A stretch of DNA of 64,000 nucleotides from Lichenihabitans psoromatis. GTDB lineage: Bacteria; Pseudomonadota; Alphaproteobacteria; Rhizobiales; Beijerinckiaceae. Positions 1 through 64,000 of this stretch are shown here, in pieces (the stretch's first letter is position 1; each line of letters begins with the position of its first letter). The notes beneath the pieces are model-generated. The model was not told the DNA's origin. It ran no database searches and was given only the letters and a program-made list of their open reading frames with translations. The translations under genes were made by a program, and so were the position numbers. The DNA lies in NCBI RefSeq assembly GCF_004323635.1, contig NZ_CP036515.1, positions 2,605,501 through 2,669,500 of the forward strand, written 5' to 3'.

Positions 1-92
1 CTCATCCGGCGACGCCGGTAAACGAGATCGGGCCGGCGCAACGTCGTCGTCTTGGTAGACAGAGAAGACCACATAACCCGTGAGGAAACACC

Positions 93-1031
93 ATGCGTAG
101 ACGTATTCTGCTGCTCGCCGCGACCCTCGCCATGGCGGCATCGCCGTTGGCTCTCGGCACGGCCAGCGCGGCCGAGCCAGTCAAGATCGGCCTGGCGGTC
201 GCTAATCTGCAGGCCGACTTCTTCAACCAAATCAAGCAATCCGTCGAAAAGAACGCCAAGGACATGGGCGTGACGGTCATTACGGTCGACGCCAAGGGCG
301 ATGGCGCGACGCAGGTCAGCCAGATCCAGGATCTCGTCAACCAGAAGATCCAGGCGCTGATCTATATTCCGGCCGGCGCCGCCGCTGCGGCCATTCCGGT
401 CAAGACCGCCAAGGCCGCCGGCATTCCGGTCGTGGCCGTCGACCGCAACCCGACTGATGCGCCCGGCGACACGTTCATCGCCACCAACTCGGTCGTCGCC
501 GCCAAGGCTCTCGGCGACTACGCCTGTAAGGACAGCGGCGGCAAGGGCGTGCTCGCCATCATTCAGGGCCAGATCGGCACGACGCCCGAGCAGGACCGCG
601 ACAAAGGCTTCAAGGAAGCGATGACGAATTGCCCCGGCATCAAGGAGGTCACGCGTGAAGCCTCGAAGATGTGGATGAAGGACGAAGGCTTCAACATCGC
701 CCAGAACATGCTGCAGCGCGACCCCACCATCAACATCTTCTTCGGCCGGGCCGATGCGCTCGCGCTTGGGGCCGCACAGGCCGTGAAGGCCGCGGGTGTC
801 GATCACAAGGTCTACGTGTTCGGCTTCGATGGCGACCTCGCTGGCTTGAAAGCCGTCAAAGATGGCACCCTCGACGCCACTATGACCCAGCGGACTCAGT
901 TTATGGGCAAGCTCGCGCTTCAGTCGGCGCTGGATCTCGTGGCCGGCAAAAAGGTGCCGGCTGAGCAGCTGCAGGATGCGGCCCTGACCACCAAGGACAA
1001 TGTGGACGGCTATATCGCCAACCACCCCTGA
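93..1031 (+). CDS. CUT2-type sugar ABC transporter substrate-binding protein (RbsB-like)
   Basis: 312-aa periplasmic binding protein. An N-terminal signal peptide (about residues 1-26, ending TASA-AEP) precedes a peripla_BP_4/RbsB fold beginning KIGLAVANLQADFFNQ; the ribose-like KAAGIPVVAVDRNP segment and the AQAVKAAG...VYVFGFDGD region are clear. The start follows a GAGGAAACACC ribosome site. It should deliver a monosaccharide or polyol to the ATPase that follows 102 bp downstream. The SDR and SorC genes further on suggest a polyol or sugar that is oxidised after uptake. No permease lies between it and the regulator, so the permease may be upstream of the window. Substrate not determinable from sequence. 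Confidence 0.9.
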   Translation: MRRRILLLAATLAMAASPLALGTASAAEPVKIGLAVANLQADFFNQIKQSVEKNAKDMGVTVITVDAKGDGATQVSQIQDLVNQKIQALIYIPAGAAAAAIPVKTAKAAGIPVVAVDRNPTDAPGDTFIATNSVVAAKALGDYACKDSGGKGVLAIIQGQIGTTPEQDRDKGFKEAMTNCPGIKEVTREASKMWMKDEGFNIAQNMLQRDPTINIFFGRADALALGAAQAVKAAGVDHKVYVFGFDGDLAGLKAVKDGTLDATMTQRTQFMGKLALQSALDLVAGKKVPAEQLQDAALTTKDNVDGYIANHP

Positions 1032-1133
1032 TCGACACAACTGCCGCGGTGCGCGACCCGCCCACCGCGGCGACAAGATGACTGCGCTGGCTGCCGAGCG
1101 GTGGCGGGCGTGGCAACGGGCCGGGAGGGCTCC

Positions 1134-2636
1134 ATGTCGAACGGTGACACACCAGGTCCGAGCGAAGGGCTATCGATCCGCCGGATCACCAAGCACTATG
1201 GACCGATTACGGTGTTGCGCGACGTTGATCTCGACGTGCGCCCCGGTGAAGTCGTGGCGCTGCTTGGCGAGAACGGAGCCGGTAAATCCACCGTCTCCTC
1301 CGTTATCGCAGGGCTCGTTCCGCCGACCTCCGGCACGATGACCTGGAATGGCCAACCCTATGCGCCCACCAGCCCCGCCGACGCCCTGCATCAGGGGATT
1401 GGCCTTATTCACCAAGAGATGCGCCTTCTTCCCGATCTGTCGATCGCCGAAAATGTGTTCGTCGGGCGGCTCCCGACCAAAAACGGCAGGGTCGATCGCG
1501 CCGGGATGGCCCGTCGCGCCGCCGAAAACCTGCGCAGCCTCGGGCTGGATGTGTCGCCCGCGACGCTCGTCCGCGATCTGCGGGTCGCGGCGCAGCAGCA
1601 GGTCGAGATCGCCAAGGCGCTGACGCTCAACGCACGTTTTCTGATCTTCGACGAACCAACGGCAGCGTTGGGGGGCGGGGAGACCGACCACCTCTTCGCG
1701 CAGATCGAGCGGCTGAAGCGCGGCGGCATGGGCTTCATCTATATCAGCCATCGCCTGGACGAAATCGCCCGTATCGCCGACCGCGTGGTGGTGCTGCGCG
1801 ACGGGCAGGTGGTGGGCAATTACGCCACCGCCCAGGTGCCGGTGAAGACGCTGGTCGAAGCCATGGTGGGCCGCTCGCTCGAGCGTATGTTTCCCACGAT
1901 CGAGCCCCTGAACGGCAAGGAGGTGCTGCGCGTCGAGCGCCTGACCTCACCGGCAAAGACCTTCACGGACGTGTCCTTCTCGGTGAAGGCCGGGGAGGTG
2001 TTCGGCGTCGCCGGCATCGTCGGAGCGGGCCGGACCGAATTGATGCGCGCCATTGCGGGTGCGGATCCGATCGCCTCCGGCACCATCACGGTCGAGGGCA
2101 AGCCGCTCGCGCCGAAAAGTCCGGCCGACAGCCTCGCGGCCGGCATCGTCCTCGTGCCCGAAGACCGCAAGGCGCAGGGCCTCGTGCTCGAACATACGAT
2201 CGGCGACAATATCGCGCTCGGCAATTACCCCCTGGTCGCGCCGAGCGGCTTCGTCACGCCCGGAGCGGTGCGGCGCTTTGCCGACGAGAACATCCGCCGC
2301 TTCGGCATCAAAGGGTCCGCGGGGCAGCCGGCCAATCACCTGTCCGGCGGCAATCAGCAAAAAGTGGTGCTGGCCAAGAGTATCGCTCGACGACCCAAGA
2401 TCGTGATTTTGGACGAGCCCACGCGCGGCATCGACGTCGGCGCCCGTGCCCAGATTTACGACGTGATCGCGGCTCTGGCCCGGGAAGGTCTCGCGGTCAT
2501 CGTGGTCAGTTCTGACCTCGACGAAGTTCTGGGCCTGTCGCACCGCGTCATGGTGCTGAGTCGTGGCATGAACCGAGGCATTCTCGATCACACGCAAGCC
2601 AACCGCATCTCCGTCATGGAACGGGCGACGCACTGA
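1134..2636 (+). CDS. CUT2-type sugar ABC transporter ATP-binding protein (tandem ATPase domains, RbsA/MglA-like)
   Basis: 500-aa cytoplasmic ATPase with two ABC domains. The first has Walker A GENGAGKST at residues 45-53, a degenerate signature (RVAAQQQVEIAKAL) and Walker B ending FDEPTAAL. The second has the usual degenerate P-loop (GIVGAGRTEL), a good signature LSGGNQQKV and Walker B ILDEPTRGIDVGA. This asymmetry is normal for the RbsA/AraG/MglA family. An in-frame GTG exists 33 bp upstream, but the ATG at 1134 directly follows GGGAGGGC and is preferred. Same strand as the binding protein, which it should energise together with an unseen permease. Confidence 0.92.
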   Translation: MSNGDTPGPSEGLSIRRITKHYGPITVLRDVDLDVRPGEVVALLGENGAGKSTVSSVIAGLVPPTSGTMTWNGQPYAPTSPADALHQGIGLIHQEMRLLPDLSIAENVFVGRLPTKNGRVDRAGMARRAAENLRSLGLDVSPATLVRDLRVAAQQQVEIAKALTLNARFLIFDEPTAALGGGETDHLFAQIERLKRGGMGFIYISHRLDEIARIADRVVVLRDGQVVGNYATAQVPVKTLVEAMVGRSLERMFPTIEPLNGKEVLRVERLTSPAKTFTDVSFSVKAGEVFGVAGIVGAGRTELMRAIAGADPIASGTITVEGKPLAPKSPADSLAAGIVLVPEDRKAQGLVLEHTIGDNIALGNYPLVAPSGFVTPGAVRRFADENIRRFGIKGSAGQPANHLSGGNQQKVVLAKSIARRPKIVILDEPTRGIDVGARAQIYDVIAALAREGLAVIVVSSDLDEVLGLSHRVMVLSRGMNRGILDHTQANRISVMERATH

Positions 2637-2662
2637 GACGGCACAGCCGGGAGAAGGCGAAT

Positions 2663-3427
2663 ATGGACATTTTCAGTTTGGGTCGGCAGGTCGCGCTCGT
2701 GACCGGCGCAGGCAGCGGCATCGGCCAACGCTTGGCAATCGGGCTCGCGGAGGCGGGCGCCGACGTCGCCTGTTTCGATCTCCCGGACTCGCCCGGGATC
2801 GCCGCGACTGTCGCGGCCATCCAGGCCCATGGCTGCCGCGCGATCGCGCTGGCCGGTAATGTCACGCAGGCCGACGATCTCGTGTCGGCCGTGGCGGAGG
2901 CAGAGGCGGCACTCGGCCCTCTCGATCTTGCGGTCAATTGCGCCGGCATCGCTAATGCGGCCCCGGCCGAGGAAATGCCGCTCGCCCAATGGCAGCGCAT
3001 GCTCGACATCAATCTGACAGGCGTCTTCCTCTCGTGCCAGGCAGAGGCCAAGGTGATGCTGCCGCGCAAGCGGGGTGCGATCGTCAATATCGCGTCGATG
3101 TCGGGCTCGATCGTCAATCGCGGCATCCTGCAGGCGCATTACAACACCTCGAAAGCCGGTGTCGTGCATCTCAGCAAGTCGCTCGCGATGGAATGGGTCG
3201 AGCAGGGGCTTCGTGTCAATTCGGTCAGCCCTGGCTATACGTCGACACCAATGAACCTTCGTCCGGAAGTCGCAGAGCAGGTCAAGCGCTTCGAAAGCGA
3301 GACGCCGATGGGCCGCATGGCGGAGGTCGACGAGATGGTCGGGCCGGTCGTTTTTCTGCTCAGTCGCGCCGCCTCGTTCGTGACGGGCGTCGACCTGCTC
3401 GTCGATGGCGGCTTCGAGTGCTGGTAA
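2663..3427 (+). CDS. SDR-family NAD(P)-dependent oxidoreductase, probable sugar/polyol dehydrogenase
   Basis: 254-aa classical short-chain dehydrogenase. It shows the Rossmann TGAGSGIG motif near residue 14, NCAGIAN, the catalytic Ser in NIASMSGS and the YNTSK catalytic Tyr/Lys pair, and ends in LLVDGGFECW. Start 26 bp after the transporter ATPase, preceded by GGGAGAAGGCG. Operon context (CUT2 transporter upstream, SorC regulator downstream) suggests it oxidises the imported sugar alcohol or sugar, as in arabitol, threitol or erythritol pathways. The exact substrate cannot be read from sequence. Confidence 0.88.
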   Translation: MDIFSLGRQVALVTGAGSGIGQRLAIGLAEAGADVACFDLPDSPGIAATVAAIQAHGCRAIALAGNVTQADDLVSAVAEAEAALGPLDLAVNCAGIANAAPAEEMPLAQWQRMLDINLTGVFLSCQAEAKVMLPRKRGAIVNIASMSGSIVNRGILQAHYNTSKAGVVHLSKSLAMEWVEQGLRVNSVSPGYTSTPMNLRPEVAEQVKRFESETPMGRMAEVDEMVGPVVFLLSRAASFVTGVDLLVDGGFECW

Positions 3428-3573
3428 AGTCGTTTATCTCCGACGATCGATCTCCGTGTGTCGCAGCGTGGCTCGCGGCCTTAAGACGGCTTGAGGCAGG
3501 GCCACAATGCCTTAAAGCTCGTGCAACTTCCCGGGTCCGGCGAGGTGATAGGCAGCGAGCGAGCAGAACCACG

Positions 3574-4551
3574 ATGTCCAGGGCCGACGACCTCCGCCTC
3601 ATGACCCGCATCGCCCAGATGTACCACGTCGAGGCCCGGAAGCAGGCCGAAATCGCCGAGGCGCTTCATATTCCTCAAGCGCGGATTTCCCGCCTTCTCA
3701 GCCGAGCCGTCGATGAGGGGATCGTCCGCATCTCGATCACGCCGCCGCCGGGGGTCTTCATGGACCTCGAAGCCAAGCTGCGCGCCCGATACGGGATCGA
3801 ACAGGCGATCGTCGCGGAAAGCGTGAGCGAAACCGAGGAATCCGTCATCGCGGCCATCGGCGATGCCGCCGCTCATTTTGTCGAGACGACCGTCATGGAC
3901 GATGAGGTTATCGGCCTGTCGTCCTGGAGTTCGTCGCTGCTCCGCATGGTGGATTCGATCACACCGCTCAAGCGGGTGCGCGCCTCTCAGGTCGTGCAGA
4001 TCCTCGGCGGCATCGGCAGCCCTTCGGTACAATCGCATGCTCAGCATCTGGTGATGCGGATGGCGCAACTGACGGGATCGTCGCCGCAATTCCTGCCGGC
4101 GCCTGGCGTGACCGGCTCGCCGGAGAGCCGCGACGCCCTCCTGCAGGATCCCTTTGTGGCCGAAACGCTCGGCTATTTCTCGCGCTTGACCCTGGCCTTC
4201 GTGGGTATCGGGGCGATGACGCCGTCCAAGATGCTGGCCAATTCCGGCAATGCTTTTACGCGGAAGGAGCTCGACGATCTGGCCGAGCAGGGCGCCGTCG
4301 GTGACATGGGGCTGCGCTTCTTCGATGCTGCGGGTGCTCCCGTCATCACGCCGCTCAACGACCGGGTGATCGGGATCGCGCTCGCCGAAGTGAAGGCGGC
4401 CAAGCGCGTCGTCGCGGTTGCCGGAGGAGCCAGGAAAACGGCTGCGATCCGGGCGGCTCTGGTCGGCGGCTATATCGATATTCTGATCACCGACGTGTTC
4501 ACGGCCGAGCGATTGATCGCGCCTGATCCCGAACCCGCTACGATTTCCTGA
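3574..4551 (+). CDS. SorC/DeoR-family sugar-responsive transcriptional regulator
   Basis: 325-aa regulator. An N-terminal helix-turn-helix (YHVEARKQAEIAEAL...ISRLL, about residues 17-45) is followed by the SorC sugar-binding domain, with GIGAMTPS, MGLRFFDAAG and a C-terminal VVAVAGGARKTAAIRAAL segment where effector phosphosugars bind in this family. The frame is open far upstream, but homology begins with MSRADDLRLMTRIAQ, so the ATG at 3574 is chosen. It sits 146 bp after one SDR and 23 bp before another and probably controls this sugar/polyol cluster by binding its ligand or a metabolite. Confidence 0.88.
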   Translation: MSRADDLRLMTRIAQMYHVEARKQAEIAEALHIPQARISRLLSRAVDEGIVRISITPPPGVFMDLEAKLRARYGIEQAIVAESVSETEESVIAAIGDAAAHFVETTVMDDEVIGLSSWSSSLLRMVDSITPLKRVRASQVVQILGGIGSPSVQSHAQHLVMRMAQLTGSSPQFLPAPGVTGSPESRDALLQDPFVAETLGYFSRLTLAFVGIGAMTPSKMLANSGNAFTRKELDDLAEQGAVGDMGLRFFDAAGAPVITPLNDRVIGIALAEVKAAKRVVAVAGGARKTAAIRAALVGGYIDILITDVFTAERLIAPDPEPATIS

Positions 4552-4574
4552 TCCGACCCGAAAGGACAACCCCC

Positions 4575-5372
4575 ATGCAGGCTCCCACATCGACGCGGTT
4601 CGAGGGCAAAACCATTGTGATCACCGGCGCCAGCCGGGGCATCGGTGCGGCGATCGCGCATCGGTTCGCCCGCGAAGGGGCCTCGGTGATGGTCAGCGCC
4701 AACGAACCACGCGTCGAAGAGGTCGCGGCCGCCATCCAGGCCAACGGCGGCAAGGCGATCAGCTTCGTCGGCGACGTGACCGACAAAGCCAGTGTGGTCG
4801 CGCTTTACGACGCTGCCGAAGCCGCCTTCGGGCGTGTCGACGTGTCGGTGCAGAACGCCGGCGTGATCACCATCGCAAAAATTGAGGCCATGACCGAAAG
4901 CGAGTGGGACAAGGTCATGGATGTGAACACCAAGGGGGTGTTCCTCTGCTGCCAGGAGGCCATCCGCCGCATCCGCAAACACGGCTCGGGTGGCCGGCTC
5001 ATCAACACCGCTTCCGGCCAGGCGCGGCAGGGCTTTATCTACACGCCACATTATGCCGCCTCGAAGTTCGGGGTGGTCGGCATCACGCAAAGCCTCGCCA
5101 AAGAGGTCGCCAAAGAGGGCATCACGGTCAACGCCTTCTGCCCCGGGATCATCGAAACCGATATGTGGGCCTATAACGACGCGGCCTGGGGCAAGCTGCT
5201 CGGCGACTACCAGCCCGGCGAGTTGATGGCCGAATGGGTCCGCAATATTCCGATGGCTCGCGCCGGCTCTGGTGACGACGTGGCGGGACTTGTCGCCTTT
5301 CTGGCCAGCGACGACGCCTCCTATATCACGGGGCAGACCGTCAACGTCGATGGCGGGCTGATCATGTCGTGA
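4575..5372 (+). CDS. SDR-family oxidoreductase (polyol/meso-butanediol dehydrogenase-like)
   Basis: 265-aa classical SDR with TGASRGIG near residue 17, QNAGV, NTASGQ and the catalytic YAASK. The C-terminal half contains YNDAAWGKLL and IPMARAGSGDDVAGLVAFLASD, an arrangement I associate with polyol and butanediol dehydrogenases. Start follows GAAAGGACAACCCCC. It is 23 bp after the SorC regulator and probably in the same transcription unit. Two SDRs around one transporter suggests successive or alternative oxidations of one polyol. Substrate unknown. Confidence 0.85.
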   Translation: MQAPTSTRFEGKTIVITGASRGIGAAIAHRFAREGASVMVSANEPRVEEVAAAIQANGGKAISFVGDVTDKASVVALYDAAEAAFGRVDVSVQNAGVITIAKIEAMTESEWDKVMDVNTKGVFLCCQEAIRRIRKHGSGGRLINTASGQARQGFIYTPHYAASKFGVVGITQSLAKEVAKEGITVNAFCPGIIETDMWAYNDAAWGKLLGDYQPGELMAEWVRNIPMARAGSGDDVAGLVAFLASDDASYITGQTVNVDGGLIMS

Positions 5373-5475
5373 TGACCGCGTCCCGATCGACATCAACAGC
5401 GGCGGTTTTCGCGTCGCGGCGATCGAGCCTTGGCTCTTGGCCGCCTGCGCCGCGCGTAAGCGGGCACGATGGCGC

Positions 5476-6183
5476 TTAGGCAGCCAGCACGACCACTTTG
5501 GTCTTGACCGGCGTTCTCTCGTAAAGGTGAATCATGTCTTGGCTGATCAGGCCGACGCAGCCACTCGTGATGCCTGTGCCGATCGATGTTGGCTCGCTGC
5601 TGGCGTAGATCGTAAAAAGCGTATAGGCGCCGTTCTGATAGAGATAGAGCGTGCGGGCGCCGAGCGGATTTTCTAGGCCTCCCGGCATGCCTTTCGCGTA
5701 TTTGGCCGCTTCCGGCTGGCGCTGGATCATCTCCTTGGGCGGTGTCCAGGTCGCCCATTCGGCCTTGCGTCCCACGTAAGCGTCACCGCTCCACCGGAAA
5801 CCATCGCGGCCGACGTTGGCGCCATAACGCGTGGCGGATCCATCGCCCTCGACGCGATAGACGTAATAATTATGGGGATCGACAATGATGGTGCCGGCCG
5901 CTTCCTTGGTGTCGTAGCGGACGGTCCGGCGATAGTATTTCGGGTTGATCTTGCTGACATCGACCGCCGGAATGGGAAACTTTTCTGCAGGCACCGGCCC
6001 GTAGACCTTCTCGGCTTCCGCAAGACTCATGAAGTCGGATGTCGCGCAGCCCGCGAGCCCCAGAACGCCGAGACCCGCGGCCGAGCCGAGCACGAACGAT
6101 CGACGGTTGATGAGACCAGACCGACGCTCAAACGTCGCAGTCTTATCGTCGCCCAAACCGCCATTTCCGATGTGTGTGATCAT
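5476..6183 (-). CDS. YkuD-fold L,D-transpeptidase-like lipoprotein with substituted active-site residues
   Basis: 235-aa envelope protein. The N-terminus has a twin-arginine-like INRRSFVLG, a hydrophobic core and a lipobox (GLAGC). The C-terminal YkuD domain keeps NPLGARTLYLYQNG and TSGC, the Cys at about residue 209. The usual IHGT motif carrying the catalytic His is IYAS here: the codon is TAC, Tyr193, 16 residues before the Cys, the normal spacing. The usual GCIR is GCVG. It may be catalytically impaired or a non-transpeptidase relative that binds or cleaves peptidoglycan peptides differently. Start chosen at the ATG at 6183 after CGGAAGTCC; a GTG at 6234 is in frame upstream. Confidence 0.82.
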   Translation of the reverse strand: MITHIGNGGLGDDKTATFERRSGLINRRSFVLGSAAGLGVLGLAGCATSDFMSLAEAEKVYGPVPAEKFPIPAVDVSKINPKYYRRTVRYDTKEAAGTIIVDPHNYYVYRVEGDGSATRYGANVGRDGFRWSGDAYVGRKAEWATWTPPKEMIQRQPEAAKYAKGMPGGLENPLGARTLYLYQNGAYTLFTIYASSEPTSIGTGITSGCVGLISQDMIHLYERTPVKTKVVVLAA

Positions 6184-6343
6184 GATTTGGACTTCCGTGT
6201 CCTGCCGCCAACGAGATGAAACCCAGGCATACACGCTCTGATCGTCTTGTCGAGCAGACTGCCGTCAGAGAACTTGACTGGCAAGCGCCCGCCTTGGCCG
6301 CGCGGGTCGCTCCCGTTCACGACGGTCGCTCTCGTCGGAGGCA

Positions 6344-7363
6344 TTAGCGCCAGCCGAGTGCTGGAGCCACATGCTTCAGGATCGCCTCCATGACGTGAAC
6401 ATTATAGGCGACGCCGAGCTGGTTCGGCACGGTGAGAAGCAAGGTGTCGGCTTCGGCAATGGCCTCGTCGGCCCTGAGCTGTTCGACCAGTTTGTCAGGC
6501 TCGGCCGCATAGGAGCGGCCGAAAATCGCGCGCATCTCATCAGAAATGTAGCCAATCTGATCGCGGCTGTCGCCTTGGCCAAAATAGGCTCGGTCGCGGT
6601 CGTTCATCAGCGCGAAGATAGAGCGCGACACCGAAACGCGAGGCGTCCGGGTCTGTCCAGCCGCCGCCCACGTCTCGCGATACAGGCGAATCTGCTTGGC
6701 TTGTTGCACGTGGAAGGGCTCGCCCGTCTCATCCTCCTTGAGGGTCGAGCTCTGCAGGTTCATACCCTGCTTGGCCGCCCAGACCGCCGTGGCGTTCGAG
6801 GCCGATCCCCACCAGATGCGATCTCGCAACCCCTCCGAATGCGGCTCGAGGCGCAGCAGCCCCGGCGGGTTCGGGAACATCGGCCGAGGGCTAGGCTCCG
6901 CAAAGCCCTCGCCCTTCAACGCCCGGAGGAACACTTCGGCATGGCGACGGCCCATATCGGCATCGCTCTCGCCTTCGGCCGGTGCATAGCCAAAGTGGCG
7001 CCAGCCGTCGATCGCCTGTTCGGGCGAGCCGCGACTGATGCCGAGCTGGAGTCGGCCGCCGCTAATGAGATCGGCCGCCCCCGCATCTTCCGCCATATAG
7101 AGCGGGTTCTCGTAGCGCATGTCGATCACGCCGGTGCCGATTTCGATGCGGCTCGTCTTTGCGCCGATTGCCGCCAGCAACGGGAAGGGCGACGCGAGCT
7201 GGCGTGCGAAATGATGGACGCGGTAATAGGCGCCATCGGCCCCGAGTTCTTCGGCCGCGACCGCGAGGTCGATCGATTGCAGCAAGACGTCGCGTGCCGA
7301 ACGCGTGCCAGACTGCGGTGCAGGCGACCAATGCCCAAAAGACAAGAAGCCGATCTTCTTCAC
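6344..7363 (-). CDS. LLM-class flavin-dependent oxidoreductase (luciferase-like)
   Basis: 339-aa predicted flavin monooxygenase. It begins MKKIGFLSFGHWSP and carries AAEELGADGAYYRVHHF, the SRIEIGTGVIDMRYENPLYMAEDA strand-helix region and LQLGISRGSPEQA, all typical of bacterial luciferase-like TIM barrels that use FMNH2 or F420. The GTG at 7363 is chosen because it follows GAGGATCATCCC and matches the family N-terminus; the open frame continues upstream without homology. It appears monocistronic, with a 371-bp leader region. Substrate unknown. Confidence 0.88.
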   Translation of the reverse strand: MKKIGFLSFGHWSPAPQSGTRSARDVLLQSIDLAVAAEELGADGAYYRVHHFARQLASPFPLLAAIGAKTSRIEIGTGVIDMRYENPLYMAEDAGAADLISGGRLQLGISRGSPEQAIDGWRHFGYAPAEGESDADMGRRHAEVFLRALKGEGFAEPSPRPMFPNPPGLLRLEPHSEGLRDRIWWGSASNATAVWAAKQGMNLQSSTLKEDETGEPFHVQQAKQIRLYRETWAAAGQTRTPRVSVSRSIFALMNDRDRAYFGQGDSRDQIGYISDEMRAIFGRSYAAEPDKLVEQLRADEAIAEADTLLLTVPNQLGVAYNVHVMEAILKHVAPALGWR

Positions 7364-7734
7364 GGGATGATCCTCGTTTGGAGAGGTTGAAGCTCGTCGG
7401 CACCCTTGTGAGAGAAGATTCTTGACCTTCTCGGGGCTCGCGATCGCTTCGACATGCCCGTCATAAGGTGCCTGCCGCACAAAGCTGCAAGAAGGCACAA
7501 TCCTGTGACTAGGATGGCTTTCGTTGCGTGACGAAGACAAGCGAGTGCTGTCGTCAGACCCCGCCGTGCCGAAGCGGGACGTGTCAGTCTCGCCGTGACG
7601 CCGGCCCGTAACCACCGCCCGTGGGGGTCACGATCGTGATGGCTTCGCCGGCGTCCCGTCGCGTCTGCGCGCAGCCACCGATGTGATTGCGTCAATCGTC
7701 GACCGGCCCCGCGCCGTTCCTCTCACCCACCGCT
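7364..7734. other. 371-bp intergenic region
   Basis: Lies between the FadR-type regulator (ending at 7735) and the start of the flavin oxidoreductase, both on the minus strand. It presumably holds the promoter of the oxidoreductase. Short frames cross it on both strands, but none has a convincing ribosome site or family motif. I saw no strong hairpin or RNA gene. Confidence 0.5.
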
Positions 7735-8532
7735 CTAATCGAGGTGCAGATCCTCCGCCGCGAGGTCGAGCAGGCGGGCCATGGCTGTGCCCGCACCAGC
7801 CGTGTCCCGCATCCTGATCGCCTCCAAGACCCGCCCATGAACCGAGAGTGCGCGAGCTTGGCGTTCCATAAACGTGTTGGTGATCGTGAAGGAGGCGTTC
7901 AGCGCGGCCTCCATCAAGCCGGCCAGCCCACGCAGCACGACATTGTGGCTCGCTCTGATGACCCCGCGGTGGAAGGCAAGATCCGCCTTGCAGTAGCGGT
8001 CGAAGTCATTCGGCACCGACGCTGTCATCGCCGCGAAGGCCGCCTCGATCGCCGCCAGATCCGAGCCCTGAGCACGCCGAGCGGCGAGTTCGGCAGCCGC
8101 TGGCTCAATGATGCGACGCGCCTCGATCAAGCCGGCCATCAGTTCCGCGTCATCCTGGATATTGGGATGCCAGCTTAAGACGGCGGGGTCGAGAAGGCTC
8201 CAGTCTTCTCGGGCTCTGACGCGGACGCCGACGCGGCGGCGCGCCTCGACCAGCCCCTTGGCGGAGAGCACCTTGACGGCCTCGCGCAGCGAGGTGCGGC
8301 TGACGCCGAGCATGGCGCCAAGCTCCTCCTCGCGGGGCATCATTTCACCCGGCTTATAGGTGCCCCCAAGGATGTGCCGCCCAAGGATGTTGACGAGCGA
8401 GTCATGGACGCGGCTGCCGTTCCCGGCCTCGCGCTCGGCGGGGAGGGGTGTCAACGTGGCTTGTCCGGTGGTGTCGAGCGGCATCGCGTGTTCCATCGCC
8501 GCGACGGCGATCGGCCGCGCGCCGTCACTCAT
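7735..8532 (-). CDS. FadR/GntR-family transcriptional regulator
   Basis: 265-aa regulator. The N-terminal winged HTH (PREEELGAMLGVSRTSLREAVKVL) is followed by an all-helical FCD effector domain with the metal-binding pattern (DRYCKADLAFH... and a late HGRVLEAI). The ATG at 8532 overlaps the stop of the upstream SDR (ATGAGTGA), so it is translationally coupled as the last gene of the dehydratase-SDR-regulator unit. It probably senses a sugar acid or keto-deoxy acid made by its neighbours and controls the divergent promoter region at 10.5-10.8 kb. Confidence 0.9.
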   Translation of the reverse strand: MSDGARPIAVAAMEHAMPLDTTGQATLTPLPAEREAGNGSRVHDSLVNILGRHILGGTYKPGEMMPREEELGAMLGVSRTSLREAVKVLSAKGLVEARRRVGVRVRAREDWSLLDPAVLSWHPNIQDDAELMAGLIEARRIIEPAAAELAARRAQGSDLAAIEAAFAAMTASVPNDFDRYCKADLAFHRGVIRASHNVVLRGLAGLMEAALNASFTITNTFMERQARALSVHGRVLEAIRMRDTAGAGTAMARLLDLAAEDLHLD

Positions 8533-9307
8533 GATAGAGCACGGATCGGCCCCCATCGATCACGATGCAGGCCGCGTTGATGAACGGGGCCTCGTCGGAG
8601 GCGAGAAACACCGCCGTCATCGCCACTTCCTCCGGTCGGCCGATGCGTTTGGGGGGATGCAAGTCATAGGTCCGCCGACGTTCGGCCTCCGGGTCCGGGA
8701 ACGTGTTCCAATAATCGACTGCGATCTGTGTCTCGACATAGCCCGGCGCGATGGCGTTCACGCGCACGCCGCGCGCCGCATAGTCTATTCCAAGCGCGCG
8801 GGTGAGGCCAAGCAGGCCGTGCTTTGCGACCGGATAGGGAAAGCAACCCGGGATGATGCTGAAGCTATGCGAGGAAGCGATGTTGATGATGGCTCCGTCG
8901 CGGCGCTCGAGCATGGTGGGCAGCACCGCTTTGCTCATCCGCCATACACCGTCGAGGTCGACCGCAAAGCAGCGGCGCCATTCGGCCTCGCTGGTGTCCA
9001 ACGGCTCGTGAAACACGTTGATGCCGGCGTTGTTGACGAGGATGTCGATGCGGCCGAACGACGACAACGTGGCCGCAACGACCCGGTCGATCGAGTCGGA
9101 GTCGGTCACGTCGCAGGGCAGATAAAGAGCAGAACCGCTCGCCGACAAAGCCGCCGCCGTCGCGGCGCCGGTCGTCGCGTCGAGTTCGGCCACCACGACG
9201 AAAGCGCCCTCCCGCACGAAGGCGCGTGCCGTGGCCTCGCCGATGCCGCGCCCAGCTCCGGTGATGATCGCAACTTTGCCGTCGAGCCGGCCGGGCACGG
9301 GGCTCAC
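8525..9307 (-). CDS. SDR-family sugar dehydrogenase (galactose/fucose/arabinose dehydrogenase-like)
   Basis: 260-aa classical SDR: TGAGRGIGEATARAF, NNAGINVFHEPL, SSHSFS and a catalytic YPVAK. The GTG start overlaps the stop of the dehydratase gene (GTGA), and its own stop overlaps the start of the regulator. In this setting (AraF-type sugar uptake, sugar-acid dehydratase) the likely reaction is NAD(P)-linked oxidation of an aldose to its lactone, the first step of a non-phosphorylative pathway. This is inference; the substrate could be galactose, fucose or arabinose. Confidence 0.87.
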   Translation of the reverse strand: MSPVPGRLDGKVAIITGAGRGIGEATARAFVREGAFVVVAELDATTGAATAAALSASGSALYLPCDVTDSDSIDRVVAATLSSFGRIDILVNNAGINVFHEPLDTSEAEWRRCFAVDLDGVWRMSKAVLPTMLERRDGAIINIASSHSFSIIPGCFPYPVAKHGLLGLTRALGIDYAARGVRVNAIAPGYVETQIAVDYWNTFPDPEAERRRTYDLHPPKRIGRPEEVAMTAVFLASDEAPFINAACIVIDGGRSVLYHE

Positions 9308-10476
9308 CAGTCCACCACGGTGCCGTCGCCCAGCACGGCGTTTTGCGTGTGCAGCACCTCCTGAGCATAGGGGTGCCGGGCGCAGGCCTCTTCGTCGACC
9401 TCAATGCCGAGGCCGGGCGCCTCAGGCACCTGCCAAAAGCCGTCGACCATCCGGATCGGCCCTTGGACCACCTCGAAATACCAGGGAACGGCGCCGACCA
9501 TCTCCTCCTGGATCATGTGGTTGGGCGTCGAGACGGCGAAATGCAGAGCCGCGACGCCCGCGATTGGGCCGAGCGGATTATGCGGCGCAACACCGACACC
9601 CACCGATTCCGCATGAGCCGCAATTTTCTTGGCCTCGAGCAGGCCGCCGCAATGACAGATGTCGGGTTGGATCACCGCCACGGCGTTGGCGGCCAGCAGT
9701 TCGACGAACTCCGAGCGTTCGACCAACCGCTCGCCTGTCGCCAACGGGATGCTCGTGCGACCGACGAGTGCCTTCAGGCCGGCCGTATCGCCGGGCGGTA
9801 CGGGTTCCTCCACGAACATCGGGCGGCCGGGCTCGAGCGCTTGAATATAGGGGAGTGCCGCCGCTGCGGAGGCGGGTCGGCCGTGGAAATCGACCATGAT
9901 CTCGATCTCCGGGCCGACCGCCTTGCGGAGCGCCTCCATCAGCCGACCCACTTTGTCGACCTCAGGCAGTGGCGCGTGGAAATGCGTGTAGGGAATGAAC
10001 ACCGCCTTGAAGGCCCGATAGCCTTTCGCCATCAACTCTTGAGCGCGCAGCACGAGGGGATCGGCATCCATGGTTTCGTAGACGGCCCGCATATCGCCCA
10101 GTCCGAGGTGGGTATAGACCGCCACCTTGTCGCGGACCTTACCGCCCAGCAGGCGCCAGACCGGCACGCCGAAATATTTGCCCATAATATCCCACAAGGC
10201 CATTTCGATCCCCGAAATGGCGCTCATGCCGATGGCGCCGAGCCTCCAGAACGACTGCTTCTTCATGACCCTGACGGCCTGCTCGATGTCGCGCGGATCG
10301 CGCCCAATCACCAAGGGAGCGAGATCCTCGACCGCGCCGACGACCGCGCGTGTCTTCCATTCCAACGTCGCCTCGCCCCAGCCATAGAGGCCTGGCACGT
10401 CGGTTTCGACCCGCACGAAGACCCAGTTGCGCATCTCCGCATTGACGACGCGCGTCCGAATAGCTGTGATCTTCAC
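9304..10476 (-). CDS. dgoD: Enolase-superfamily sugar-acid dehydratase, D-galactonate dehydratase-like
   Basis: About 390 aa, mandelate racemase/muconate lactonizing enzyme family. Metal and catalytic landmarks are the DFHGR motif, FVEEPVPPGD, ATGERLVERSEF, QPDICHCGG and APHNPLGPIAG. The DFHGR...EEPV...PH.PLGP pattern is closest to what I know of DgoD, which removes water from D-galactonate to give 2-keto-3-deoxy-galactonate. Start: the GTG at 10476 (family N-terminus MKITAIRT) has an ideal GAGGAG six bases upstream; ATGs at 10482 and 10500 are less well placed. First gene of the operon with the SDR and FadR-type regulator. The symbol is tentative, as related acids are possible. Confidence 0.85.
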   Translation of the reverse strand: MKITAIRTRVVNAEMRNWVFVRVETDVPGLYGWGEATLEWKTRAVVGAVEDLAPLVIGRDPRDIEQAVRVMKKQSFWRLGAIGMSAISGIEMALWDIMGKYFGVPVWRLLGGKVRDKVAVYTHLGLGDMRAVYETMDADPLVLRAQELMAKGYRAFKAVFIPYTHFHAPLPEVDKVGRLMEALRKAVGPEIEIMVDFHGRPASAAAALPYIQALEPGRPMFVEEPVPPGDTAGLKALVGRTSIPLATGERLVERSEFVELLAANAVAVIQPDICHCGGLLEAKKIAAHAESVGVGVAPHNPLGPIAGVAALHFAVSTPNHMIQEEMVGAVPWYFEVVQGPIRMVDGFWQVPEAPGLGIEVDEEACARHPYAQEVLHTQNAVLGDGTVVDW

Positions 10477-10500
10477 GCCCATCTCCTCATTGCCTTCCAT

Positions 10501-10513
10501 TAGATCATATCTA
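10501..10513. promoter_or_regulatory. Short dyad, candidate operator
   Basis: TAGAT-CAT-ATCTA, a 5-bp inverted repeat around a 3-bp centre, within 30 bp of the dehydratase start. The size suits a GntR-family site, but it is short enough to occur by chance. Confidence 0.3.
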
Positions 10514-10610
10514 ACGGAAGTCTCTCGTGATCCATCAAACGCTGAACTGTTGCAGCGCACAATCAGCATTTGAGGGACAATCGCGTTCGCTCTTGACCCA
10601 GCATGCAATC

Positions 10611-10642
10611 TGATCGTATCAAAAGCAAGTTAGGTACGATCA
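10611..10642. promoter_or_regulatory. 8-bp inverted repeat, candidate operator
   Basis: Perfect arms TGATCGTA (10611-10618) and TACGATCA (10635-10642), separated by 16 bp. It is roughly central in the divergent dgoD/araF region, a position from which one regulator could control both operons. Confidence 0.4.
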
Positions 10643-10819
10643 ATAGTGTTTGCAGACTTGAGAGTTTTTGGCCGACCAAGCGGGTGCCGTCTGCAATCGC
10701 GTCGGACGTTTGATTGAGGGCATCCGGCCAGACGAGTTGATGGCAGCCTGCCTCTGAGGCCGGTGCCCAAGAACACGATGGGCGGTCAACGTCCAGTCGA
10801 CACTCAAGGAGGACTGACA

Positions 10820-11806
10820 ATGAAGCGTGCAATCAGATCATTGACATTGGCCGGCCTGATGGCCGGAAGCCTGCTCGGATCCGCTTTTGCGGCCGACACC
10901 AAAATCGGTTTCGTCGTGAAGCAGCCCGAGGAACCCTGGTTTCAGGACGAGTGGAAATTCGCGGACCAGGCCGGCAAGGAGAAGGGGTTCACGGTCGTCA
11001 AGATCGGAGCCGAGGACGGCGAAAAAGCCTTGGCCGCCATCGACAATCTTGGCGCGCAAGGCGCTCAGGGCTTCATCATCTGCACGCCCGACGTCAACCT
11101 TGGCCCGGCGCTTGCGGCCAAGGCCCAGGCCAACAAGCTCAAGATGATGACGGTCGACGACCGCTTGGTCGACGGCGCGGGCAAGCCGCTCGAAGCCGTG
11201 CCTCACATGGGCATCTCGGCCAGCAAAATCGGGGAATTGGTCGGCCAGACCATTGCCGAGCAAGCGAAGGCACGGGGTTGGGACCTCAAGGATCTCGGCG
11301 TGATCCGCGTCTCCTACGACCAGCTTCCGACCGCCAAGGATCGGGTGGACGGCGCGACTGCGATTCTGCTGAAGGCCGGCCTGCCGCAAGCCAATATCTT
11401 CAACGCGCCGCAGGATAAGACCGACACCGAGGCGGCGCTGAATGCCGCCACGACCGTGATCAACGCCCATCCCGACGTGAAGCACTGGGCCGCCATCGGT
11501 CTCAACGACGAGGCGGTGCTCGGCGCCGTTCGCGCGACCGAGTCGGTCGGGATCAAGCCCGCTGACGTGATTGGTGTGGGCATCGGCGGTGCCGATTCGG
11601 CCATCAACGAATTCAAGAAAAGCCAGCCCACCGGCTTCGTCGCGACCGTGATCATCTCGCCCAAGCGGCACGGCTACGAGACCGCGACCGATATGTTCGA
11701 CTGGATCACCAAGGACCAAATGCCGCCCAAGCTCACGCAAACGGCGGGTCAACTCGCGACGCGGGAGGACTATGCCAAGGTGCGCCAGGGCCTCGGCATC
11801 CAGTAA
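10820..11806 (+). CDS. araF: L-arabinose-type ABC transporter substrate-binding protein AraF
   Basis: 328 aa: signal peptide about 1-24 (GSAFA-ADT), then KIGFVVKQPEEPWFQDEW, nearly the signature of E. coli AraF, followed by KFADQAGKEKGFTVVKI, GFIICTPD, VDDRLVDGAGKPL, HWAAIGLNDEAVLGAVRATE and IGVGIGG. Start at the ATG after CAAGGAGGACTGACA; an upstream in-frame ATG lacks a ribosome site. First gene of araFGH. AraF proteins bind L-arabinose and often galactose or fucose; the linked galactonate-type dehydratase suggests the natural ligand may be one of the latter. Confidence 0.93.
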   Translation: MKRAIRSLTLAGLMAGSLLGSAFAADTKIGFVVKQPEEPWFQDEWKFADQAGKEKGFTVVKIGAEDGEKALAAIDNLGAQGAQGFIICTPDVNLGPALAAKAQANKLKMMTVDDRLVDGAGKPLEAVPHMGISASKIGELVGQTIAEQAKARGWDLKDLGVIRVSYDQLPTAKDRVDGATAILLKAGLPQANIFNAPQDKTDTEAALNAATTVINAHPDVKHWAAIGLNDEAVLGAVRATESVGIKPADVIGVGIGGADSAINEFKKSQPTGFVATVIISPKRHGYETATDMFDWITKDQMPPKLTQTAGQLATREDYAKVRQGLGIQ

Positions 11807-11816
11807 GGGGGATCGT

Positions 11817-13322
11817 ATGAACGCCGAGGTCCCCGTGCTGCGGGTTGACAACATCGCCAAGGGATTTCCCGGCGTTCAGGCCCTCAAGGGCGTCTCATTC
11901 GCAGTGCCGGCCGGGACCGTGCACGGCCTGCTCGGCGAGAACGGAGCCGGCAAGTCGACCTTCATCAAGATCCTCGGCGGCGACTACCGCGCCGACGAGG
12001 GCACGATCACGATGGGCGGGACGTCGTTCAGTCCTGCCACCGTCAAGGACGCCATGGCGGCCGGCATCGCCGTTGTGCACCAGGAACTCCAACTCGTGCC
12101 GGAGCTCACAGTCGGCGAAAACCTCACTCTCGGCCGTTTTCCGAACCGGGGCGGGCTGGTGTCGTTTCGGGCTTTGCATGAGCGAGCCGAGGCCGCGCTC
12201 GCGACGGTAGGGGGCGGCATCGCTTCACGGACCAAGGTGGTGCATCTCTCCATTGGTCAACGCCAGATGGTCGAGATCGCCAAAGCCGTCATGGACGACG
12301 CCAAGGTCATCGCGCTCGACGAGCCAACCTCCTCGCTGTCGGCCAACGAGAGCGAGGTGCTGTTCCGCCTCATCGAAAGCTTGCGCGCTCGTGGCAAGAT
12401 CATCCTCTACGTCTCGCATCGGCTTGATGAGGTCTTCCGCCTCTGCGACGGCGCCACCGTTTTGCGCGACGGGCACGTCGCCGCTCATTTCGCCTCGATG
12501 GCAGGGATCACCCGCGACGAGATCGTGCAGCGCATGGTCGGCCGGGAGATCCAGGACATTTGGGGTTGGCGCGCGCGCCGCCTCGGCGACGAGGTGCTGA
12601 CGGTCCGCGGTATCGCGGGTGCACGGCTCCCGGTTCCGGCCAGCTTCTCGATCGCGGCGGGCGAGATTCTCGGTTTCTTTGGCCTTGTCGGGGCAGGCCG
12701 GACCGAACTGTTTCGGCTGGTTTACGGTGCCGATGCCCGCCAAGGCGGTGACGTGACGCTCGCGGGCAGAACCGTCACGGCGACGCCGAAGGGGTCTATC
12801 GGGGTCGGCCTTGTCATGTGCCCCGAGGACCGCAAGGCGGACGGCATCGTTCAAGGTCGCTCCGTCGAGGAGAATATCGTGATCTCGACGCGGCGGCACT
12901 TTTCGCCGTTCGGGCTTATCGATCGCGCCCAAGAGGCGCGCGTGGCAGACGGCTTCATCGAAAAACTGCGTGTCCGCACGCCCAGCCGAAAACAGGACAT
13001 CGTGAACCTGTCCGGCGGCAATCAGCAGAAGACGATCCTGGCCCGCTGGCTCGCCGAGGCTGACGTCAAGGTGTTGCTTGTCGACGAGCCGACACGCGGA
13101 ATCGATGTCGGTGCCAAAGCCGAAATCTACGCCATCCTCTACGACCTCGCCGAGAAGGGGCTTGCGGTTGGCGTCGTCTCGAGCGACTTGCCCGAGGTGA
13201 TGGGCATCTGCGACCGCATCCTCGTGATGCGCGAGGGGCAGGTCGTGGCCGAATTCAAACGCGGCGCCTTCGACGAACACACCATCCTTGCCGCTGCCCT
13301 CCCAGGAGACCACGATTCATGA
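11817..13322 (+). CDS. araG: L-arabinose-type ABC transporter ATP-binding protein AraG
   Basis: 501 aa, tandem ABC domains: Walker A GENGAGKST, signature LSIGQRQMVEIAKAV and LDEPTSSLS in the first; GLVGAGRTEL, LSGGNQQKTILARW and LVDEPTRGIDVGA in the second. It starts 10 bp after araF and its stop overlaps the araH start (ATGA). It energises uptake of the AraF ligand through AraH. Confidence 0.93.
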   Translation: MNAEVPVLRVDNIAKGFPGVQALKGVSFAVPAGTVHGLLGENGAGKSTFIKILGGDYRADEGTITMGGTSFSPATVKDAMAAGIAVVHQELQLVPELTVGENLTLGRFPNRGGLVSFRALHERAEAALATVGGGIASRTKVVHLSIGQRQMVEIAKAVMDDAKVIALDEPTSSLSANESEVLFRLIESLRARGKIILYVSHRLDEVFRLCDGATVLRDGHVAAHFASMAGITRDEIVQRMVGREIQDIWGWRARRLGDEVLTVRGIAGARLPVPASFSIAAGEILGFFGLVGAGRTELFRLVYGADARQGGDVTLAGRTVTATPKGSIGVGLVMCPEDRKADGIVQGRSVEENIVISTRRHFSPFGLIDRAQEARVADGFIEKLRVRTPSRKQDIVNLSGGNQQKTILARWLAEADVKVLLVDEPTRGIDVGAKAEIYAILYDLAEKGLAVGVVSSDLPEVMGICDRILVMREGQVVAEFKRGAFDEHTILAAALPGDHDS

Positions 13323-14266
13323 ACCACCTGCGCCGGCTCATCCTGGGCGATCAGGGCCTCGTCGTGTTGTTCGTAGTCGCCTTTGCGGCCGTGGCCTTTT
13401 TGGTCCCGAACTTCTTCACCGAACGCAACATGCTGGGGTTACTGCAATCGGTCGTCACCATCGGCATCGTCTCGGGCAGCATGATGCTCTGCCTTGCCTC
13501 GCGCGATTTCGATCTGTCGGTCGGCTCGACTGTCGCGTTCGCGGGCATGGCGGCCGTCATGGGATCGAATGCGACCGGGAGTGTCACGCTCGGGGTGGGG
13601 CTGGCGCTTCTCGCCGGGTTGGCGGTCGGGATCGTGAACGGCGTGGTCATCGCCCGCCTTCGCATCAACGCGCTCATCGCGACGCTGGCGACGCTGCAGA
13701 TCGTGCGCGGCTTGGCGTTGATCGCCAGCAACGGCCGGGCCGTGGGCGTGAACGAACCGGCGTTCTATTCGATCGCCCAAACGGCGATCTTCGGCATTCC
13801 GACCCCGGTCTGGGTGATGGTGCTCTGCCTCGCCGCGTTCGGCTTCGTGCTCAATCGGACCGTGTTCGGGCGAAATGTGCTGGCGGTCGGCGGTAATCCC
13901 GACGCGACGCGTCTCGCCGGCGTCGACGTGGCGCGAACCCGCATCTGGATCTTCGCGATCCAGGGCGTGATGTGCGGCATTGCCGGCGTATTGCTCGCCT
14001 CGCGCATCACCAGCGGCCAGCCTAATGCCGCGACTGGACTTGAATTGTCGGTGATCTCGGCCTGCGTGCTGGGCGGGGTTTCGTTGGCCGGTGGCCGCGC
14101 CGCCATCTCGGGCGTTGTGGTGGGCGTGCTGATCCTGGGGATTGCCGAGAATGCGATGAACCTTCTGAATATCCAGGCCTTCTACCAATATCTGGTGCGC
14201 GGGCTGATCCTGCTTCTCGCGGTCATGCTCGACAATCTTCGAAGCCGGGCTTTAAGGCGGTCCTGA
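13319..14266 (+). CDS. araH: L-arabinose-type ABC transporter permease AraH
   Basis: 315-aa BPD_transp_2 (CUT2) permease with about eight to ten hydrophobic segments, the conserved SRDFDLSVGSTVAFAGM loop, GNPDATRLAGVD and a SACVLGGVSLAGGRA motif near the C-terminus. Overlaps araG by 4 bp. Last gene of the operon; a hairpin lies 18 bp downstream. Confidence 0.93.
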   Translation: MNHLRRLILGDQGLVVLFVVAFAAVAFLVPNFFTERNMLGLLQSVVTIGIVSGSMMLCLASRDFDLSVGSTVAFAGMAAVMGSNATGSVTLGVGLALLAGLAVGIVNGVVIARLRINALIATLATLQIVRGLALIASNGRAVGVNEPAFYSIAQTAIFGIPTPVWVMVLCLAAFGFVLNRTVFGRNVLAVGGNPDATRLAGVDVARTRIWIFAIQGVMCGIAGVLLASRITSGQPNAATGLELSVISACVLGGVSLAGGRAAISGVVVGVLILGIAENAMNLLNIQAFYQYLVRGLILLLAVMLDNLRSRALRRS

Positions 14267-14283
14267 TCGAGAGGGCCGATACC

Positions 14284-14302
14284 GGGAGGCTTACGGCCTC
14301 CC
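14284..14302 (+). terminator. Candidate terminator hairpin after araFGH
   Basis: GGGAGGC (14284-14290), loop TTACG, GCCTCCC (14296-14302). The T-run afterwards is poor, so this may be a weak or factor-assisted terminator. It lies between araH and the convergent cyo operon. Confidence 0.4.
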
Positions 14303-14378
14303 CGGCTTATTGAAACTGTTTGTTCCCCGCCGCGCTCAACGCCAAGCCGCTCGCAGGTCCCCGTCCTGCCTGCGAGCG

Positions 14379-14969
14379 TCAGGGTTGCGTCTGCGTCATG
14401 CCGCTCATCGGCATCATGTTGTGGTTCATGTGTCCCATGATCCAGAGCGATCCGCCGATCAGTAACCCGATGATCAAGACGCCGAAGGCGAGCGCCATCG
14501 CGTTGTTGATATTGTCCGGCGATGTCGTCAGGTGGAAGAAAAACACGAGATGAATGCCGATCTGGGCGATTGCGAAGACGATCAAGGCCACGAATATGGC
14601 CGGTCCGTACACGAGGGTCGACGAGGAGATGTAGAAAGAACCGGCGGTGAGTAAGGCAGCAAGTCCGAGTCCGATCACGTAGGATCTGACGCCGGATTTC
14701 AGATCTCCTTCATCCGGGTGGTGCTCGCCGGGAGCGGCATCCCTGTGATGCGTTCTCCCGCGGTCGGGACTGCGCGAGCCCGAGTCCGAGGTTGCGGACG
14801 GCTTCGCAATGTCGCTCCGCGCGACGTCGACCGATCCAACCGCGACCGCCGCCGTTGCATGGCGCTTGCGGGGCAGGAGGCCGAGCAGCCCAACGAGGAG
14901 CACGCCGAAGGTGATGCCCCATCGCCCTTTGCGCGTCGGGCGCGACGATGAACCGTGGTGCGGGCTCAT
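14379..14969 (-). CDS. cyoD: Cytochrome o ubiquinol oxidase subunit IV with N-terminal extension
   Basis: 196 aa. The C-terminal 110 residues are ordinary CyoD: SYVIGLGLAALLTAGSF, AIFVALIVFAIAQIGIHLVFFFHL and a third membrane segment before GHMNHNMM. The family is usually about 110-130 aa. Here about 80 extra residues precede it, with one extra hydrophobic segment (ITFGVLLVGLLGLLP) and a charged His/Arg/Ser-rich linker. The start overlaps the cyoC stop (ATGA), so the extension is probably translated. Small membrane subunit that aids assembly of the quinol oxidase. Confidence 0.88.
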   Translation of the reverse strand: MSPHHGSSSRPTRKGRWGITFGVLLVGLLGLLPRKRHATAAVAVGSVDVARSDIAKPSATSDSGSRSPDRGRTHHRDAAPGEHHPDEGDLKSGVRSYVIGLGLAALLTAGSFYISSSTLVYGPAIFVALIVFAIAQIGIHLVFFFHLTTSPDNINNAMALAFGVLIIGLLIGGSLWIMGHMNHNMMPMSGMTQTQP

Positions 14970-15657
14970 GCGCTAACTCCCATCAGATAAACGACCGTGA
15001 AGACGCCGACCCAGACAATGTCGAGAGCGTGCCAAAAGAGGGCCCAACAGGCGGTCCGGCGGATGATGTCGTCGCGAAACCCTTTCGCGAAGACCTGAGC
15101 CATCATCGTGAGAAGCCAAAGAATGCCGACCGTGACATGGAGTCCGTGGCAGCCGACGAGCGTGAAAAACGCCGACAGAAAGGCGGAGCGGCTCGGCCCC
15201 GCGCCTTGCGCGATGAGGCCGGCGAATTCATGCACCTCGAGTACCAGAAACCCGACCCCGAGCGCCGCCGTTGCCAGCATCGTCACTTGAAACCACAACA
15301 GGTTCTTGAACCTCAGCGCCAGCCCCGCCATGCCACACGTGAAGCTCGACAGCAGAAGCAACACCGTCTCGATCCCGACACTGCCGCGATCGAACAATTG
15401 GGCTCCGGACGGCCCCCCGCTGTATTATCCTTCAGGACCGCATAAGCCGCAAAGAAGGTCGAGAAGGTGATGATGTCGGAAAGAATAAAGATCCAGAATC
15501 CGTAGCCGACGACGATGCGCTTGGGCGAGGGGCCTCCGCTGCCATGGCCGGTGGCCTCGTTGTCGCCGCCCGATCCGCGCCCAACCCGATAGGGATCATG
15601 TTCATGAGCCGGCTTGCGGCCCGCGTCCGGCGGCGCGAAGGCAGAGGTGGCGCTCAC
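14966..15657 (-). pseudogene. cyoC: Cytochrome o ubiquinol oxidase subunit III, frameshifted
   Basis: Two overlapping frames together make one CyoC. The N-terminal part (GTG at 15657, overlapping the cyoB stop) reads normally through GYGFWIFILSDIITFSTFFAAYAVL and then DNTAGG before losing homology. The C-terminal part, in another frame, resumes at LFDRGSVGIETVLLLLSSFTCGMA and ends normally. The break is at a run of six G (plus-strand C, 15413-15418); seven G would restore one frame. Either a true loss of subunit III or a homopolymer indel in the assembly. Neighbouring cyo genes are intact, which favours an artefact or a recent mutation. Confidence 0.85.
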
Positions 15658-17657
15658 GAGGCAGTCTCCAGCGCTTTCAGGGCTTCGCCGCGCGTCGCCC
15701 GGTTAACGGCGTCGATCCGTGCGACGGTTTCGGCCGGGATTTCATATTCGGTCCGGTCACGCCAGGCGAAGACCACGAAGGTCGCATAGGCACCGACAAG
15801 CCCAACGATGGCGAGCCACCAGATGTGCCAGATCATCGCGAAGCCGATCAGGGTCGCGAAGAAGGCACAGACGATGCCGGTCGGGCTGTTGCGCGGCACC
15901 TCGATCGGCTCATAGTCCGGCGTGTCGGGCAATTGATGCTGCTCCTGCGCGCTATGCTTCATCCCCCAATAGGGTTCCTCATCGTGGACATCCGGAAGGA
16001 CCGCGAAGTTGAAGACCGGCGGGGGAGATGCCATCGACCATTCGAGCGACCGCCCATCCCACGGATCCCCCGTCACATCGCGCAACTCATCCCGTTGCTG
16101 GATCGAGACGACGAGCTGGATGATCTGACAAATGATGCCGCACAGGATCACCGCGGCGCCTAATGCCGCCACCAGCAGCCAGGGACGCCATTCGGGTACG
16201 TCGTAATGCTGCAGGCGGCGGGTCATGCCGTCCAGACCAAGAATGTAGAGCGGGCCGAATGCGAGCCAAAAGCCCACGAGCCAGCACCAGAACGCGCCCT
16301 TGCCCCATCCCTCATGCAACCGGAAGCCGGTCGCTTTGGGAAACCAGTAGGTGTAGCCCGCAAAAGCGCCGAACAGCACACCGCCGATGATCACGTTGTG
16401 GAAATGGGCGACGAGAAACACCGAGTTGTGAAGCACGAAATCGGCGGGCGGAACCGCGAGCAGCACGCCGGTCATGCCGCCCACTACGAAGGTCACCATG
16501 AAGCCGAGAGCCCAGAGCATGGGCGTATCGAAACGGACCTTGCCGCCATACATGGTGAACAGCCAATTGAAGATTTTGACGCCGGTCGGCACGGCGATCA
16601 CCATCGACATGATGCCGAAGAAGCCGTTGACGTCCGCGCCCGCTCCCATCGTGAAAAAATGGTGCAGCCAAACCATGAAGGCCAAGAGGCAGATCGCCAT
16701 GGTGGCCATCACCATCGAGCGATAGCCGAACAGCGGCTTGCTCGAGAAGGTCGAGACAACCTCGGAAAAGACCCCGAAGGCCGGCAGGATCAAGATGTAG
16801 ACCTCCGGATGTCCCCAGGCCCAGATCAGCGCCATGAAGAGCATGGAATTTCCACCGGCCTCCACGGTGAAGAAGTGGAAATCGAGATAGCGGTCGAGCA
16901 GCAGCATGGCCGAGACCGCCGTCAGGATCGGGAACGAGGCGATGATGAGCAAGTTCGTCGCGAGCGCGGTCCAGCAGAACATGGGCATGCGGAGATAGCC
17001 CATCCCGGGAGCCCGCATTTTAAGGATAGTGGTCACGAAATTGACGCCGGTCATCAGCGTCCCGATCCCGGAGATTTCCAGCGCCCAGAGCCAGTAATCG
17101 ACACCGACGCCCGGCGAATAGGTCAGTTCCGACAGGGGCGGGTAGGGCAACCAGCCGGTCTTTTGAAATTCACCGACGACGAGCGAAATATTGATGAGCA
17201 GCGCGCCCGTGGCCGTGAGCCAGAACGACACCGAATTCAGCGTCGGGAAGGCCACATCGCGGACGCCGAGTTGGAGCGGCAGCACGAAGTTCATGAGCCC
17301 GATCATGAACGGCATGGCGACGAAGAAGATCATCAAGGTGCCATGCGCCGAGAAAATCTGGTTGTAGTGGTCGGGCGGCAGATAGCCGGGAGAATTGAAG
17401 GCGAGCGCCTGCTGCGAGCGCATCAGGAGCGCGTCGGAGAAGCCGCGCAGCAGCATGACGAGCGCGAGGATCACATACATGATGCCGACGCGCTTATGAT
17501 CGACCGAGGTGATCCATTCTTTCCAAAGATAAGGCAGGTGCCCGGCGAGAATGATCCATCCAAGGACGCCGAGCAGGACGACGACGACGACACCCCCGGC
17601 GACGAGCGGGATCGGCTGGTCGAGCGGGATGGCCGCGAGCGTAAGCTTGCCAAACAT
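15654..17657 (-). CDS. cyoB: Cytochrome o ubiquinol oxidase subunit I
   Basis: 667-aa haem-copper oxidase with about 14-15 membrane segments. Landmarks: haem-ligand region [34 protein letters not shown] (CuB His and cross-linked Tyr), [10 protein letters not shown] and [16 protein letters not shown] with the high-spin haem ligand. Reduces O2 to water using ubiquinol and pumps protons. Start ATG 17657 follows GGGAGGAAGCTG. Overlaps cyoC by 4 bp and lies 2 bp after cyoA. Confidence 0.97.
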
Positions 17658-17659
17658 GA

Positions 17660-18685
17660 TCAGCTTCCTCCCTTAGGGGATCCGACGCAGATCGGCGCGC
17701 CTTGTGCAAGTCCGGGCGCCGGCGTCGGGCCGAGCTCAAGTGTCAGTCCAGGGTGAGGGGCGGACCCTGAGGCTGTTTGAGGCGCAGGCCCCGGCCCAGG
17801 TGGCAGCCGGAGCGAAACGATGTTCTGAAACAAGTCCGCATCGGCCACGCGATAGGTCATCGGCGGATTGTTCGTACTCTGCTTTGCAAGAGCATTGTAG
17901 GCCTCGCCATCGAGGGTCGCAGAGGCGCTATGCGCCTGCTGCAACCAGGCGGCATAACCGTCGGCCGACAGCGCCTTGACGTCGAAATGCATGTCGGCAA
18001 ATCCCTCGCCGCTGAGGTGGGACGACATCCCGTAGTAGGTGCCTTCCCGATCGGCCTGCAGGTTCAGCTGCGTCGTCATTCCGCTCATCGTGTAGATCAT
18101 GCTGCCGAGCTGCGGCACGAAAAACGAGTTCCACACGCCGGACGAGGTCAGCGAGAAATGCACCGGCGTTCCAGCCGGGATCACCAATTGGTTGAGGCTG
18201 GCGACCTTCTCGTCCGGGTAGATGAAGAGCCACTTCCAATCCAGCGAAACAACCTGGATCTCGATCGGCTTCTTGGACCCGGCCAGGGGGACGGCGGGAT
18301 CGAGCTCATGCGACCCGATCCATGCGATCCCGCCCAGAAACATAATCGTCAGGAGCGGCACCGACCACGTCACGATCTCGACGCGGCCCGAAAAGGCCCA
18401 GGTCGGCAGGTGCTCGGCTTTGGTGTTGCCGGCCCGAAACCACCAGGCAAACGCCAGGGTCGCCACGATGGTCGGGACGACGATGCAGAGCATGACCGCA
18501 AGAGCGTTCAGGAGCAGTGTCCGCTCGCTCGCGCCGACCGGTCCGGCGGGGTCAAGCAAGCGAAGTGAACATCCGGAGAGGAGTGCGGCGCCCGCAATTG
18601 CGACAGCCGGCGGCGCGAAACGCCTGATCCGACGAAGCGCGCGTCGCCCCGCTGCGCTCGAAAGAGAATCGTCGATCTTCGCCAT
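17660..18685 (-). CDS. cyoA: Cytochrome o ubiquinol oxidase subunit II
   Basis: 341 aa: signal peptide with lipobox (LLSGC), two membrane segments, then a periplasmic cupredoxin domain ([58 protein letters not shown]). The Cys ligands of a CuA site are absent (Ser in their place), as expected for a quinol rather than cytochrome c oxidase. The C-terminus is Pro/Gly-rich. The ATG at 18685 is preferred over the GTG at 18694 because AGGTGAGG precedes it. First gene of cyoABCD; no cyoE follows. Confidence 0.95.
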
Positions 18686-18884
18686 TCGCCTCACCTGACT
18701 TCAGAGTGGAGTTCGACCGCGCGCAGATGTTTGATGGAAGTTGGCGGATGACGCAATGTGGCGCAAAGGCGACCGACAGCGGCATAACGCCGTTGCGCCT
18801 CTTTTCGATGACATCCGGATCATTCGATCGCGGAGCGATTATCGCGTTCGGATTTTGGCATGCGTCAGCGGTGCCGCACGCCCG

Positions 18885-19250
18885 TCAGTAAGCCGCTTTC
18901 TGTCGCGCGCCGCCGGGACCCTCGGGCCAAAGACCTTTGATTTTGGCGCGTTGCCGCGCGGCTTGGCGTTGCTCAGCGGGACTCAAGGCCATCACGGTTC
19001 CGGGCGAAGCGGCGAGGTCCGACATCGAAGGCAAGGTTGCCCCGTCTGCCGCCTCGGGGAGCGGCTCCGACGGCATGTAACCGGGATCGACGGGCGCACT
19101 CGCCGCAACGGTGGCGTCATGCGACACGTTTCGCCACGCTTGGCAAAAGAAGCGGCACGGCTTCGCGTCGATGATCTGATCCTCGGCCCTCGCGGGACTG
19201 AGCAGAACTGCGGCAAACGTGATCGTGAGGGCCAAGCGCTGGTAGGTCAT
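18885..19250 (-). CDS. Small secreted hypothetical protein
   Basis: 121 aa from the ATG at 19250 (the frame is open further upstream). A signal peptide is visible (LALTITFAAVLLSPARA), then a Cys pair (CRFFC) and a basic, Ala/Gln-rich C-terminus (QRQAARQRAKIKGLWPEG). No family recognised. It lies upstream of cyoA on the same strand, about 200 bp away. The ribosome site is weak, so the start is uncertain. Confidence 0.5.
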   Translation of the reverse strand: MTYQRLALTITFAAVLLSPARAEDQIIDAKPCRFFCQAWRNVSHDATVAASAPVDPGYMPSEPLPEAADGATLPSMSDLAASPGTVMALSPAEQRQAARQRAKIKGLWPEGPGGARQKAAY

Positions 19251-19441
19251 CCGTCTTTTTAACCAATCTTCCAGCGCCGGCCAATCACCCGAACGGGTAG
19301 TTGCCTGGCGCATGCTGGCGTCGCGGTCCGCCGGGGGTGTTTCTAACTGCATTTTATAGCGATCGACGCGGACAAAAAGGTATTTTCTGTTCCTTCACAT
19401 TGCGGCTAGCCTCCCTCGATCAGCTGGAGGACGAGGCTTTG

Positions 19442-20863
19442 GTGAACGACGGCGTAACCGCTCAAGCGACACCGATATCCGATGCCGATCCGCTCTGCCG
19501 GCTCTCGTCGGCGTCGCTGCGGGAGAGCTATGCGACCGGTCGCCTCTCCCCGGTCGAGGTTGCTGCTGCGGCGGTCGATCGCGCCGAGGTCGTCCAGGCC
19601 CGCTTCAACGCTTTTACGCGGATCGATCGGGCAGCCGCGCTCGCCGCTGCTCGGCAATCGGAGGCCCGCTGGCACAAAGGGGCTCCGCTGTCGCCGATCG
19701 ATGGCGTCACAACGACCATCAAGGATATCGTCTGGGTCGATGGATGGCCCATCCGCTATGGTAGCCCGAGCACGCCAACCTCTCCCTGCGAGGCCGACGC
19801 ACCCGCGGTCGCGCGCCTGCGGGCGGCGGGCGTCACCTTCATTGGTCTGACAACGACTCCCGAATTCGGATGGAAAGCCCTGACCGACGGGCCGCTGAGC
19901 GGCATCACACGCAACCCATGGAATCCGGATCTCACGCCGGGCGGATCGTCCGGGGGCGCCGCCGTGGCGGCCGCGACGGGTGCAGGCGTCCTGCATCTTG
20001 GCACGGACGGCGGCGGATCGATCCGGATCCCGTCGTCCTTCACGGGCATCGTCGGATTGAAGCCGAGCTATGGTCGGGTGCCGGCCTATCCGGCGAGTGC
20101 GTTCGGAACGGTCGCCCATATCGGGCCGATGACGCGGCGGGTGGATGATGCGGCCTCCATGCTGGCCGCCATGTCGGGCGTCGATCCAAAGGATTGGCTG
20201 CAAGGGCCGGCGCGCATGCCATCACTGGACATGACACCGCGAAGCCTCGAGGGCGCGCGTATCGGCGTCTGGTCGACCCCACCCTGTGGCATCGTCGATC
20301 CCGAGGTCGCGGCGGTGTTCGGCGGCGTCGTGGAGAAACTGTCCCGTGCTGGAGCGAACGTCACGCCCATCGATCTGCCTGACGGTGACGTGTTGGATAT
20401 CTTCAACGTCCTCTGGTTTACCGGCGCCGCGTCCCGTGCCGCAGCGCTGACGGCGGCCCAGAAGTCTGCTTTGGACTCCGGCCTTGCCGAAATCGTTGCA
20501 CAGGGTGAGGCGTTTTCTGCGGTTCGCTATGTTCAGGCCATGGCGGCTCGGGCCGCCTTCGGTCTGGCCATGGACGCCTTGCTGGCGCGCTTCGACATCG
20601 TCGTGTCGCCCGCGACTTGCATTCCGGCCTTCAAGGCGGCCCACGAGGTGCCGCCCGGCAGCAGCCTCACCCGCTGGATCGAATGGGCTGGCTTCAGCTT
20701 CCCGATCAATCTCAGCCAACAGCCCGCCGCGATCGTCCCGTGCGGGCGAACCGCAGCCGGTCTGCCGATCGGACTGCAGATCATTGGGCCCCGCGGCGAG
20801 GACGAGCGCGTGCTCGGCTACGCGCGCGATGTCGAGACACGATTTCCCGCCTTTTTTCTGTAG
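19442..20863 (+). CDS. Amidase (amidase-signature family)
   Basis: 473 aa. Ser-Ser-Lys catalytic triad: Lys in TTIKDIVWV, the Gly/Ser-rich TPGGSSGGAAVAAATG and GTDGGGSIRIPSSFTG, followed by GLKPSYGRVP. Hydrolyses a carboxamide to acid and ammonia. The GTG at 19442 (VNDGVTAQATP) after a GGAGG is preferred to the distant frame start at 19301. It is 39 bp upstream of a Liv-type transporter, so the imported compound is probably an amide or its product is nitrogen for growth. Confidence 0.9.
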   Translation: MNDGVTAQATPISDADPLCRLSSASLRESYATGRLSPVEVAAAAVDRAEVVQARFNAFTRIDRAAALAAARQSEARWHKGAPLSPIDGVTTTIKDIVWVDGWPIRYGSPSTPTSPCEADAPAVARLRAAGVTFIGLTTTPEFGWKALTDGPLSGITRNPWNPDLTPGGSSGGAAVAAATGAGVLHLGTDGGGSIRIPSSFTGIVGLKPSYGRVPAYPASAFGTVAHIGPMTRRVDDAASMLAAMSGVDPKDWLQGPARMPSLDMTPRSLEGARIGVWSTPPCGIVDPEVAAVFGGVVEKLSRAGANVTPIDLPDGDVLDIFNVLWFTGAASRAAALTAAQKSALDSGLAEIVAQGEAFSAVRYVQAMAARAAFGLAMDALLARFDIVVSPATCIPAFKAAHEVPPGSSLTRWIEWAGFSFPINLSQQPAAIVPCGRTAAGLPIGLQIIGPRGEDERVLGYARDVETRFPAFFL

Positions 20864-20902
20864 GGGCGGCTGAATTGGCTGGTGGTAGAGGGAGACACGG
20901 AC

Positions 20903-22201
20903 ATGCTTGACAGACGTTCCATGTTGCGGAGTTCGGTCGGTGCGGGCGCGGCCGGAATGGCCGCCCTGGCCAGCTTTGGCACCGACAAGGCCTTGGCGGC
21001 GGACGGTCCGATTCCGGTCGGCGCGGCGCTGCCGATGTCCGGTCTTTCGGCCGCCGATGGCATCGAGTTCAAGAACGGCCTTCATCTTGCGGCGGCAGAA
21101 ATCAACGAAGCCGGCGGTATTCTCGGCCGCAAGATCGAGATCCATGTCGAGGACACGAAGGACATGGGGGCTGACCTCGTCAGCCAGTCCATGCAGCGTC
21201 TCGTTGACCGGTTTTCGGTACCGGCCATCATCAACGGCTACAATGTCGGCACCAACATGGTCGAGATGGATGTCGCGGCCGACAACGACATCATCATGAT
21301 GCATGCGAATACGCTAATTTCGCATAACGAAAAGTTCAAGACTGATCCGGCCCGCTTTTACAGCAGTTTCCAGATCGATCCGCCGGAATATTACTATGGT
21401 CCGGGCTGTCTCAACTTCCTGAACGATTTGATCAAAGCCGGCAAATGGACGCCGCCGAACAAGAAGATCGCCATCATCCCCTCTGCGGTCGAATATGCGA
21501 TCGTGATCGCCAACGCGATCAAGGCGAAGGCGCAGGACTACGGCTTCGAGGTCAGCCTCTTCGAGACCGTGCAGTTCCCCACGACGCAATGGGGTCCGAC
21601 CCTTGCCAAGCTGCGGGAGAATCCGCCAGCCGCGATCCTGGTCACGCATTTCCTGCCCCAGGACTTGGCGCAGTTCATGCTGCAGTTCAAACCGCAGCCG
21701 ACCAAGAGCCTGATCTACATGCAATATGGTCCCTCGTTGCCGGCGTTCCGCGACATCGGCGGCGAGTCGATCAACGGCGTCATCTATTCGACCGTGATCG
21801 GCTGCCTGCCGGACGACTTTTCCGCGCCGTTCCGGAAGAGCTACCGCGAAAAGTTCGGGCCGAAATCGGCCTTCATCACGGGCTCGCAAACCTATGATGC
21901 GCTGTGGAAGTGGGCCTTGGCGGCCGCCATTGCGGGCGGTGCTGGCAAACCGTCCGACAAGGAGCAGACCCAAAAGGTTGCGACCTCAATCCGCAATCTC
22001 GTCTATCGCGGGGTGAATGGGGTGCAGCGCACCGATCCCGCAGGTCAGTCGTCCTATTGCTATCCGACTCAGGTCGCCGATCCGTCGCTCGGCATGCCGC
22101 ATCAGTTCCTGCAGCATCAGGATTACAAGACCGACCCGAAGTTGATCGCCCCGGCGCTTTACGCCACCGATAACTTCGTCATGCCACCTTGGATGAGCTG
22201 A
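20903..22201 (+). CDS. Liv/urea-amide-type ABC transporter substrate-binding protein
   Basis: 432 aa, type I periplasmic-binding fold of the Leu/Ile/Val and amide family. It has a twin-arginine-like leader (LDRRSMLRSSVGAGAAG) ending near ALA-ADG, then IPVGAALPMSGLSAADGIEFKNG, LAAAEINEAGGILGRKIEI, an AIIN ligand segment and the C-terminal YPTQVADPSLGMPHQF. Start after GAGGGAGACACGG. First transport gene after the amidase; the ATPases and permeases follow in order. Confidence 0.9.
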   Translation: MLDRRSMLRSSVGAGAAGMAALASFGTDKALAADGPIPVGAALPMSGLSAADGIEFKNGLHLAAAEINEAGGILGRKIEIHVEDTKDMGADLVSQSMQRLVDRFSVPAIINGYNVGTNMVEMDVAADNDIIMMHANTLISHNEKFKTDPARFYSSFQIDPPEYYYGPGCLNFLNDLIKAGKWTPPNKKIAIIPSAVEYAIVIANAIKAKAQDYGFEVSLFETVQFPTTQWGPTLAKLRENPPAAILVTHFLPQDLAQFMLQFKPQPTKSLIYMQYGPSLPAFRDIGGESINGVIYSTVIGCLPDDFSAPFRKSYREKFGPKSAFITGSQTYDALWKWALAAAIAGGAGKPSDKEQTQKVATSIRNLVYRGVNGVQRTDPAGQSSYCYPTQVADPSLGMPHQFLQHQDYKTDPKLIAPALYATDNFVMPPWMS

Positions 22202-22217
22202 GGCGCCGGGACCCCCG

Positions 22218-23012
22218 ATGGCCGCTTCCGCGCTCCTGACCTGCGACGGCGTCAGTCGTCATTTCGGCTCCTTGAAAGCTGTCGATGGCGTATCGCTGCT
22301 GGTCGAGGAGGGCGAGGTGCTGGGCATCGGTGGTCCCAATGGGGCCGGCAAAACGACGTTCTTCGACATCGTAACGGGCCTCACGCCCGCGACGGCCGGT
22401 CGGGTGTTTTTCGGCGATCGGGAAATCACCGGCCTCGGGGCCGACGTGATCTGCCAAGCCGGTATCGCTCGAACCTTCCAGCTCAACGCTGCCTTCGACG
22501 GCATGACGGTGCTGGAAAACGTGCAGGTAGCGGCCCATTTCGGCCGCGCACCGCGCCGATTGCCGGGGTTCCGGCTCAGTGCGCAGACGCGCGCTGCCGC
22601 CTGGGCGGCGCTCGACCTCGTCTGTCTCGCCGACAAGGCCGATGTCGTCGTGGCGCAATTGCCGGTCCTCGACCGTAAGCTGCTGATGATCGCGGGCGCG
22701 GTCGCGACCGCGCCGCGCATGATCTTTCTCGACGAGCCCGTCGGCGGTCTGACCGCGGGTGAGATCGATACGATCATGGCGCTGGTGCAGATCCTCCGGG
22801 CGCAGGGCATCACCATCGTGCTGATCGAGCATGTGATGCGCTTCCTGCTGCAACTATCGACCCGCGTCATGATCATGCACCATGGCCAGATCATCTTCGA
22901 GGGTCGACCGGACGCGGTGGCGGACGATCCCGTGGTAGTCGAAACCTATCTCGGAGCGGGCGCGACCCGGCGCCTCAAGCGCTTCTTCGCGGAGCAGCGC
23001 GTCGATGGCTGA
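22218..23012 (+). CDS. Branched-chain/amide ABC transporter ATP-binding protein (LivG-like) with non-canonical signature
   Basis: 264 aa. Walker A GGPNGAGKTT, LivG-type GIARTFQLNAAFDGMTVLENVQVA, Walker B MIFLDEPVGGL and switch His in IEHVMRF are intact. Where LSxGQ should lie it reads QLPVLDRKLLMIAG, so the ABC signature is degenerate; I recall similar segments in some LivG relatives, so this is probably tolerated with the partner LivF providing a canonical site. Follows the binding protein by 16 bp and overlaps livF by 8 bp. Confidence 0.88.
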   Translation: MAASALLTCDGVSRHFGSLKAVDGVSLLVEEGEVLGIGGPNGAGKTTFFDIVTGLTPATAGRVFFGDREITGLGADVICQAGIARTFQLNAAFDGMTVLENVQVAAHFGRAPRRLPGFRLSAQTRAAAWAALDLVCLADKADVVVAQLPVLDRKLLMIAGAVATAPRMIFLDEPVGGLTAGEIDTIMALVQILRAQGITIVLIEHVMRFLLQLSTRVMIMHHGQIIFEGRPDAVADDPVVVETYLGAGATRRLKRFFAEQRVDG

Positions 23013-23724
23013 TCGGCCCGCCCTGACGCTCACCGATGTGGTGGCCGGTTATGCCGGTCCTCCTGTGCTCAATGGTCTCTCGCTCGTGGTCGAGGCCGGA
23101 CACCTGATCACGGTCGTGGGGCCGAACGGGCACGGCAAGACGACCCTGCTCAAGACCATTTCAGGGCTGGTCGGTCTCCGTCAGGGCGAGATCACGCTCG
23201 ACGGCGCCTCGCTCGGCGGATTGCGACCGGACATCATCGCGGCGCGGGGCGTCGCCCACGTCCCGCAGGGCGACATGCTGTTTCCGCAGATGAGCGTCGA
23301 AGAAAACCTGCAGATGGGGGCCTATGCCGAACGCGACCGCCACGTCATCGCCGAGCGTCTCGACGAGGTCTTCGTCCGGCTTCCAAAACTCGCCGAGCGG
23401 CGTCGGCAGCTGGCTTCGACCCTGTCGGGCGGCGAGCGGCGCATGGTTGGGATCGGCCGGGGCTTGATGATGGGCGGCCGCGTCATGCTGATCGACGAGC
23501 CCTCGCTCGGGTTGGCGCCCCTCGTCATCGAACAGATCTATGCGGTCATCGCCGATCTGAAAGCGTCGGGCCGCTCGATCCTTCTGGTGGAGGAAAACCC
23601 GGCGCGCGTGATTGGACTGGCCGACCGCATCCATCTCCTCGACAACGGCCGGTTTGTCTGGTCGGGACTGCCGGACGATCTCATGGCCCGCGACGAACTT
23701 CTCGCAACCTATTTGGGGGGCTGA
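23005..23724 (+). CDS. Branched-chain/amide ABC transporter ATP-binding protein (LivF-like)
   Basis: 239 aa with Walker A GPNGHGKTTLLKTISGL, VPQGDMLFPQMSVEENL, canonical signature LSGGERRMVGIGRGL and Walker B MLIDEPSLGLAP. It forms the ATPase pair with the preceding LivG-like protein. Starts inside the end of livG and stops 2 bp before the permease gene. Confidence 0.92.
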   Translation: MADRPALTLTDVVAGYAGPPVLNGLSLVVEAGHLITVVGPNGHGKTTLLKTISGLVGLRQGEITLDGASLGGLRPDIIAARGVAHVPQGDMLFPQMSVEENLQMGAYAERDRHVIAERLDEVFVRLPKLAERRRQLASTLSGGERRMVGIGRGLMMGGRVMLIDEPSLGLAPLVIEQIYAVIADLKASGRSILLVEENPARVIGLADRIHLLDNGRFVWSGLPDDLMARDELLATYLGG

Positions 23725-23726
23725 GC

Positions 23727-24617
23727 ATGGGCCTGAGTACGCTGATCGCGATCCTCACGGCGGGGCTGACCAATGGCGCCATCTATGCCCTCGCGACCAT
23801 CGGCTTGGCCTTGGTCTGGGGTTCGATGGGGATGCTGAACATGGCGCATGGCGCCTTGCTGGCGCTGGGCGGTTATGCGGCTTATTCGACCGTGACGACC
23901 CTTGGTCTGCCGGCGCCCTTCGGCTTTGTCGGTGCGATCCTGGTCGGGGTCGCGGCAGGCGCCGTGCTCTACGGCACCGTGGTGCGCCAACTTCTCCGCC
24001 AGCCGGTCGCCACCTTCGAGACCAACGTCCTGATCGCCACCGTCGGCATCGGGATCGCGCTCGAAAACGCAATCCTGCATGTCTATGGCGGCCAGCCCCT
24101 CCGCCAGCCGGTCGTCATGGATGGCCTTATCCGGATCGGTGTGTCGGAGATCCCGGTTCAGAACGTCGCCATCGTCGGCGTGTCGCTGGTCATGATGGGG
24201 CTCGTCGCCTGGCTCCTGGCGCGCACCCGCATGGGTCGGGCGATCCGGGCCACGGCGCAGAACCGCGAGGCGGCTCAACTGATGGGCGTGCCGACGGGAC
24301 GCGTCTATCTCCAGGTGCTGATGCTGTCGGGGCTGCTGGCTGGTGTCTGCGGCGTCCTGGTGAGTTCGATCACCCAACTCAGCCCACCGCTCGGCGGCGA
24401 CCCCATGCTGAAGGCGTTCATCATGTGCGTGGTGGCCGGCCTCGGCAATCTTCCAGGCGCGGTCGTCTCGGCCTTCGTGCTCGCCCTGGTCGAAGCCTTC
24501 GTGCAATTCGGTGCGGGCGCGCGTTGGGGCTTCCCGGTCTTGCTGCTGCTCGTCATCGTGGTGCTGATCTGGCGTCCCTCGGGCTTGTTCGGCCGTGTCC
24601 AGACGAGGCGGTTATGA
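23727..24617 (+). CDS. Branched-chain/amide ABC transporter permease (LivH-like)
   Basis: 296-aa inner-membrane permease: LTNGAIYALATIGLALVWG, GMLNMAHGALLALGGY, RAIRATAQNREAAQLMGV and a late VVAGLGNLPGAVVSAF, the conserved LivH landmarks. Overlaps the livM-like gene (ATGA). Confidence 0.92.
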   Translation: MGLSTLIAILTAGLTNGAIYALATIGLALVWGSMGMLNMAHGALLALGGYAAYSTVTTLGLPAPFGFVGAILVGVAAGAVLYGTVVRQLLRQPVATFETNVLIATVGIGIALENAILHVYGGQPLRQPVVMDGLIRIGVSEIPVQNVAIVGVSLVMMGLVAWLLARTRMGRAIRATAQNREAAQLMGVPTGRVYLQVLMLSGLLAGVCGVLVSSITQLSPPLGGDPMLKAFIMCVVAGLGNLPGAVVSAFVLALVEAFVQFGAGARWGFPVLLLLVIVVLIWRPSGLFGRVQTRRL

Positions 24618-25684
24618 GCCGGAACGCCGCAATCGCCCCCTCGCGGCAGGAGGGTCGGAGCGCGCTCCCGGTCGGCGACATCGTCATGGCGCTCGTCGTC
24701 ATCGCGGCGCTCGTGGCGGTGCCCTTCGTGGTCGAGAGCCGCTACATTCTCGGTCAGATCATCCTGATGCTGTTCCTGTCCACGGTGGCGTCACAATGGA
24801 ATCTGCTGTTCGGCTATTCCGGCGTGTTTTCGTTGGCCCAGATGGCGATCTTCGGGTTTGGCGGTTACGTCACCGCCATGCTCTGCGTCTATTTTGGGCT
24901 CGGCATCTGGGTCGCGATCCCGCTCGGCGCTCTCGGCGCTGCCTTGTTCAGCCTCGTCATCGGCCTCGCCTGCCTGCGGCTGTCGGGTGTTTACGTCGCC
25001 CTGCTGACGCTCGCGATCGCGCAGGCCCTCTACGTGCTGATCGTCACCGATACTGATTGTTTCCGCATGGTCGGCTCGGCGTGCCGCCAATTTACCGGCG
25101 GTGCTGTGGGCTTTGCCCGGTTCGGGGAGTTCGGCACCCGCGCCTGGCTGAAAAGCCGGTATCTCGTCGGCAATTACGCCATCATCGGCATGCTGTTCGC
25201 GGTCACCATGGCGTGCACCTATGCGATCATCGCCAGCCCGATCGGCCTCGCGTTTCGGGCCCTCAAGGACAATCCCGGCTATGCGGTCGCGCGCGGCGTC
25301 AACCGGTTTCAGGCGCAGCTTTTCGTCTTCGGCCTGTCGGCATTTTTCACGGGGCTCGCGGGCGGCTTCTACGCGGTGCATTTCCAGGCGATCAGCCCCG
25401 GTATCCTGTCGCTCTCGCAGTTGCTCTTCATCATCGCGGCCACGGTGGTGGGAGGGGTCGGCAGCTTCTGGGGGCCGCTCGTCGGCACGCTGGTGCTGAT
25501 GGTCGCCGACGAAGGGATGCGAGAAGCGGGCGAGTTCCGCACCTTGGGGCTCGGCCTCATCATCGCGGCCTCGATCGTGCTGATGCCCAACGGGCTACTC
25601 GGACGCCTTGGCGATGCTCGCCGCTGGCTGCGCGATCGCCGGATGCGATCATCCACCCCCGTCACGGAGACTGGCCATGTATGA
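24614..25684 (+). CDS. Branched-chain/amide ABC transporter permease (LivM-like)
   Basis: 356 aa from the ATG at 24614, which overlaps the livH-like stop; the frame is open far upstream but without homology. LivM landmarks are SQWNLLFGYSGVFSLAQMAIFGFGGY, SPIGLAFRALKDNPGYAVARGVN and VVGGVGSFWGPLVG. Completes a five-component importer for an amide, urea-like or amino-acid-like compound. Its end overlaps the GMC oxidoreductase gene by 8 bp. Confidence 0.92.
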   Translation: MSRNAAIAPSRQEGRSALPVGDIVMALVVIAALVAVPFVVESRYILGQIILMLFLSTVASQWNLLFGYSGVFSLAQMAIFGFGGYVTAMLCVYFGLGIWVAIPLGALGAALFSLVIGLACLRLSGVYVALLTLAIAQALYVLIVTDTDCFRMVGSACRQFTGGAVGFARFGEFGTRAWLKSRYLVGNYAIIGMLFAVTMACTYAIIASPIGLAFRALKDNPGYAVARGVNRFQAQLFVFGLSAFFTGLAGGFYAVHFQAISPGILSLSQLLFIIAATVVGGVGSFWGPLVGTLVLMVADEGMREAGEFRTLGLGLIIAASIVLMPNGLLGRLGDARRWLRDRRMRSSTPVTETGHV

Positions 25685-27257
25685 CACGATCATCCTCGGG
25701 GCCGGCTCGTCCGGCTGTGTGATGGCCAATCGCCTGAGTGCGGATCCAGGCCGCAACGTGCTGGTGCTGGAAGCCGGTGGCGCCGCGCCACTCGCCTCCG
25801 ACATTCCCTCCGATTGGGTGACGATGTTCAACACCTCGTCCGATTGGGGCTTTCATACCGAACCGCAGGCGGGTTGCCGCGGCCGTCGGATCTTTTGGCC
25901 ACGCGGCAAGATGATCGGCGGATCTGGCGCGCTCAACGCCATGATCTACATGCGCGGCCTGCCGTCGGATTACGATGGCTGGGCCAAACTCGGCTGCCCG
26001 AATTGGGCATGGCAGGACGTGTTGCCAGTGTTCAAAGCCTGCGAGGATAATCAGCGCCTCGGCAACGATACGCTGCACGGCGTCGGCGGACCGCTCCATA
26101 TCAGCGATGTCGCTTATGTCGATCGCGGTGAGCGCCTCTGGCTGGAAGCCGCGCAGGCGGCCGGTTACCCGCTCAACACCGATTTCAACGGCCCCGACCA
26201 GGAAGGCGTCGGCTTTTTCCAGTTCACGATCCGCAACGGCGAGCGCTGGGGGACCGGAAAGGCCTATCTGCGGCCAGTTCTCGACCGGCCCAACTTGACC
26301 GTGAAGACCGGCGTCACGGTCACGCGCATCCTTGTCGAGAAGGGCCGCGCCGTGGGGGTCGAATATCTCGACAAGGCGCGATTGAACACCGTCTACGCAA
26401 GCTCGGAGGTGGTGCTGACCTCCGGCGCGATCGGCTCCTGCCACCTTCTGCTTCTGTCCGGGATCGGGCCCGCCGATGAACTGCGACAGGTCGGGGTCGA
26501 TCCCCTTCACGATCTGCCTGGCGTCGGCAAGAACCTGCAAGATCACATCAACATCCCGATCACCTTCGCGGCCAATCAGGAGATCGGGATCGGCGCTTTG
26601 ACGGCGGACGATTGGGACAGCTCGCTCAAGTCCTGGCAGGAGAACCGCACCGGCCTGCGGACCTCGGCTTGGGTCGCGGCCGGCGGCCACGTCAAGAGTC
26701 GGCCCGATGTCGAGCCGGATCTTCAGCTCTACGGCGCGGCGAGCAGCCATCGCGACTATGCCCGCTTTCTGCATTCCGGCTCGGGCATCACGTTCCACTC
26801 GACGCTGCAACGCCCCAACAGCCGCGGCGAGATCCGACTGCGATCGGACGACCCGATACAAGCCCCGATGATCGATCCGCGCTACTTCGTCAGTGACCCG
26901 AGCGGCACCGACCTGTCGACCATGGTGGAGGGTGTGCGGATCAGTCGGCGCATCGCTGCCCAATCACCGCTTGCCGAGATCCTGGCGGGCGAGTTGCCGC
27001 CCAGCGTCGAATGCGAGAGCGACGAAGCGATCGGACATTACGTCCGGGGGCATTGCACCACGCTCTATCATCCCTCGAGCACCTGCCGGATGGGGACCGA
27101 CCCGATGGCGGTCGTCGATCCCTTCAGCATGAAGGTGCGCGGGCTCGAAGGTCTGCGGATCGCCGACGCCTCCGTCATCCCCAAGATGGTGTCGAGCAAC
27201 ATCAATGCGCCGACCATCATGATCGCCGAGCGCGCCGCGCAGATGATCTTGAGCTGA
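25677..27257 (+). CDS. GMC-family FAD oxidoreductase (choline/alcohol dehydrogenase-like)
   Basis: 526 aa. FAD-binding ILGAGSSGCVMANRLS at the N-terminus, GMC signature 1 WPRGKMIGGSGALNAMIYMRG, the second signature around SSEVVLTSGAIGSCHLLLLSGIGP, and a C-terminal active site HCTTLYHPSSTCRMG with VVDPFSMKVRGLEGLRIADASVIP. Oxidises a primary alcohol to an aldehyde. Co-transcribed with the amidase and Liv-type transporter, so the substrate may carry both an amide and an alcohol. Start ATG overlaps livM. Confidence 0.92.
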   Translation: MYDTIILGAGSSGCVMANRLSADPGRNVLVLEAGGAAPLASDIPSDWVTMFNTSSDWGFHTEPQAGCRGRRIFWPRGKMIGGSGALNAMIYMRGLPSDYDGWAKLGCPNWAWQDVLPVFKACEDNQRLGNDTLHGVGGPLHISDVAYVDRGERLWLEAAQAAGYPLNTDFNGPDQEGVGFFQFTIRNGERWGTGKAYLRPVLDRPNLTVKTGVTVTRILVEKGRAVGVEYLDKARLNTVYASSEVVLTSGAIGSCHLLLLSGIGPADELRQVGVDPLHDLPGVGKNLQDHINIPITFAANQEIGIGALTADDWDSSLKSWQENRTGLRTSAWVAAGGHVKSRPDVEPDLQLYGAASSHRDYARFLHSGSGITFHSTLQRPNSRGEIRLRSDDPIQAPMIDPRYFVSDPSGTDLSTMVEGVRISRRIAAQSPLAEILAGELPPSVECESDEAIGHYVRGHCTTLYHPSSTCRMGTDPMAVVDPFSMKVRGLEGLRIADASVIPKMVSSNINAPTIMIAERAAQMILS

Positions 27258-27294
27258 CAGTCCCGAAAGGGCCGAAACGAAAAGGGACAGGCGG

Positions 27295-28391
27295 ATGGCG
27301 ACAGGCTGGAACTTCCATGAACTCTATCTGTGGCACGACACCGGCAATGCCGCGACGTTCTTCCCGCCGGGTCTGACGATCGAACCGGGCGATCATGCCG
27401 AGAACGCGTCGACCAAACGGCGGTTTCGCAACCTCATGGAGGTGTCGGGTCTGTTGGAGCACCTGACCACCGTCGCGTCCGTGCCGATCGATGAGGACGA
27501 TCTCGCCTTGTTCCATGGTCGGGATTACATCGAACGCATCAAGGCCATGAGCGCCGCGCGGGGCGGCGATGCGAGCCATCTCACCCCCTTCGGCCCGGGT
27601 AGCTTTGAGATCGCCCGCCTCGCGGTGGGTGGAACGACGGCCTTGCTCGATGCCGTCGCGAGCGGGAGGGTAACGAACGGCTACGCTCTGGTTCGCCCAC
27701 CTGGCCACCATGCCGAGCGCGACCGCGGCCTCGGCTTCTGTCTCTTTGGCAATGTGCCGATCGCCATCATGAAGGCGCGTGCCAGCCATGGTCTCGGCCG
27801 CATCGCCGTGATCGATTGGGACGTGCATCACGGCAACGGCACGCAGCAGGCCTTCTACGACGACCCCGACACCCTTGTGATCTCGCTGCACCAGGACGGC
27901 CTTTTCCCGCTCGGTTCGGGAACCCTTGTCGAACGCGGCGGAGGCCGGGGGAGGGGTTCAACATCAACGTGCCACTCCCGGCCGGCACCGGCGTGGGCGG
28001 CTACTTTGCGGCCTTCGACCGCGTGGTGCTGCCGGCCCTGGCGCGGTTCCGGCCGGAGATGATCGTGGTCTGCTCAGGGTTCGACGCCTCGGCTCTCGAT
28101 CCGCTCGGGCGCATGATGCTGCATAGCGAGGCCTATAGGGCGTTGACTGGCCGGCTGATGGAGGCTGCTCAAACGCTCTGTGACGGTCGCCTCGCGATGT
28201 CGCATGAGGGCGGCTATTCGGCAAGCTATGTGCCCTATTGCGGGCTTGCGGTCATGGAGGCCATGAGCGGCATCAAGACCCCGATCGATGATCCTTTCAT
28301 GGTCAGCTTCTGTGACTATCCTGGCCAGGAGCTGCTGCCGCATCAAGATGCCGCCATCACCCGCGCTGAGGCGCTGTTGGACCGGCTCTGA
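27295..28391 (+). pseudogene. Histone deacetylase-like / acetylpolyamine amidohydrolase family protein, frameshifted
   Basis: All active-site landmarks are present but in two frames. Frame one (from ATG 27295 after AAGGGACAGGCGG) carries RPPGHHAERDRGLGFCLFGNV and IDWDVHHGNGTQQAF. Frame two carries GFNINVPLPAGTG, CSGFDASALDPLGRM and SHEGGYSASYV to a normal stop. The shift is at a run of five G (27947-27951); six G would give one frame of about 365 aa. The family is a Zn amidohydrolase that deacetylates acetylated amines. Either a recent pseudogene or an indel artefact; it closes the amidase-transporter-GMC operon. Confidence 0.85.
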
Positions 28392-28413
28392 ACGCGCGGC
28401 GCATCACACGGCG

Positions 28414-29367
28414 CTAGACATCGAAGATGAGGTGGCGCCGCTCTGGCGTCACCACGGCAAAATGGGCCGGGTCGCTGTCCCGGAACAACGAAACGAACAC
28501 ATCGACCAGGGCTTTGATGTGGACGGGTTTCATTGGGCCGTAGAGATCGGCGATCTGCAGCGTCGGAGCCGGGAGCGGATCGCTGAGCGGCACCCGTACC
28601 ACGCTCGCATTATCCATATTGCTGCGGGTGATCGGCCGCATGTTGAGGATCGCGAGCCCGAACCCCGCCGATACCGCACTTCGGACCGTCTCGTAGGAAC
28701 GTGAGCGAAAGCCCACGGTCGGTTTGATTCCATGGAGATCGTAGAGCGACAGGAGATAGCTCACCGTCAACGGCAGATCGAGCAGCACCAGCGGATAGGT
28801 CGCGAGGTCGTCGATCGACAGGCTCTCGGCCTCCGCAAGGGGATGTCCCGTCGGCAGCATGACATGCGCCGGCACGCGGCAGATCGGTGTGATGTGAGCG
28901 TTGAACTTTGGCCCGATATCGTAGGAGATCACGATATCGACGATGCCGCGATCGAGCCAGTCCGCAAGCTGGGTTTGATCTCCTTCGAACAAGGCGACAT
29001 CCGTCCGCCCGACGATGTCCCGAAATCGAACGATCCCCTCCGTCATGAAGAGGGCGCCGAAGGGCTCGAAACAACCGATCCGGATGGATTGCGTCTGCGA
29101 CTGTAGCACGCCGATTTTGCGCTGAAAGTCGGTCTCGGCGGCCAGCAGGGAGCGCCCGGCCGCGACGAAACGCTCGCCGCCCGGCGTCGTCTTGATGCCG
29201 CTCGACCGGCGCCGGTCGAAAATCCGTGCGCCGAGGCTGAATTCCGCGCTTTCGATGGCCGCCAGGATCGAAGACGCCGAAATGCGGAGCCGCCGGGAGG
29301 CTGCCTGAATGGATCCGCAATCGGCGACCGCGCAGACATAGGCGATCTGCCGAAGCGAGATGCTCAC
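28414..29367 (-). CDS. LysR-family transcriptional regulator
   Basis: 317 aa. N-terminal winged HTH (LRQIAYVCAVADCGSIQAASRRLRISASSILAAIESAE), then a periplasmic-binding-like effector domain (IRIGCFEPFGALF..., VPAHVMLPTGHPLAEAESL). Convergent with the amidase/GMC operon, 22 bp beyond its end, and the likely regulator of it or of the lactonase gene behind it; the direction gives no proof. Confidence 0.88.
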   Translation of the reverse strand: MSISLRQIAYVCAVADCGSIQAASRRLRISASSILAAIESAEFSLGARIFDRRRSSGIKTTPGGERFVAAGRSLLAAETDFQRKIGVLQSQTQSIRIGCFEPFGALFMTEGIVRFRDIVGRTDVALFEGDQTQLADWLDRGIVDIVISYDIGPKFNAHITPICRVPAHVMLPTGHPLAEAESLSIDDLATYPLVLLDLPLTVSYLLSLYDLHGIKPTVGFRSRSYETVRSAVSAGFGLAILNMRPITRSNMDNASVVRVPLSDPLPAPTLQIADLYGPMKPVHIKALVDVFVSLFRDSDPAHFAVVTPERRHLIFDV

Positions 29368-29569
29368 GGTTTGGCCCTGCGCAGCCGGATCACCGCTTGA
29401 TCGACGTGGCGATCGGGGATGCCGAACGGATGCAAGACCCGGCGCCCGAGCCTATGCAGACTTTCGCTGAACACGACAACCGGAAAGGACATGTCGCAAT
29501 GATGTCGCATTCCAAAGCGACCGGCAATGAGGCTGGCGGATCAGCTGCCGCGCATTCGACCGAAATTGG

Positions 29570-30421
<852 letters not shown>

Positions 30422-30642
30422 GGTGTTCCATCGATGTAGGAGGCCGGACGCTTCAACCAGACTAGCTGATTTCGTGCAGTGGTTTCCACTTGCCGAAGCG
30501 TTTCGATGTCGAACCATCGTGACGCCCATTGTGGAACTTACCGCGTGCGTTCAGGAGCCTTTCGGCTATTGCTTCGGCGATCGATCGATGGACCGCTGTC
30601 GTGTCGGTTCGCTGTCGTCGCGCCTTTGAGGAAACCATCGTG

Positions 30643-31944
30643 ATGGGTTTGTCGGATATCTTTGCTCGGATTGTCGCGTTGATCGGCGCCGGTGCGATCC
30701 TGCTCCGGCGCATGGAGGGGAGCGTCGATGTGCCGGCCCTCGGCCATGCACCAGCGATCCCGCTCGCCAAGCCGCAGGGTATTCCGACCCTCAAGATGCC
30801 GACCGCGCGGGGGTGGGCGCCGGGCCACGTGCCGGTCGCCGCGCCTGGGCTGAAGGTCAATGCCTTTGCGCCGGTGCTGAAGCACCCGCGTTGGATTCAC
30901 GTGCTGCCGAACGGCGATGTGCTTGCGTCCGAGGCTCTCGGCGACGCCGGCAAAATCAAGACCGCGTTCGATTACGCAATGTATAGCACGATGAAGCGGG
31001 CCGCCGCCGTCGGGACCAGCCCGAACCGGATCACATTGTTGCGCGATCGGGATGGTGACGGCGTGGCGGAAACTCGCGAGGTTTTCCTGGACAATCAGGC
31101 CCAGCCGTTCGGCATGGCGATGTTGGACGACACGCTCTACGTCGGCAATACCGACGGCGTCATGGCCTTCCCCTACGCGGACGGGCAGACCCGTATCGCG
31201 GGGCCAGGGCGGAGGCTGACGACGTTCAAGTCGGGCGGCCATTGGACACGAAGCATCTTGGCGAGCCCGGATGGGACGCGGCTTTATATCGGGGTCGGCT
31301 CGCTCAGCAATATCGGCGACGAGGGTCTGGTGGCCGAGGAAGGAAGAGCCGCCATCTACGAACTCGATCGTGCGACGGGACAAAGCCGGATGTTCGCCAC
31401 CGGGCTCCGTAACCCTGTCGGCCTGGCTTGGCAGCCTGAAACGGGCGCGCTCTGGACGGCGGTGAACGAGCGCGACGGCCTCGGCGACGAAACGCCGCCG
31501 GATTATCTCACGTCGGTGAAGGACGGGGGCTTCTACGGCTGGCCCTATTGCTATTGGGGCAAGACGGTCGATGACCGGGTCCCGCAGGACGCGGCCGCCG
31601 TCGCAACCGCAATCACGCCGGATTATGCGTTGGGCGGTCACACGGCTTCGCTCGGCCTCTGCTGGCTTCCGGCCGGTATCCTTCCCGGCTTCGGCGACGG
31701 CATGGTGATCGGCCAACATGGCTCTTGGAACCGCAGCAAGCTCAGCGGCTACAAAGTGGTGTTCGTCCCATTTGCCGATGGCAAGCCGACCGGCGAACCC
31801 CCGCGTGACATCCTCTCCGGCTTTCTCGCGCCCGATGAAAAAGTGTCTTACGGCCGCCCGGTCGGCGTCACGATCGGACCGGATAATTGCCTGTTGGTCG
31901 CTGACGACGTGGGCGATGTGATTTGGCGTGTGACGGCCGCCTGA
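30643..31944 (+). CDS. PQQ-dependent sugar dehydrogenase / sorbosone dehydrogenase-like beta-propeller
   Basis: 433 aa. An N-terminal membrane anchor or signal (IFARIVALIGAGAILL) precedes a six-bladed GDH-like propeller: FAPVLKHPRWIHVLPNGDVLASE, NRITLLRDRDGDGVAETR, LRNPVGLAWQPETGALWTAVNERD, GFYGWPYCYWG, and MVIGQHGSWNRSKLSGYKVVFVPF, a recurrent segment of this family. Oxidises an aldehyde or sugar in the periplasm if PQQ is available. The start is at the ATG after GAGGAAACCATCGTG. Divergent from the lactonase-like gene. Confidence 0.88.
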   Translation: MGLSDIFARIVALIGAGAILLRRMEGSVDVPALGHAPAIPLAKPQGIPTLKMPTARGWAPGHVPVAAPGLKVNAFAPVLKHPRWIHVLPNGDVLASEALGDAGKIKTAFDYAMYSTMKRAAAVGTSPNRITLLRDRDGDGVAETREVFLDNQAQPFGMAMLDDTLYVGNTDGVMAFPYADGQTRIAGPGRRLTTFKSGGHWTRSILASPDGTRLYIGVGSLSNIGDEGLVAEEGRAAIYELDRATGQSRMFATGLRNPVGLAWQPETGALWTAVNERDGLGDETPPDYLTSVKDGGFYGWPYCYWGKTVDDRVPQDAAAVATAITPDYALGGHTASLGLCWLPAGILPGFGDGMVIGQHGSWNRSKLSGYKVVFVPFADGKPTGEPPRDILSGFLAPDEKVSYGRPVGVTIGPDNCLLVADDVGDVIWRVTAA

Positions 31945-32024
31945 TCGCGATCAGACGGCGCCGCTGCTCCGTAGGCATGACTTCACAAGCGCGCCGCCTT
32001 GCGTCATCTGTCGCGCCGGACACG

Positions 32025-32417
32025 ATGCTGAACCGTCGAGTGAGGTACCGATTGCGACAGGACGATCGATCGACGATCCGCTGGCTCGAGCGTGGCGCTT
32101 GGGCCGTCGCGGTCGCCATGATGCTGGCCGGACTGTCTGATGCCGCCCGTGCCGCCGATGCGGCTGGGCTCGAAGCCGCTTACAAATCATGCGCGTTCTA
32201 TGCCGCCATGCGGTTCCCGACGCCGGCCACAGAGGCTCACGAGATCGCGAGAGCATCCGTGGCATCGTGTGAAAAACATGCCCAGGCGATGCGAACCGCT
32301 TGGGCGGGTTCTGGTCCGGACATTCGCGAACGGGAGATTGCCCGAGCCCACGAAGAGGCTCTCGCGATCGCCCTGAAAGCCGCGGATGCGATGCACCGGA
32401 GCCGTCGCGGCATGTGA
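32025..32417 (+). CDS. Small secreted hypothetical protein
   Basis: About 130 aa from the ATG at 32025 (an ATG at 31977 is also possible). A basic N-terminus leads into a signal peptide (AWAVAVAMMLAGLSDAARA-ADA), then a helical domain with two Cys (YKSCAFYAAM, ASVASCEKHAQAM) and many charged residues. No family recognised. Lies after the sorbosone-dehydrogenase-like gene and convergent with the T3SS translocator gene. Confidence 0.5.
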   Translation: MLNRRVRYRLRQDDRSTIRWLERGAWAVAVAMMLAGLSDAARAADAAGLEAAYKSCAFYAAMRFPTPATEAHEIARASVASCEKHAQAMRTAWAGSGPDIREREIARAHEEALAIALKAADAMHRSRRGM

Positions 32418-32469
32418 CGGCCGCGACAGCTTGAATAGACGAGCCATGATGGCCCGGACCGACCTGCGA

Positions 32470-35400
32470 TCAGTAGGTGACCGGCGGGGGTGAGTCCGGA
32501 ACATAGCCGTTCGGCGCCGCGATCAGCGTTCCGAGATCCGGTACGGTGATGCCCGACGGCTTGAAGCCGTCCTGCAGCTCCTTGTACCAATCGCCTTCCT
32601 GCTGGGCTTTCTTGTCATCCGCCTGGATGCTCTTGACGATGGCGTAGATCAGTCCGCCGATGGCCGCCACGCCGCCGACGACTCCGCCGATCGCGCCAAA
32701 GACACCACCGAGGGCCGCCAGGGATTCGGTCGCGGCGAGAGCACCGACGCGCGGCAGGACGTAAGTCGCGACTTCGCCGATGCCGGCGATCGAACTGATG
32801 CCATTCAGCCCGGCGAAAATGCCCTGCGCGGCCGCGCCGCCGATGTCGCCTGCATCCGCCGCCTGCTTGGCCCCGATCGCGCCGAGTGCGAGCCCGAGAG
32901 CATTGCCTGCAACGCCGCCGATCGATTTTCCGACGTTTTCCGCATCTTTGCCGACGGTCGTCAGCGTCTTCAAGTTGTCGGCACGCCCCTGATATTCGGC
33001 GAGTTGGGCCTGCTGATCGGGCGTGAAGCCCGGCAGTTCACTTAGGGCTTGCAGGTTTTTCAGGTTCGGCGCGTCGTTCTTCACGACATCCTGCAGGCCC
33101 TTGAGGGTCGTGCCATAATATTTGGCACCCCCCTCGGTCAGCAAACCGGCCACGCCGAGCGACTGGTTGGCGGTCTGCAGATCGGAACCGCCGCCGGTTC
33201 CGAGCCGTGCCCCCATGGCCCCAGCCAGCAAAAGCGCAGACGCGCCGTGGAACACGCCCGCCTTGTAGGCGGGCGTTGTGGTCGACGAGGAGGCGACGGG
33301 TGTCCATCCCTTCTGCACCTTGGCCATCGCGTCATCGAACTTCAATCCGCTGCGCATCGCGTCGTTGATTTGCCGGATCGCCGCGATGATTTCGGCTGCG
33401 GGCGGCTGGTCTTTGCCGGCTGTCGCAAGGGTGCCGAGGTTGTTTTGAATGAGCTGCTGAAGCTTCGGATCGTCCACACCGTTCACGCCGAGACCGTTCA
33501 ACATGTCCTCACCGGACTTGCCGTCGGTCAATTGGGCGCGCGCCAGCGACGTCGCCTTGTCGTTGAATTTGTCGGTTCCGGCCTGCACCGTGTCCGCGTC
33601 GAGGACGCTGTCGTAAACGGTCTTGTCGGTGGCCGACTGAATGATCGCCTTATCCGAAGGGGTGCCGGATGCGATGAGGTCATCGATCTGCTTGCCCGAG
33701 GTGATGTCGTCATAGCCCTGCGTGATCTTGTCCTTGATGTCCTGCGGAGCGGCCGCCAGGGCCTTTGACAGATCAGTCGTCGTGTTGAGCGCTTGTGCGT
33801 AGAAGCTGGGTTTAGCGAGAAAGCTGCCGAGCGCGGCTGTGGTGCTCAGCGGATTACCGTTGCTGTCCTTCTGCGCGAAGGCATCCTGCAGCGCTTGTGT
33901 GCTCGAATCGGCATCCGACTGTTTCTGCATGGCGGCTTTCAGCGATGGATCGCTGGAAACGAGGCCCTGCAAGGCGGCCGGCATCTTGTCGGTCATAAAG
34001 GATTGCACGTCCGTGTCTTTACTGAGCGTGTCGATCCGGCTCTGAACATCCTTGATGAAGTCGCTGCGCGTCTCGCCTGGCGTCGGGCCATCATAGTAGT
34101 TGTGATATTGATCGGGGCTGTCGAGGACGTTGGGGCCCTTGTCGGTTTGGAACTGGTTCTCGCCCGCATTGTACCGACCGATGGTCTGGCTGAGCTGGAT
34201 CAGCGCCGCTGCTTTATCGGCGCCGCTGGCGCTGCTCGATGCGCCCGTGAAATAATCCGGGTTCAGCTTGCTGGCGTCGCCGCCCGCATCTTTCACGGCC
34301 TGCTGCATCGCGTCGCTTTTCAGGCTCGAGATGCTGTCATCCTCGGTTTTGCTGCCGCTCTTGCCGATCAGCGCGTCGAGGTTGCTGTTCTGGATCGTGC
34401 CGTCGCTGAGAGTGCTTGCGTCGAGACCCGCATTGCCGAGCGCGGTGAATTCCCCTGCATTGCCAAAGAAGGCTGCCGCATGTTTCAGCGCATCCGGCAG
34501 CTTGGAATCGCTGTCGCCCGAGGCCACGGCCTTCAAGTCGTCGGCGTTGAACTTGCTGTCGACCTTGGCGGCGCCGCTCCCGGCGGCATCGAGAACCGGC
34601 ATGTTGGCCTCGAGGATCGAGCCGTTCACGGCTTTCTCGGTGGCGATCGCATCGGCTTTCGGATCGTCTTTCTTAAAGGCCGCAAAGCTGCTTTTCGCCG
34701 AATCCGCCGATTTGTTGAGGTCGCTCACGAAGCCGCCGATCGCATCGCGCGTGATCGTGCCGTCGACCGTCAGCCGTTTCGCGACGGCGTCATTGGCCAT
34801 GAGGCGGCTCTCGGCATCGGCCACATTCTGGGGCATGTCGTTGAGTTTGGGATCGCCGCGATCATGGGCGCCGAACCAGTTCTGCAAGGTTGCGGCGTCG
34901 TCGCCGATTTGCGCCAGGGATGCCTTGTCGCTGTCCGATACAGCTCCGCCGAGGCTGTTCAGCCAGTCGTGAACATGGCTGTTCTGAGCCGAGAAGCCAA
35001 CCTGGCCTGAGAGCAGCGCTTCAAAGTTGCTGTTGCTGATCGTGCCGTCTTTGCTGGCGCCGCCCGCATTGGCCAAGCTGCTGAACTTGCCCGGATCCAA
35101 ACTATATTGGATGGCCGCGTTTTTCAGCACATCCGGCAGGCCCGGCGCCTTCGAGTCTTTATCGTCCGACTCGATCGCTTTCAGATCGTCGGCGTTGATC
35201 TTGCCGTCGACCTTCGCGTTGCTGCTTCCCGCGTCGTCGAGAATGGGCAAGTTGGCCTGAAGCACCGAGGTCAGCGCCGCCTGCGATGTCGCGGAGGGGT
35301 CGAGGTTCGTGCTGTGCTTCTCAAAAGACTCGAAGTCGCTTTTGGCCGATTTTGCCGCATCGTCGAGCCGGTGCAGAAAATCGCCGATCTTGTCGCGCGT

Positions 35401-36114
35401 CACGACGCCTTTGTCGGTGAGCTGCTTGGCGACCGCGTCGTTGGCGAACAGCCGGTTTTCGGCATCGGAGACGTTCTGCGGCATGGTGTTGATCGCTGGA
35501 TCGCCCCGTTTATGCGAGTCGAACCAGCTCTTCAGCGTGGCCGCGTCGTCGCCGGTCTGAGCGAGACCTTTCTTGTCGTCTTCGGTGACCGAATTGCCGA
35601 GAGCATCCAGCCAAGAATGCACGTCCTTATCGTCGACCGACGGGCTCGATTGCGCCTGGCCGCCGACCGGGGCGACGCCTCCGAAGGCAAAATGGCCAAG
35701 GCTCGCAAGCGGCGCGCCCAGCTGGGGAAGAGCCGCCGCCCGCTGCGACGGATTCATCGCCAGCAAGCGATGGATGGTGGCGGCCGGCACGGCGCAGAGC
35801 ACCGTCAAGCCATGTCGTTCGGCATAATCGTCGACCGATAGCGTCTCGATCTCGTCGAAGCCCGCATCCGGCTCGCGAACGCCGCCGCTGCGCAGGTCGC
35901 GAAGCACCACATGGCCAGCCGAAACCGTCTCAGCCACGGGTCCGAGAAACACGATTTCGTCGGCATCGGTCCGGGCGGTCGAGGCTGCGGCCGCAAGGCA
36001 ATTTGACGGAGGCGTCGCGTTATCGATCGTCAGCAGCGTCGAGGTTGGCTGATCGTCCGTCACGGAGACGATCGGTGCGTGGCTCGGGTTCGACATGGTT
36101 GATATGGACGACAT
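32470..36114 (-). CDS. Giant HrpF/NolX/HrpK-type T3SS translocator candidate, copy 1
   Basis: 1214 aa, acidic, rich in Asp, Ser and Ala, almost no Cys. A unique N-terminal region (1-160) is followed by two repeats of about 200 aa (about 165-368 and 381-583), each containing DDAATL-x-W and DMPQNV/TMPQNV, NDAVAK and KxNADDLKA. A middle part has QGLVSSDPSLKAAMQ and related helices. The C-terminal third has AYKAGVFHGASALLLAGAMG and a long glycine-rich hydrophobic stretch (about 1132-1163), as in HrpF/NolX/PopF translocators that insert in host membranes. Start at the ATG at 36114, six bases after GGAG. Downstream of its paralogue in the T3SS cluster. No signal peptide. Confidence 0.75.
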   Translation of the reverse strand: MSSISTMSNPSHAPIVSVTDDQPTSTLLTIDNATPPSNCLAAAASTARTDADEIVFLGPVAETVSAGHVVLRDLRSGGVREPDAGFDEIETLSVDDYAERHGLTVLCAVPAATIHRLLAMNPSQRAAALPQLGAPLASLGHFAFGGVAPVGGQAQSSPSVDDKDVHSWLDALGNSVTEDDKKGLAQTGDDAATLKSWFDSHKRGDPAINTMPQNVSDAENRLFANDAVAKQLTDKGVVTRDKIGDFLHRLDDAAKSAKSDFESFEKHSTNLDPSATSQAALTSVLQANLPILDDAGSSNAKVDGKINADDLKAIESDDKDSKAPGLPDVLKNAAIQYSLDPGKFSSLANAGGASKDGTISNSNFEALLSGQVGFSAQNSHVHDWLNSLGGAVSDSDKASLAQIGDDAATLQNWFGAHDRGDPKLNDMPQNVADAESRLMANDAVAKRLTVDGTITRDAIGGFVSDLNKSADSAKSSFAAFKKDDPKADAIATEKAVNGSILEANMPVLDAAGSGAAKVDSKFNADDLKAVASGDSDSKLPDALKHAAAFFGNAGEFTALGNAGLDASTLSDGTIQNSNLDALIGKSGSKTEDDSISSLKSDAMQQAVKDAGGDASKLNPDYFTGASSSASGADKAAALIQLSQTIGRYNAGENQFQTDKGPNVLDSPDQYHNYYDGPTPGETRSDFIKDVQSRIDTLSKDTDVQSFMTDKMPAALQGLVSSDPSLKAAMQKQSDADSSTQALQDAFAQKDSNGNPLSTTAALGSFLAKPSFYAQALNTTTDLSKALAAAPQDIKDKITQGYDDITSGKQIDDLIASGTPSDKAIIQSATDKTVYDSVLDADTVQAGTDKFNDKATSLARAQLTDGKSGEDMLNGLGVNGVDDPKLQQLIQNNLGTLATAGKDQPPAAEIIAAIRQINDAMRSGLKFDDAMAKVQKGWTPVASSSTTTPAYKAGVFHGASALLLAGAMGARLGTGGGSDLQTANQSLGVAGLLTEGGAKYYGTTLKGLQDVVKNDAPNLKNLQALSELPGFTPDQQAQLAEYQGRADNLKTLTTVGKDAENVGKSIGGVAGNALGLALGAIGAKQAADAGDIGGAAAQGIFAGLNGISSIAGIGEVATYVLPRVGALAATESLAALGGVFGAIGGVVGGVAAIGGLIYAIVKSIQADDKKAQQEGDWYKELQDGFKPSGITVPDLGTLIAAPNGYVPDSPPPVTY

Positions 36115-36167
36115 AAGGAGCTCCATTTCGCTTCGACGACTGTGCAAGAGAGGGGACATCATTGGGC

Positions 36168-39100
36168 CTATTGTCCGGTGCCTGGTTCGACCATGGGCAG
36201 GGGAGTCGTGTCACCAGGCTGCACCGGACCTCCGGTGATGCCCCATTGGTTCAGGTCGGCCGCCGTTTGGTCGGTGAACGCGAAGGTGTGTTTCGATTGC
36301 TCGACCAAGGCGTAGATGCCGAGCCCCAGCAAGCCGAGAATTCCGACGCCGGCGCCGATGATGCCGAGCGTCGCCGAGGTCGCGGCCAGCGCGGCAGCAT
36401 CGGCGCCGATCGCGATCCCGAAGGTGTCTCCGAGCGCGATCCCCCCTTCGAGCAGCCCGAGAACACCGCTCCAGGTGCCCGTGATGCCACCGGCGATTCC
36501 GATGCCGCCGCCGACTTGATCGCCGTTCTTCAAGGATTGGACACCGCTGAAGATGCCGAGCGCGCCAGCGATGATGCCACCGGCCCCGCCGATCGCCTTA
36601 CCGGCGCCTTCGATCACTTTCAGAGCATCCGGATCGAGGATGTTCGGCAGGGCTCCGGTCGATTTCGCATATTTCGATCCGGCCTCCATCAAGCCGCCCA
36701 TGACCTGAAAGCTGCCTGCGATCAGCGCCGCTGGGACGGTGGGTGAACTGCCACCCTCGACACCCTTGGCGGCGAGCGCTCCGGCGGAGAAGAGAGCGCT
36801 GACACCATGCAGCAGTCCCTTGTTGTAGGCGTCGGCGAGCGGGCCGGTGGCTTTCGTGTCGCTGAGTTTGGCGAGTGCATCCTGCAATTTGGCGCCCTGC
36901 CGCACCTCGTTGAAAACGGAACCGAAGGCCGAGACGATCTTGTCGGGCGGAATCGCATTGCCGGCGCTATCCTTGAAGGCGTCCGGATTCTGAGCCACGA
37001 CCTGGGTCATGACGTCATTCAATTTTGCCGTATCGAGATTGCCGGAGGCATCGGCGAAGGCGGTGTTGAGCTCGGTCTGCGTGGTGCTGCCGAACAGGGA
37101 GGTTGTCAGCGTATCGGAGAAGGTCTGCTGCAGCTTCGCAGCATTGTCGGCGACATATTGCGTCGGAAGCGTGCTCCCGAAGGCCGCCGCATCCGAGGTG
37201 TATTGCCGGACCGCCGTACCGATGTCGGTTCCGCTTGCGATCGAGTCGGACAATTCCTTGCCCGACAGAATGTCAGTCTCGTAGGCCTGTTGCAGCTTGT
37301 CCTGCTGACCGGACTTCTGCGCGATCGCCTGCAGGTCGAGCCCCGTGGTCGCTTTGCCGTCGGTGCCGAGCGCCTTCGAGAACACCCCAGCTTCGCCGAT
37401 AAAGGCCTGCAGGCCATTCTCTGTCGAGAGTGGCTTGCCGTCACTCCCTTTAGCCGCAAGGGCATCCGTCAACCCTTGGCCGTTCTGCAGGTTGCCGTCG
37501 TAGAACGTCTGCATCGCGCCCTTGAGGTCAGGGTCGCTGTCGACGATGGTCTGAAGGGATGTGGTCTGGTTGTCCGAGATGAATTTTTGGACGTCGGGAT
37601 CGGCCGAGAGCTGCGCGATCCGCTCGCCGAGATCGGTCTGAACCTTGTCGATATTGGGGTTGATGCCCTTGTTCTCCATCAAGGGTTCGTCCCAATAATC
37701 CTCCTTGTTCCCGAGCGTGATCTTGGTGTCGAGATCGGTCAGCTTCTGCAGCACGGCGGCTTTCTGCGCGCCGGTGTAGTTGCTCGGGTTGGCGAACACA
37801 TCCGGACCCAGCGAGGATGTGTCGACGCCCGCCACCATGCTGCGGTTGGCGGCATCGCTCAGGATCGCGGTGAACTGCTGATCGTTCGTCGGAGCCGACT
37901 TGCTGATCCAATTCTGGATATTGCCCGCATCGAACGTGCCGTCTGCCTGGTTGATGGCCGGGTCGTCGCCAGAAATGTCGAACTGGTTGAACATGCCGGG
38001 CTGCGACCACAGCTTTGCGGCGCTGCCGAGGGACGCGCAGAGGCCGGGATTGTTTGCCGAGAGGGCGGCGAGGCCCGCGGATGTCACCAACCCGTCGTTC
38101 CGCGTCTCGTCGGTCGCACCATTGAGATGGGATGGATCGGCGTTCTGGATGATTTGCTGGTTCGCCGACACGATCGCGGCCGAGCGCACCATCGATTTCG
38201 AGAGGTCACCGGCGTCGGGGTTTTTCTTGACGTAATCCGCATAGGCGTTGCTGGCGTTCGTCGCACTGCCCTTGGCATCGGCGATAAACCGATCGACGTC
38301 GTCGTGCTGGATGATCCCGTCGGCCTTGCTGCCGCCCGAGTTGCCCACGTCGAGGGCTGTCTCGAGCGCCGGGTTTTGGGCGATATATTGCAGGATCTCG
38401 CGGCCTTCAGGCGGCACGGAATCGGGCGGATTGGCAAAGTCGATATGGTCGGTGTGCAGTCCCCAGCGGTTCCAATTATCCGAGAGGAGCTGTGCTGCGG
38501 CGAGTGGCCGGTTCAGCTCCTTTTCGGTTTGGGCGGCGGTCGTCGGATCCAGGCCGGTGGTGAGGCCGTCCCAAAGCTTCAGTTGATCGGCCGTGGAATA
38601 TTTCGATCCGTCGAGCAGCGTGTCGATTGAGTCGGTCGGTCCGAACTCCGGAGGCGCACCGCTCGACGCGTCGGCCGAGGCTTGGGTGAGGTAGGAGGCG
38701 ACATCTGCCTCCGTGATCACGCCGGTGCCGGTCCCATTGCCGAGTTGCGACATCAGCGATGGGTTTGAGGTAATGAAACTGAGGGTGGCTTTTGCATCGG
38801 CCGGCAGGTCGGCCGGCGGATTGTTCATCTGGGTCACCGAATGAAGGCCCCAAGCGTGCCAATTGGTCAGCAGCGCATTGACGTTGGTCAACGTATCGGT
38901 CGTCGGCGTTCCGGCCGGCATCGCTTTGAGAGCCGTCGCGGCATCACTCTTCGCATCCGAGATGAACGTGTCGAGCGCCGACTTGGTCATCACGTCGCCC
39001 GGCTTGCCGCCGGCATCCTGCACGATCGCCGAGAATAGCGTGGGGTTTGCCGCGAAGAATTTGAGCGTGTCTTGCGCGTTTTGCGGCAGCGTCGAAGGCG

Positions 39101-39377
39101 GGTTAGCGAAATCGACCCCCTGATGCAGGCCCCATGTGTCCCAATTGGCCGAGAGTTGCTCGGCTTGATCGAGGGGCGAGCCCGCGATGGGCGCCGCCGG
39201 GGCCGGGAGCTTCGGTCGCGGGAGCGGCACCGGCTCAACAAGACCGATCCTTATGTCGGATCGATCCGACGATCGATCGGACAAGGCGGCCTCGAACAGG
39301 CGTGGCAGATCACCCTGGCTACCCGATCCGCCATTCGGCCGCCCGCGCGATGTCGCGTCATTGATGATCGTCGTCAT
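36168..39377 (-). CDS. Giant HrpF/NolX/HrpK-type T3SS translocator candidate, copy 2
   Basis: 1069 aa, Asp/Ala/Ser-rich. Three imperfect repeats of about 75 aa, near 72-147, 166-237 and 295-372, share NWxxWGLH, NPPxxLP and (F/Y)IxxNPxL. A long middle region has GLVTSAGLAALSANNPGL and DSDPDLKGAMQTFYDG. The C-terminus has AYNKGLLHGVSALFSAGALA, matching copy 1, then several Gly/Ala-rich hydrophobic segments up to SATLGIIGAGVGILGLLGLG. This is the HrpF/NolX architecture: N-terminal repeats and C-terminal membrane segments. No signal peptide, as expected for a T3SS substrate. Start after GAAGGATCGAGTT. It lies between sctV and copy 1. Confidence 0.78.
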   Translation of the reverse strand: MTTIINDATSRGRPNGGSGSQGDLPRLFEAALSDRSSDRSDIRIGLVEPVPLPRPKLPAPAAPIAGSPLDQAEQLSANWDTWGLHQGVDFANPPSTLPQNAQDTLKFFAANPTLFSAIVQDAGGKPGDVMTKSALDTFISDAKSDAATALKAMPAGTPTTDTLTNVNALLTNWHAWGLHSVTQMNNPPADLPADAKATLSFITSNPSLMSQLGNGTGTGVITEADVASYLTQASADASSGAPPEFGPTDSIDTLLDGSKYSTADQLKLWDGLTTGLDPTTAAQTEKELNRPLAAAQLLSDNWNRWGLHTDHIDFANPPDSVPPEGREILQYIAQNPALETALDVGNSGGSKADGIIQHDDVDRFIADAKGSATNASNAYADYVKKNPDAGDLSKSMVRSAAIVSANQQIIQNADPSHLNGATDETRNDGLVTSAGLAALSANNPGLCASLGSAAKLWSQPGMFNQFDISGDDPAINQADGTFDAGNIQNWISKSAPTNDQQFTAILSDAANRSMVAGVDTSSLGPDVFANPSNYTGAQKAAVLQKLTDLDTKITLGNKEDYWDEPLMENKGINPNIDKVQTDLGERIAQLSADPDVQKFISDNQTTSLQTIVDSDPDLKGAMQTFYDGNLQNGQGLTDALAAKGSDGKPLSTENGLQAFIGEAGVFSKALGTDGKATTGLDLQAIAQKSGQQDKLQQAYETDILSGKELSDSIASGTDIGTAVRQYTSDAAAFGSTLPTQYVADNAAKLQQTFSDTLTTSLFGSTTQTELNTAFADASGNLDTAKLNDVMTQVVAQNPDAFKDSAGNAIPPDKIVSAFGSVFNEVRQGAKLQDALAKLSDTKATGPLADAYNKGLLHGVSALFSAGALAAKGVEGGSSPTVPAALIAGSFQVMGGLMEAGSKYAKSTGALPNILDPDALKVIEGAGKAIGGAGGIIAGALGIFSGVQSLKNGDQVGGGIGIAGGITGTWSGVLGLLEGGIALGDTFGIAIGADAAALAATSATLGIIGAGVGILGLLGLGIYALVEQSKHTFAFTDQTAADLNQWGITGGPVQPGDTTPLPMVEPGTGQ

Positions 39378-39432
39378 AACTCGATCCTTCTGGTGTGACG
39401 GGTCGGGAAAGCGGATGGGCGAGGCTGCATCG

Positions 39433-41385
39433 TCATCCGCTCACCGCGACAAGATGCGGGGTCTCACGACCACTCCGCGCCGTAGAGGGCGCCATGACCT
39501 GGGCGTGGCGGATCGTGCCGACGACGTCGAGACGGAAATCGGGTGCGAGCTCGCCATGCGTCAGCACGGGTAGATCGACGTCGCTGCGATGGAGCAGCGC
39601 GCGAAGGTGGCGACGGAGATCGGCTGACACCAGCATGGCCGGTCGAGCGCGCGACGGGGGACGCTGTGCCGTCATCTGTCGCAACACGGTGAGCAAGCGC
39701 TCGCTCGCGGCCGGGTCGAGAATGAGCTGCAGGCCGACAGGGGTCGCTTGAATGCCGGCGCGGCACGCATCGTCCAATTGCGCTTCGAGCAGCACGACCG
39801 GGAGCACCTTATCGGGGCCGGCGAGTGCAAAGCAGATCTGCCGTCGTAACGCGATCCGGACGTGCTCGGCCAAAACCGCCGTGTTGGTTTCGCGCGGGCC
39901 CCATTCGGCCACCGCTTCCAGCAAGCTCCGCAAATTGGCGATCGAGACCTGCTCATCGAGCAGGCGCCGGAGCACCTCGGCGAGACGCGGCAGGGGCGCG
40001 GCTTTGGTGGCCTCGCGGACAAGGTCGACATAATCGGGTTCGAGGCTCGTCAGGAGCGCTTGGCTCTCCTGAATACCGATGAACTGTCCGGCGACGCGGC
40101 CGAGCGCCGCCCGAACCGCTGGCACCAGATCTTCGAGGTGAGCGAAGTCGCCTTCTCCCGAGGGCAGCCCATCGACCTCCAGCCGCCACGTTGCTGCCGC
40201 CGCTGTATCGTCGAGCATGACCGTGACACGCGGCACGCGGATGCCCAGCACGCGACCGAGATCGAGCCGGGCGAGATCGAGCCGTTCCGTCAGGTCGTCG
40301 CCGGACGCCCGCCACGCGGGGCCGAGCCGAACCGTGAGCGCCGCCGCTTCCGGGCCGGCCCGCTCGGCCGATCCTCGCGCCACCTCGAACTCTCGCGCTT
40401 GCGTTTTCGCTCTGCCGGCCAGTGCCCACCCCGCAGCGCCGAGAAGGATGGCCAAGGTGAGAAAGACGGCAGTCGGAAATCCCGGGACCATCGCGAGGGC
40501 CGCGAGCACAAGCGCCGAAATCTGCAGCGTGCGCGGATGTCCGGTGAGTTGGGACATGATGTCCCGCCCGAGATTGCTGCCCGAATCCGACGTTACCCGG
40601 GTCACGATGACGCCAGCCGTCAAGGAGATCAGCAGCGCCGGGATCTGCGCGATCAGTCCGTCGCCCACGGCCAGCAGCGAATAGGTCTGTACAGCCTGTG
40701 GAAACGACATGCCGCGTTGCAGGCAACCGATCGCCATGCCGCCGATCAGATTGACCACGATGATGACGAGGCTGGCGATGGCGTCGCCTTTGACGAATTT
40801 CATCGCGCCATCCATGGCGCCGTACAGTTGGCTTTCCTTCTCGAGCGTTCGCCGCCGCTGACGCGCATCCTTCTGATCGATATCGCCGTTTTTCAGATCG
40901 GTATCGATACTGATCTGCTTGCCGGGCAGGGCGTCGAGCGTGAAGCGCGCCGCAACCTCGGCGACGCGCTCGCTGCCTTTGGTGATGACCACGAATTGCA
41001 CGATCGTGATGATGAGATAGACCACGAGCCCGACCACGACATTGCCAGCGATCAGAAACTCGCCGAAGGTTCGGATGATCTCGCCCGCGTCTCCCTGGAC
41101 GAGGACCATCCGGCTTGTTGTGATCGACAGCGACAGACGGAATGCGGTCGTGATGAGAATGATCGATGGAAGGGTCGAGAACTCGACTGGCGCCGTAATG
41201 TGGATCGCCACCATCATGAGCAGCAGCGAGAGCCCGATATTGGCCGCGATCAGCACATCCGCCATTGCGGTCGGCACCGGCATGATCATCATGGCCATGG
41301 TCAGCACCAGCAGGGCGACCAGTGCGAGTTCCTGACGCGCTGCGAGGCGAGACAGAAAGCCGTTGAGCCAAGCTGGCATTGCCAT
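39433..41385 (-). CDS. sctV: T3SS export apparatus protein SctV (RhcV/HrcV/FlhA family)
   Basis: 650 aa. Seven to eight N-terminal membrane segments with the conserved PVPTAMADVLIAANIGLSLLLMMV, PSIILITTAFRLSLSITTSRMVL, GSERVAEVAARFTLDALPGKQ and IDQKDARQRRRTLEKESQLYGAMDGAMKFVKGDAIA, followed by GDGLIAQIPALLISLTAG. The C-terminal half is the cytoplasmic ring domain. The ATG at 41385 overlaps the sctD stop (TGATG). Forms the nonameric export gate platform. The plus-strand operon lacks sctV, so this copy completes it, as in rhizobia where rhcV is encoded apart. Confidence 0.95.
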   Translation of the reverse strand: MAMPAWLNGFLSRLAARQELALVALLVLTMAMMIMPVPTAMADVLIAANIGLSLLLMMVAIHITAPVEFSTLPSIILITTAFRLSLSITTSRMVLVQGDAGEIIRTFGEFLIAGNVVVGLVVYLIITIVQFVVITKGSERVAEVAARFTLDALPGKQISIDTDLKNGDIDQKDARQRRRTLEKESQLYGAMDGAMKFVKGDAIASLVIIVVNLIGGMAIGCLQRGMSFPQAVQTYSLLAVGDGLIAQIPALLISLTAGVIVTRVTSDSGSNLGRDIMSQLTGHPRTLQISALVLAALAMVPGFPTAVFLTLAILLGAAGWALAGRAKTQAREFEVARGSAERAGPEAAALTVRLGPAWRASGDDLTERLDLARLDLGRVLGIRVPRVTVMLDDTAAAATWRLEVDGLPSGEGDFAHLEDLVPAVRAALGRVAGQFIGIQESQALLTSLEPDYVDLVREATKAAPLPRLAEVLRRLLDEQVSIANLRSLLEAVAEWGPRETNTAVLAEHVRIALRRQICFALAGPDKVLPVVLLEAQLDDACRAGIQATPVGLQLILDPAASERLLTVLRQMTAQRPPSRARPAMLVSADLRRHLRALLHRSDVDLPVLTHGELAPDFRLDVVGTIRHAQVMAPSTARSGRETPHLVAVSG

Positions 41386-42278
41386 CAGAACCGCACTGCG
41401 GTGATCTGGTCGCCGCGCTTGATCGTGACGCGCGTCGCATCGATGGCGCTGACCACCCAACCGCTCGGCAGGATTGCGCCGATGAAGAGCTTGCCGCCGC
41501 TGCCATCGATCACATAGGGGTTGCGACCCGGCCAGACGGCTTGCACCGTCAACGGCGGCGGATCGGAGGCGACCGAAACCTGATCGACCAAGACGGTTGC
41601 TCCGCCTGCCGCGCCGTCGAACCAACGGCTGGCCTCATGCCATGCGCCGGTCTGTTGCGGCGTTATCTGCCCGCGCGCTTCGATCGAGCCATCGGGTTCG
41701 GCCTTGAGCGTCACGGCCTCGAGACCGGTCGTTGCGAGCTTTTGGCGGAAGGCATCGACCACGGCCGAGACCTCGGGCAGGATGACGGGACGAGCCGCGG
41801 GAATGCTGCCGGTCGACTCCATCGATCGATCGACCGGATGAAGCGCCGGCGCGGCGTTGAGAGAGGCCACCAAGCTCAGCATGCCGGTGCACAGGACGCC
41901 GATGACAAATGCCGGAAAGTGCGTGGCCATAAGCGAGGCCCTTTGGCGCGCCGGTACCGTGAGCGCGCTGCCGTCCATCCGAAACGATACGCCGCCGCTG
42001 CTGAACCGAGCGCCCGGCTGCAGACGCTGGGACCGACCCGCCTGAAGCGTTTTCCGGCCGGAGAGATCGACGGTCGCGTTGGCCGCCTCGATGGTGGTTC
42101 GGCCGTTCTCACAGGTCAGCAAAAAGGCGGTTCCACCCGGCGGCAGGTCGGAGATGACGATGTCGTTGTCGGAGGATGCGCCGATCCGGGTGCATCCATG
42201 GGACAGCGCAGATCGCGCTGTCCCATGGATGCCGCTTTCGACCAGCAGGGCGGCGGACGGGGAGGCTTGGGGAGCCAT
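41385..42278 (-). CDS. sctD: T3SS inner-membrane ring protein SctD-like (YscD/HrpQ/Y4yQ)
   Basis: 297 aa. An N-terminal FHA-like domain (about 10-115: LLVESGIHG, TRIGASSDNDIVISDLPPG, FRMDGSALTV), one membrane segment (FPAFVIGVLCTGMLSLVASL) and a periplasmic part with a BON-like segment (VVDAFRQKLATTGLEAVTLKAEPDGSIEARGQ), ending VSAIDATRVTIKRGDQITAVRF. This is the SctD layout, shorter than most. Start at ATG 42278 after AGAGGGATAACGCC; its stop overlaps sctV. Codons about 16-29 carry a perfect 18-bp inverted repeat. Confidence 0.83.
   Translation of the reverse strand: MAPQASPSAALLVESGIHGTARSALSHGCTRIGASSDNDIVISDLPPGGTAFLLTCENGRTTIEAANATVDLSGRKTLQAGRSQRLQPGARFSSGGVSFRMDGSALTVPARQRASLMATHFPAFVIGVLCTGMLSLVASLNAAPALHPVDRSMESTGSIPAARPVILPEVSAVVDAFRQKLATTGLEAVTLKAEPDGSIEARGQITPQQTGAWHEASRWFDGAAGGATVLVDQVSVASDPPPLTVQAVWPGRNPYVIDGSGGKLFIGAILPSGWVVSAIDATRVTIKRGDQITAVRF
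42192..42232. repeat. Perfect 18-bp inverted repeat inside sctD
   Basis: Arms GCATCCATGGGACAGCGC (42192-42209) and its exact reverse complement (42215-42232), with a 5-nt loop AGATC. It lies about 45-85 nt into the sctD coding sequence, encoding roughly SGIHGTARSALSHGC. It would form a very stable hairpin in the mRNA near the start of translation. Confidence 0.85.
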
Positions 42279-42323
42279 GGCGTTATCCCTCTGGGTCAAG
42301 TCGGCCGCCAGCGCGCGACGGGA

Positions 42324-42347
42324 GAGGGGCCGGTTGGCCGGCCCCTC
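42324..42347. terminator. GC-rich hairpin between small T3SS protein gene and sctD
   Basis: Ten-base perfect stem GAGGGGCCGG / CCGGCCCCTC around a TTGG loop, in the 130-bp gap after the 67-aa gene and before sctD on the minus strand. No T-run follows, so it may attenuate transcription or stabilise the upstream transcript rather than terminate fully. Confidence 0.45.
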
Positions 42348-42408
42348 GGATGGTGTCGATCGGTGGAGCGCCATCCCGCGCGAAGCGCGAGGCGGCGCCC
42401 CAACGAAA

Positions 42409-42612
42409 TCAGCCGATGTTCGGGCGCTGCTGAGCGGCAGTTTCTTCCGCGCCGTCGATCGTCTTGGCGACCGTGATCTTCATGTTGGTCTCGGTCGCCA
42501 GAGCGAACGCGTCGTTCATCTGCTGGATTTCGGCATCGACCGAAGTCGAACCCGACTGAAGTGCGCCCGAGCTATCGGTTGCGCCGTTACCGCCAACGCT
42601 GCTGCCTGCCAT
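42409..42612 (-). CDS. Small T3SS-associated protein, candidate needle/pilus subunit
   Basis: 67 aa with an excellent ribosome site (AGGAGAATCATC). A Gly/Ser/Thr-rich, signal-free N-terminus (MAGSSVGGNGATDSSG) leads into helices (VDAEIQQMNDAFALATETNMKITVAKTIDGAEET). Size, charge and helix content suit a SctF needle or NopA/Hrp-pilin type subunit, and no other needle gene is seen in the window. Located between the secreted-protein candidate and sctD. I cannot match it to a named family; assignment is by context. Confidence 0.55.
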   Translation of the reverse strand: MAGSSVGGNGATDSSGALQSGSTSVDAEIQQMNDAFALATETNMKITVAKTIDGAEETAAQQRPNIG

Positions 42613-42854
42613 GATGATTCTCCTGATGATGGTTCGTAATCGACCCGAACGCGTTCAGGCCAGTGTCGGAGCGCCTCGTTCGAGATCGATCCGTCTTCAA
42701 CGACCGTTTGGTCGTCTCGCCTCCCGGCGGCGGGAACCGTTGGGTTTGGGCCCACCGCGGGAGTATTCGTGGAGCACTGGGGTCGGGCGATGCGGAGCTC
42801 GCGTCGCCGGTCCCCGTGCTGAAGCTTGCAGAACCCTTGCGGTGTCCGAGCGGC

Positions 42855-44345
42855 TTACGCTTGGTTCTGGTCGGTCTGGCTCTTCGAGTAAGTCGCGGCA
42901 GCCTGGTCGTAATCCGCGAAATTCACCTCTGGGCCTTGGCCGTTGGCATGCGCCAGCATCGCGTTGATCTGCGCGCCCGAGATGCCCATGGCCGGGTTAT
43001 AGGAGGTCGGCACCGCTTGGTCGGCGCCTGCGCCGCCCGTCAACCGCACTTCGGGGCCGGTGCCGTTCGAGACGGCCAGCATCTGGTCGACCTCGGTCTG
43101 GCTAATGCCCTCGCCCGGATTGGTCTTTGGGGTGACCGCATATTGCGTCTCACCACCAACACCAGCGCCTTGCGGCTGCAGCAGGGTGATCAACTGCTTG
43201 ATCAGCGACGCTTCGTCGGCCGGCGCGCCGGTCGAGCCGGCGCCAGATGCGGCGGGCGTTTGCTGAAGCAGCGTGATCAATTGCTTGATCAATCCGGCTT
43301 CATCGGCGCTGGACGCCGCCGTTGTGCCGCCCGACGATTTATCGAGCAGGGAGATGAGTTGCTGGATCAGCGACGTGAGATCGTTCTGGCCGCCAACCGG
43401 CGTCGTCGTGACTGGGGACGCCGCGGCGTCGGTCGTCGGCTTGGCCTCTCCAGTAGCGGAGGTCGAGGTCGGCAGTTGCTGCTGAAGCAACGAAATGAGC
43501 TGCTTGATTAGCGACGCGAGATCGGTGCCGCCGGCACTTGCGGGACCGGCGTCGGCCGCCGTTGTCGCCTCCTTCACCGATGGGATCGTCGAAGTGGCGC
43601 CCTTCGGCTCCTCGGCTGCCTGCGGGCCGTTGCCGGTGCCTGCATTATCGGCCATCGCTTTGCTGTATTGATCGATTGCCTTCGTGCCGGCATTTGAGCC
43701 GAATTCTGCATAACCGCCGCCCATGCCGTCGACGGAATTCTCGTAGGTCTTGCTGTTGAGCTGCGACCCCATCGCATTGACTAACGTGTCGAGGCTTCCG
43801 GCATTGCCGACGTGCAGCACCGTATCGCTGACGTCGTTGAAACCCTGTGCGGAACTCGGACCGCCCTGTTGCACGGAACCGGTTTTCACGCTCGCGCTGC
43901 CGTCGTGAAAGCCGGATTGAATGACGGTTTGGTTGTCCTTGGTGACCGCGACCTGATCGATGTAGGACACGCCGTTGACTTCGGCCGTTTGCTTAAACTG
44001 GACCTCGGTGCCGTCGGATAGCTTGATGGTCAGGCCATCATGCTGGAAGTTGGCTCGATCCCCGGCGCTCGTATAGATGTGGGGGTCGCCATAGACTTCG
44101 ACGAAACTGTTGTTGGTTGTGTCGAAGATCTTGACCATGCCGTCATTGGCATTGCCGCCGCTCGTGGGGCTTCTGTAGCTGGTCGACCCAGTGATGATGT
44201 AGCGACCGGTATCGATTTCGTTGCCATGGACCTGCAGTCCGGCCGAGGCCGCGACATTGAAATCTGCGGCATGCGATGTCGTGTCGGCTCCCGGCATGGA
44301 AGAATTACCTCCGCCAGGCAAAGTCGATCCCACAGTATTTGCCAT
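42855..44345 (-). CDS. Predicted T3SS-secreted protein: self-cleaving MIIA/DUF1521 (NopE-like) domain plus harpin-like repeats
   Basis: 496 aa, no signal peptide, Gly/Ser/Thr-rich. Residues about 40-200 resemble the metal-ion-inducible autocleavage domain of rhizobial NopE1: FVEVYGDPHIYTSAGD, where cleavage would fall between Asp87 and Pro88 of GDPH, then a beta-rich region (DGLTIKLSDGTEVQF). Four repeats of (D/E)xxLIKQLI(S/T)LLQ follow at about 285, 332, 358 and 387, spaced by Ala/Gly/Thr linkers. Two C-terminal repeats GISxxxxxxMLAxxNGxGPEV are at about 423 and 464. Leu-rich LLQ heptads and GIS motifs recall Hpa1-type harpins. Start ATG 44345 after TGGAGAACC. Confidence 0.75.
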   Translation of the reverse strand: MANTVGSTLPGGGNSSMPGADTTSHAADFNVAASAGLQVHGNEIDTGRYIITGSTSYRSPTSGGNANDGMVKIFDTTNNSFVEVYGDPHIYTSAGDRANFQHDGLTIKLSDGTEVQFKQTAEVNGVSYIDQVAVTKDNQTVIQSGFHDGSASVKTGSVQQGGPSSAQGFNDVSDTVLHVGNAGSLDTLVNAMGSQLNSKTYENSVDGMGGGYAEFGSNAGTKAIDQYSKAMADNAGTGNGPQAAEEPKGATSTIPSVKEATTAADAGPASAGGTDLASLIKQLISLLQQQLPTSTSATGEAKPTTDAAASPVTTTPVGGQNDLTSLIQQLISLLDKSSGGTTAASSADEAGLIKQLITLLQQTPAASGAGSTGAPADEASLIKQLITLLQPQGAGVGGETQYAVTPKTNPGEGISQTEVDQMLAVSNGTGPEVRLTGGAGADQAVPTSYNPAMGISGAQINAMLAHANGQGPEVNFADYDQAAATYSKSQTDQNQA

Positions 44346-44544
44346 CTTGGTTCTCCAGAGACGTCGAAAAGGTCGATCACGCCGGCAATCTGGCGCGGAA
44401 ACATGGGTCGGTCGGCTTCAACAAACCGGCTCGGCTTTAAGCGGCGAGGCCATCGTTCTGCCTTGGACGCGTCGTCGCGACGCAATCTTCGATCGATGAC
44501 TGCGGTTGCAATCCAAGCAAGCAGAGCGTGTTCGGTGCAATGGT

Positions 44545-44742
44545 CTAGCCCGGTGCGTCGGGATTGCTCGTATTATCATTGATGGCTTCGGTAATGTCCG
44601 CCTGCGTACTCTGTAGGACAGTGCCCATGAATTTCACGACGCCTTCGGCGAATGCTTGTTGCATATCCGCCGTTGCTTGATCGCTGCCCGGATCCGTTGC
44701 CGCCGCGCTCGTCGATTGTCCGACTGGGGTAACGCCCGTCAT
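44545..44742 (-). CDS. Second small T3SS-associated protein
   Basis: 65 aa with a strong ribosome site (AAGGGAGTTTTAC). Thr/Ser/Ala-rich N-terminus (TPVGQSTSAAATD), then one amphipathic helix (MQQAFAEGVVKFMGTVLQSTQADITEAI) and a short polar tail. No signal peptide. In size and layout it resembles the 67-aa protein on the other side of the secreted-protein gene. Could be a needle/pilus subunit, a small secreted protein or a minor pilin. No named family recognised. Confidence 0.55.
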   Translation of the reverse strand: MTGVTPVGQSTSAAATDPGSDQATADMQQAFAEGVVKFMGTVLQSTQADITEAINDNTSNPDAPG

Positions 44743-45229
44743 GTAAAACTCCCTTGTGGTGCGGGTTTAAGAGCCCGACACAGGTATGGTTGACGCCAGC
44801 TCATGCGACGACGCTGCCGACAAAGCTTTGAAGCTCAGCGACCTGCAGTGTGACCAGACATGCAACAACTCGTCAGTTCCTCAGCGCCGACTTAATTCGG
44901 CGAGTGGGATGCGCAGAAACGAAGCGGCGCCGCCGCTTTTCGATCGTAAGTCTGATGCGCAGCGAGGTGACCGCGCGCTCACACAATGTTTTTTTTTAAT
45001 ATTTGTTCCCGCATAAGGTTGAACAAATTCAAAAAAAACAACTAAGCCGTAAGTTAGTCGCCGCATAAAGTGATACAAATTTACAAATCGCTAGTCAATT
45101 AACATCACCAAAAAATTCAGGGCGAATTTGTTTTGCCCGATTATTTGTGATATACTTATGACAACGAAGCGTAAAGCTTGTGACAGATCGACGAAGTTCT
45201 TTGTCCTGACGATCACCACCTGCGTCGCG
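44743..45229. promoter_or_regulatory. 487-bp intergenic region containing an AT-rich stretch
   Basis: Holds no convincing gene. From about 44985 to 45175 the DNA is strikingly AT-rich (runs of T and A, TTTAATATTTG, CAAATTTACAAATC) compared with its GC-rich surroundings. It lies upstream of the 65-aa gene and just beyond the stop of the SctC N-domain gene. A sigma-70-like promoter on the minus strand and one TGTCATAA octamer (45156-45163, minus strand) lie inside. The AT content suggests a promoter zone bound by a silencer or activator. Confidence 0.6.
45070..45098 (-). promoter_or_regulatory. Candidate sigma-70-type promoter
   Basis: Reading on the minus strand: -35 TTGACT (45093-45098), 17-nt spacer, -10 TATCAC (45070-45075). 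It is directed towards the 65-aa gene and the secreted-protein gene, with a long leader of about 320 nt. Confidence 0.35.
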
Positions 45230-45832
45230 CTAGGGGAACTGGACGCGACTGGTCGATGTTCCGCGAAAGACCACGAGCGTGTCGCTCGAAGCAGGGCTGT
45301 GTTTTGGCTCTTTATCGGCCGCAACCGCTGTCGCAGCCTGTTGAACCATTGCAAGATATCGGGGAGGTCCTGATACCACCACGATGTTGGTCCCGGGCCC
45401 CGGTCGAAGCCCGTAGCGCAGATCGAGAAGTCCTGCTCCCGAAAGCGCAGAATAGAGCTTCTTGTAACCGGCTCCCTCGACTGTGAGCAATTGAGTCTGG
45501 GCTTCAGACGCTGCGCTGATCGAGATGACTGCGCCATCGTAATACCAATCGAGACCAAATTCCTGGGTTAGACGATTGAGAAACTCTCGCGGCGGGAGGC
45601 TGGGCATCCGCCCATGCACCCGCCCCTGAACCGCAGCCGACAGCACCACCCGAAGACCGGTATTGGTACCAAATTGCTCGAGAACTGTTCTGAGATCCTG
45701 ATCCACTACCACGTAATTATAGGCCGCAGGCGGCCAAGCAGGTTCTGCCGCCAAAAGTGTATCGGACATCGCCACGACGAATGAGGTGATCATGCCAGAT
45801 ATCGCGAGACCGATCGTCACCGCTCGCCGCAC
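45230..45832 (-). CDS. T3SS secretin N-terminal-domain protein (SctC N0/N1 only; RhcC1/NolW-like)
   Basis: 200 aa: signal peptide (AVTIGLAISGMITSFVVAM...LLA-AEP), then the secretin N0 domain (YNYVVVDQDLRTVLEQFGTNTGLRVVLSAAVQGRVHGRMPSLPPREFLNRLTQEFGLDWYYDG in order) and an N1-like segment (GAGLLDLRYGLRPGPGTNIVVVSGPPRYL), ending at a clean stop. No secretin barrel domain is present. This matches rhizobia, where SctC is split and the short part is RhcC1/NolW. It is divergent from sctI, the same arrangement as nolW and nolB. Confidence 0.82.
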   Translation of the reverse strand: MRRAVTIGLAISGMITSFVVAMSDTLLAAEPAWPPAAYNYVVVDQDLRTVLEQFGTNTGLRVVLSAAVQGRVHGRMPSLPPREFLNRLTQEFGLDWYYDGAVISISAASEAQTQLLTVEGAGYKKLYSALSGAGLLDLRYGLRPGPGTNIVVVSGPPRYLAMVQQAATAVAADKEPKHSPASSDTLVVFRGTSTSRVQFP

Positions 45833-46161
45833 GATTCGATGCTCCAGGGTTACGAACAGTTAACGTTCGACCACATATCTCCAATGCGATCAAGTCTAAA
45901 ACGATGATGAGTCGAGATGCGCTCGATCTCTGATGAAAATGATAGTCACTTCGATGTCATAAAAGTGATAAAAACGCATTTGTAAGAAGATCGATGATAC
46001 AAGATGTCGCCTTTGCTATTGGATTTGAGCCAACTCACTTGCCGTCTGAGCGTCTGCACGATAGGTATGCTCACGGTCACTCGCATTCAACGCGTGAACG
46101 GCGGGCCGCAGCGAGGGCCGGCGGCCGTCACGCGAGCTTTCCGACCAAGCGGAGCACCATC
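45833..46161. promoter_or_regulatory. 329-bp divergent T3SS promoter region
   Basis: Separates the SctC N-domain gene (minus) from sctI (plus). It is AT-rich in the middle (about 45895-45990). Features: TCACTT-N11-AAGTGA inverted repeat (45946-45968) and, within it, TGTCATAA (45954-45961), an octamer that recurs upstream of the cpaC-like gene and in the 45.1-kb region. No gene is supported here; I could not identify a clear tts box or HrpL box by eye. Confidence 0.5.
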
Positions 46162-46623
46162 ATGATTGAGGCTATCGCCGCGGTGCAGCAGCTTGCGGCC
46201 GCCAAAGACCCCGTTCCTGCGGGTGTGCAAAGCGTCGATGTTTCGTCCCAGGCGGTGCAGCGGCCCAATGCAACCGAGGCTGCAGACTTTGCCGAGGCGG
46301 CTGGTCGAACGGCGCACGAGGTCCCGGCTGCAGCGCCATCCTCGACCGACAGTCTCGCAACCCGCCTTGCACATCAGGCCGATGCCATGGCGAGCCGCCT
46401 GAAGATTCCGGAAGGGTTTGGTCAGGCCGCTAAAACCACGCAGCCTGAAGCTCCTGTCGCAGCGAACGACAGCATGCATACGCCCGGCTTCGACAAAGAG
46501 AACATGACCGCGGCCGTCTCACAGATGGAGCGCGCCTACATGTTCGCGATCGAGACCACCATGGCGAGCCGCGGCTCGACCGAATCGACCAAGATCTTCA
46601 ATACGCTTCTCAAGGGGCAGTGA
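46162..46623 (+). CDS. sctI: T3SS inner rod protein SctI-like (NolB position)
   Basis: 153 aa. Ala/Val/Pro-rich first 110 residues, then a C-terminal amphipathic helix region MTAAVSQMERAYMFAIETTMASRGSTES leading to the terminal TLLKGQ, characteristic of the YscI/HrpB/NolB inner-rod family. ATG 46162 follows GCGGAGCACC; the frame is open upstream without homology. First gene of the export operon; its stop overlaps the sctJ start (TGATG). Confidence 0.82.
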   Translation: MIEAIAAVQQLAAAKDPVPAGVQSVDVSSQAVQRPNATEAADFAEAAGRTAHEVPAAAPSSTDSLATRLAHQADAMASRLKIPEGFGQAAKTTQPEAPVAANDSMHTPGFDKENMTAAVSQMERAYMFAIETTMASRGSTESTKIFNTLLKGQ

Positions 46624-47375
46624 TGATCTGCGCGCGGGCGACCGCGAAAGGCGGCGCGGCCCTGGTTCTCATGCTGCTTCTCTCCGCCTGCCAGACGGAG
46701 CTTTACACCGCCGTCCCCGAGCAGGAGGCGAACGAGATGTTGGCGTTGCTGCTGCGAGGCGGCGTGAGTGCCTCGAAAGTGCAGGCGAAAGATGGGTCGG
46801 ACACGCTGATGGTCGAGCAGACCCAGTTCGCTGCGGCGGTCGATATGCTGCATACCGGCGGCTACCCCCGCGCGAAGTTCAGCACCATCAACGATGTGTT
46901 CCAGCCCAGCGGATTGATCGCGTCCCCGGTGCAGGAGCAGGCGCGTTTCATCTGGGCTCTGGGCCAGGAATTATCCCGCACGGTTTCGCAGATCGATGGA
47001 GTGTTGACCGCACGGGTTCAGGTGGTGCTGCCAGACAATGATTTGCTGAAGCGAGAGCCCACGCCATCCTCTGCGTCGGTTTTCATCCGCTACGATGAAG
47101 CAAGCCGCGTCGCGAGCCTCGTGTCGCAGATCAAGATGCTGGTGGCCAATAGCGTGCAGGGGCTCAACTACGACAAGGTCTCGGTCGTGCTCGTGCCTGT
47201 TCCGCACGTCGATCTGCCGGTGCGATTGGCGACCCCGACGCCCGATTGGCAAGGGCCGGCGCTGATCGGCGGTAGTGTGGTCGCCGTTCTGGTTGCGTCT
47301 CTTCTGCTCTTCCGCCGCCGCCTTCTCGCGTTGCTCGCCACCACCAAGCCGCCGCTGCCGGACCCGGCCGAATGA
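46623..47375 (+). CDS. sctJ: T3SS inner-membrane ring lipoprotein SctJ (NolT/RhcJ/YscJ)
   Basis: 250 aa: signal peptide with lipobox LLSACQ, then ELYTAVPEQEANEMLALLLRGGV, the YscJ/FliF ring-building motif SRTVSQIDGVLTARVQVVLP, SASVFIRYDEAS and IKMLVANSVQGLNYDKVSVVLVP, and a C-terminal membrane helix (ALIGGSVVAVLVASLLLF). Overlaps sctK by 4 bp. Forms the periplasmic face of the basal body. Confidence 0.95.
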   Translation: MICARATAKGGAALVLMLLLSACQTELYTAVPEQEANEMLALLLRGGVSASKVQAKDGSDTLMVEQTQFAAAVDMLHTGGYPRAKFSTINDVFQPSGLIASPVQEQARFIWALGQELSRTVSQIDGVLTARVQVVLPDNDLLKREPTPSSASVFIRYDEASRVASLVSQIKMLVANSVQGLNYDKVSVVLVPVPHVDLPVRLATPTPDWQGPALIGGSVVAVLVASLLLFRRRLLALLATTKPPLPDPAE

Positions 47376-47926
47376 GCGAGATCGCCTTGCTGCAGGCCGC
47401 CTCTCCCGATCGCATTGCCGCACTCATCGGCCATGGCGCATCGTCCAATCTGGTGACAAGACTGCTCCGTTCGACGCGCCTTCGCGCTCGCCTCGCGGAG
47501 GTCGTCAGCGCCAGGCTGGGGCTGGTCGGCTCGATGACGCCTGTTCAAGCCGCCATTCTCGATCTGTCGGAAGTTGGCCTTTCGACGCTCGCGCGGCGCG
47601 CGGGCGCCATCTGGCATGGCCGTGCCATTGCGCGCGCGATCGATGCGTCGGATCGACGGGCGCTCGTCGCGACACTTGGCACCAGTCTCTACGGTCAGGC
47701 GCTTCGCGGGATTGCGCTGTCGCCGGAGCTTCCGGGCGACCTTCAGGGTCCCGAGGCTCTCGATGTTGCGGTTGCGACGGATGGCGCCGCTTGCCTCGAA
47801 GCTTGGCGTTTGGCGCAGCCGCCAGGCGTCGCACTGCGGGTGGGGCTGTTGCGCGCGACTGTGCTGGTTGAGGCTTTACACCGGGAGCGGGGTCCGAGCA
47901 TCGTTGCGTGGCTGGTGCAAGCGTGA
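47372..47926 (+). CDS. sctK: T3SS accessory protein SctK-like (NolU position)
   Basis: 184 aa, cytoplasmic and helical. Contains LARRAGAIWHGRAIARAIDASDRRALVATLG, a segment reminiscent of YscK/HrpD/NolU sorting-platform proteins. The position between sctJ and sctL supports the call (nolT-nolU-nolV in rhizobia). Sequence conservation in this family is low, so the identification relies on context as much as motif. ATGA overlap with sctJ and GTGA overlap with sctL. Confidence 0.75.
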   Translation: MSEIALLQAASPDRIAALIGHGASSNLVTRLLRSTRLRARLAEVVSARLGLVGSMTPVQAAILDLSEVGLSTLARRAGAIWHGRAIARAIDASDRRALVATLGTSLYGQALRGIALSPELPGDLQGPEALDVAVATDGAACLEAWRLAQPPGVALRVGLLRATVLVEALHRERGPSIVAWLVQA

Positions 47927-48579
47927 TCGCCGAGGAACTACCGGCGTCGCGTTTCGTCATCCGAGGCGATGTCATGCGCGCGCATGGCGATGCGAAAACG
48001 ATCCTGGCCGAAGCTGAGGCGGCCGCCGCCCGTCTTCGCGGCTCTGTCGAAACCGAGCGGCGGGAGGCGATCGAGGCGGCTCGCCGAGAGGGTTTGCGGC
48101 AGGGGCTCGCCGATGCGGCCCTATTGGCCAGCCAAGCCGCGATCGCGATCGACACATTCTGGCGCGAGCAACGAGCGCAGATGCACGAGGTGGCGCTCGC
48201 GGTCGCGCATCGCATTCTCTCCAGCTTGCCGGAGCCGGAAATCCTCGCGCGCCTCGCTGGCGAGGCGATCGACGACTATGGGCGGGACGTGCGAATCACC
48301 TTTCGCACAGCGCCGGAGGAGGCCACCGCGCTACGGGCCGCCTTGCAGGATCATGGCAACCGCATCGTCGTGTTGGCCGATGTGACCGCGAAGCCGGGCG
48401 AGTGCACTTTGGTGCATCCGCGCGGTCGGAGCGAGATCGGCCTGCTGGCACAATTTCGATCGATGCTGGATGGGCTCTCAACCCATCAGGACGGACGATC
48501 GCCCGATCGGGATCACCTCTCGGCCGATCGAGACGTCGGTTCAGTGAGACCCGAGATCGACGCGGGCATCGAAACATGA
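47923..48579 (+). CDS. sctL: T3SS ATPase regulator SctL (NolV/YscL/FliH family)
   Basis: 218 aa, GTG start overlapping the sctK stop. Early coiled coil ([38 protein letters not shown]) typical of FliH/YscL stators, followed by the C-terminal domain ([47 protein letters not shown]). The last 40 residues are Asp/Arg-rich. Links the ATPase to the cytoplasmic sorting platform. Confidence 0.87.
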
Positions 48580-49907
48580 GCGTGGGGAGGTTGGCCGATG
48601 GGCTGGATCGCCTTGGCGTGCAGGTGCGGGAGCTTCAAGCGCGTCCGGAGCGGGGCCGCATCGTGCGGGCGGTCGGCACGGTCTTGCGTGCCGTTCTGCC
48701 CGAAGCGCGCCTTGGCGAATTGTGCCGAGTGCACGATCGAGGCCGCCCCGAACCCCTGATGGCCGAGGTGGTCGGCCTCGATGGTGACGAAGCGATCCTC
48801 GCGCCCATTGGCGATATGCTCGGCCTCGCATCCGGCGCAGAGGTCGAGCGGACCGGCGATGTGCTGCGGGTGCCGGTCGGCGATGCCGTGCTGGGCCGCG
48901 TCGTCGATGGCCTTGGCCGTCCGCTGGACGTCGCGGCCAGGGGGCCTCTCGCTCCGGGTCCAAGTCGGCCGGTGCAAGCCGCGCCGCCTCCGGCGCTGGA
49001 GCGCCGGCTCGTCGAGACCGTCCTGCCGCTCGGCGTGCGTGCCATCGATGCGCTGTTGACCTGCGCCGAAGGACAGAGGCTCGGCATCTATGGCGAGCCG
49101 GGCGGCGGTAAATCGACGCTTCTCGCCTCGCTGGTGCGCGGGGCCGCCGTTGATGTCGTGGTCGTGGCGCTGATTGGTGAGCGCGGCCGCGAGGTTCGCG
49201 ATTTTATCGAGCGGCAGCTCGACCCGGAGACCCGGGCCCGGGCGGTTCTGGTGGTCGCCACCTCAGACCGGCCGGCCGTGGAACGCCTGAAAGCGAGCTA
49301 CACCGCAACCACGATCGCGGAAGAATTTCGCGATCGGGGGCGGCGTGTGCTGCTGGTGATGGACAGCGTGACGCGCTTCGCCCGTGCCTTGCGCGAGATC
49401 GGCCTCGCGGCTGGCGAACCCCCCACCAGACGCGGCTTCCCGCCGTCCGTCATGGCCGAATTGCCACGGTTGATGGAGCGTGCCGGGCCGGCCGCCACCG
49501 GCTCCATCACGGCCCTCTATACGGTGCTGGTCGAAGGCGACGGCGCCGGCGATCCGGTCGCCGAGGAAACCCGAGCGATTCTCGATGGACATATCATCCT
49601 GTCGCCCAGCCTCGCGGCATCTGGTCATTATCCGGCCATCGACGTTCTCACGAGCCGCAGCCGCGTCATGGATGCGGTCATCTCGGCTGATCATCGCAAA
49701 CGGGCCGCTGCCATCCGCGATGTGCTGCAACGCTACAACGACATCGAATTCTTGGTTCAGGTCGGCGAATTTAAGATCGGCTCCGACCCGCGCAACGATG
49801 CGGCGCTAGCCGGGATCGAGGCCGTTCGAGAGTTTCTACGCCAAGGATCGACGGATCAATCCTCGTGGGAGGAGACCCAGGCTTGGCTGTCACGGCTGAC
49901 GAGTTGA
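48576..49907 (+). CDS. sctN: T3SS ATPase SctN (RhcN/HrcN/YscN)
   Basis: 443 aa F1-like ATPase: Walker [30 protein letters not shown], Walker [16 protein letters not shown], the [25 protein letters not shown] segment, [27 protein letters not shown] and SRSRVMD. The N-terminal beta-barrel begins near [19 protein letters not shown] 48576 overlaps the sctL stop; the longer open frame upstream is not used. Unfolds and dissociates substrates from chaperones at the export gate. Confidence 0.96.
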
Positions 49908-50386
49908 AGGCGCGTCGCGCCGCTTTGCTGCTGCGATGTCAGCACATTCGAGACGATCGCCGCCGCCGCGAGGTCGCCCATGCGGAGGGACTGCGCCACG
50001 ATGCAGCATCCAGGCTCCGGCAGACGCACCAGGATCTCATGGCGCACGAGGACGTGCGGTCGCGTGAGATCGGTCAGCAGCATGATCGATTGGCCGGCCA
50101 AATCATCGATCTGCGAGCCCTAACCAGCATCCAGGCCGGCGAGGCAGCCTCGTTGGCGCGGTCGGCCGATCTCGCGGCCCAGCGCCTCGCCGCCAGTGCG
50201 GCGTTAAGCGAGGCCGAGGCGGGGCTGAACCAGGCGCGGTTGGCCTTGCAGATGGAAGCCCGGATCACCCAGAAGCGGGAACGGCTTGCCGATACCATGG
50301 CCAAGGCGTGGCGTCGCGCCGCCGACATCGCCGACGAGATGGATCGCAGCGATCAGGCAGCCGACCTCTGGCGTGCATCGACTTGA
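49883..50386 (+). CDS. sctO: T3SS stalk protein SctO-like (YscO/Y4yJ position)
   Basis: About 167 aa, almost wholly coiled coil and Arg/Ala/Gln-rich ([32 protein letters not shown] to [22 protein letters not shown]), as expected for the YscO/FliJ stalk that inserts in the ATPase ring. Start: TTG 49883 has GGAGGAG nine bases upstream; a GTG at 49865 is also in frame. Overlaps sctN by about 25 bp. Sequence identity is poorly conserved in this family, so context carries the call. Confidence 0.75.
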
Positions 50387-51402
50387 CGGCCCGCCCGCTC
50401 GTCCTTCCGACGATCAGCCGAGCGGAGGCGCTCGCCTCCCGCAAGCGATTCGCACCGCGCTCGGCGGTCACGCTCGCTGGCTTGCTCAAATTGTCGATCG
50501 ATCGCGCGCCGACCGGCGATTGCGGTCCGGACCAGATGCGCGTCGGCGTTTCGTGGGGGACCGATCGTCTGGAGGTTCGCTGCCCGTCGGCTTTACCGCA
50601 GCAGATCCTTCGGGCGCTGGATCCCGCGATCGAAAGCGATGCTTTGCCGTCCGATCTCGCGGGTCTTCTGCTCGAGGCGGCCCTGTTGCCGACCATGTCG
50701 GTGTGGGAGCGAGCGGCCGGTCGCGACGTCGCAATCCTCGGCGCGGAGCGGGAGGGCTCGGCCCCGCCACCTGGCGGTTTGAGGCTGAAACTCGAGGACG
50801 ATACCGCCTCCTGGCGGCTGCATGTCGGGTCGGAGCGCGAAGACATCGTCGATGCCGTGCTCGAGGCTTGGCCGATCGAACCGCGCCCCATGGCCACTTT
50901 CGCGGTGCCGGCAGTGCTGCGGGTCGGCACGACGCGGCTGCCCGTTGCGGTGCTGGCATCCTTGCGGCCGGGCGATGCCGTGATCCTCGAGCGGAAGCCC
51001 GCGACGGGCGTGACATTGGTGATTGCCGATGCTTTTGCGGCGGATGTCACGGCTCAGGATGGCCGTTGGCGGGTGGTCGAGGCTATGCGGTCGGTGCTCG
51101 ACGCCGCCGCCGGACAGGAGGGGACGATGCAGGAACTCAAAACCGACCCGAATGGCACGGAGACGACGCCTGTCGTGGAGCCGGACGATATTCAGGTGCA
51201 ACTCTCGTTCGAGGTCGGGCGGCTCGACATCACGCTCGGCGAACTGCGTCGTCTCGGCCCCGGCATGGTGCTCGATATCGCGCGTGATGCGGTCGAACTC
51301 GTCCGCATCAGCGCCCATGGGCGGCCGATCGGGCAGGGCGAACTCGTCGATGTCGAGGGGGCCGTCGCGGTGCGGATCGTTCGCCTGTTCGATCATGGGT
51401 GA
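50383..51402 (+). CDS. sctQ: T3SS cytoplasmic ring protein SctQ (RhcQ/HrcQ/YscQ)
   Basis: 339 aa if started at the TTG at 50383, which overlaps the sctO stop (TTGA); no good ATG is available and the frame is open upstream. The C-terminal SpoA/FliN domain is clear (IQVQLSFEVGRLDITLGELRRLGPGMVLDI...ISAHGRPIGQGELVDVEGAVAVRIVRLFDHG region), preceded by a second SpoA-like region (LPVAVLASLRPGDAVILE). Builds the sorting platform. Overlaps sctR by 8 bp. Confidence 0.87.
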   Translation: MTARPLVLPTISRAEALASRKRFAPRSAVTLAGLLKLSIDRAPTGDCGPDQMRVGVSWGTDRLEVRCPSALPQQILRALDPAIESDALPSDLAGLLLEAALLPTMSVWERAAGRDVAILGAEREGSAPPPGGLRLKLEDDTASWRLHVGSEREDIVDAVLEAWPIEPRPMATFAVPAVLRVGTTRLPVAVLASLRPGDAVILERKPATGVTLVIADAFAADVTAQDGRWRVVEAMRSVLDAAAGQEGTMQELKTDPNGTETTPVVEPDDIQVQLSFEVGRLDITLGELRRLGPGMVLDIARDAVELVRISAHGRPIGQGELVDVEGAVAVRIVRLFDHG

Positions 51403-52051
51403 AGCTCAACCCAATCTCCTCGGTATTCTGATCGCCATCACGGCGCTCGGGACGCTCACGTTCGTGGCCGTTACGATGACGAGCTTCATCAAGATCTCGG
51501 TGATCCTGTTCATTCTCCGCAACGCCCTGGGTGTGCAGCAGACGCCGCCCAATCTCGTCCTCTATGGCATCGCCCTGCTGCTGACCGGCTATGTGATGGC
51601 TCCGGTCGGCGCCAAGGTCTATGCCGAGATCGCGGCGCCGGGGCAGCATTACGAGAGCTTTAGCGATTTCGGCGCGATCGCAAGCCGTGCCGAAGTGCCG
51701 GCCAAGGATTTCATGCTGCGCTTCGTCAGCCCTGGCGAGCGTGAATTCTTCACAGCCGCGGCGGTGCGGGTTTGGGGACCCGACTCAGGACTGACGGCCC
51801 AGCCGGACGACCTGATCATCGTCGTGCCGGCCTTCGTGCTGTCCGAATTGCGTCGTGCCTTCGAGGCCGGCTTTCTGATCTACCTGCCGTTCATCGCCGT
51901 CGATCTCGTCACCACGGCGGTCCTGATGGCGATGGGCATGTCGGCCGTCTCGCCCACCACGATCTCGGTGCCGTTCAAACTGTTTCTCTTCGTCGCGATC
52001 GAGGGATGGACGCGGCTGATGCACGGGCTCGTGCTCGGCTACGCGACCTAG
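51395..52051 (+). CDS. sctR: T3SS export gate protein SctR (RhcR/FliP family)
   Basis: 218 aa. MTSFIKISVILFILRNALGVQQTPPNLVLYGIALLLT, DDLIIVVPAFVLSELRRAFEAGFLIYLPFIAVDLV and VLMAMGMSAVSPTTISVPFKLFLFV, in that order, are diagnostic. ATG 51395 chosen; the upstream frame is a shadow in sctQ. Core of the membrane export gate with SctS and SctT. Confidence 0.97.
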   Translation: MGEAQPNLLGILIAITALGTLTFVAVTMTSFIKISVILFILRNALGVQQTPPNLVLYGIALLLTGYVMAPVGAKVYAEIAAPGQHYESFSDFGAIASRAEVPAKDFMLRFVSPGEREFFTAAAVRVWGPDSGLTAQPDDLIIVVPAFVLSELRRAFEAGFLIYLPFIAVDLVTTAVLMAMGMSAVSPTTISVPFKLFLFVAIEGWTRLMHGLVLGYAT

Positions 52052-52058
52052 CCGCCGC

Positions 52059-52328
52059 ATGGGCCATAACGACCTCATCGTTCAGCTGCAGGCGATGCTC
52101 GGCATTGTCCTCATCATGTCGCTGCCGCCCTTATTGGCCGCGATGGCGGTGGGGCTGATCGTCGGCATTCTGCAAGCCGTGACGCAGATCCAGGACCAAT
52201 CGCTTCCGGTCGCATTCAAGCTGCTGGTCGTGATCGTGATCCTGGCCCTGGCCGGACCCATGCTGGTGCAGCCGCTTGTCCGCCTGTCGGGCCAGTTGTT
52301 CGACAGCTTTCCGGCGATGACGCGGTGA
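52059..52328 (+). CDS. sctS: T3SS export gate protein SctS (RhcS/FliQ family)
   Basis: 89 aa, two membrane segments: MLGIVLIMSLPPLLAAMAVGLIVGILQAVTQIQDQSLPVAFKLLVVIVILALAGP in outline, with the conserved QIQDQ(S/T)LP loop. Seven bases after sctR; overlaps sctT by 4 bp. Confidence 0.96.
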   Translation: MGHNDLIVQLQAMLGIVLIMSLPPLLAAMAVGLIVGILQAVTQIQDQSLPVAFKLLVVIVILALAGPMLVQPLVRLSGQLFDSFPAMTR

Positions 52329-53140
52329 GCACCGCCTCCGGCTTCGAGGTCGTCTGGCATTGGCTGCTGGCCTATGGCATCGCTCTGGCGCGCCCCATGG
52401 CCATGCTGGCCCTCAACCCCGTCTTCACCCGCGCCCAGATCACCGGCCTCCTTCGCGGCGCCGTCGCCTCCGCGCTGGCGCTTCCGATGGTGCCGGTCTT
52501 GGTCATGGCGATGCAGTCCGAGCCCGCCAATCCGATCGGGTTGATGCTGCTCGCCGCCAAAGAGGCCATCATCGGGGCGGCGCTCGGCCTGCTGCTCGGG
52601 GCACCATTCTGGGCGCTCGACGTCGCGGGCGATATTCTCGATGCCCAGCGCGGTGCAACGCAGGGCCGGCTGAACGATCCGGCTGGCTTCGAGGACGTGT
52701 CGATCGCCGGGACGATGCTGATCATCACCGGTATCGCGTTATTCGTCATGACCGGCGGTCTCGAGTCGTTAGCCGATCTTCTCTACGGCAGTTGGGCGAT
52801 CTGGCGTCCGCTCGGCGCTTTCCCGCATGTCGACGATCGTACGCCCGTGTTGCTGCTCGGGTTGCTGGACCGCATAACCCGTCAAGGCTTGCTGGTCGCG
52901 GTCCCGGTCGTGCTCGCCATGTTGCTGGCCGATGCGGCACTGCTGCTGGTCGCCCGCATGGCACCGCAGCTGCGAATCGACGATCTTGCGCTGTCGGTCC
53001 GCAACATCGTCTTTTTCATCGTCATGCCGCTCTACGTCATGTTCCTTATGACTTACATGCGGCAGGATTTTGCGACCTTGCCGGCTCTTCTCGATCTGAT
53101 GCGGGACGCCACCACGCCGCTCGGCGCGCCCACGCCATGA
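52325..53140 (+). CDS. sctT: T3SS export gate protein SctT (RhcT/FliR family)
   Basis: 271 aa, about six membrane segments. ARPMAMLALNPVFTRAQITGLLRGAVASALALP near the N-terminus, LGAPFWALDVAGDILDAQRGAT (the family's GD..D.QRG motif), and LVAVPVVLAMLLADAALLLVARMAPQL. The GTG start overlaps sctS and the stop overlaps sctU (ATGA). Confidence 0.95.
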   Translation: MSTASGFEVVWHWLLAYGIALARPMAMLALNPVFTRAQITGLLRGAVASALALPMVPVLVMAMQSEPANPIGLMLLAAKEAIIGAALGLLLGAPFWALDVAGDILDAQRGATQGRLNDPAGFEDVSIAGTMLIITGIALFVMTGGLESLADLLYGSWAIWRPLGAFPHVDDRTPVLLLGLLDRITRQGLLVAVPVVLAMLLADAALLLVARMAPQLRIDDLALSVRNIVFFIVMPLYVMFLMTYMRQDFATLPALLDLMRDATTPLGAPTP

Positions 53141-54177
53141 GCGGGCAGGACAGCAGCGAGGAAAAAACCCTCCCGCCGTCGGCCAAGAAGCTTCGCGACG
53201 CGCGCAAGAAGGGGCAGATCGCCCGCAGCAAGGAGTTGGTGACGGCCGCCGTCACGATCACGGCGTTCTTCTATCTCGGGGTGCGCTGCGTTCTTCTTTT
53301 CGGCCAATTGCTCGATGGACTTCGCGTTCTCCCGGCGCTTCTCGACCGGCCTTTCGACGAAGCCGTGGCAGCGCTGTCCGATAGGCTCGCCGGAAACGTC
53401 CTGTGGGCCATCGCGCCTTTTATCGGCTTGATCGTCATGGCGGCCGTTCTGACCAACGTCATCGTCAATGGCGGTGCTCTGGCGGCTTTCGATCCGATTC
53501 TGCCCAAGATGGAGCATCTCGATCCGATCGCCGGCTTCAAACGCATGTTCGGGATGAAGAACCTCGTCGAGGTCTTGAAGTCCATCGTCAAGCTTGCGGC
53601 GCTCGGCGGCGTGTCGCTTTATATCATTGCGGGCGCCTTGCAGGCTCTGGTCGAACTCCCAACCTGCGGCTTGCGCTGCGTCGGCCCGACCATGCTGGGT
53701 CTCTTGCAACCGCTGCTGGTGGTCACCGCGGCTTTCTTTCTCTTGGTGGGGCTGTTCGATATCGGCCTGCAGCGCTGGCTGTTCCAGCGCGACATGCGAA
53801 TGACGACCTCCGAGCAGAAGCGGGAGCGCAAGGAAAGCGACGGCGACCCCCTGATCCAGCGCAAGATCCGGGAGGATCGCCGCAGCAGCATGGCGCTGAA
53901 AACCGGATTGCGGAACGCCACTTTCATTATCCGATCGGCCGATATGTGTCTGGCCATGCGGTTCGCCGCGCCGGACGCCATGGTGCCGGTGCTGGTCGCG
54001 CGTGGCACGCAGGAGGGCGCCTTGGCGTTGCTCGAAGAGGCTAAGACGTTCGACCTTCCTGTGGTGTTCGATCCTGTCGCCGTCGCGGTCGCGTCCCGGC
54101 TGCAGGTCGGCCGGATGATCACGCAGGAAATGTTTCAGCCGGTGATCGGCTGTATGCGCGCCGCCGGGCTGATTTGA
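53137..54177 (+). CDS. sctU: T3SS export switch protein SctU (RhcU/FlhB family) lacking the NPTH motif
   Basis: 346 aa. N-terminus SSEEKTLPPSAKKLRDARKKGQIARSKEL, four membrane segments, DPILPKMEHLDPIAGFKRMFGMKNLVEVLKS, and the linker DMRMTTSEQKRERKESDGDPLIQRKIR. The C-terminal domain continues to FDPVAVAVASRLQVGRMITQEMFQPV. Where other members have NPTH, cleaved between Asn and Pro, this protein has RSAD at residues 266-269 (codons CGA TCG GCC GAT). Frame is intact on both sides. Switches substrate class in typical systems; here autocleavage should not occur. Confidence 0.95.
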   Translation: MSGQDSSEEKTLPPSAKKLRDARKKGQIARSKELVTAAVTITAFFYLGVRCVLLFGQLLDGLRVLPALLDRPFDEAVAALSDRLAGNVLWAIAPFIGLIVMAAVLTNVIVNGGALAAFDPILPKMEHLDPIAGFKRMFGMKNLVEVLKSIVKLAALGGVSLYIIAGALQALVELPTCGLRCVGPTMLGLLQPLLVVTAAFFLLVGLFDIGLQRWLFQRDMRMTTSEQKRERKESDGDPLIQRKIREDRRSSMALKTGLRNATFIIRSADMCLAMRFAAPDAMVPVLVARGTQEGALALLEEAKTFDLPVVFDPVAVAVASRLQVGRMITQEMFQPVIGCMRAAGLI

Positions 54178-54938
54178 TGCTCGTCAATGCTTTGTCACAA
54201 AAGCTTGTCGCCTCTATGCGAGACGGTCGCTTCGCTGCGGCTTCGGTCATGACGCGACACAGAACAGAATGGACCCGCTTGCCTCGTTGCATCACCCCGA
54301 CCCGCTTGGCGCGAGCGACCTCTCTTCTGTCGGCGCTTCTGTCGATGGGGCTTTGTCTCGCCGGCTGCGCCGCGCTGCAGGACCCCGAGGTGTCGCGACA
54401 GGAGACCGTCGCCAACGATCCCGCCGCGATGTTGAGAATCGCCGATGCGGCGCAGAAAGCCGGTGAGGTCGATGGCGCCGTCGCGTTCTATCGCCGTGCG
54501 GCGGACCTTCAGCCCGGCTCGGGGACGGCCCAGATCGGGCTGGCGCGCGCGCAGGTCGACCAGGGCGACGTCGAGCAGGCGCTTGCGACTCTCGACGCCG
54601 CGCATAAGCGCATGCCAGCCGATGCTCACGTCACGGCCACGCTGGGCAAGCTCCTGGTGGCGGCCCATCGACCTGCGGACGCGCTTGCGGTTTTCCGTGA
54701 TGGCTTGCAGCAGGATCCGCATGCGGTGCCGCTGCTAATCGGGCAGGGCGTTACGCTCGACAAGGCGGGTCAGCACGCCGAGGCGCAACAGTCCTACCGG
54801 CTCGCCCTTCAGGTGGAGCCCGGTAATGCTGCGGCTCAGACGGATCTGGCGCTGTCCGAAACTCTTGCGGCCGGCCGTACGGCGCCGACCGTGAAATCCC
54901 GCGTCTCTCGGGCCTCAGGCGCCACCGCCGTCGATTGA
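54177..54938 (+). CDS. TPR lipoprotein (TadD/Y4yS-like), last gene of the T3SS operon
   Basis: 253 aa from the ATG overlapping the sctU stop (TGATG); an ATG at 54249 would give a more typical leader. Signal and lipobox (SMGLCLAGC) are followed by about four TPR units (AQKAGEVDGAVAFYRRAADLQPGSG, ARAQVDQGDVEQALATLDAAHKRMP, GKLLVAAHRPADALAVFRDGLQQDP, GVTLDKAGQHAEAQQSYRLALQVEPGN). Such lipoproteins serve as pilotins or assembly factors for Tad secretins, and a TPR protein (Y4yS) is linked to rhizobial T3SS. Convergent with the CpaD-like gene, 18 bp away. Confidence 0.85.
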   Translation: MLVNALSQKLVASMRDGRFAAASVMTRHRTEWTRLPRCITPTRLARATSLLSALLSMGLCLAGCAALQDPEVSRQETVANDPAAMLRIADAAQKAGEVDGAVAFYRRAADLQPGSGTAQIGLARAQVDQGDVEQALATLDAAHKRMPADAHVTATLGKLLVAAHRPADALAVFRDGLQQDPHAVPLLIGQGVTLDKAGQHAEAQQSYRLALQVEPGNAAAQTDLALSETLAAGRTAPTVKSRVSRASGATAVD

Positions 54939-54956
54939 GACGCCGTCAGTGTTGTT

Positions 54957-55688
54957 TCAGGGTGTCGTGACGGTTGCGGCCGGTGTCGCGATCGTGTTGC
55001 CGGTGGAGGCGGCGGTGCTGGTTGTCGGTGCCGCAGCGGAGGTCGATCCACCGGACGCCGACCCACCCCCAGCATCGGGCGATGCGCCGGTCGTGTCGAC
55101 CGAGGGTTCACCCGTCCGGCGATTGGCCCGCCAGGACGTGACGCCAGCCGCCAGATAGGCACCATCCGAAGGGGCGAGGCGCGGCGGTGCGACGAGGTCG
55201 GCGGGGTCGACCAGCATGGCCGCGAGATTGCTGCTTTGGGTGCAGGTCGCAAGGCTCATCAAGCTCGGCAAAGGATCGCCACCGAACGCCGGTGTGATCG
55301 CGTCGGCGCAATCCGGCGTGCCCGCGACAGCACGGGTCAGCAACACCGAGGCCTCGCGCGCTGGCGGCGGCGGAGCGGTCGCCGTAATGCGGGAGGGGTC
55401 GATGCCGTTGCCGACCAGCGCACGGCGGAGGGTCTCGGCTTCTCGCGCGCTGCTCGCCACGATATGGGCCCGAACGGCTTGTCGCTCGCCATCCGAGACG
55501 ACGGCAATGTCATGCTTCAGGCGGGCACGCCACGCGAGGCGGCCGTTGGGTTGATGCGGCGCAAACACGAGCTCGCGATTGACGCTCGCCAACAAAACCG
55601 GTGGCGAACGACCAAGGTCGGCGGCCTCGTTGGTGCAGCCGGCCAGCAGGGCCGACAGGCTGAAAGCCGCGATCGATGCGCGCATCAT
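54957..55688 (-). CDS. CpaD-like pilus/secretin-associated lipoprotein
   Basis: 243 aa: lipobox LLAGC, then RLKHDIAVVSDGERQAVRAHIVASSAREAETLRRALVGNGIDPSRIT, a CpaD-family OmpA-like segment, PDCADAITPAFGG and a CTQSSNLAAMLVDPADLVAPPRL motif that closely follows CpaD. The C-terminal 45 residues are a Ser/Thr/Ala/Gly-rich tail. ATGA overlap with the secretin gene upstream means the two are co-translated. In Tad systems CpaD is an outer-membrane partner of CpaC; here it is beside a T3SS with no Tad genes in view. Confidence 0.85.
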   Translation of the reverse strand: MMRASIAAFSLSALLAGCTNEAADLGRSPPVLLASVNRELVFAPHQPNGRLAWRARLKHDIAVVSDGERQAVRAHIVASSAREAETLRRALVGNGIDPSRITATAPPPPAREASVLLTRAVAGTPDCADAITPAFGGDPLPSLMSLATCTQSSNLAAMLVDPADLVAPPRLAPSDGAYLAAGVTSWRANRRTGEPSVDTTGASPDAGGGSASGGSTSAAAPTTSTAASTGNTIATPAATVTTP

Positions 55689-57139
55689 TGAAACACGAAT
55701 CCCATGTTTTCGGGTTGCGGCGGCGGCGCGCGGCGCGCGAGACCGACAGCACGCCGAGTCGGGGCCGCGACGCGCCCATACACCACTTCTTCCTCGTCGG
55801 ACGGCACGCGGACGTAGCGGCTCGCATCGCCCGGCGGATTACCGGGGCCGGTCGGACGCACGACATAAGGCGTCACGACGATCACGAGTTCGCTCTGGTT
55901 GCGCTGGAATTGGTTCGAGCGGAACAAGCCGCCGAGGATCGGGATATCGCCAAGCCAGGGCAGCTTCTGGATCGAATTGTTGTTGTTGTTCTGGATCAGC
56001 CCGGCGATGGCGAAGCTCTGGCCGCTGGCCAATTCCACCGTGGTTTCGGCGCGGCGCGTCGTCAACGCCGGCACCTGCACGTTGTTGAGCGTCACGGTGT
56101 TGGTGAGATCAAGTGCACTCACCTCGGGCCGCACCTTCACACTGATGTGGCCGCTCGACAGAACCGTCGGCGTAAAGGCGACGCTGACGCCATATTGCTT
56201 ATATTCGACCGACACCGCCCCGAGCGCCTGGGGGATCGGGATCGGAAATTCGCCGCCGGCCAGAAAGGTGGCCGTGGTGCCCGACACGGCCGTGAGGTTG
56301 GGTTCGGCCAACAGCGTCACCAGCCCCTCGGCCGCCATAGCGTCGAGCACGGCCGAGCCATTGGCATGTTTGGACGCAACGGTGCCGAAGACGCCGTTGA
56401 CACCGTTGGCGATCAGATTGGCTCCCGTCGCGCCTGCCAACCGGCCGGTTTGCAGTCCGAAGGCGAAGTCACCGGCCGAGAACACCGTCGACCAGTTGAA
56501 GCCGAGTTGACGCGAGACTGTACGGCTCACTTCGGCGACCCGAACCCGAAGATTGACCTGCGGCGACCCGGCGACTTGGAGCTGGTTGGTTAAAGGGACG
56601 CCCGCTCCGAGTGTGCGGGTCGCGGTCTGCTGCAGCCGTTCCGCCGTCTGCGGGTCGGGGACCGTTCCCTGCAGCATCGCGCCGTTGGGCGTATAGGTCA
56701 GCCGTGTTGCAGCATCGCCCGCATCGGCGTTCATCTGCGCCTGAAGCTCGCCTTGCGGAAAGCGCACGTCGATCATGTAGGCCAGCAGCGGCGCGCCATC
56801 CTGAGACAAGACGAAAAGCGTGGTGCGTCCGGGTTTCTTGCCGAAGACAAAGATACTGGATGCTTTTGGACTCTGGATGTCGGCGATGGTGGGGTCCGCC
56901 ACGAACTCGGTTCCGGCGGCCTCCGGCAAACGCAGAAGTTGGCCGCCCGAGACATCGATATGAATCGTACGGCTCGCGGTCACGGTGCTGGGAGGGGCGG
57001 CGGCTTGCGCGAGCGCCGCTGCAGGAGCGGTTGCGGCCAAAACCAGCATGGCCAGAAGGGCGAGCAGATATCGAGCGATAGTCTGTTCACGTCTTCCGCG
57101 CTCAAGAGGCTTGATGTCGATCGTCCGAACATGTCGCAT
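55685..57139 (-). CDS. CpaC/RcpA-type secretin, candidate outer-membrane channel of the T3SS (RhcC2-like)
   Basis: 484 aa: signal peptide (YLLALLAMLVLAATAPAAALA), pilus-type N domain (TIHIDVSGGQLLRLPEAAGTEFVADPTIADIQ, VFGKKPGRTTLFVLSQDG), a BON-like part, then the secretin domain (VNLRVRVAEVSRTVSRQLGFNW, LAEPNLTAVSGTTATFLAGGEFPIPIPQ, TTVELASGQSFAIAGLIQNN, LPWLGDIPILGGLFRS, ELVIVVTPYVVRP). ATG 57139 preferred over TTG 57148. The C-terminal 45 residues are Arg/Pro-rich. Nothing else in the window can serve as the T3SS outer-membrane ring. Confidence 0.9.
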   Translation of the reverse strand: MRHVRTIDIKPLERGRREQTIARYLLALLAMLVLAATAPAAALAQAAAPPSTVTASRTIHIDVSGGQLLRLPEAAGTEFVADPTIADIQSPKASSIFVFGKKPGRTTLFVLSQDGAPLLAYMIDVRFPQGELQAQMNADAGDAATRLTYTPNGAMLQGTVPDPQTAERLQQTATRTLGAGVPLTNQLQVAGSPQVNLRVRVAEVSRTVSRQLGFNWSTVFSAGDFAFGLQTGRLAGATGANLIANGVNGVFGTVASKHANGSAVLDAMAAEGLVTLLAEPNLTAVSGTTATFLAGGEFPIPIPQALGAVSVEYKQYGVSVAFTPTVLSSGHISVKVRPEVSALDLTNTVTLNNVQVPALTTRRAETTVELASGQSFAIAGLIQNNNNNSIQKLPWLGDIPILGGLFRSNQFQRNQSELVIVVTPYVVRPTGPGNPPGDASRYVRVPSDEEEVVYGRVAAPTRRAVGLARRAPPPQPENMGFVFQ

Positions 57140-57319
57140 CTCGCTCAACTACAGCAAGCGAACGCAGTTTGGCTCGGACTTTTTGGCGCTCGGCGGCAAT
57201 CCGTGAAATTTTGAGAGTATCGGTGGTCGGTGAGCCACAAACACCGAGTATCGTGCCGCGCGAAACTGCTCCGCTGGTGCGGGACAACGACAATAAAACG
57301 CAATTGGCTTACGGGAATG

Positions 57320-57338
57320 TCATATTATTGTCATATCG
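57320..57338 (+). promoter_or_regulatory. Direct repeat TGTCATAT x2 upstream of the cpaC-like gene
   Basis: TGTCATAT at 57320-57327 and 57331-57338, 11 bp apart start to start, about one helical turn. It lies 181 bp upstream of the secretin start in an AT-rich patch. A related octamer (TGTCATAA) is in the two other T3SS promoter regions. Confidence 0.35.
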
Positions 57339-57428
57339 CAGCCGATTAGACTTGTTGACCGGTTGTGGGTCCCGCACTGCGGTTCTTGAAACGGCTCGGC
57401 CGCGGGCCGGGCCGTTGTCCGCGACGGC

Positions 57429-57674
57429 TCAGGCGACTTGACGACGACGCCCGCGCTCCGCGTTTGTAACTGTGTCCGCATTGAATTTGCGGATCACCAA
57501 CTCGCGGAGAAGGTTTTCGGCCACTGTCTCGGCCGCTAACGAACCCACCGGCATGACATCCTCGTCGCCGTTGTAGCGAACCCAAACGGCGGTGGTGGCC
57601 CCATTGCCAGAGACATCGAAGATCCCGAAGAATCTTTGATCTCTGTAGGTGCACGAAATCTCCCTGATCGACAT
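57429..57674 (-). CDS. Small hypothetical protein upstream of the secretin gene
   Basis: 81 aa with a strong ribosome site (AAGGGAGTTATCG), nearly the same as that of the 65-aa T3SS protein. Predicted compact alpha/beta protein: ISCTYRDQRFFGIFDVSGNG, TAVWVRYNGDEDVMPVGSLAAETVAENLLRELVIRKF in order, then a basic tail (ERGRRRQVA). No signal peptide and no family recognised. Same strand as the cpaC-cpaD-like pair, 289 bp upstream. Confidence 0.55.
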   Translation of the reverse strand: MSIREISCTYRDQRFFGIFDVSGNGATTAVWVRYNGDEDVMPVGSLAAETVAENLLRELVIRKFNADTVTNAERGRRRQVA

Positions 57675-57925
57675 CGATAACTCCCTTATTTTTTACTTAT
57701 GAGTGTTAACGACCGAGTTGGTCTGGCGGTTGCATTGATCGATCGACGCATCGCTCGATGCCGCTGAGATTTTGCCGGTGCGACGAACGGCTGCGTCAGA
57801 CTGTCGCCGCGCGGATGCCGACTTCGACGATGTCGGTCCCGCCGCACCGTATTGAAATGTTTTGACCTGATCGCGTCGCGCTGCGGTTCGCTTTCGCCCG
57901 CGACGGGCCTTACGATCGGGCCGAC

Positions 57926-58795
57926 ATGGGAGATGTCGCTTTGAATTGGATGGTCGAGTCCGAAACCGGAACGCTGCGGGACGTTTTGCTCTGCCGCCCG
58001 GATCACTATCGCTGGATCGAAACCAATGCGATCGCTGTCGAAACGCTCGGTAAAGGCCGCAGCATCGACGCGCAGCGGCTGCAAAGCCAATTTCGGCAAC
58101 TCGAGGATGCGCTCGATCAGGCGGGTGTCACGCGCCACTATATCGAGCCTGAGCCGCATCTCGCCTATCAGGTCTATACGCGTGATTCGAGCCAGACCAC
58201 GCCGTGGGGTCCGTTGCTGACGCAACTCGCCTTGCCGGCGAGGCGCGGCGAAGTCGCCTCGATCCTCCGCTTTCATAGCGCGCAACACGGCTTCTGGCGC
58301 TACGCGAGCGGCGGTAACGTCGAGGGTGGAGACATCCACATCATTCGCCCGGGCCTGTTGCTGATCGGTTGGTCGGGTATCCGCACCACGGCCGAGGGAG
58401 CAGCTCAAGTTGCGTCCTGGTTCAAGGCCGAAGGCTGGGAGGTTCGGGTCGAGCCCTTCGCCGAGCACTTCCTGCATCTTGATGTTCTGTTCTGCATGGC
58501 GGCAGATGGTTTGGCGGTGGCCTGTATCGACGTGCTCGGGGATGCCTTTGCGGCTTGGCTCGCGGATCACGGCATTCGCGTGATCGAGGCGACATATCGT
58601 GACGTGATGGCGATGAGTTGCAATCTGCTGGCGCTTGGGAGCGGCCGGGTCATCTCGCCCCGGCACAGCACCCGTATCAACGCAGCGCTGCGGGCCGAGG
58701 GGCTGACGATCTATGACCCCGAACTCGACCTGTTCGCGGCAGGCGGCGGCAGTGTCCATTGCATGACGATGCCGCTGCGCCGCGACCCGATTTAG
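57926..58795 (+). CDS. Arginine deiminase-fold hydrolase, dimethylargininase/amidinotransferase-like (copy 1)
   Basis: 289 aa pentein-fold enzyme: LRDVLLCRPDHYRW, YTRDSSQTTPWG, the substrate-binding NVEGGDIHII, catalytic His in HFLHLDVLFCM and catalytic Cys in GGGSVHCMTMPLRR. All family residues appear present, so it should hydrolyse a guanidino compound (such as N-methylated arginine) or transfer its amidino group. Convergent with the cupin and copy 2, which suggests a guanidino-compound pathway. The exact substrate is not readable. Confidence 0.87.
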   Translation: MGDVALNWMVESETGTLRDVLLCRPDHYRWIETNAIAVETLGKGRSIDAQRLQSQFRQLEDALDQAGVTRHYIEPEPHLAYQVYTRDSSQTTPWGPLLTQLALPARRGEVASILRFHSAQHGFWRYASGGNVEGGDIHIIRPGLLLIGWSGIRTTAEGAAQVASWFKAEGWEVRVEPFAEHFLHLDVLFCMAADGLAVACIDVLGDAFAAWLADHGIRVIEATYRDVMAMSCNLLALGSGRVISPRHSTRINAALRAEGLTIYDPELDLFAAGGGSVHCMTMPLRRDPI

Positions 58796-58829
58796 CGGTC
58801 GCTCTCTCGCGAGGTCGGAGGCGTCCTGC

Positions 58830-59126
58830 CTAGCGCTTCATCTCGACTTCGACGAAGGCGATCGGGTGGTCGGAGGCGTTCTTCACGTCGTGTTTGATGC
58901 CCGACGGCCGTGCGTAGGCGTCGCCCGCCGCGAGCGTCACCTGGCTTTCGGTCGTGCCGTCGTGCAGCGCCAGCGTTCCACCGAGCACCATGACGACGCA
59001 ATAGGGCATGGCATGTTCGTGCCACCCGGTGCAGGCGCCGGGCTCGAAATCCCACCGTGTGATGCGAACGCGGTCGTCATCGACCTGAACGGTCGGACGG
59101 GCCGGGATCGTGCACGTGAAGGCCAT
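58830..59126 (-). CDS. Small cupin-domain protein
   Basis: 98 aa, single cupin fold: RITRWDFEPGACTGWHEHAMPYCVVMVLGG (His-x-His metal ligands in WHEHAMPY) and the second motif around GDAYARPSGIKHDVKNASDHPIAFVEVEM. Downstream of the copy-2 guanidino hydrolase by 40 bp on the same strand and probably co-transcribed. Possibly a small metal-dependent enzyme or sensor for the same pathway. Confidence 0.85.
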   Translation of the reverse strand: MAFTCTIPARPTVQVDDDRVRITRWDFEPGACTGWHEHAMPYCVVMVLGGTLALHDGTTESQVTLAAGDAYARPSGIKHDVKNASDHPIAFVEVEMKR

Positions 59127-59166
59127 GGGATATCTCCTGGTCGCGGTGTTTGCGCGTCAGCTTCGA

Positions 59167-60105
59167 TCAGTGCGGCTCGCGTCGCAAGGCCTGCGCCATG
59201 CAATGAATACCGCCGCCGGTCTTCGAGATCTCGCTCATGTCGACCTCTGCGACCTCGAAGCCGCGCGCTCGCAATTGCTCGATCAGCGTCCGGCTCGACG
59301 CGGGCGCGATCACGCGGTCTCCACCAAGGCTCATGAAATTGCAGCCGAGCGCCATCGTGTCGGTGAAGGGCACGTCGATGATGTCGTGGCCTTTTTGCTT
59401 GAGCCAGTCGACGATGCCGGGCTCCGTGCAGGCGAGGCAGACGGCCGTCAACCGTGGGGCGATCGGCACCACCATCAGGTCGATATGAACGTAATATTCG
59501 TCGATGAAGGCGAGGCGCGTTTCCCACCCTTCCCGCTTGAACCATCCCTCGACCTGCCGCGCGCCTTCCTCCTGGGTGCGGGCTCCGCCACAGCCGATCA
59601 GCACGCAGCCGTCCGCGATAACGTTGAAGTCGCCGCCTTCGAAGGTGCCGGCCGTCACCATGTCGTAGATCGGTACGCCGAGCCGCTCGTAGGTGCGTAT
59701 CGCAGCATAATTTTCACCGCGCCGCCACCAGTTGGCCATGGCCGTGATGATGGCGCCGAATGGCGTCATCACGCTGGAATCGCGGGAATAGACCTGCATG
59801 GGCAGTTCGGGTTCCGGATCGTGCCAGTGCACCGCGACGCCGAAGTGCTGATAGGCCGCGACGAGGTCCTTGTGCTGGGCCTGTGCGGTTTGGATGTTGC
59901 ACGGCGCCTCGCGCAGATGCTTGCGGGACAGCGAACTCGTGGCGAGATGCCGGAGATGCGCGGGTGAGCCGAGAAGCACATCGGTCAGCCGGTCGGTTTC
60001 GTTGGTGAACCCCCACCCCTGTAGCCGAGGCGTGCCGCCATCCGGGTTGCGGCGACGGAGGCTGAACGGCTCGGCGTAACGGCTTAAGGTCGGCGTCATG
60101 GACAT
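59167..60105 (-). CDS. Arginine deiminase-fold hydrolase, dimethylargininase/amidinotransferase-like (copy 2)
   Basis: 312 aa from the ATG at 60105 (ATG 60099 also possible; the frame is open upstream). Landmarks: DRLTDVLLGSPAHLRHL, VYSRDSSVMTPFGAI, GTFEGGDFNVIADGCVLIGCGG, catalytic His in YYVHIDLMVVP and Cys in GGGIHCMAQALRREP. Clear paralogue of copy 1. Divergent from the LysR regulator with a 109-bp shared promoter region, the usual layout for a LysR target. Confidence 0.88.
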   Translation of the reverse strand: MSMTPTLSRYAEPFSLRRRNPDGGTPRLQGWGFTNETDRLTDVLLGSPAHLRHLATSSLSRKHLREAPCNIQTAQAQHKDLVAAYQHFGVAVHWHDPEPELPMQVYSRDSSVMTPFGAIITAMANWWRRGENYAAIRTYERLGVPIYDMVTAGTFEGGDFNVIADGCVLIGCGGARTQEEGARQVEGWFKREGWETRLAFIDEYYVHIDLMVVPIAPRLTAVCLACTEPGIVDWLKQKGHDIIDVPFTDTMALGCNFMSLGGDRVIAPASSRTLIEQLRARGFEVAEVDMSEISKTGGGIHCMAQALRREPH

Positions 60106-60159
60106 GGCTGGGCTCGGGCTGGTGTGACGGCGCGACCGTAAGGGGTGAAACGGGCTTGT

Positions 60160-60177
60160 AAAAAACGATGGTTTTTC
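60160..60177. promoter_or_regulatory. Dyad in divergent LysR/hydrolase promoter, candidate LysR site
   Basis: AAAAAC-GATG-GTTTTT (60161-60176), a perfect 6-bp inverted repeat with an A/T-rich core, midway between the copy-2 hydrolase and the LysR gene. Position suits a LysR operator, but the sequence is simple and could be chance. Confidence 0.35.
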
Positions 60178-60214
60178 GTCTGATCGGATCGAAATTTTCA
60201 CCGCAGGAGGACGG

Positions 60215-61120
60215 GTGCGGGTTCCCTCAACGCAAGCCCTTCGGGCGCTGGATTGTTTTGCCCGTCATGGCAGTGTCTGGCGCGCCGCCGAAGAACTGCA
60301 TCTGACGCGAAGCGCTGTCAGCCACCAGCTGCGTTTTCTCGAACAGGACCTCGGCTTCGATATACTCAAGCGAGCCGGTAAAGGCGTGACGCTGACGCCG
60401 CAAGGCATGCGCTATGCGGCCGATGTCCGCCGCGCGTTGACGCTGTTGGGCGATGCCGCCGTCCAATATGGCGATAAGGGAATCCGGGGCTCCCTCACGG
60501 TGAGTTGCACGCCGGGGTTCGCGTCTCTTTGGCTCTGCACGCATTTGGCGGAATTCAAGCAGCTTTACCCAGATGTCGTGCTTCGGATCGTTACGCCGCC
60601 CCGGCTCGACGACGTCAGCAACCCCGAGGTGGATGCCTTCATCGCCTATGGGGATGGCGGAGCCTGGCCGAGACATGCGGTGGAATTGCTCAGCGAGGTC
60701 GAGTTCACGCCGTTGTGCAGTCCGGCTCTGCTGAACCGGATCGGTGGGCTGACAGACCCGCTCGATGTGTTCCGCGCCGTGCTCCTGCATCTCGACACCT
60801 ACGACGATTGGAGCCGATGGTTCCAGGCGGCGGGTGCCACGCCGCTCCCCTTCGAGCAAGGCGTCACCTTCTCGGACATGAACCTCGTTTTGGCCGCCAC
60901 CACGGCCGGGCAGGGAATCGCCATGGGGGATGAACTCACCTGCCGGCAGGCGCTCGAGACGGGACAACTGGTCCGGCCGTTCGATCTCGGGATCCGGTCA
61001 AGCCGCGCCTATTATGTCGTGACCGAACATCACCGCACCGGCAATGCCGCCATGCAGGCCTTCTCGGATTGGCTCCGGTCGCGGCTCGTGCAAACCGCCT
61101 CCGTGCTCCGCCCCGCTTAA
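60215..61120 (+). CDS. LysR-family transcriptional regulator (GcvA-like)
   Basis: 301 aa. HTH at the N-terminus (RALDCFARHGSVWRAAEELHLTRSAVSHQLRFLEQDLGFDILKRAGKGVTLTPQG in order), then a GcvA-type effector domain with SCTPGFASLWL, LYPDVVLRIVTPP and TTAGQGIAMGDE. GTG start after CAGGAGGACGG. Divergent from copy 2 of the guanidino hydrolases and upstream of the polyamine-type transporter, so it probably controls one or both. Confidence 0.9.
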   Translation: MRVPSTQALRALDCFARHGSVWRAAEELHLTRSAVSHQLRFLEQDLGFDILKRAGKGVTLTPQGMRYAADVRRALTLLGDAAVQYGDKGIRGSLTVSCTPGFASLWLCTHLAEFKQLYPDVVLRIVTPPRLDDVSNPEVDAFIAYGDGGAWPRHAVELLSEVEFTPLCSPALLNRIGGLTDPLDVFRAVLLHLDTYDDWSRWFQAAGATPLPFEQGVTFSDMNLVLAATTAGQGIAMGDELTCRQALETGQLVRPFDLGIRSSRAYYVVTEHHRTGNAAMQAFSDWLRSRLVQTASVLRPA

Positions 61121-61249
61121 GACGCGGGCAGGACTGCCAAAAACCGCGCCAGAGGGGTGAATTATATTTGGTCTAAACCGTACGAATCTTCGTTTGTCGT
61201 GAGGATAAGAGCTCGATAGCCTGATCTTTCTCTTCTGGAGAGCGAGCGG

Positions 61250-62338
61250 GTGAACGCAAAGGCGGTCGGGTTAAGGGCGATCGGCATCGACAAGTCATTT
61301 GGGGCTTTTCGCGCCCTCAAGGCTGTGTCGTTGGACGTCGCGCCCGGCGAGTTCCTGACGCTGCTTGGGCCGTCTGGGTCCGGCAAGACCACCTTCCTGA
61401 TGATCATGGCGGGGTTCGAGGCGCCGACCGGCGGCCGATTGTTGAGCGAGGGCGTCGATATCACGACCCGCTCGGCGGAGGCGCGGTCCTTCGGCATGGT
61501 GTTCCAGGGCTACGCCTTGTTCCCGCACAAGACCGTCGAACAGAATATCGCCTTTCCGCTCCAGGTCCGCAAAGTGCCCCGGGAGGAAATCGCGACGCGG
61601 GTGGCCCGGATCGTCGCGCGTGTCGGCCTCGCGGGACACGAGAAGAAGCTGCCCGCGAAACTTTCGGGAGGTCAGCAACAGCGGGTCGCCCTGGCCCGAG
61701 CCCTGGTGTTCGAACCCTCGGTCCTGTTGCTGGACGAACCGTTTTCAGCGCTCGACAAGCATCTTCGCGGCCGCATGCAGGACGAGGTGCGGCGGTTGCA
61801 TCAGGAGTTCGGCACCACGTTCGTGTTCGTCACTCACGACCAAAGCGAGGCTTTGTCGCTGTCGTCGCGCATCGCCATCTTCAATCATGGTGAGTTGCTA
61901 CAGGTCGCCACCCCGCAAGCCATCTATGAACGTCCGTCGAACCGCTTCGTCGCTGAGTTTCTCGGCGAGATCAATCTGCTCCCGGTCGAGGGGGTCGGCC
62001 ATTGCAGCATCGGCACAAGTGGCTCCTTCGAGGGACGTAACCTGAAGGTGCCGCGCCAGGATCACGTCGGCCGCTCCGGCACGCTGGCGATCCGCCCTGA
62101 GCATATGTCGGTGGCGTGCGGCCCCGCGCCCGACCGCAACGGCGTTCCGGCCCTCGTGAAAGCCACCACTTACCTCGGCTCGGCGACGCGGCTCGGCCTT
62201 TCGACCGCGAGCGGGACGGCCTTGACCGTCACGTTGCCGACCGACGTTGCCGCAACCGCGCTCACGAACGGCCCCGATCTCTGGGTCACCTGGCCCGCCG
62301 ACAAGGGCTTTCTTCTGCCGGAAGAAAGCCATGCTTGA
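61250..62338 (+). CDS. Polyamine-type ABC transporter ATP-binding protein (PotA-like)
   Basis: 362 aa. Walker A GPSGSGKTTFLMIMAG, VFQGYALFPHKTVEQNIAFPLQ, signature LSGGQQQRVALARAL, Walker B LLLDEPFSALDKHLR and switch His THDQSEAL, followed by a C-terminal TOBE domain (LAIRPEHMSV...). GTG start after TCTGGAGAGCG. Energises uptake with the binding protein and permease that follow. Confidence 0.92.
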   Translation: MNAKAVGLRAIGIDKSFGAFRALKAVSLDVAPGEFLTLLGPSGSGKTTFLMIMAGFEAPTGGRLLSEGVDITTRSAEARSFGMVFQGYALFPHKTVEQNIAFPLQVRKVPREEIATRVARIVARVGLAGHEKKLPAKLSGGQQQRVALARALVFEPSVLLLDEPFSALDKHLRGRMQDEVRRLHQEFGTTFVFVTHDQSEALSLSSRIAIFNHGELLQVATPQAIYERPSNRFVAEFLGEINLLPVEGVGHCSIGTSGSFEGRNLKVPRQDHVGRSGTLAIRPEHMSVACGPAPDRNGVPALVKATTYLGSATRLGLSTASGTALTVTLPTDVAATALTNGPDLWVTWPADKGFLLPEESHA

Positions 62339-62363
62339 TCATTCTCGCCGAAGGAGCACGCTG

Positions 62364-63479
62364 ATGAACGACGCCTTTCAAAAAGACTGTCTCGAGATTC
62401 TGGCCGGCAAGGTCGAGCGCGGCGAGATCAGCCGCCGCCGCTTCACGCAGATCGCCGCCATGGTGTTGGCGGGCGCGCCCCTGGCGCTCCGGGCTGGCGG
62501 GGCCCGAGCGGCCGATGGGCAACTCGTGCTCGTCAATTGGGGTGGCGACGCTCTCAAAGCGTATGACGCGGCCTATGGGCAGGCGTTTCAGAAAGCCACC
62601 GGCATCACGGTCAAGGAAGACGGCACGGGACCGACCGAAGGCGCCATCACGGCGCAGTTCAAAAGCGGCAAGCCGACATGGGATCTCGTTGATGCAGACC
62701 CGTTCTCGGCGATCTCGCTCGGCCATCAGGGCATGATCGAGCCGATCGACTATACGGTTGTCGACAAGGCCAAGATGCGGCCCGGCTTCGCCTGGGACTA
62801 CGCGGCCTCGACCTACTTCTTCTCGTATATCATTGCTTATGACGCGCAGAAGTTCGGCAAGAATCCGCCGACCGGCATGGCCGATTTCTTCGACGTGAAG
62901 AAGTTCCCCGGCAAGCGCTCGATGTATAAATGGGGCGTCGGCATGTGGGAGGCGGCGCTGCTGGCTGACGGCGTCGCGCCCGAGAAACTCTATCCGCTCG
63001 ACCTCAAGCGGGCTCATGACAAGATCGCGGCCTTCAAGGAGAATGTTTCGTCCTTTTGGGGAGGCGGCGCCGAAAGCCAGCAGGTGATGCTGAGCGGCGA
63101 TGCCTCGATGGGGCTGATCTGGTCGACCCGCGCGAGCCTGCTCGACAAGGACCCAAGTGGCCAGGTCAAGTTCATCTGGGACCAGGGTCTCATCTCGCCC
63201 GGCGCGCTGGCGGTCATCAAGAACAACCCCGGCGGCAAAGCCAATGCCATGTCGTTCATCGCGAGCACCACCGATCCCAAGAAGCAACTCGTGATGTTCG
63301 ATATGCTCGGGCAGGGGCCGGCAAATCCCGCCACCGATGCGCTGATTCCCGCCGATCAGCAGAAGTATAATCCGGTCGATCCCGCCAACATGAAGAAGCA
63401 GATCGCGCTCGACATGCCCTGGTATGCCGAAAATTACGGCGCGGCGCTCGATACCTACACGAAGATCATTTCGGCCTGA
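62364..63479 (+). CDS. Polyamine-type ABC transporter substrate-binding protein (PotD-like)
   Basis: 371 aa with a twin-arginine leader (GEISRRRFTQIAAMVLAGAP...ARA-ADG) and a PotD/SBP-8 fold: LVLVNWGGDALKAYDAAYGQAF, GKPTWDLVDADPFSAISLGHQGMIEPIDY, FSYIIAYDAQKFG, SMGLIWSTRAS and a late DMPWYAENYGAAL. Start after AAGGAGCACGC. Would bind a polyamine or related cation; the neighbouring guanidino hydrolases suggest a guanidino compound as an alternative ligand. Confidence 0.9.
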   Translation: MNDAFQKDCLEILAGKVERGEISRRRFTQIAAMVLAGAPLALRAGGARAADGQLVLVNWGGDALKAYDAAYGQAFQKATGITVKEDGTGPTEGAITAQFKSGKPTWDLVDADPFSAISLGHQGMIEPIDYTVVDKAKMRPGFAWDYAASTYFFSYIIAYDAQKFGKNPPTGMADFFDVKKFPGKRSMYKWGVGMWEAALLADGVAPEKLYPLDLKRAHDKIAAFKENVSSFWGGGAESQQVMLSGDASMGLIWSTRASLLDKDPSGQVKFIWDQGLISPGALAVIKNNPGGKANAMSFIASTTDPKKQLVMFDMLGQGPANPATDALIPADQQKYNPVDPANMKKQIALDMPWYAENYGAALDTYTKIISA

Positions 63480-63562
63480 CCCCTGCGAGCCGCCGGAGTG
63501 TCCGGCGGCTTGTCTTCGAAGGCCGCGACGGCCCGACAACCTAAGAGACGAACCCGAACCCG

Positions 63563-64000
63563 ATGCGAGCGTCCGCCCCGCGCCTTGCCAGTCTGCTGCT
63601 TCTCGGCCCGTTGCTGGCATTCTTGACGCTCGTCTATCTGCTGCCGTTCCTCGGCATCGCGGAATGGAGCGTCACGCTGCCGACGCCCGGCTTCGGTCAA
63701 TATGAACGGCTGACCGGGGATAGCCTCGTCCTGTCGGTGTTCCTGCGGACGTTCCGCATCTGCGCGATCGTGACGGTCGTGTCGGTCGTTTCGGCTTACG
63801 CGATCACCTACGTCTGGGTCCGCGGAAGCCGGCTGCAACGCAGCATCGCTGAACTCTGCATCCTGATCCCGTTCTGGATCTCGGTCCTGACCCGCGCGTT
63901 CGGCTGGCTGGCGCTGCTCTCGAACCGAGGCCTCATCAACGCGTGGTTGATGGGCGCGGGGTTGATCGACAGTCCACTCCAACTCTCCCGCAACGAAGCC
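63563..64000 (+). CDS. Polyamine-type ABC transporter permease (PotB-like), truncated by window end
   Basis: First 146 codons only; the gene continues past the window. First membrane segment LASLLLLGPLLAFLTLVYLLPFLGI, a second around ICAIVTVVSVVSAYAITYVWV, then IPFWISVLTRAFGWLALLSNRGLINAWLMG, the PotB-type periplasmic/membrane landmark. Starts 83 bp after the binding protein. Confidence 0.88.
   Translation, partial: MRASAPRLASLLLLGPLLAFLTLVYLLPFLGIAEWSVTLPTPGFGQYERLTGDSLVLSVFLRTFRICAIVTVVSVVSAYAITYVWVRGSRLQRSIAELCILIPFWISVLTRAFGWLALLSNRGLINAWLMGAGLIDSPLQLSRNEA

What the first reader, a model, noticed from the sequence alone, without database searches (positions are those of the whole stretch)
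45230..57139. T3SS with a split secretin: N-domain-only SctC plus a Tad-type CpaC/CpaD pair
The complete export operon sctI-U is divergent from a 200-aa protein holding only SctC N0/N1-type domains. The only full secretin in the window is a CpaC-type protein overlapping a CpaD-like lipoprotein, convergent with the operon's terminal TPR lipoprotein. No Tad motor, prepilin or CpaB/E/F gene is present. Rhizobial Rhc systems are known to split SctC into RhcC1 and RhcC2, and I recall proposals that T3SS recruited secretins more than once. Inference: the outer-membrane ring here is a Tad-derived CpaC/CpaD/TPR module, with the N0 domain supplied by a separate protein. The retained CpaD partner is the most unusual part.
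Basis: partly seen in the sequence, partly recalled or inferred. Interest (0 to 1): 0.75.

Follow-up and report, generated by a model that had tools for sequence, protein, structure and literature searches.

The report
Rhizobial-type injection system, borrowed pilus ring
A bacterium related to lichen dwellers carries the rhizobial kind of protein-injection machine, whose outer-membrane ring is built from parts taken from a pilus machine; this arrangement is already known in rhizobia, and the new point is that one pilus lipoprotein travels with the ring in nearly every such machine we examined.

Summary
The window carries a rhizobial-type (Rhc) T3SS: a 200-aa RhcC1/NolW-type protein with SctC N0/N1 domains only, a divergent sctI-U operon, and a CpaC-type secretin overlapping a CpaD lipoprotein, convergent with a Y4yS-like TPR lipoprotein. 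It is the only secretin found in the genome; CpaB is not found and both secretion ATPases are conjugative. The closest named relative is Lichenihabitans.

The core is published: RhcC1 is a T3SS secretin remnant, RhcC2 is Tad-derived (Abby & Rocha 2012); Y4yS was proposed to act like TadD (Mercante 2015).

New here: in 14 of 14 Rhc-II-type loci read, the gene after rhcC2 is a short lipoprotein keeping only CpaD's C-terminal domain. With wide Tad sampling, Rhc-I RhcC2 nests inside Tad CpaC, apart from Rhc-II RhcC2 (0 of 200 bootstrap trees unite them), but an AU test does not reject one origin (p 0.42). Best reading: a Tad outer-membrane module, not only its secretin, was grafted onto the T3SS through RhcC1.

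The parts
32470..36162 (-). HrpF/HrpK1-type translocator candidate, 1230 aa
   Evidence: PF16937, E 1.1e-26; 30-31% identical to its neighbour over 579-701 aligned columns
36168..39377 (-). HrpF/HrpK1-type translocator candidate, 1069 aa
   Evidence: PF16937, E 3.8e-72
39433..41385 (-). SctV (RhcV) export gate
   Evidence: PF00771, E 3.8e-183; start taken from the internal ATG
41385..42374 (-). SctD (Y4yQ-type inner ring)
   Evidence: PF23893 Y4YQ_C E 2.9e-17; SctD 62 bits, below its cut-off of 86; 25% identical to NGR234 Y4yQ
42409..42612 (-). 67-aa needle-subunit candidate (SctF/NopA-like)
   Evidence: weak match, E 3e-4, to a small ORF just before SctD in NGR234b; position; role inferred
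42855..44345 (-). DUF1521-type protein, candidate secreted protein
   Evidence: PF07481 E 3.7e-4, 21.0 bits, below its cut-off of 23.6
44545..44742 (-). 65-aa small secreted protein candidate (NopC-like)
   Evidence: E 0.011 to a small ORF in G035; position only; uncertain
45230..45832 (-). RhcC1/NolW: SctC N0 and N1 domains only
46162..46623 (+). SctI (NolB-like) inner rod candidate
   Evidence: no family match; position; weak matches in 3 other Rhc regions, 19-30 bits; start inferred
46620..47375 (+). SctJ inner-ring lipoprotein
   Evidence: PF01514 E 2.7e-26
47372..47926 (+). SctK (NolU)
   Evidence: YscK E 0.023, below cut-off; position and matches in other Rhc regions
47908..48579 (+). 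SctL (NolV) stator
   Evidence: TIGR02499 62.5 bits, cut-off 78.7
48576..49907 (+). SctN ATPase (start inferred; longest ORF begins at 48402)
   Evidence: PF00006 272 bits, PF18269 68.8 bits
49865..50386 (+). SctO stalk
   Evidence: PF07321 E 0.0013, below cut-off; position
50308..51402 (+). SctQ
   Evidence: TIGR02551 111.9 bits, over cut-off
51395..52051 (+). SctR
   Evidence: PF00813 204 bits
52059..52328 (+). SctS
   Evidence: PF01313 68.6 bits
52325..53140 (+). SctT
   Evidence: PF01311 133.6 bits
53137..54177 (+). SctU
   Evidence: PF01312 235.7 bits
54174..54938 (+). Y4yS/TadD-like TPR lipoprotein, putative pilotin
   Evidence: TPR repeats; 32% identical to NGR234 Y4yS, E 1e-10; lipobox LAGC read by eye
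54957..55688 (-). CpaD (Y4xK-type) lipoprotein, putative secretin partner
55685..57148 (-). RhcC2: Tad (CpaC)-type secretin, the only secretin found in the genome
   Evidence: 45% identical to NGR234 RhcC2; trees

Best explanation
This is an Rhc-type non-flagellar T3SS of a Lichenihabitans-like bacterium, on a deep branch of the Rhc-I side. RhcC1 keeps the N0/N1 rings that dock on SctD/SctJ; the outer-membrane channel is a Tad module: RhcC2 (CpaC) forms the pore, the CpaD lipoprotein girdles and anchors it, and the TPR lipoprotein pilots it. The CpaC-CpaD gene pair was taken from a Tad locus as a unit. CpaD's C-terminal domain is the part kept in nearly every RhcC2-bearing T3SS examined, so it is probably the secretin-binding part, and the N-terminal OmpA-like domain (cell-wall anchoring) was dropped in Rhc-II. 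Shown here: gene content, adjacency, homology, and that no CpaB, CpaF-type ATPase, second CpaD or second secretin was found in the genome. Inferred: docking, girdling, piloting, joint transfer, which domain binds.
For: One secretin and one CpaD in the genome, no CpaB, secretion ATPases TrbB and VirB11 only. RhcC1 model matches EscC/InvG N0-N1. Rhc-I RhcC2, the window's included, nests inside Tad CpaC next to a Tad locus with CpaC-CpaD-CpaE-CpaF (98/83 with L221). CpaD lies directly after RhcC2 in 28 of 28 named loci that show RhcC2 and in 18 of 20 places that show it in the 397-genome order sample: 8 full-length, 10 short; many of these are near relatives of one another. Short forms match CpaD's C-terminal end: PF09476 is the top Pfam hit for 5 of 5 tested, E 1e-5 to 6e-5, below the curated cut-off; profile comparison E 4e-6, against 0.37 reversed and 0.16 for the highest-probability of 30 column shuffles. 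Published: a y4yS mutant has lower RhcC2 levels (PMC4311626, passages); CpaC-CpaD is the outer-membrane module of the Caulobacter Tad machine (PMC13170226, passages).
Against: No binding was tested. Two of 20 places (G126b, G007) have RhcC2 followed directly by RhcC1, without CpaD between. The CpaD tree does not resolve its donor, and the window's CpaD and the rhizobial CpaD did not group together in the best tree (one group in 38% of bootstrap trees), so joint transfer is not shown by CpaD itself. In Caulobacter the TadD-like CpaO is dispensable (PMC13170226), which weakens the pilotin analogy. A close RhcC2-CpaD pair in the sister genome G401 has no T3SS gene within the 17.7 kb read on one side and 3.5 kb (contig end) on the other.
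Confidence: 0.85

Rival explanations
1. The CpaC/CpaD pair is the remnant of a lost Tad pilus or serves some other export, and only lies beside the T3SS by chance.
For: Five sister genomes carry Tad loci, so the window's genome may have lost one; G401 has a close RhcC2-CpaD pair with no T3SS gene nearby, besides its Tad locus.
Against: The window's secretin groups with T3SS RhcC2 (98/80 and 100/90), and the CpaC of four sister Tad loci match it far less (E 1e-45 to 1e-51) than the G401 pair does (E 3.5e-226); CpaD is next to RhcC2 in 28 of 28 named T3SS loci that show it (these loci were chosen by their RhcC1); it is the only secretin found for a T3SS with its core genes present.
Confidence: 0.07
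2. Sub-question within the best explanation: the Tad outer-membrane module was recruited once, before Rhc-I and Rhc-II split, and CpaD was shortened later in Rhc-II.
For: AU tests do not reject one clade (p 0.191; p 0.418); the tree with Tad from the order alone puts all T3SS RhcC2 on one side, 100/100; published view (PMC3459982, passages); CpaD form follows the SctV tree, 93/95.
Against: With Tad sampled across class and phylum, 0 of 200 bootstrap trees unite Rhc-I and Rhc-II RhcC2 (the quick 86-row tree agrees).
Confidence: 0.5
3. RhcC2 alone spans the outer membrane and touches SctD; RhcC1 is a regulatory or vestigial leftover.
For: R. etli keeps RhcC1 without RhcC2 (PMC3574062, passages), so RhcC1 can persist without a partner.
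Against: Its N0/N1 fold is intact in the model and 15 columns are invariant across 28 rows. The T3SS loci here were mostly found through RhcC1, so its presence in them is no evidence.
Confidence: 0.08

Closest known systems
Rhc-I T3SS of Sinorhizobium fredii NGR234 (pNGR234a) and Mesorhizobium loti
   Same: RhcC1/NolW divergent from nolB-rhcU; RhcC2 followed directly by CpaD (Y4xK) in NGR234; Y4yS TPR lipoprotein; Y4yQ-type SctD (PMC4311626, PMC3973906 passages)
   Different: In the window RhcC2-CpaD and the TPR gene sit at the end of the operon; no TtsI homologue found in the window; HrpK1/HrpF-type translocators and no NopX match; deep branch
Rhc-II T3SS of NGR234 (pNGR234b)
   Same: RhcC1 plus Tad-type RhcC2 plus TPR protein
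   Different: CpaD cut down to its C-terminal domain
Caulobacter Tad pilus outer-membrane module CpaC-CpaD
   Same: Secretin with CpaD encoded directly downstream (PMC13170226, passages)
   Different: Here no CpaB and no CpaF-type ATPase was found, and the pair lies in an injectisome locus

Membership tests
Rhc-type T3SS | SctC split into RhcC1 (N0/N1) and RhcC2 | tested here: met
   one secretin in the genome
Rhc-type T3SS | RhcC2 of Tad CpaC type | tested here: met
   PF13629 N domain; RcpA best PDB match; nested in Tad CpaC
Rhc-type T3SS | Core proteins group with Rhc systems | tested here: met
   SctV tree: window on the Rhc-I side, 93/95 (not starred), with G190 97/95; no Hrp, Ysc or SPI outgroups were in that tree
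Rhc-I subgroup (strict) | y4xK (CpaD) after rhcC2, and a y4yS gene | tested here: met
Rhc-I subgroup (strict) | ttsI beside rhcC2 | tested here: not met
   NGR234 TtsI finds nothing in the window ORFs at E 1e-3; rest of genome not searched
Rhc-I subgroup (strict) | tts boxes | not tested
   -
Tad pilus locus | CpaF-type ATPase | tested here: not met
   two T2SSE matches in the genome: TrbB and VirB11, both over their NCBIfam cut-offs
Tad pilus locus | CpaB/RcpC | tested here: not met
   0 matches at E 1e-3
Tad pilus locus | Flp prepilin, CpaE | not tested
   not searched genome-wide
CpaD family (Rhc-II short lipoproteins) | C-terminal CpaD domain with the two conserved Cys and the GC-NL-M-DL motif | tested here: met
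   Pfam scores below the cut-off
CpaD family (Rhc-II short lipoproteins) | N-terminal CpaD domain | tested here: not met
   matches cover only the C-terminal end of the profiles; proteins too short
TadD pilotin | Descent of the TPR lipoprotein from TadD | not tested
   no tree made; proposed for Y4yS in PMC4311626 (passages)

The most novel reading that the evidence does not exclude
T3SSs took the Tad outer-membrane module (secretin plus CpaD) as a unit on two separate occasions, once for Rhc-I and once for Rhc-II, and CpaD's C-terminal domain is a core but unrecognised T3SS component, the minimal secretin collar, which in Rhc-II was stripped of its cell-wall anchor.
Probability: 0.35. Interest if true: 0.62.

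Novelty: new member of a known kind. Interest (0 to 1): 0.42.

Why it matters
It gives a clean case, a genome in which this is the only secretin found, for how a T3SS base can be coupled to an outer-membrane ring from another machine. If CpaD is a core T3SS part, a gene annotated as pilus assembly in rhizobial symbiosis loci becomes testable as a secretion component, and the short Rhc-II form points to the part that binds the secretin. It also bears on how many times T3SSs recruited secretins.

Tried and rejected
Considered and dropped: a Tad locus elsewhere in the genome (no CpaB, no CpaF-type ATPase, no second CpaD or secretin found). Donor tree from CpaD: unresolved. One-clade test of T3SS RhcC2: not rejected, so two origins are not claimed as shown. 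tblastn of the window CpaD against plasmids found only Azospirillum CpaD, 6 records, and missed Y4xK; the link to Y4xK came from annotation, pairwise comparison and Pfam. A single short CpaD as query found 2 of 337 class genomes, both with CpaC and a CpaE-like gene beside CpaD, so Tad. I first thought that Tad and the Rhc-type pair exclude each other in the genus; checking G401 showed both there, so that idea is withdrawn. Rfam found nothing in the window at gathering scores. The C-terminal part of the CpaD model (residues 124-191) was barely covered by the structure comparison. The orphan RhcC2-CpaD pair in G401 stays unexplained.

Rows dropped before counts: the wide CpaC trees left out G126b and G007 (long branches; kept) and every second order-level Tad row. 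One search dropped 26 of those 86 rows (near-duplicates, Paracoccus). One search was hand-picked: the 17 T3SS rows, 3 new T3SS rows, 15 of the 60 phylum loci, 26 earlier Tad rows. The CpaD tree left out two of eight short forms, G198 and G150. The SctV tree left out G375, whose gene is split between two frames. Of the 79 named loci (the best 80 of 106 matches), 51 show no RhcC2 and are outside the 28 of 28; 17 of those 51 show CpaD at the edge. Names such as CpaE in the scripts rest on a P-loop motif read by eye; CpaF on similarity to TrbB or to the ATPase of L262.
Full report

THE GENOME. The window lies in a 4.84 Mb assembly of 3 contigs, estimated completeness 98.2. It has one secretin, one CpaD and no CpaB/RcpC. 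Two secretion ATPases match T2SSE; NCBIfam names them TrbB (447.6 bits, cut-off 304.6), beside TrbE, and VirB11 (375.7, cut-off 250), between VirB10 and VirD4. Prepilin and CpaE were not searched. So the secretin serves the T3SS unless something lies in the unassembled part. The closest named protein is NolW of Lichenihabitans sp. PAMC28606, 96% identical. In the genus sample, RhcC1 is found in 1 of 6 genomes, the window's own. Four of the other five (G397-G400) carry a Tad CpaC-CpaD-CpaE locus. The fifth, G401, carries a CpaC with CpaE-like and CpaF-like neighbours and a short CpaD-like frame (C335), and also a RhcC2-CpaD pair close to the window's, with no T3SS gene within the 17.7 kb read on one side and 3.5 kb, to the contig end, on the other. 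So the window's genome is the one of six without a Tad locus.

WHAT IS KNOWN. Abby and Rocha 2012 (PMC3459982, passages) concluded that RhcC1 is a T3SS secretin remnant and RhcC2 is Tad-derived, and suggested RhcC1 as a linker to SctD. Mercante 2015 (PMC4311626, passages) found lower RhcC2 levels without the TPR lipoprotein Y4yS, likened it to TadD, and noted a CpaD homologue, mlr8762, in the M. loti cluster. The commentary PMC4500985 (whole text) restates the Tad origin. Tampakaki 2014 (PMC3973906, passages) lists ttsI, rhcC2 and y4xK, a putative lipoprotein, together. In NGR234 the gene after rhcC2 is annotated CpaD family; that it is y4xK follows from the named order. Its product scores 64.5 bits to PF09476. 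The 2026 Caulobacter study (PMC13170226, passages) makes CpaC-CpaD the outer-membrane module of the Tad machine, with the TadD-like CpaO dispensable.

HOW GENERAL IS CpaD. Named rhizobial loci: 79 fetched, the best 80 of 106 matches to RhcC1; 28 show RhcC2 with room downstream, and 28 of 28 have CpaD next. Order sample: 397 genomes, 23 with RhcC1 at E 1e-8, 26 places. Of the 25 places outside the window, 20 show RhcC2 in the stretches read; 18 of 20 have a CpaD-type lipoprotein next: 8 full-length, 10 short; 2 of 20 (G126b, G007) have RhcC1 next instead; 5 of 25 show no RhcC2 (G167, G372, G188, G385, G023). The profile for the short form was built from 8 loci, 7 of these 10 plus NGR234b; G265, G248 and G309b are independent of it. 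Three Rhc-II-type loci outside the class (G981, G772, G972) also have it, 3 of 3, independent of the profile, and NGR234b has it: 14 of 14 in all, 6 of them outside the profile. These are not independent lineages: several share a genus. Two Paracoccus-type loci (L158, L284) have a near-identical 140-aa lipoprotein with a related motif; the short-form profile gives E 8e-3 for the first and nothing at 1e-3 for the second, so these are not counted.

TREES. With Tad CpaC from the order only, T3SS RhcC2 is one side of the tree, 100/100. With Tad loci across the class and phylum, Rhc-I RhcC2 (10 rows, window included) is 100/90 and sits beside Tad locus L221 (98/83) within Tad CpaC, while Rhc-II RhcC2 (10 rows, 100/100) is elsewhere, its place among Tad unresolved; 0 of 200 bootstrap trees unite them (same; the quick tree agrees). 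The AU test does not reject one clade: p 0.191, and p 0.418 with the second sampling, where the likelihood gap shrank from 21.1 to 4.3. L221 and three other Tad loci of that neighbourhood (L255, L228, L256) have CpaC, CpaD, CpaE-like and CpaF-like genes in order. SctV separates full-length and short CpaD systems at 93/95 and puts the window on the Rhc-I side, with the base of the tree unresolved and long branches flagged. The CpaD tree is too divergent to show a donor.

MECHANISM. Shown: parts, order, homology, and single copies of secretin and CpaD. From established knowledge: SctC N0 rings contact SctD; secretins often need escort lipoproteins. Inferred: RhcC1 forms the lower ring on SctD/SctJ; RhcC2 sits on it in the outer membrane; CpaD binds the barrel through its C-terminal domain and, where present, its OmpA-like domain touches the cell wall; the TPR lipoprotein pilots RhcC2. 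Retention of the C-terminal domain alone in Rhc-II is the argument that this part binds the secretin.

VERDICT. An Rhc T3SS of a known kind, on a deep branch, in a relative of lichen-associated bacteria. The CpaD partner is not unusual but near-universal among the RhcC2-bearing systems examined, which is the more useful result.

Noticed in passing
L331, L332-L333 (G401:C263): A sister genome has an RhcC2-CpaD pair close to the window's, without T3SS genes in the 17.7 kb read on one side and 3.5 kb (contig end) on the other, and no RhcC1 found; remnant, split locus or other use is open.
   Followed up: partly
L326-L329, L334 against the window: Five of six genomes of the genus show a Tad-type locus (G401 also the Rhc-type pair); the window's genome is the one without.
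   Followed up: partly
window 32470-39377: Two very large, related HrpK1/HrpF-type translocator candidates in tandem after SctV.
   Followed up: no
window 42409-42612 and 44545-44742: Small ORFs placed like nopA and nopC; needle candidates with weak similarity only.
   Followed up: partly
G126b, G007 regions (L147-L148, L150-L151): Divergent systems with gene order RhcC2, RhcC1, SctV and no CpaD between them.
   Followed up: no
L285-L289, L291-L293: Loci with CpaC and a CpaE-like gene but no CpaD found by the profiles; the CpaD slot may hold another lipoprotein.
   Followed up: no
L158 23179-23601, L284: Paracoccus-type T3SS with a Tad-type secretin followed by a 140-aa lipoprotein with a CpaD-like motif.
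   Followed up: partly
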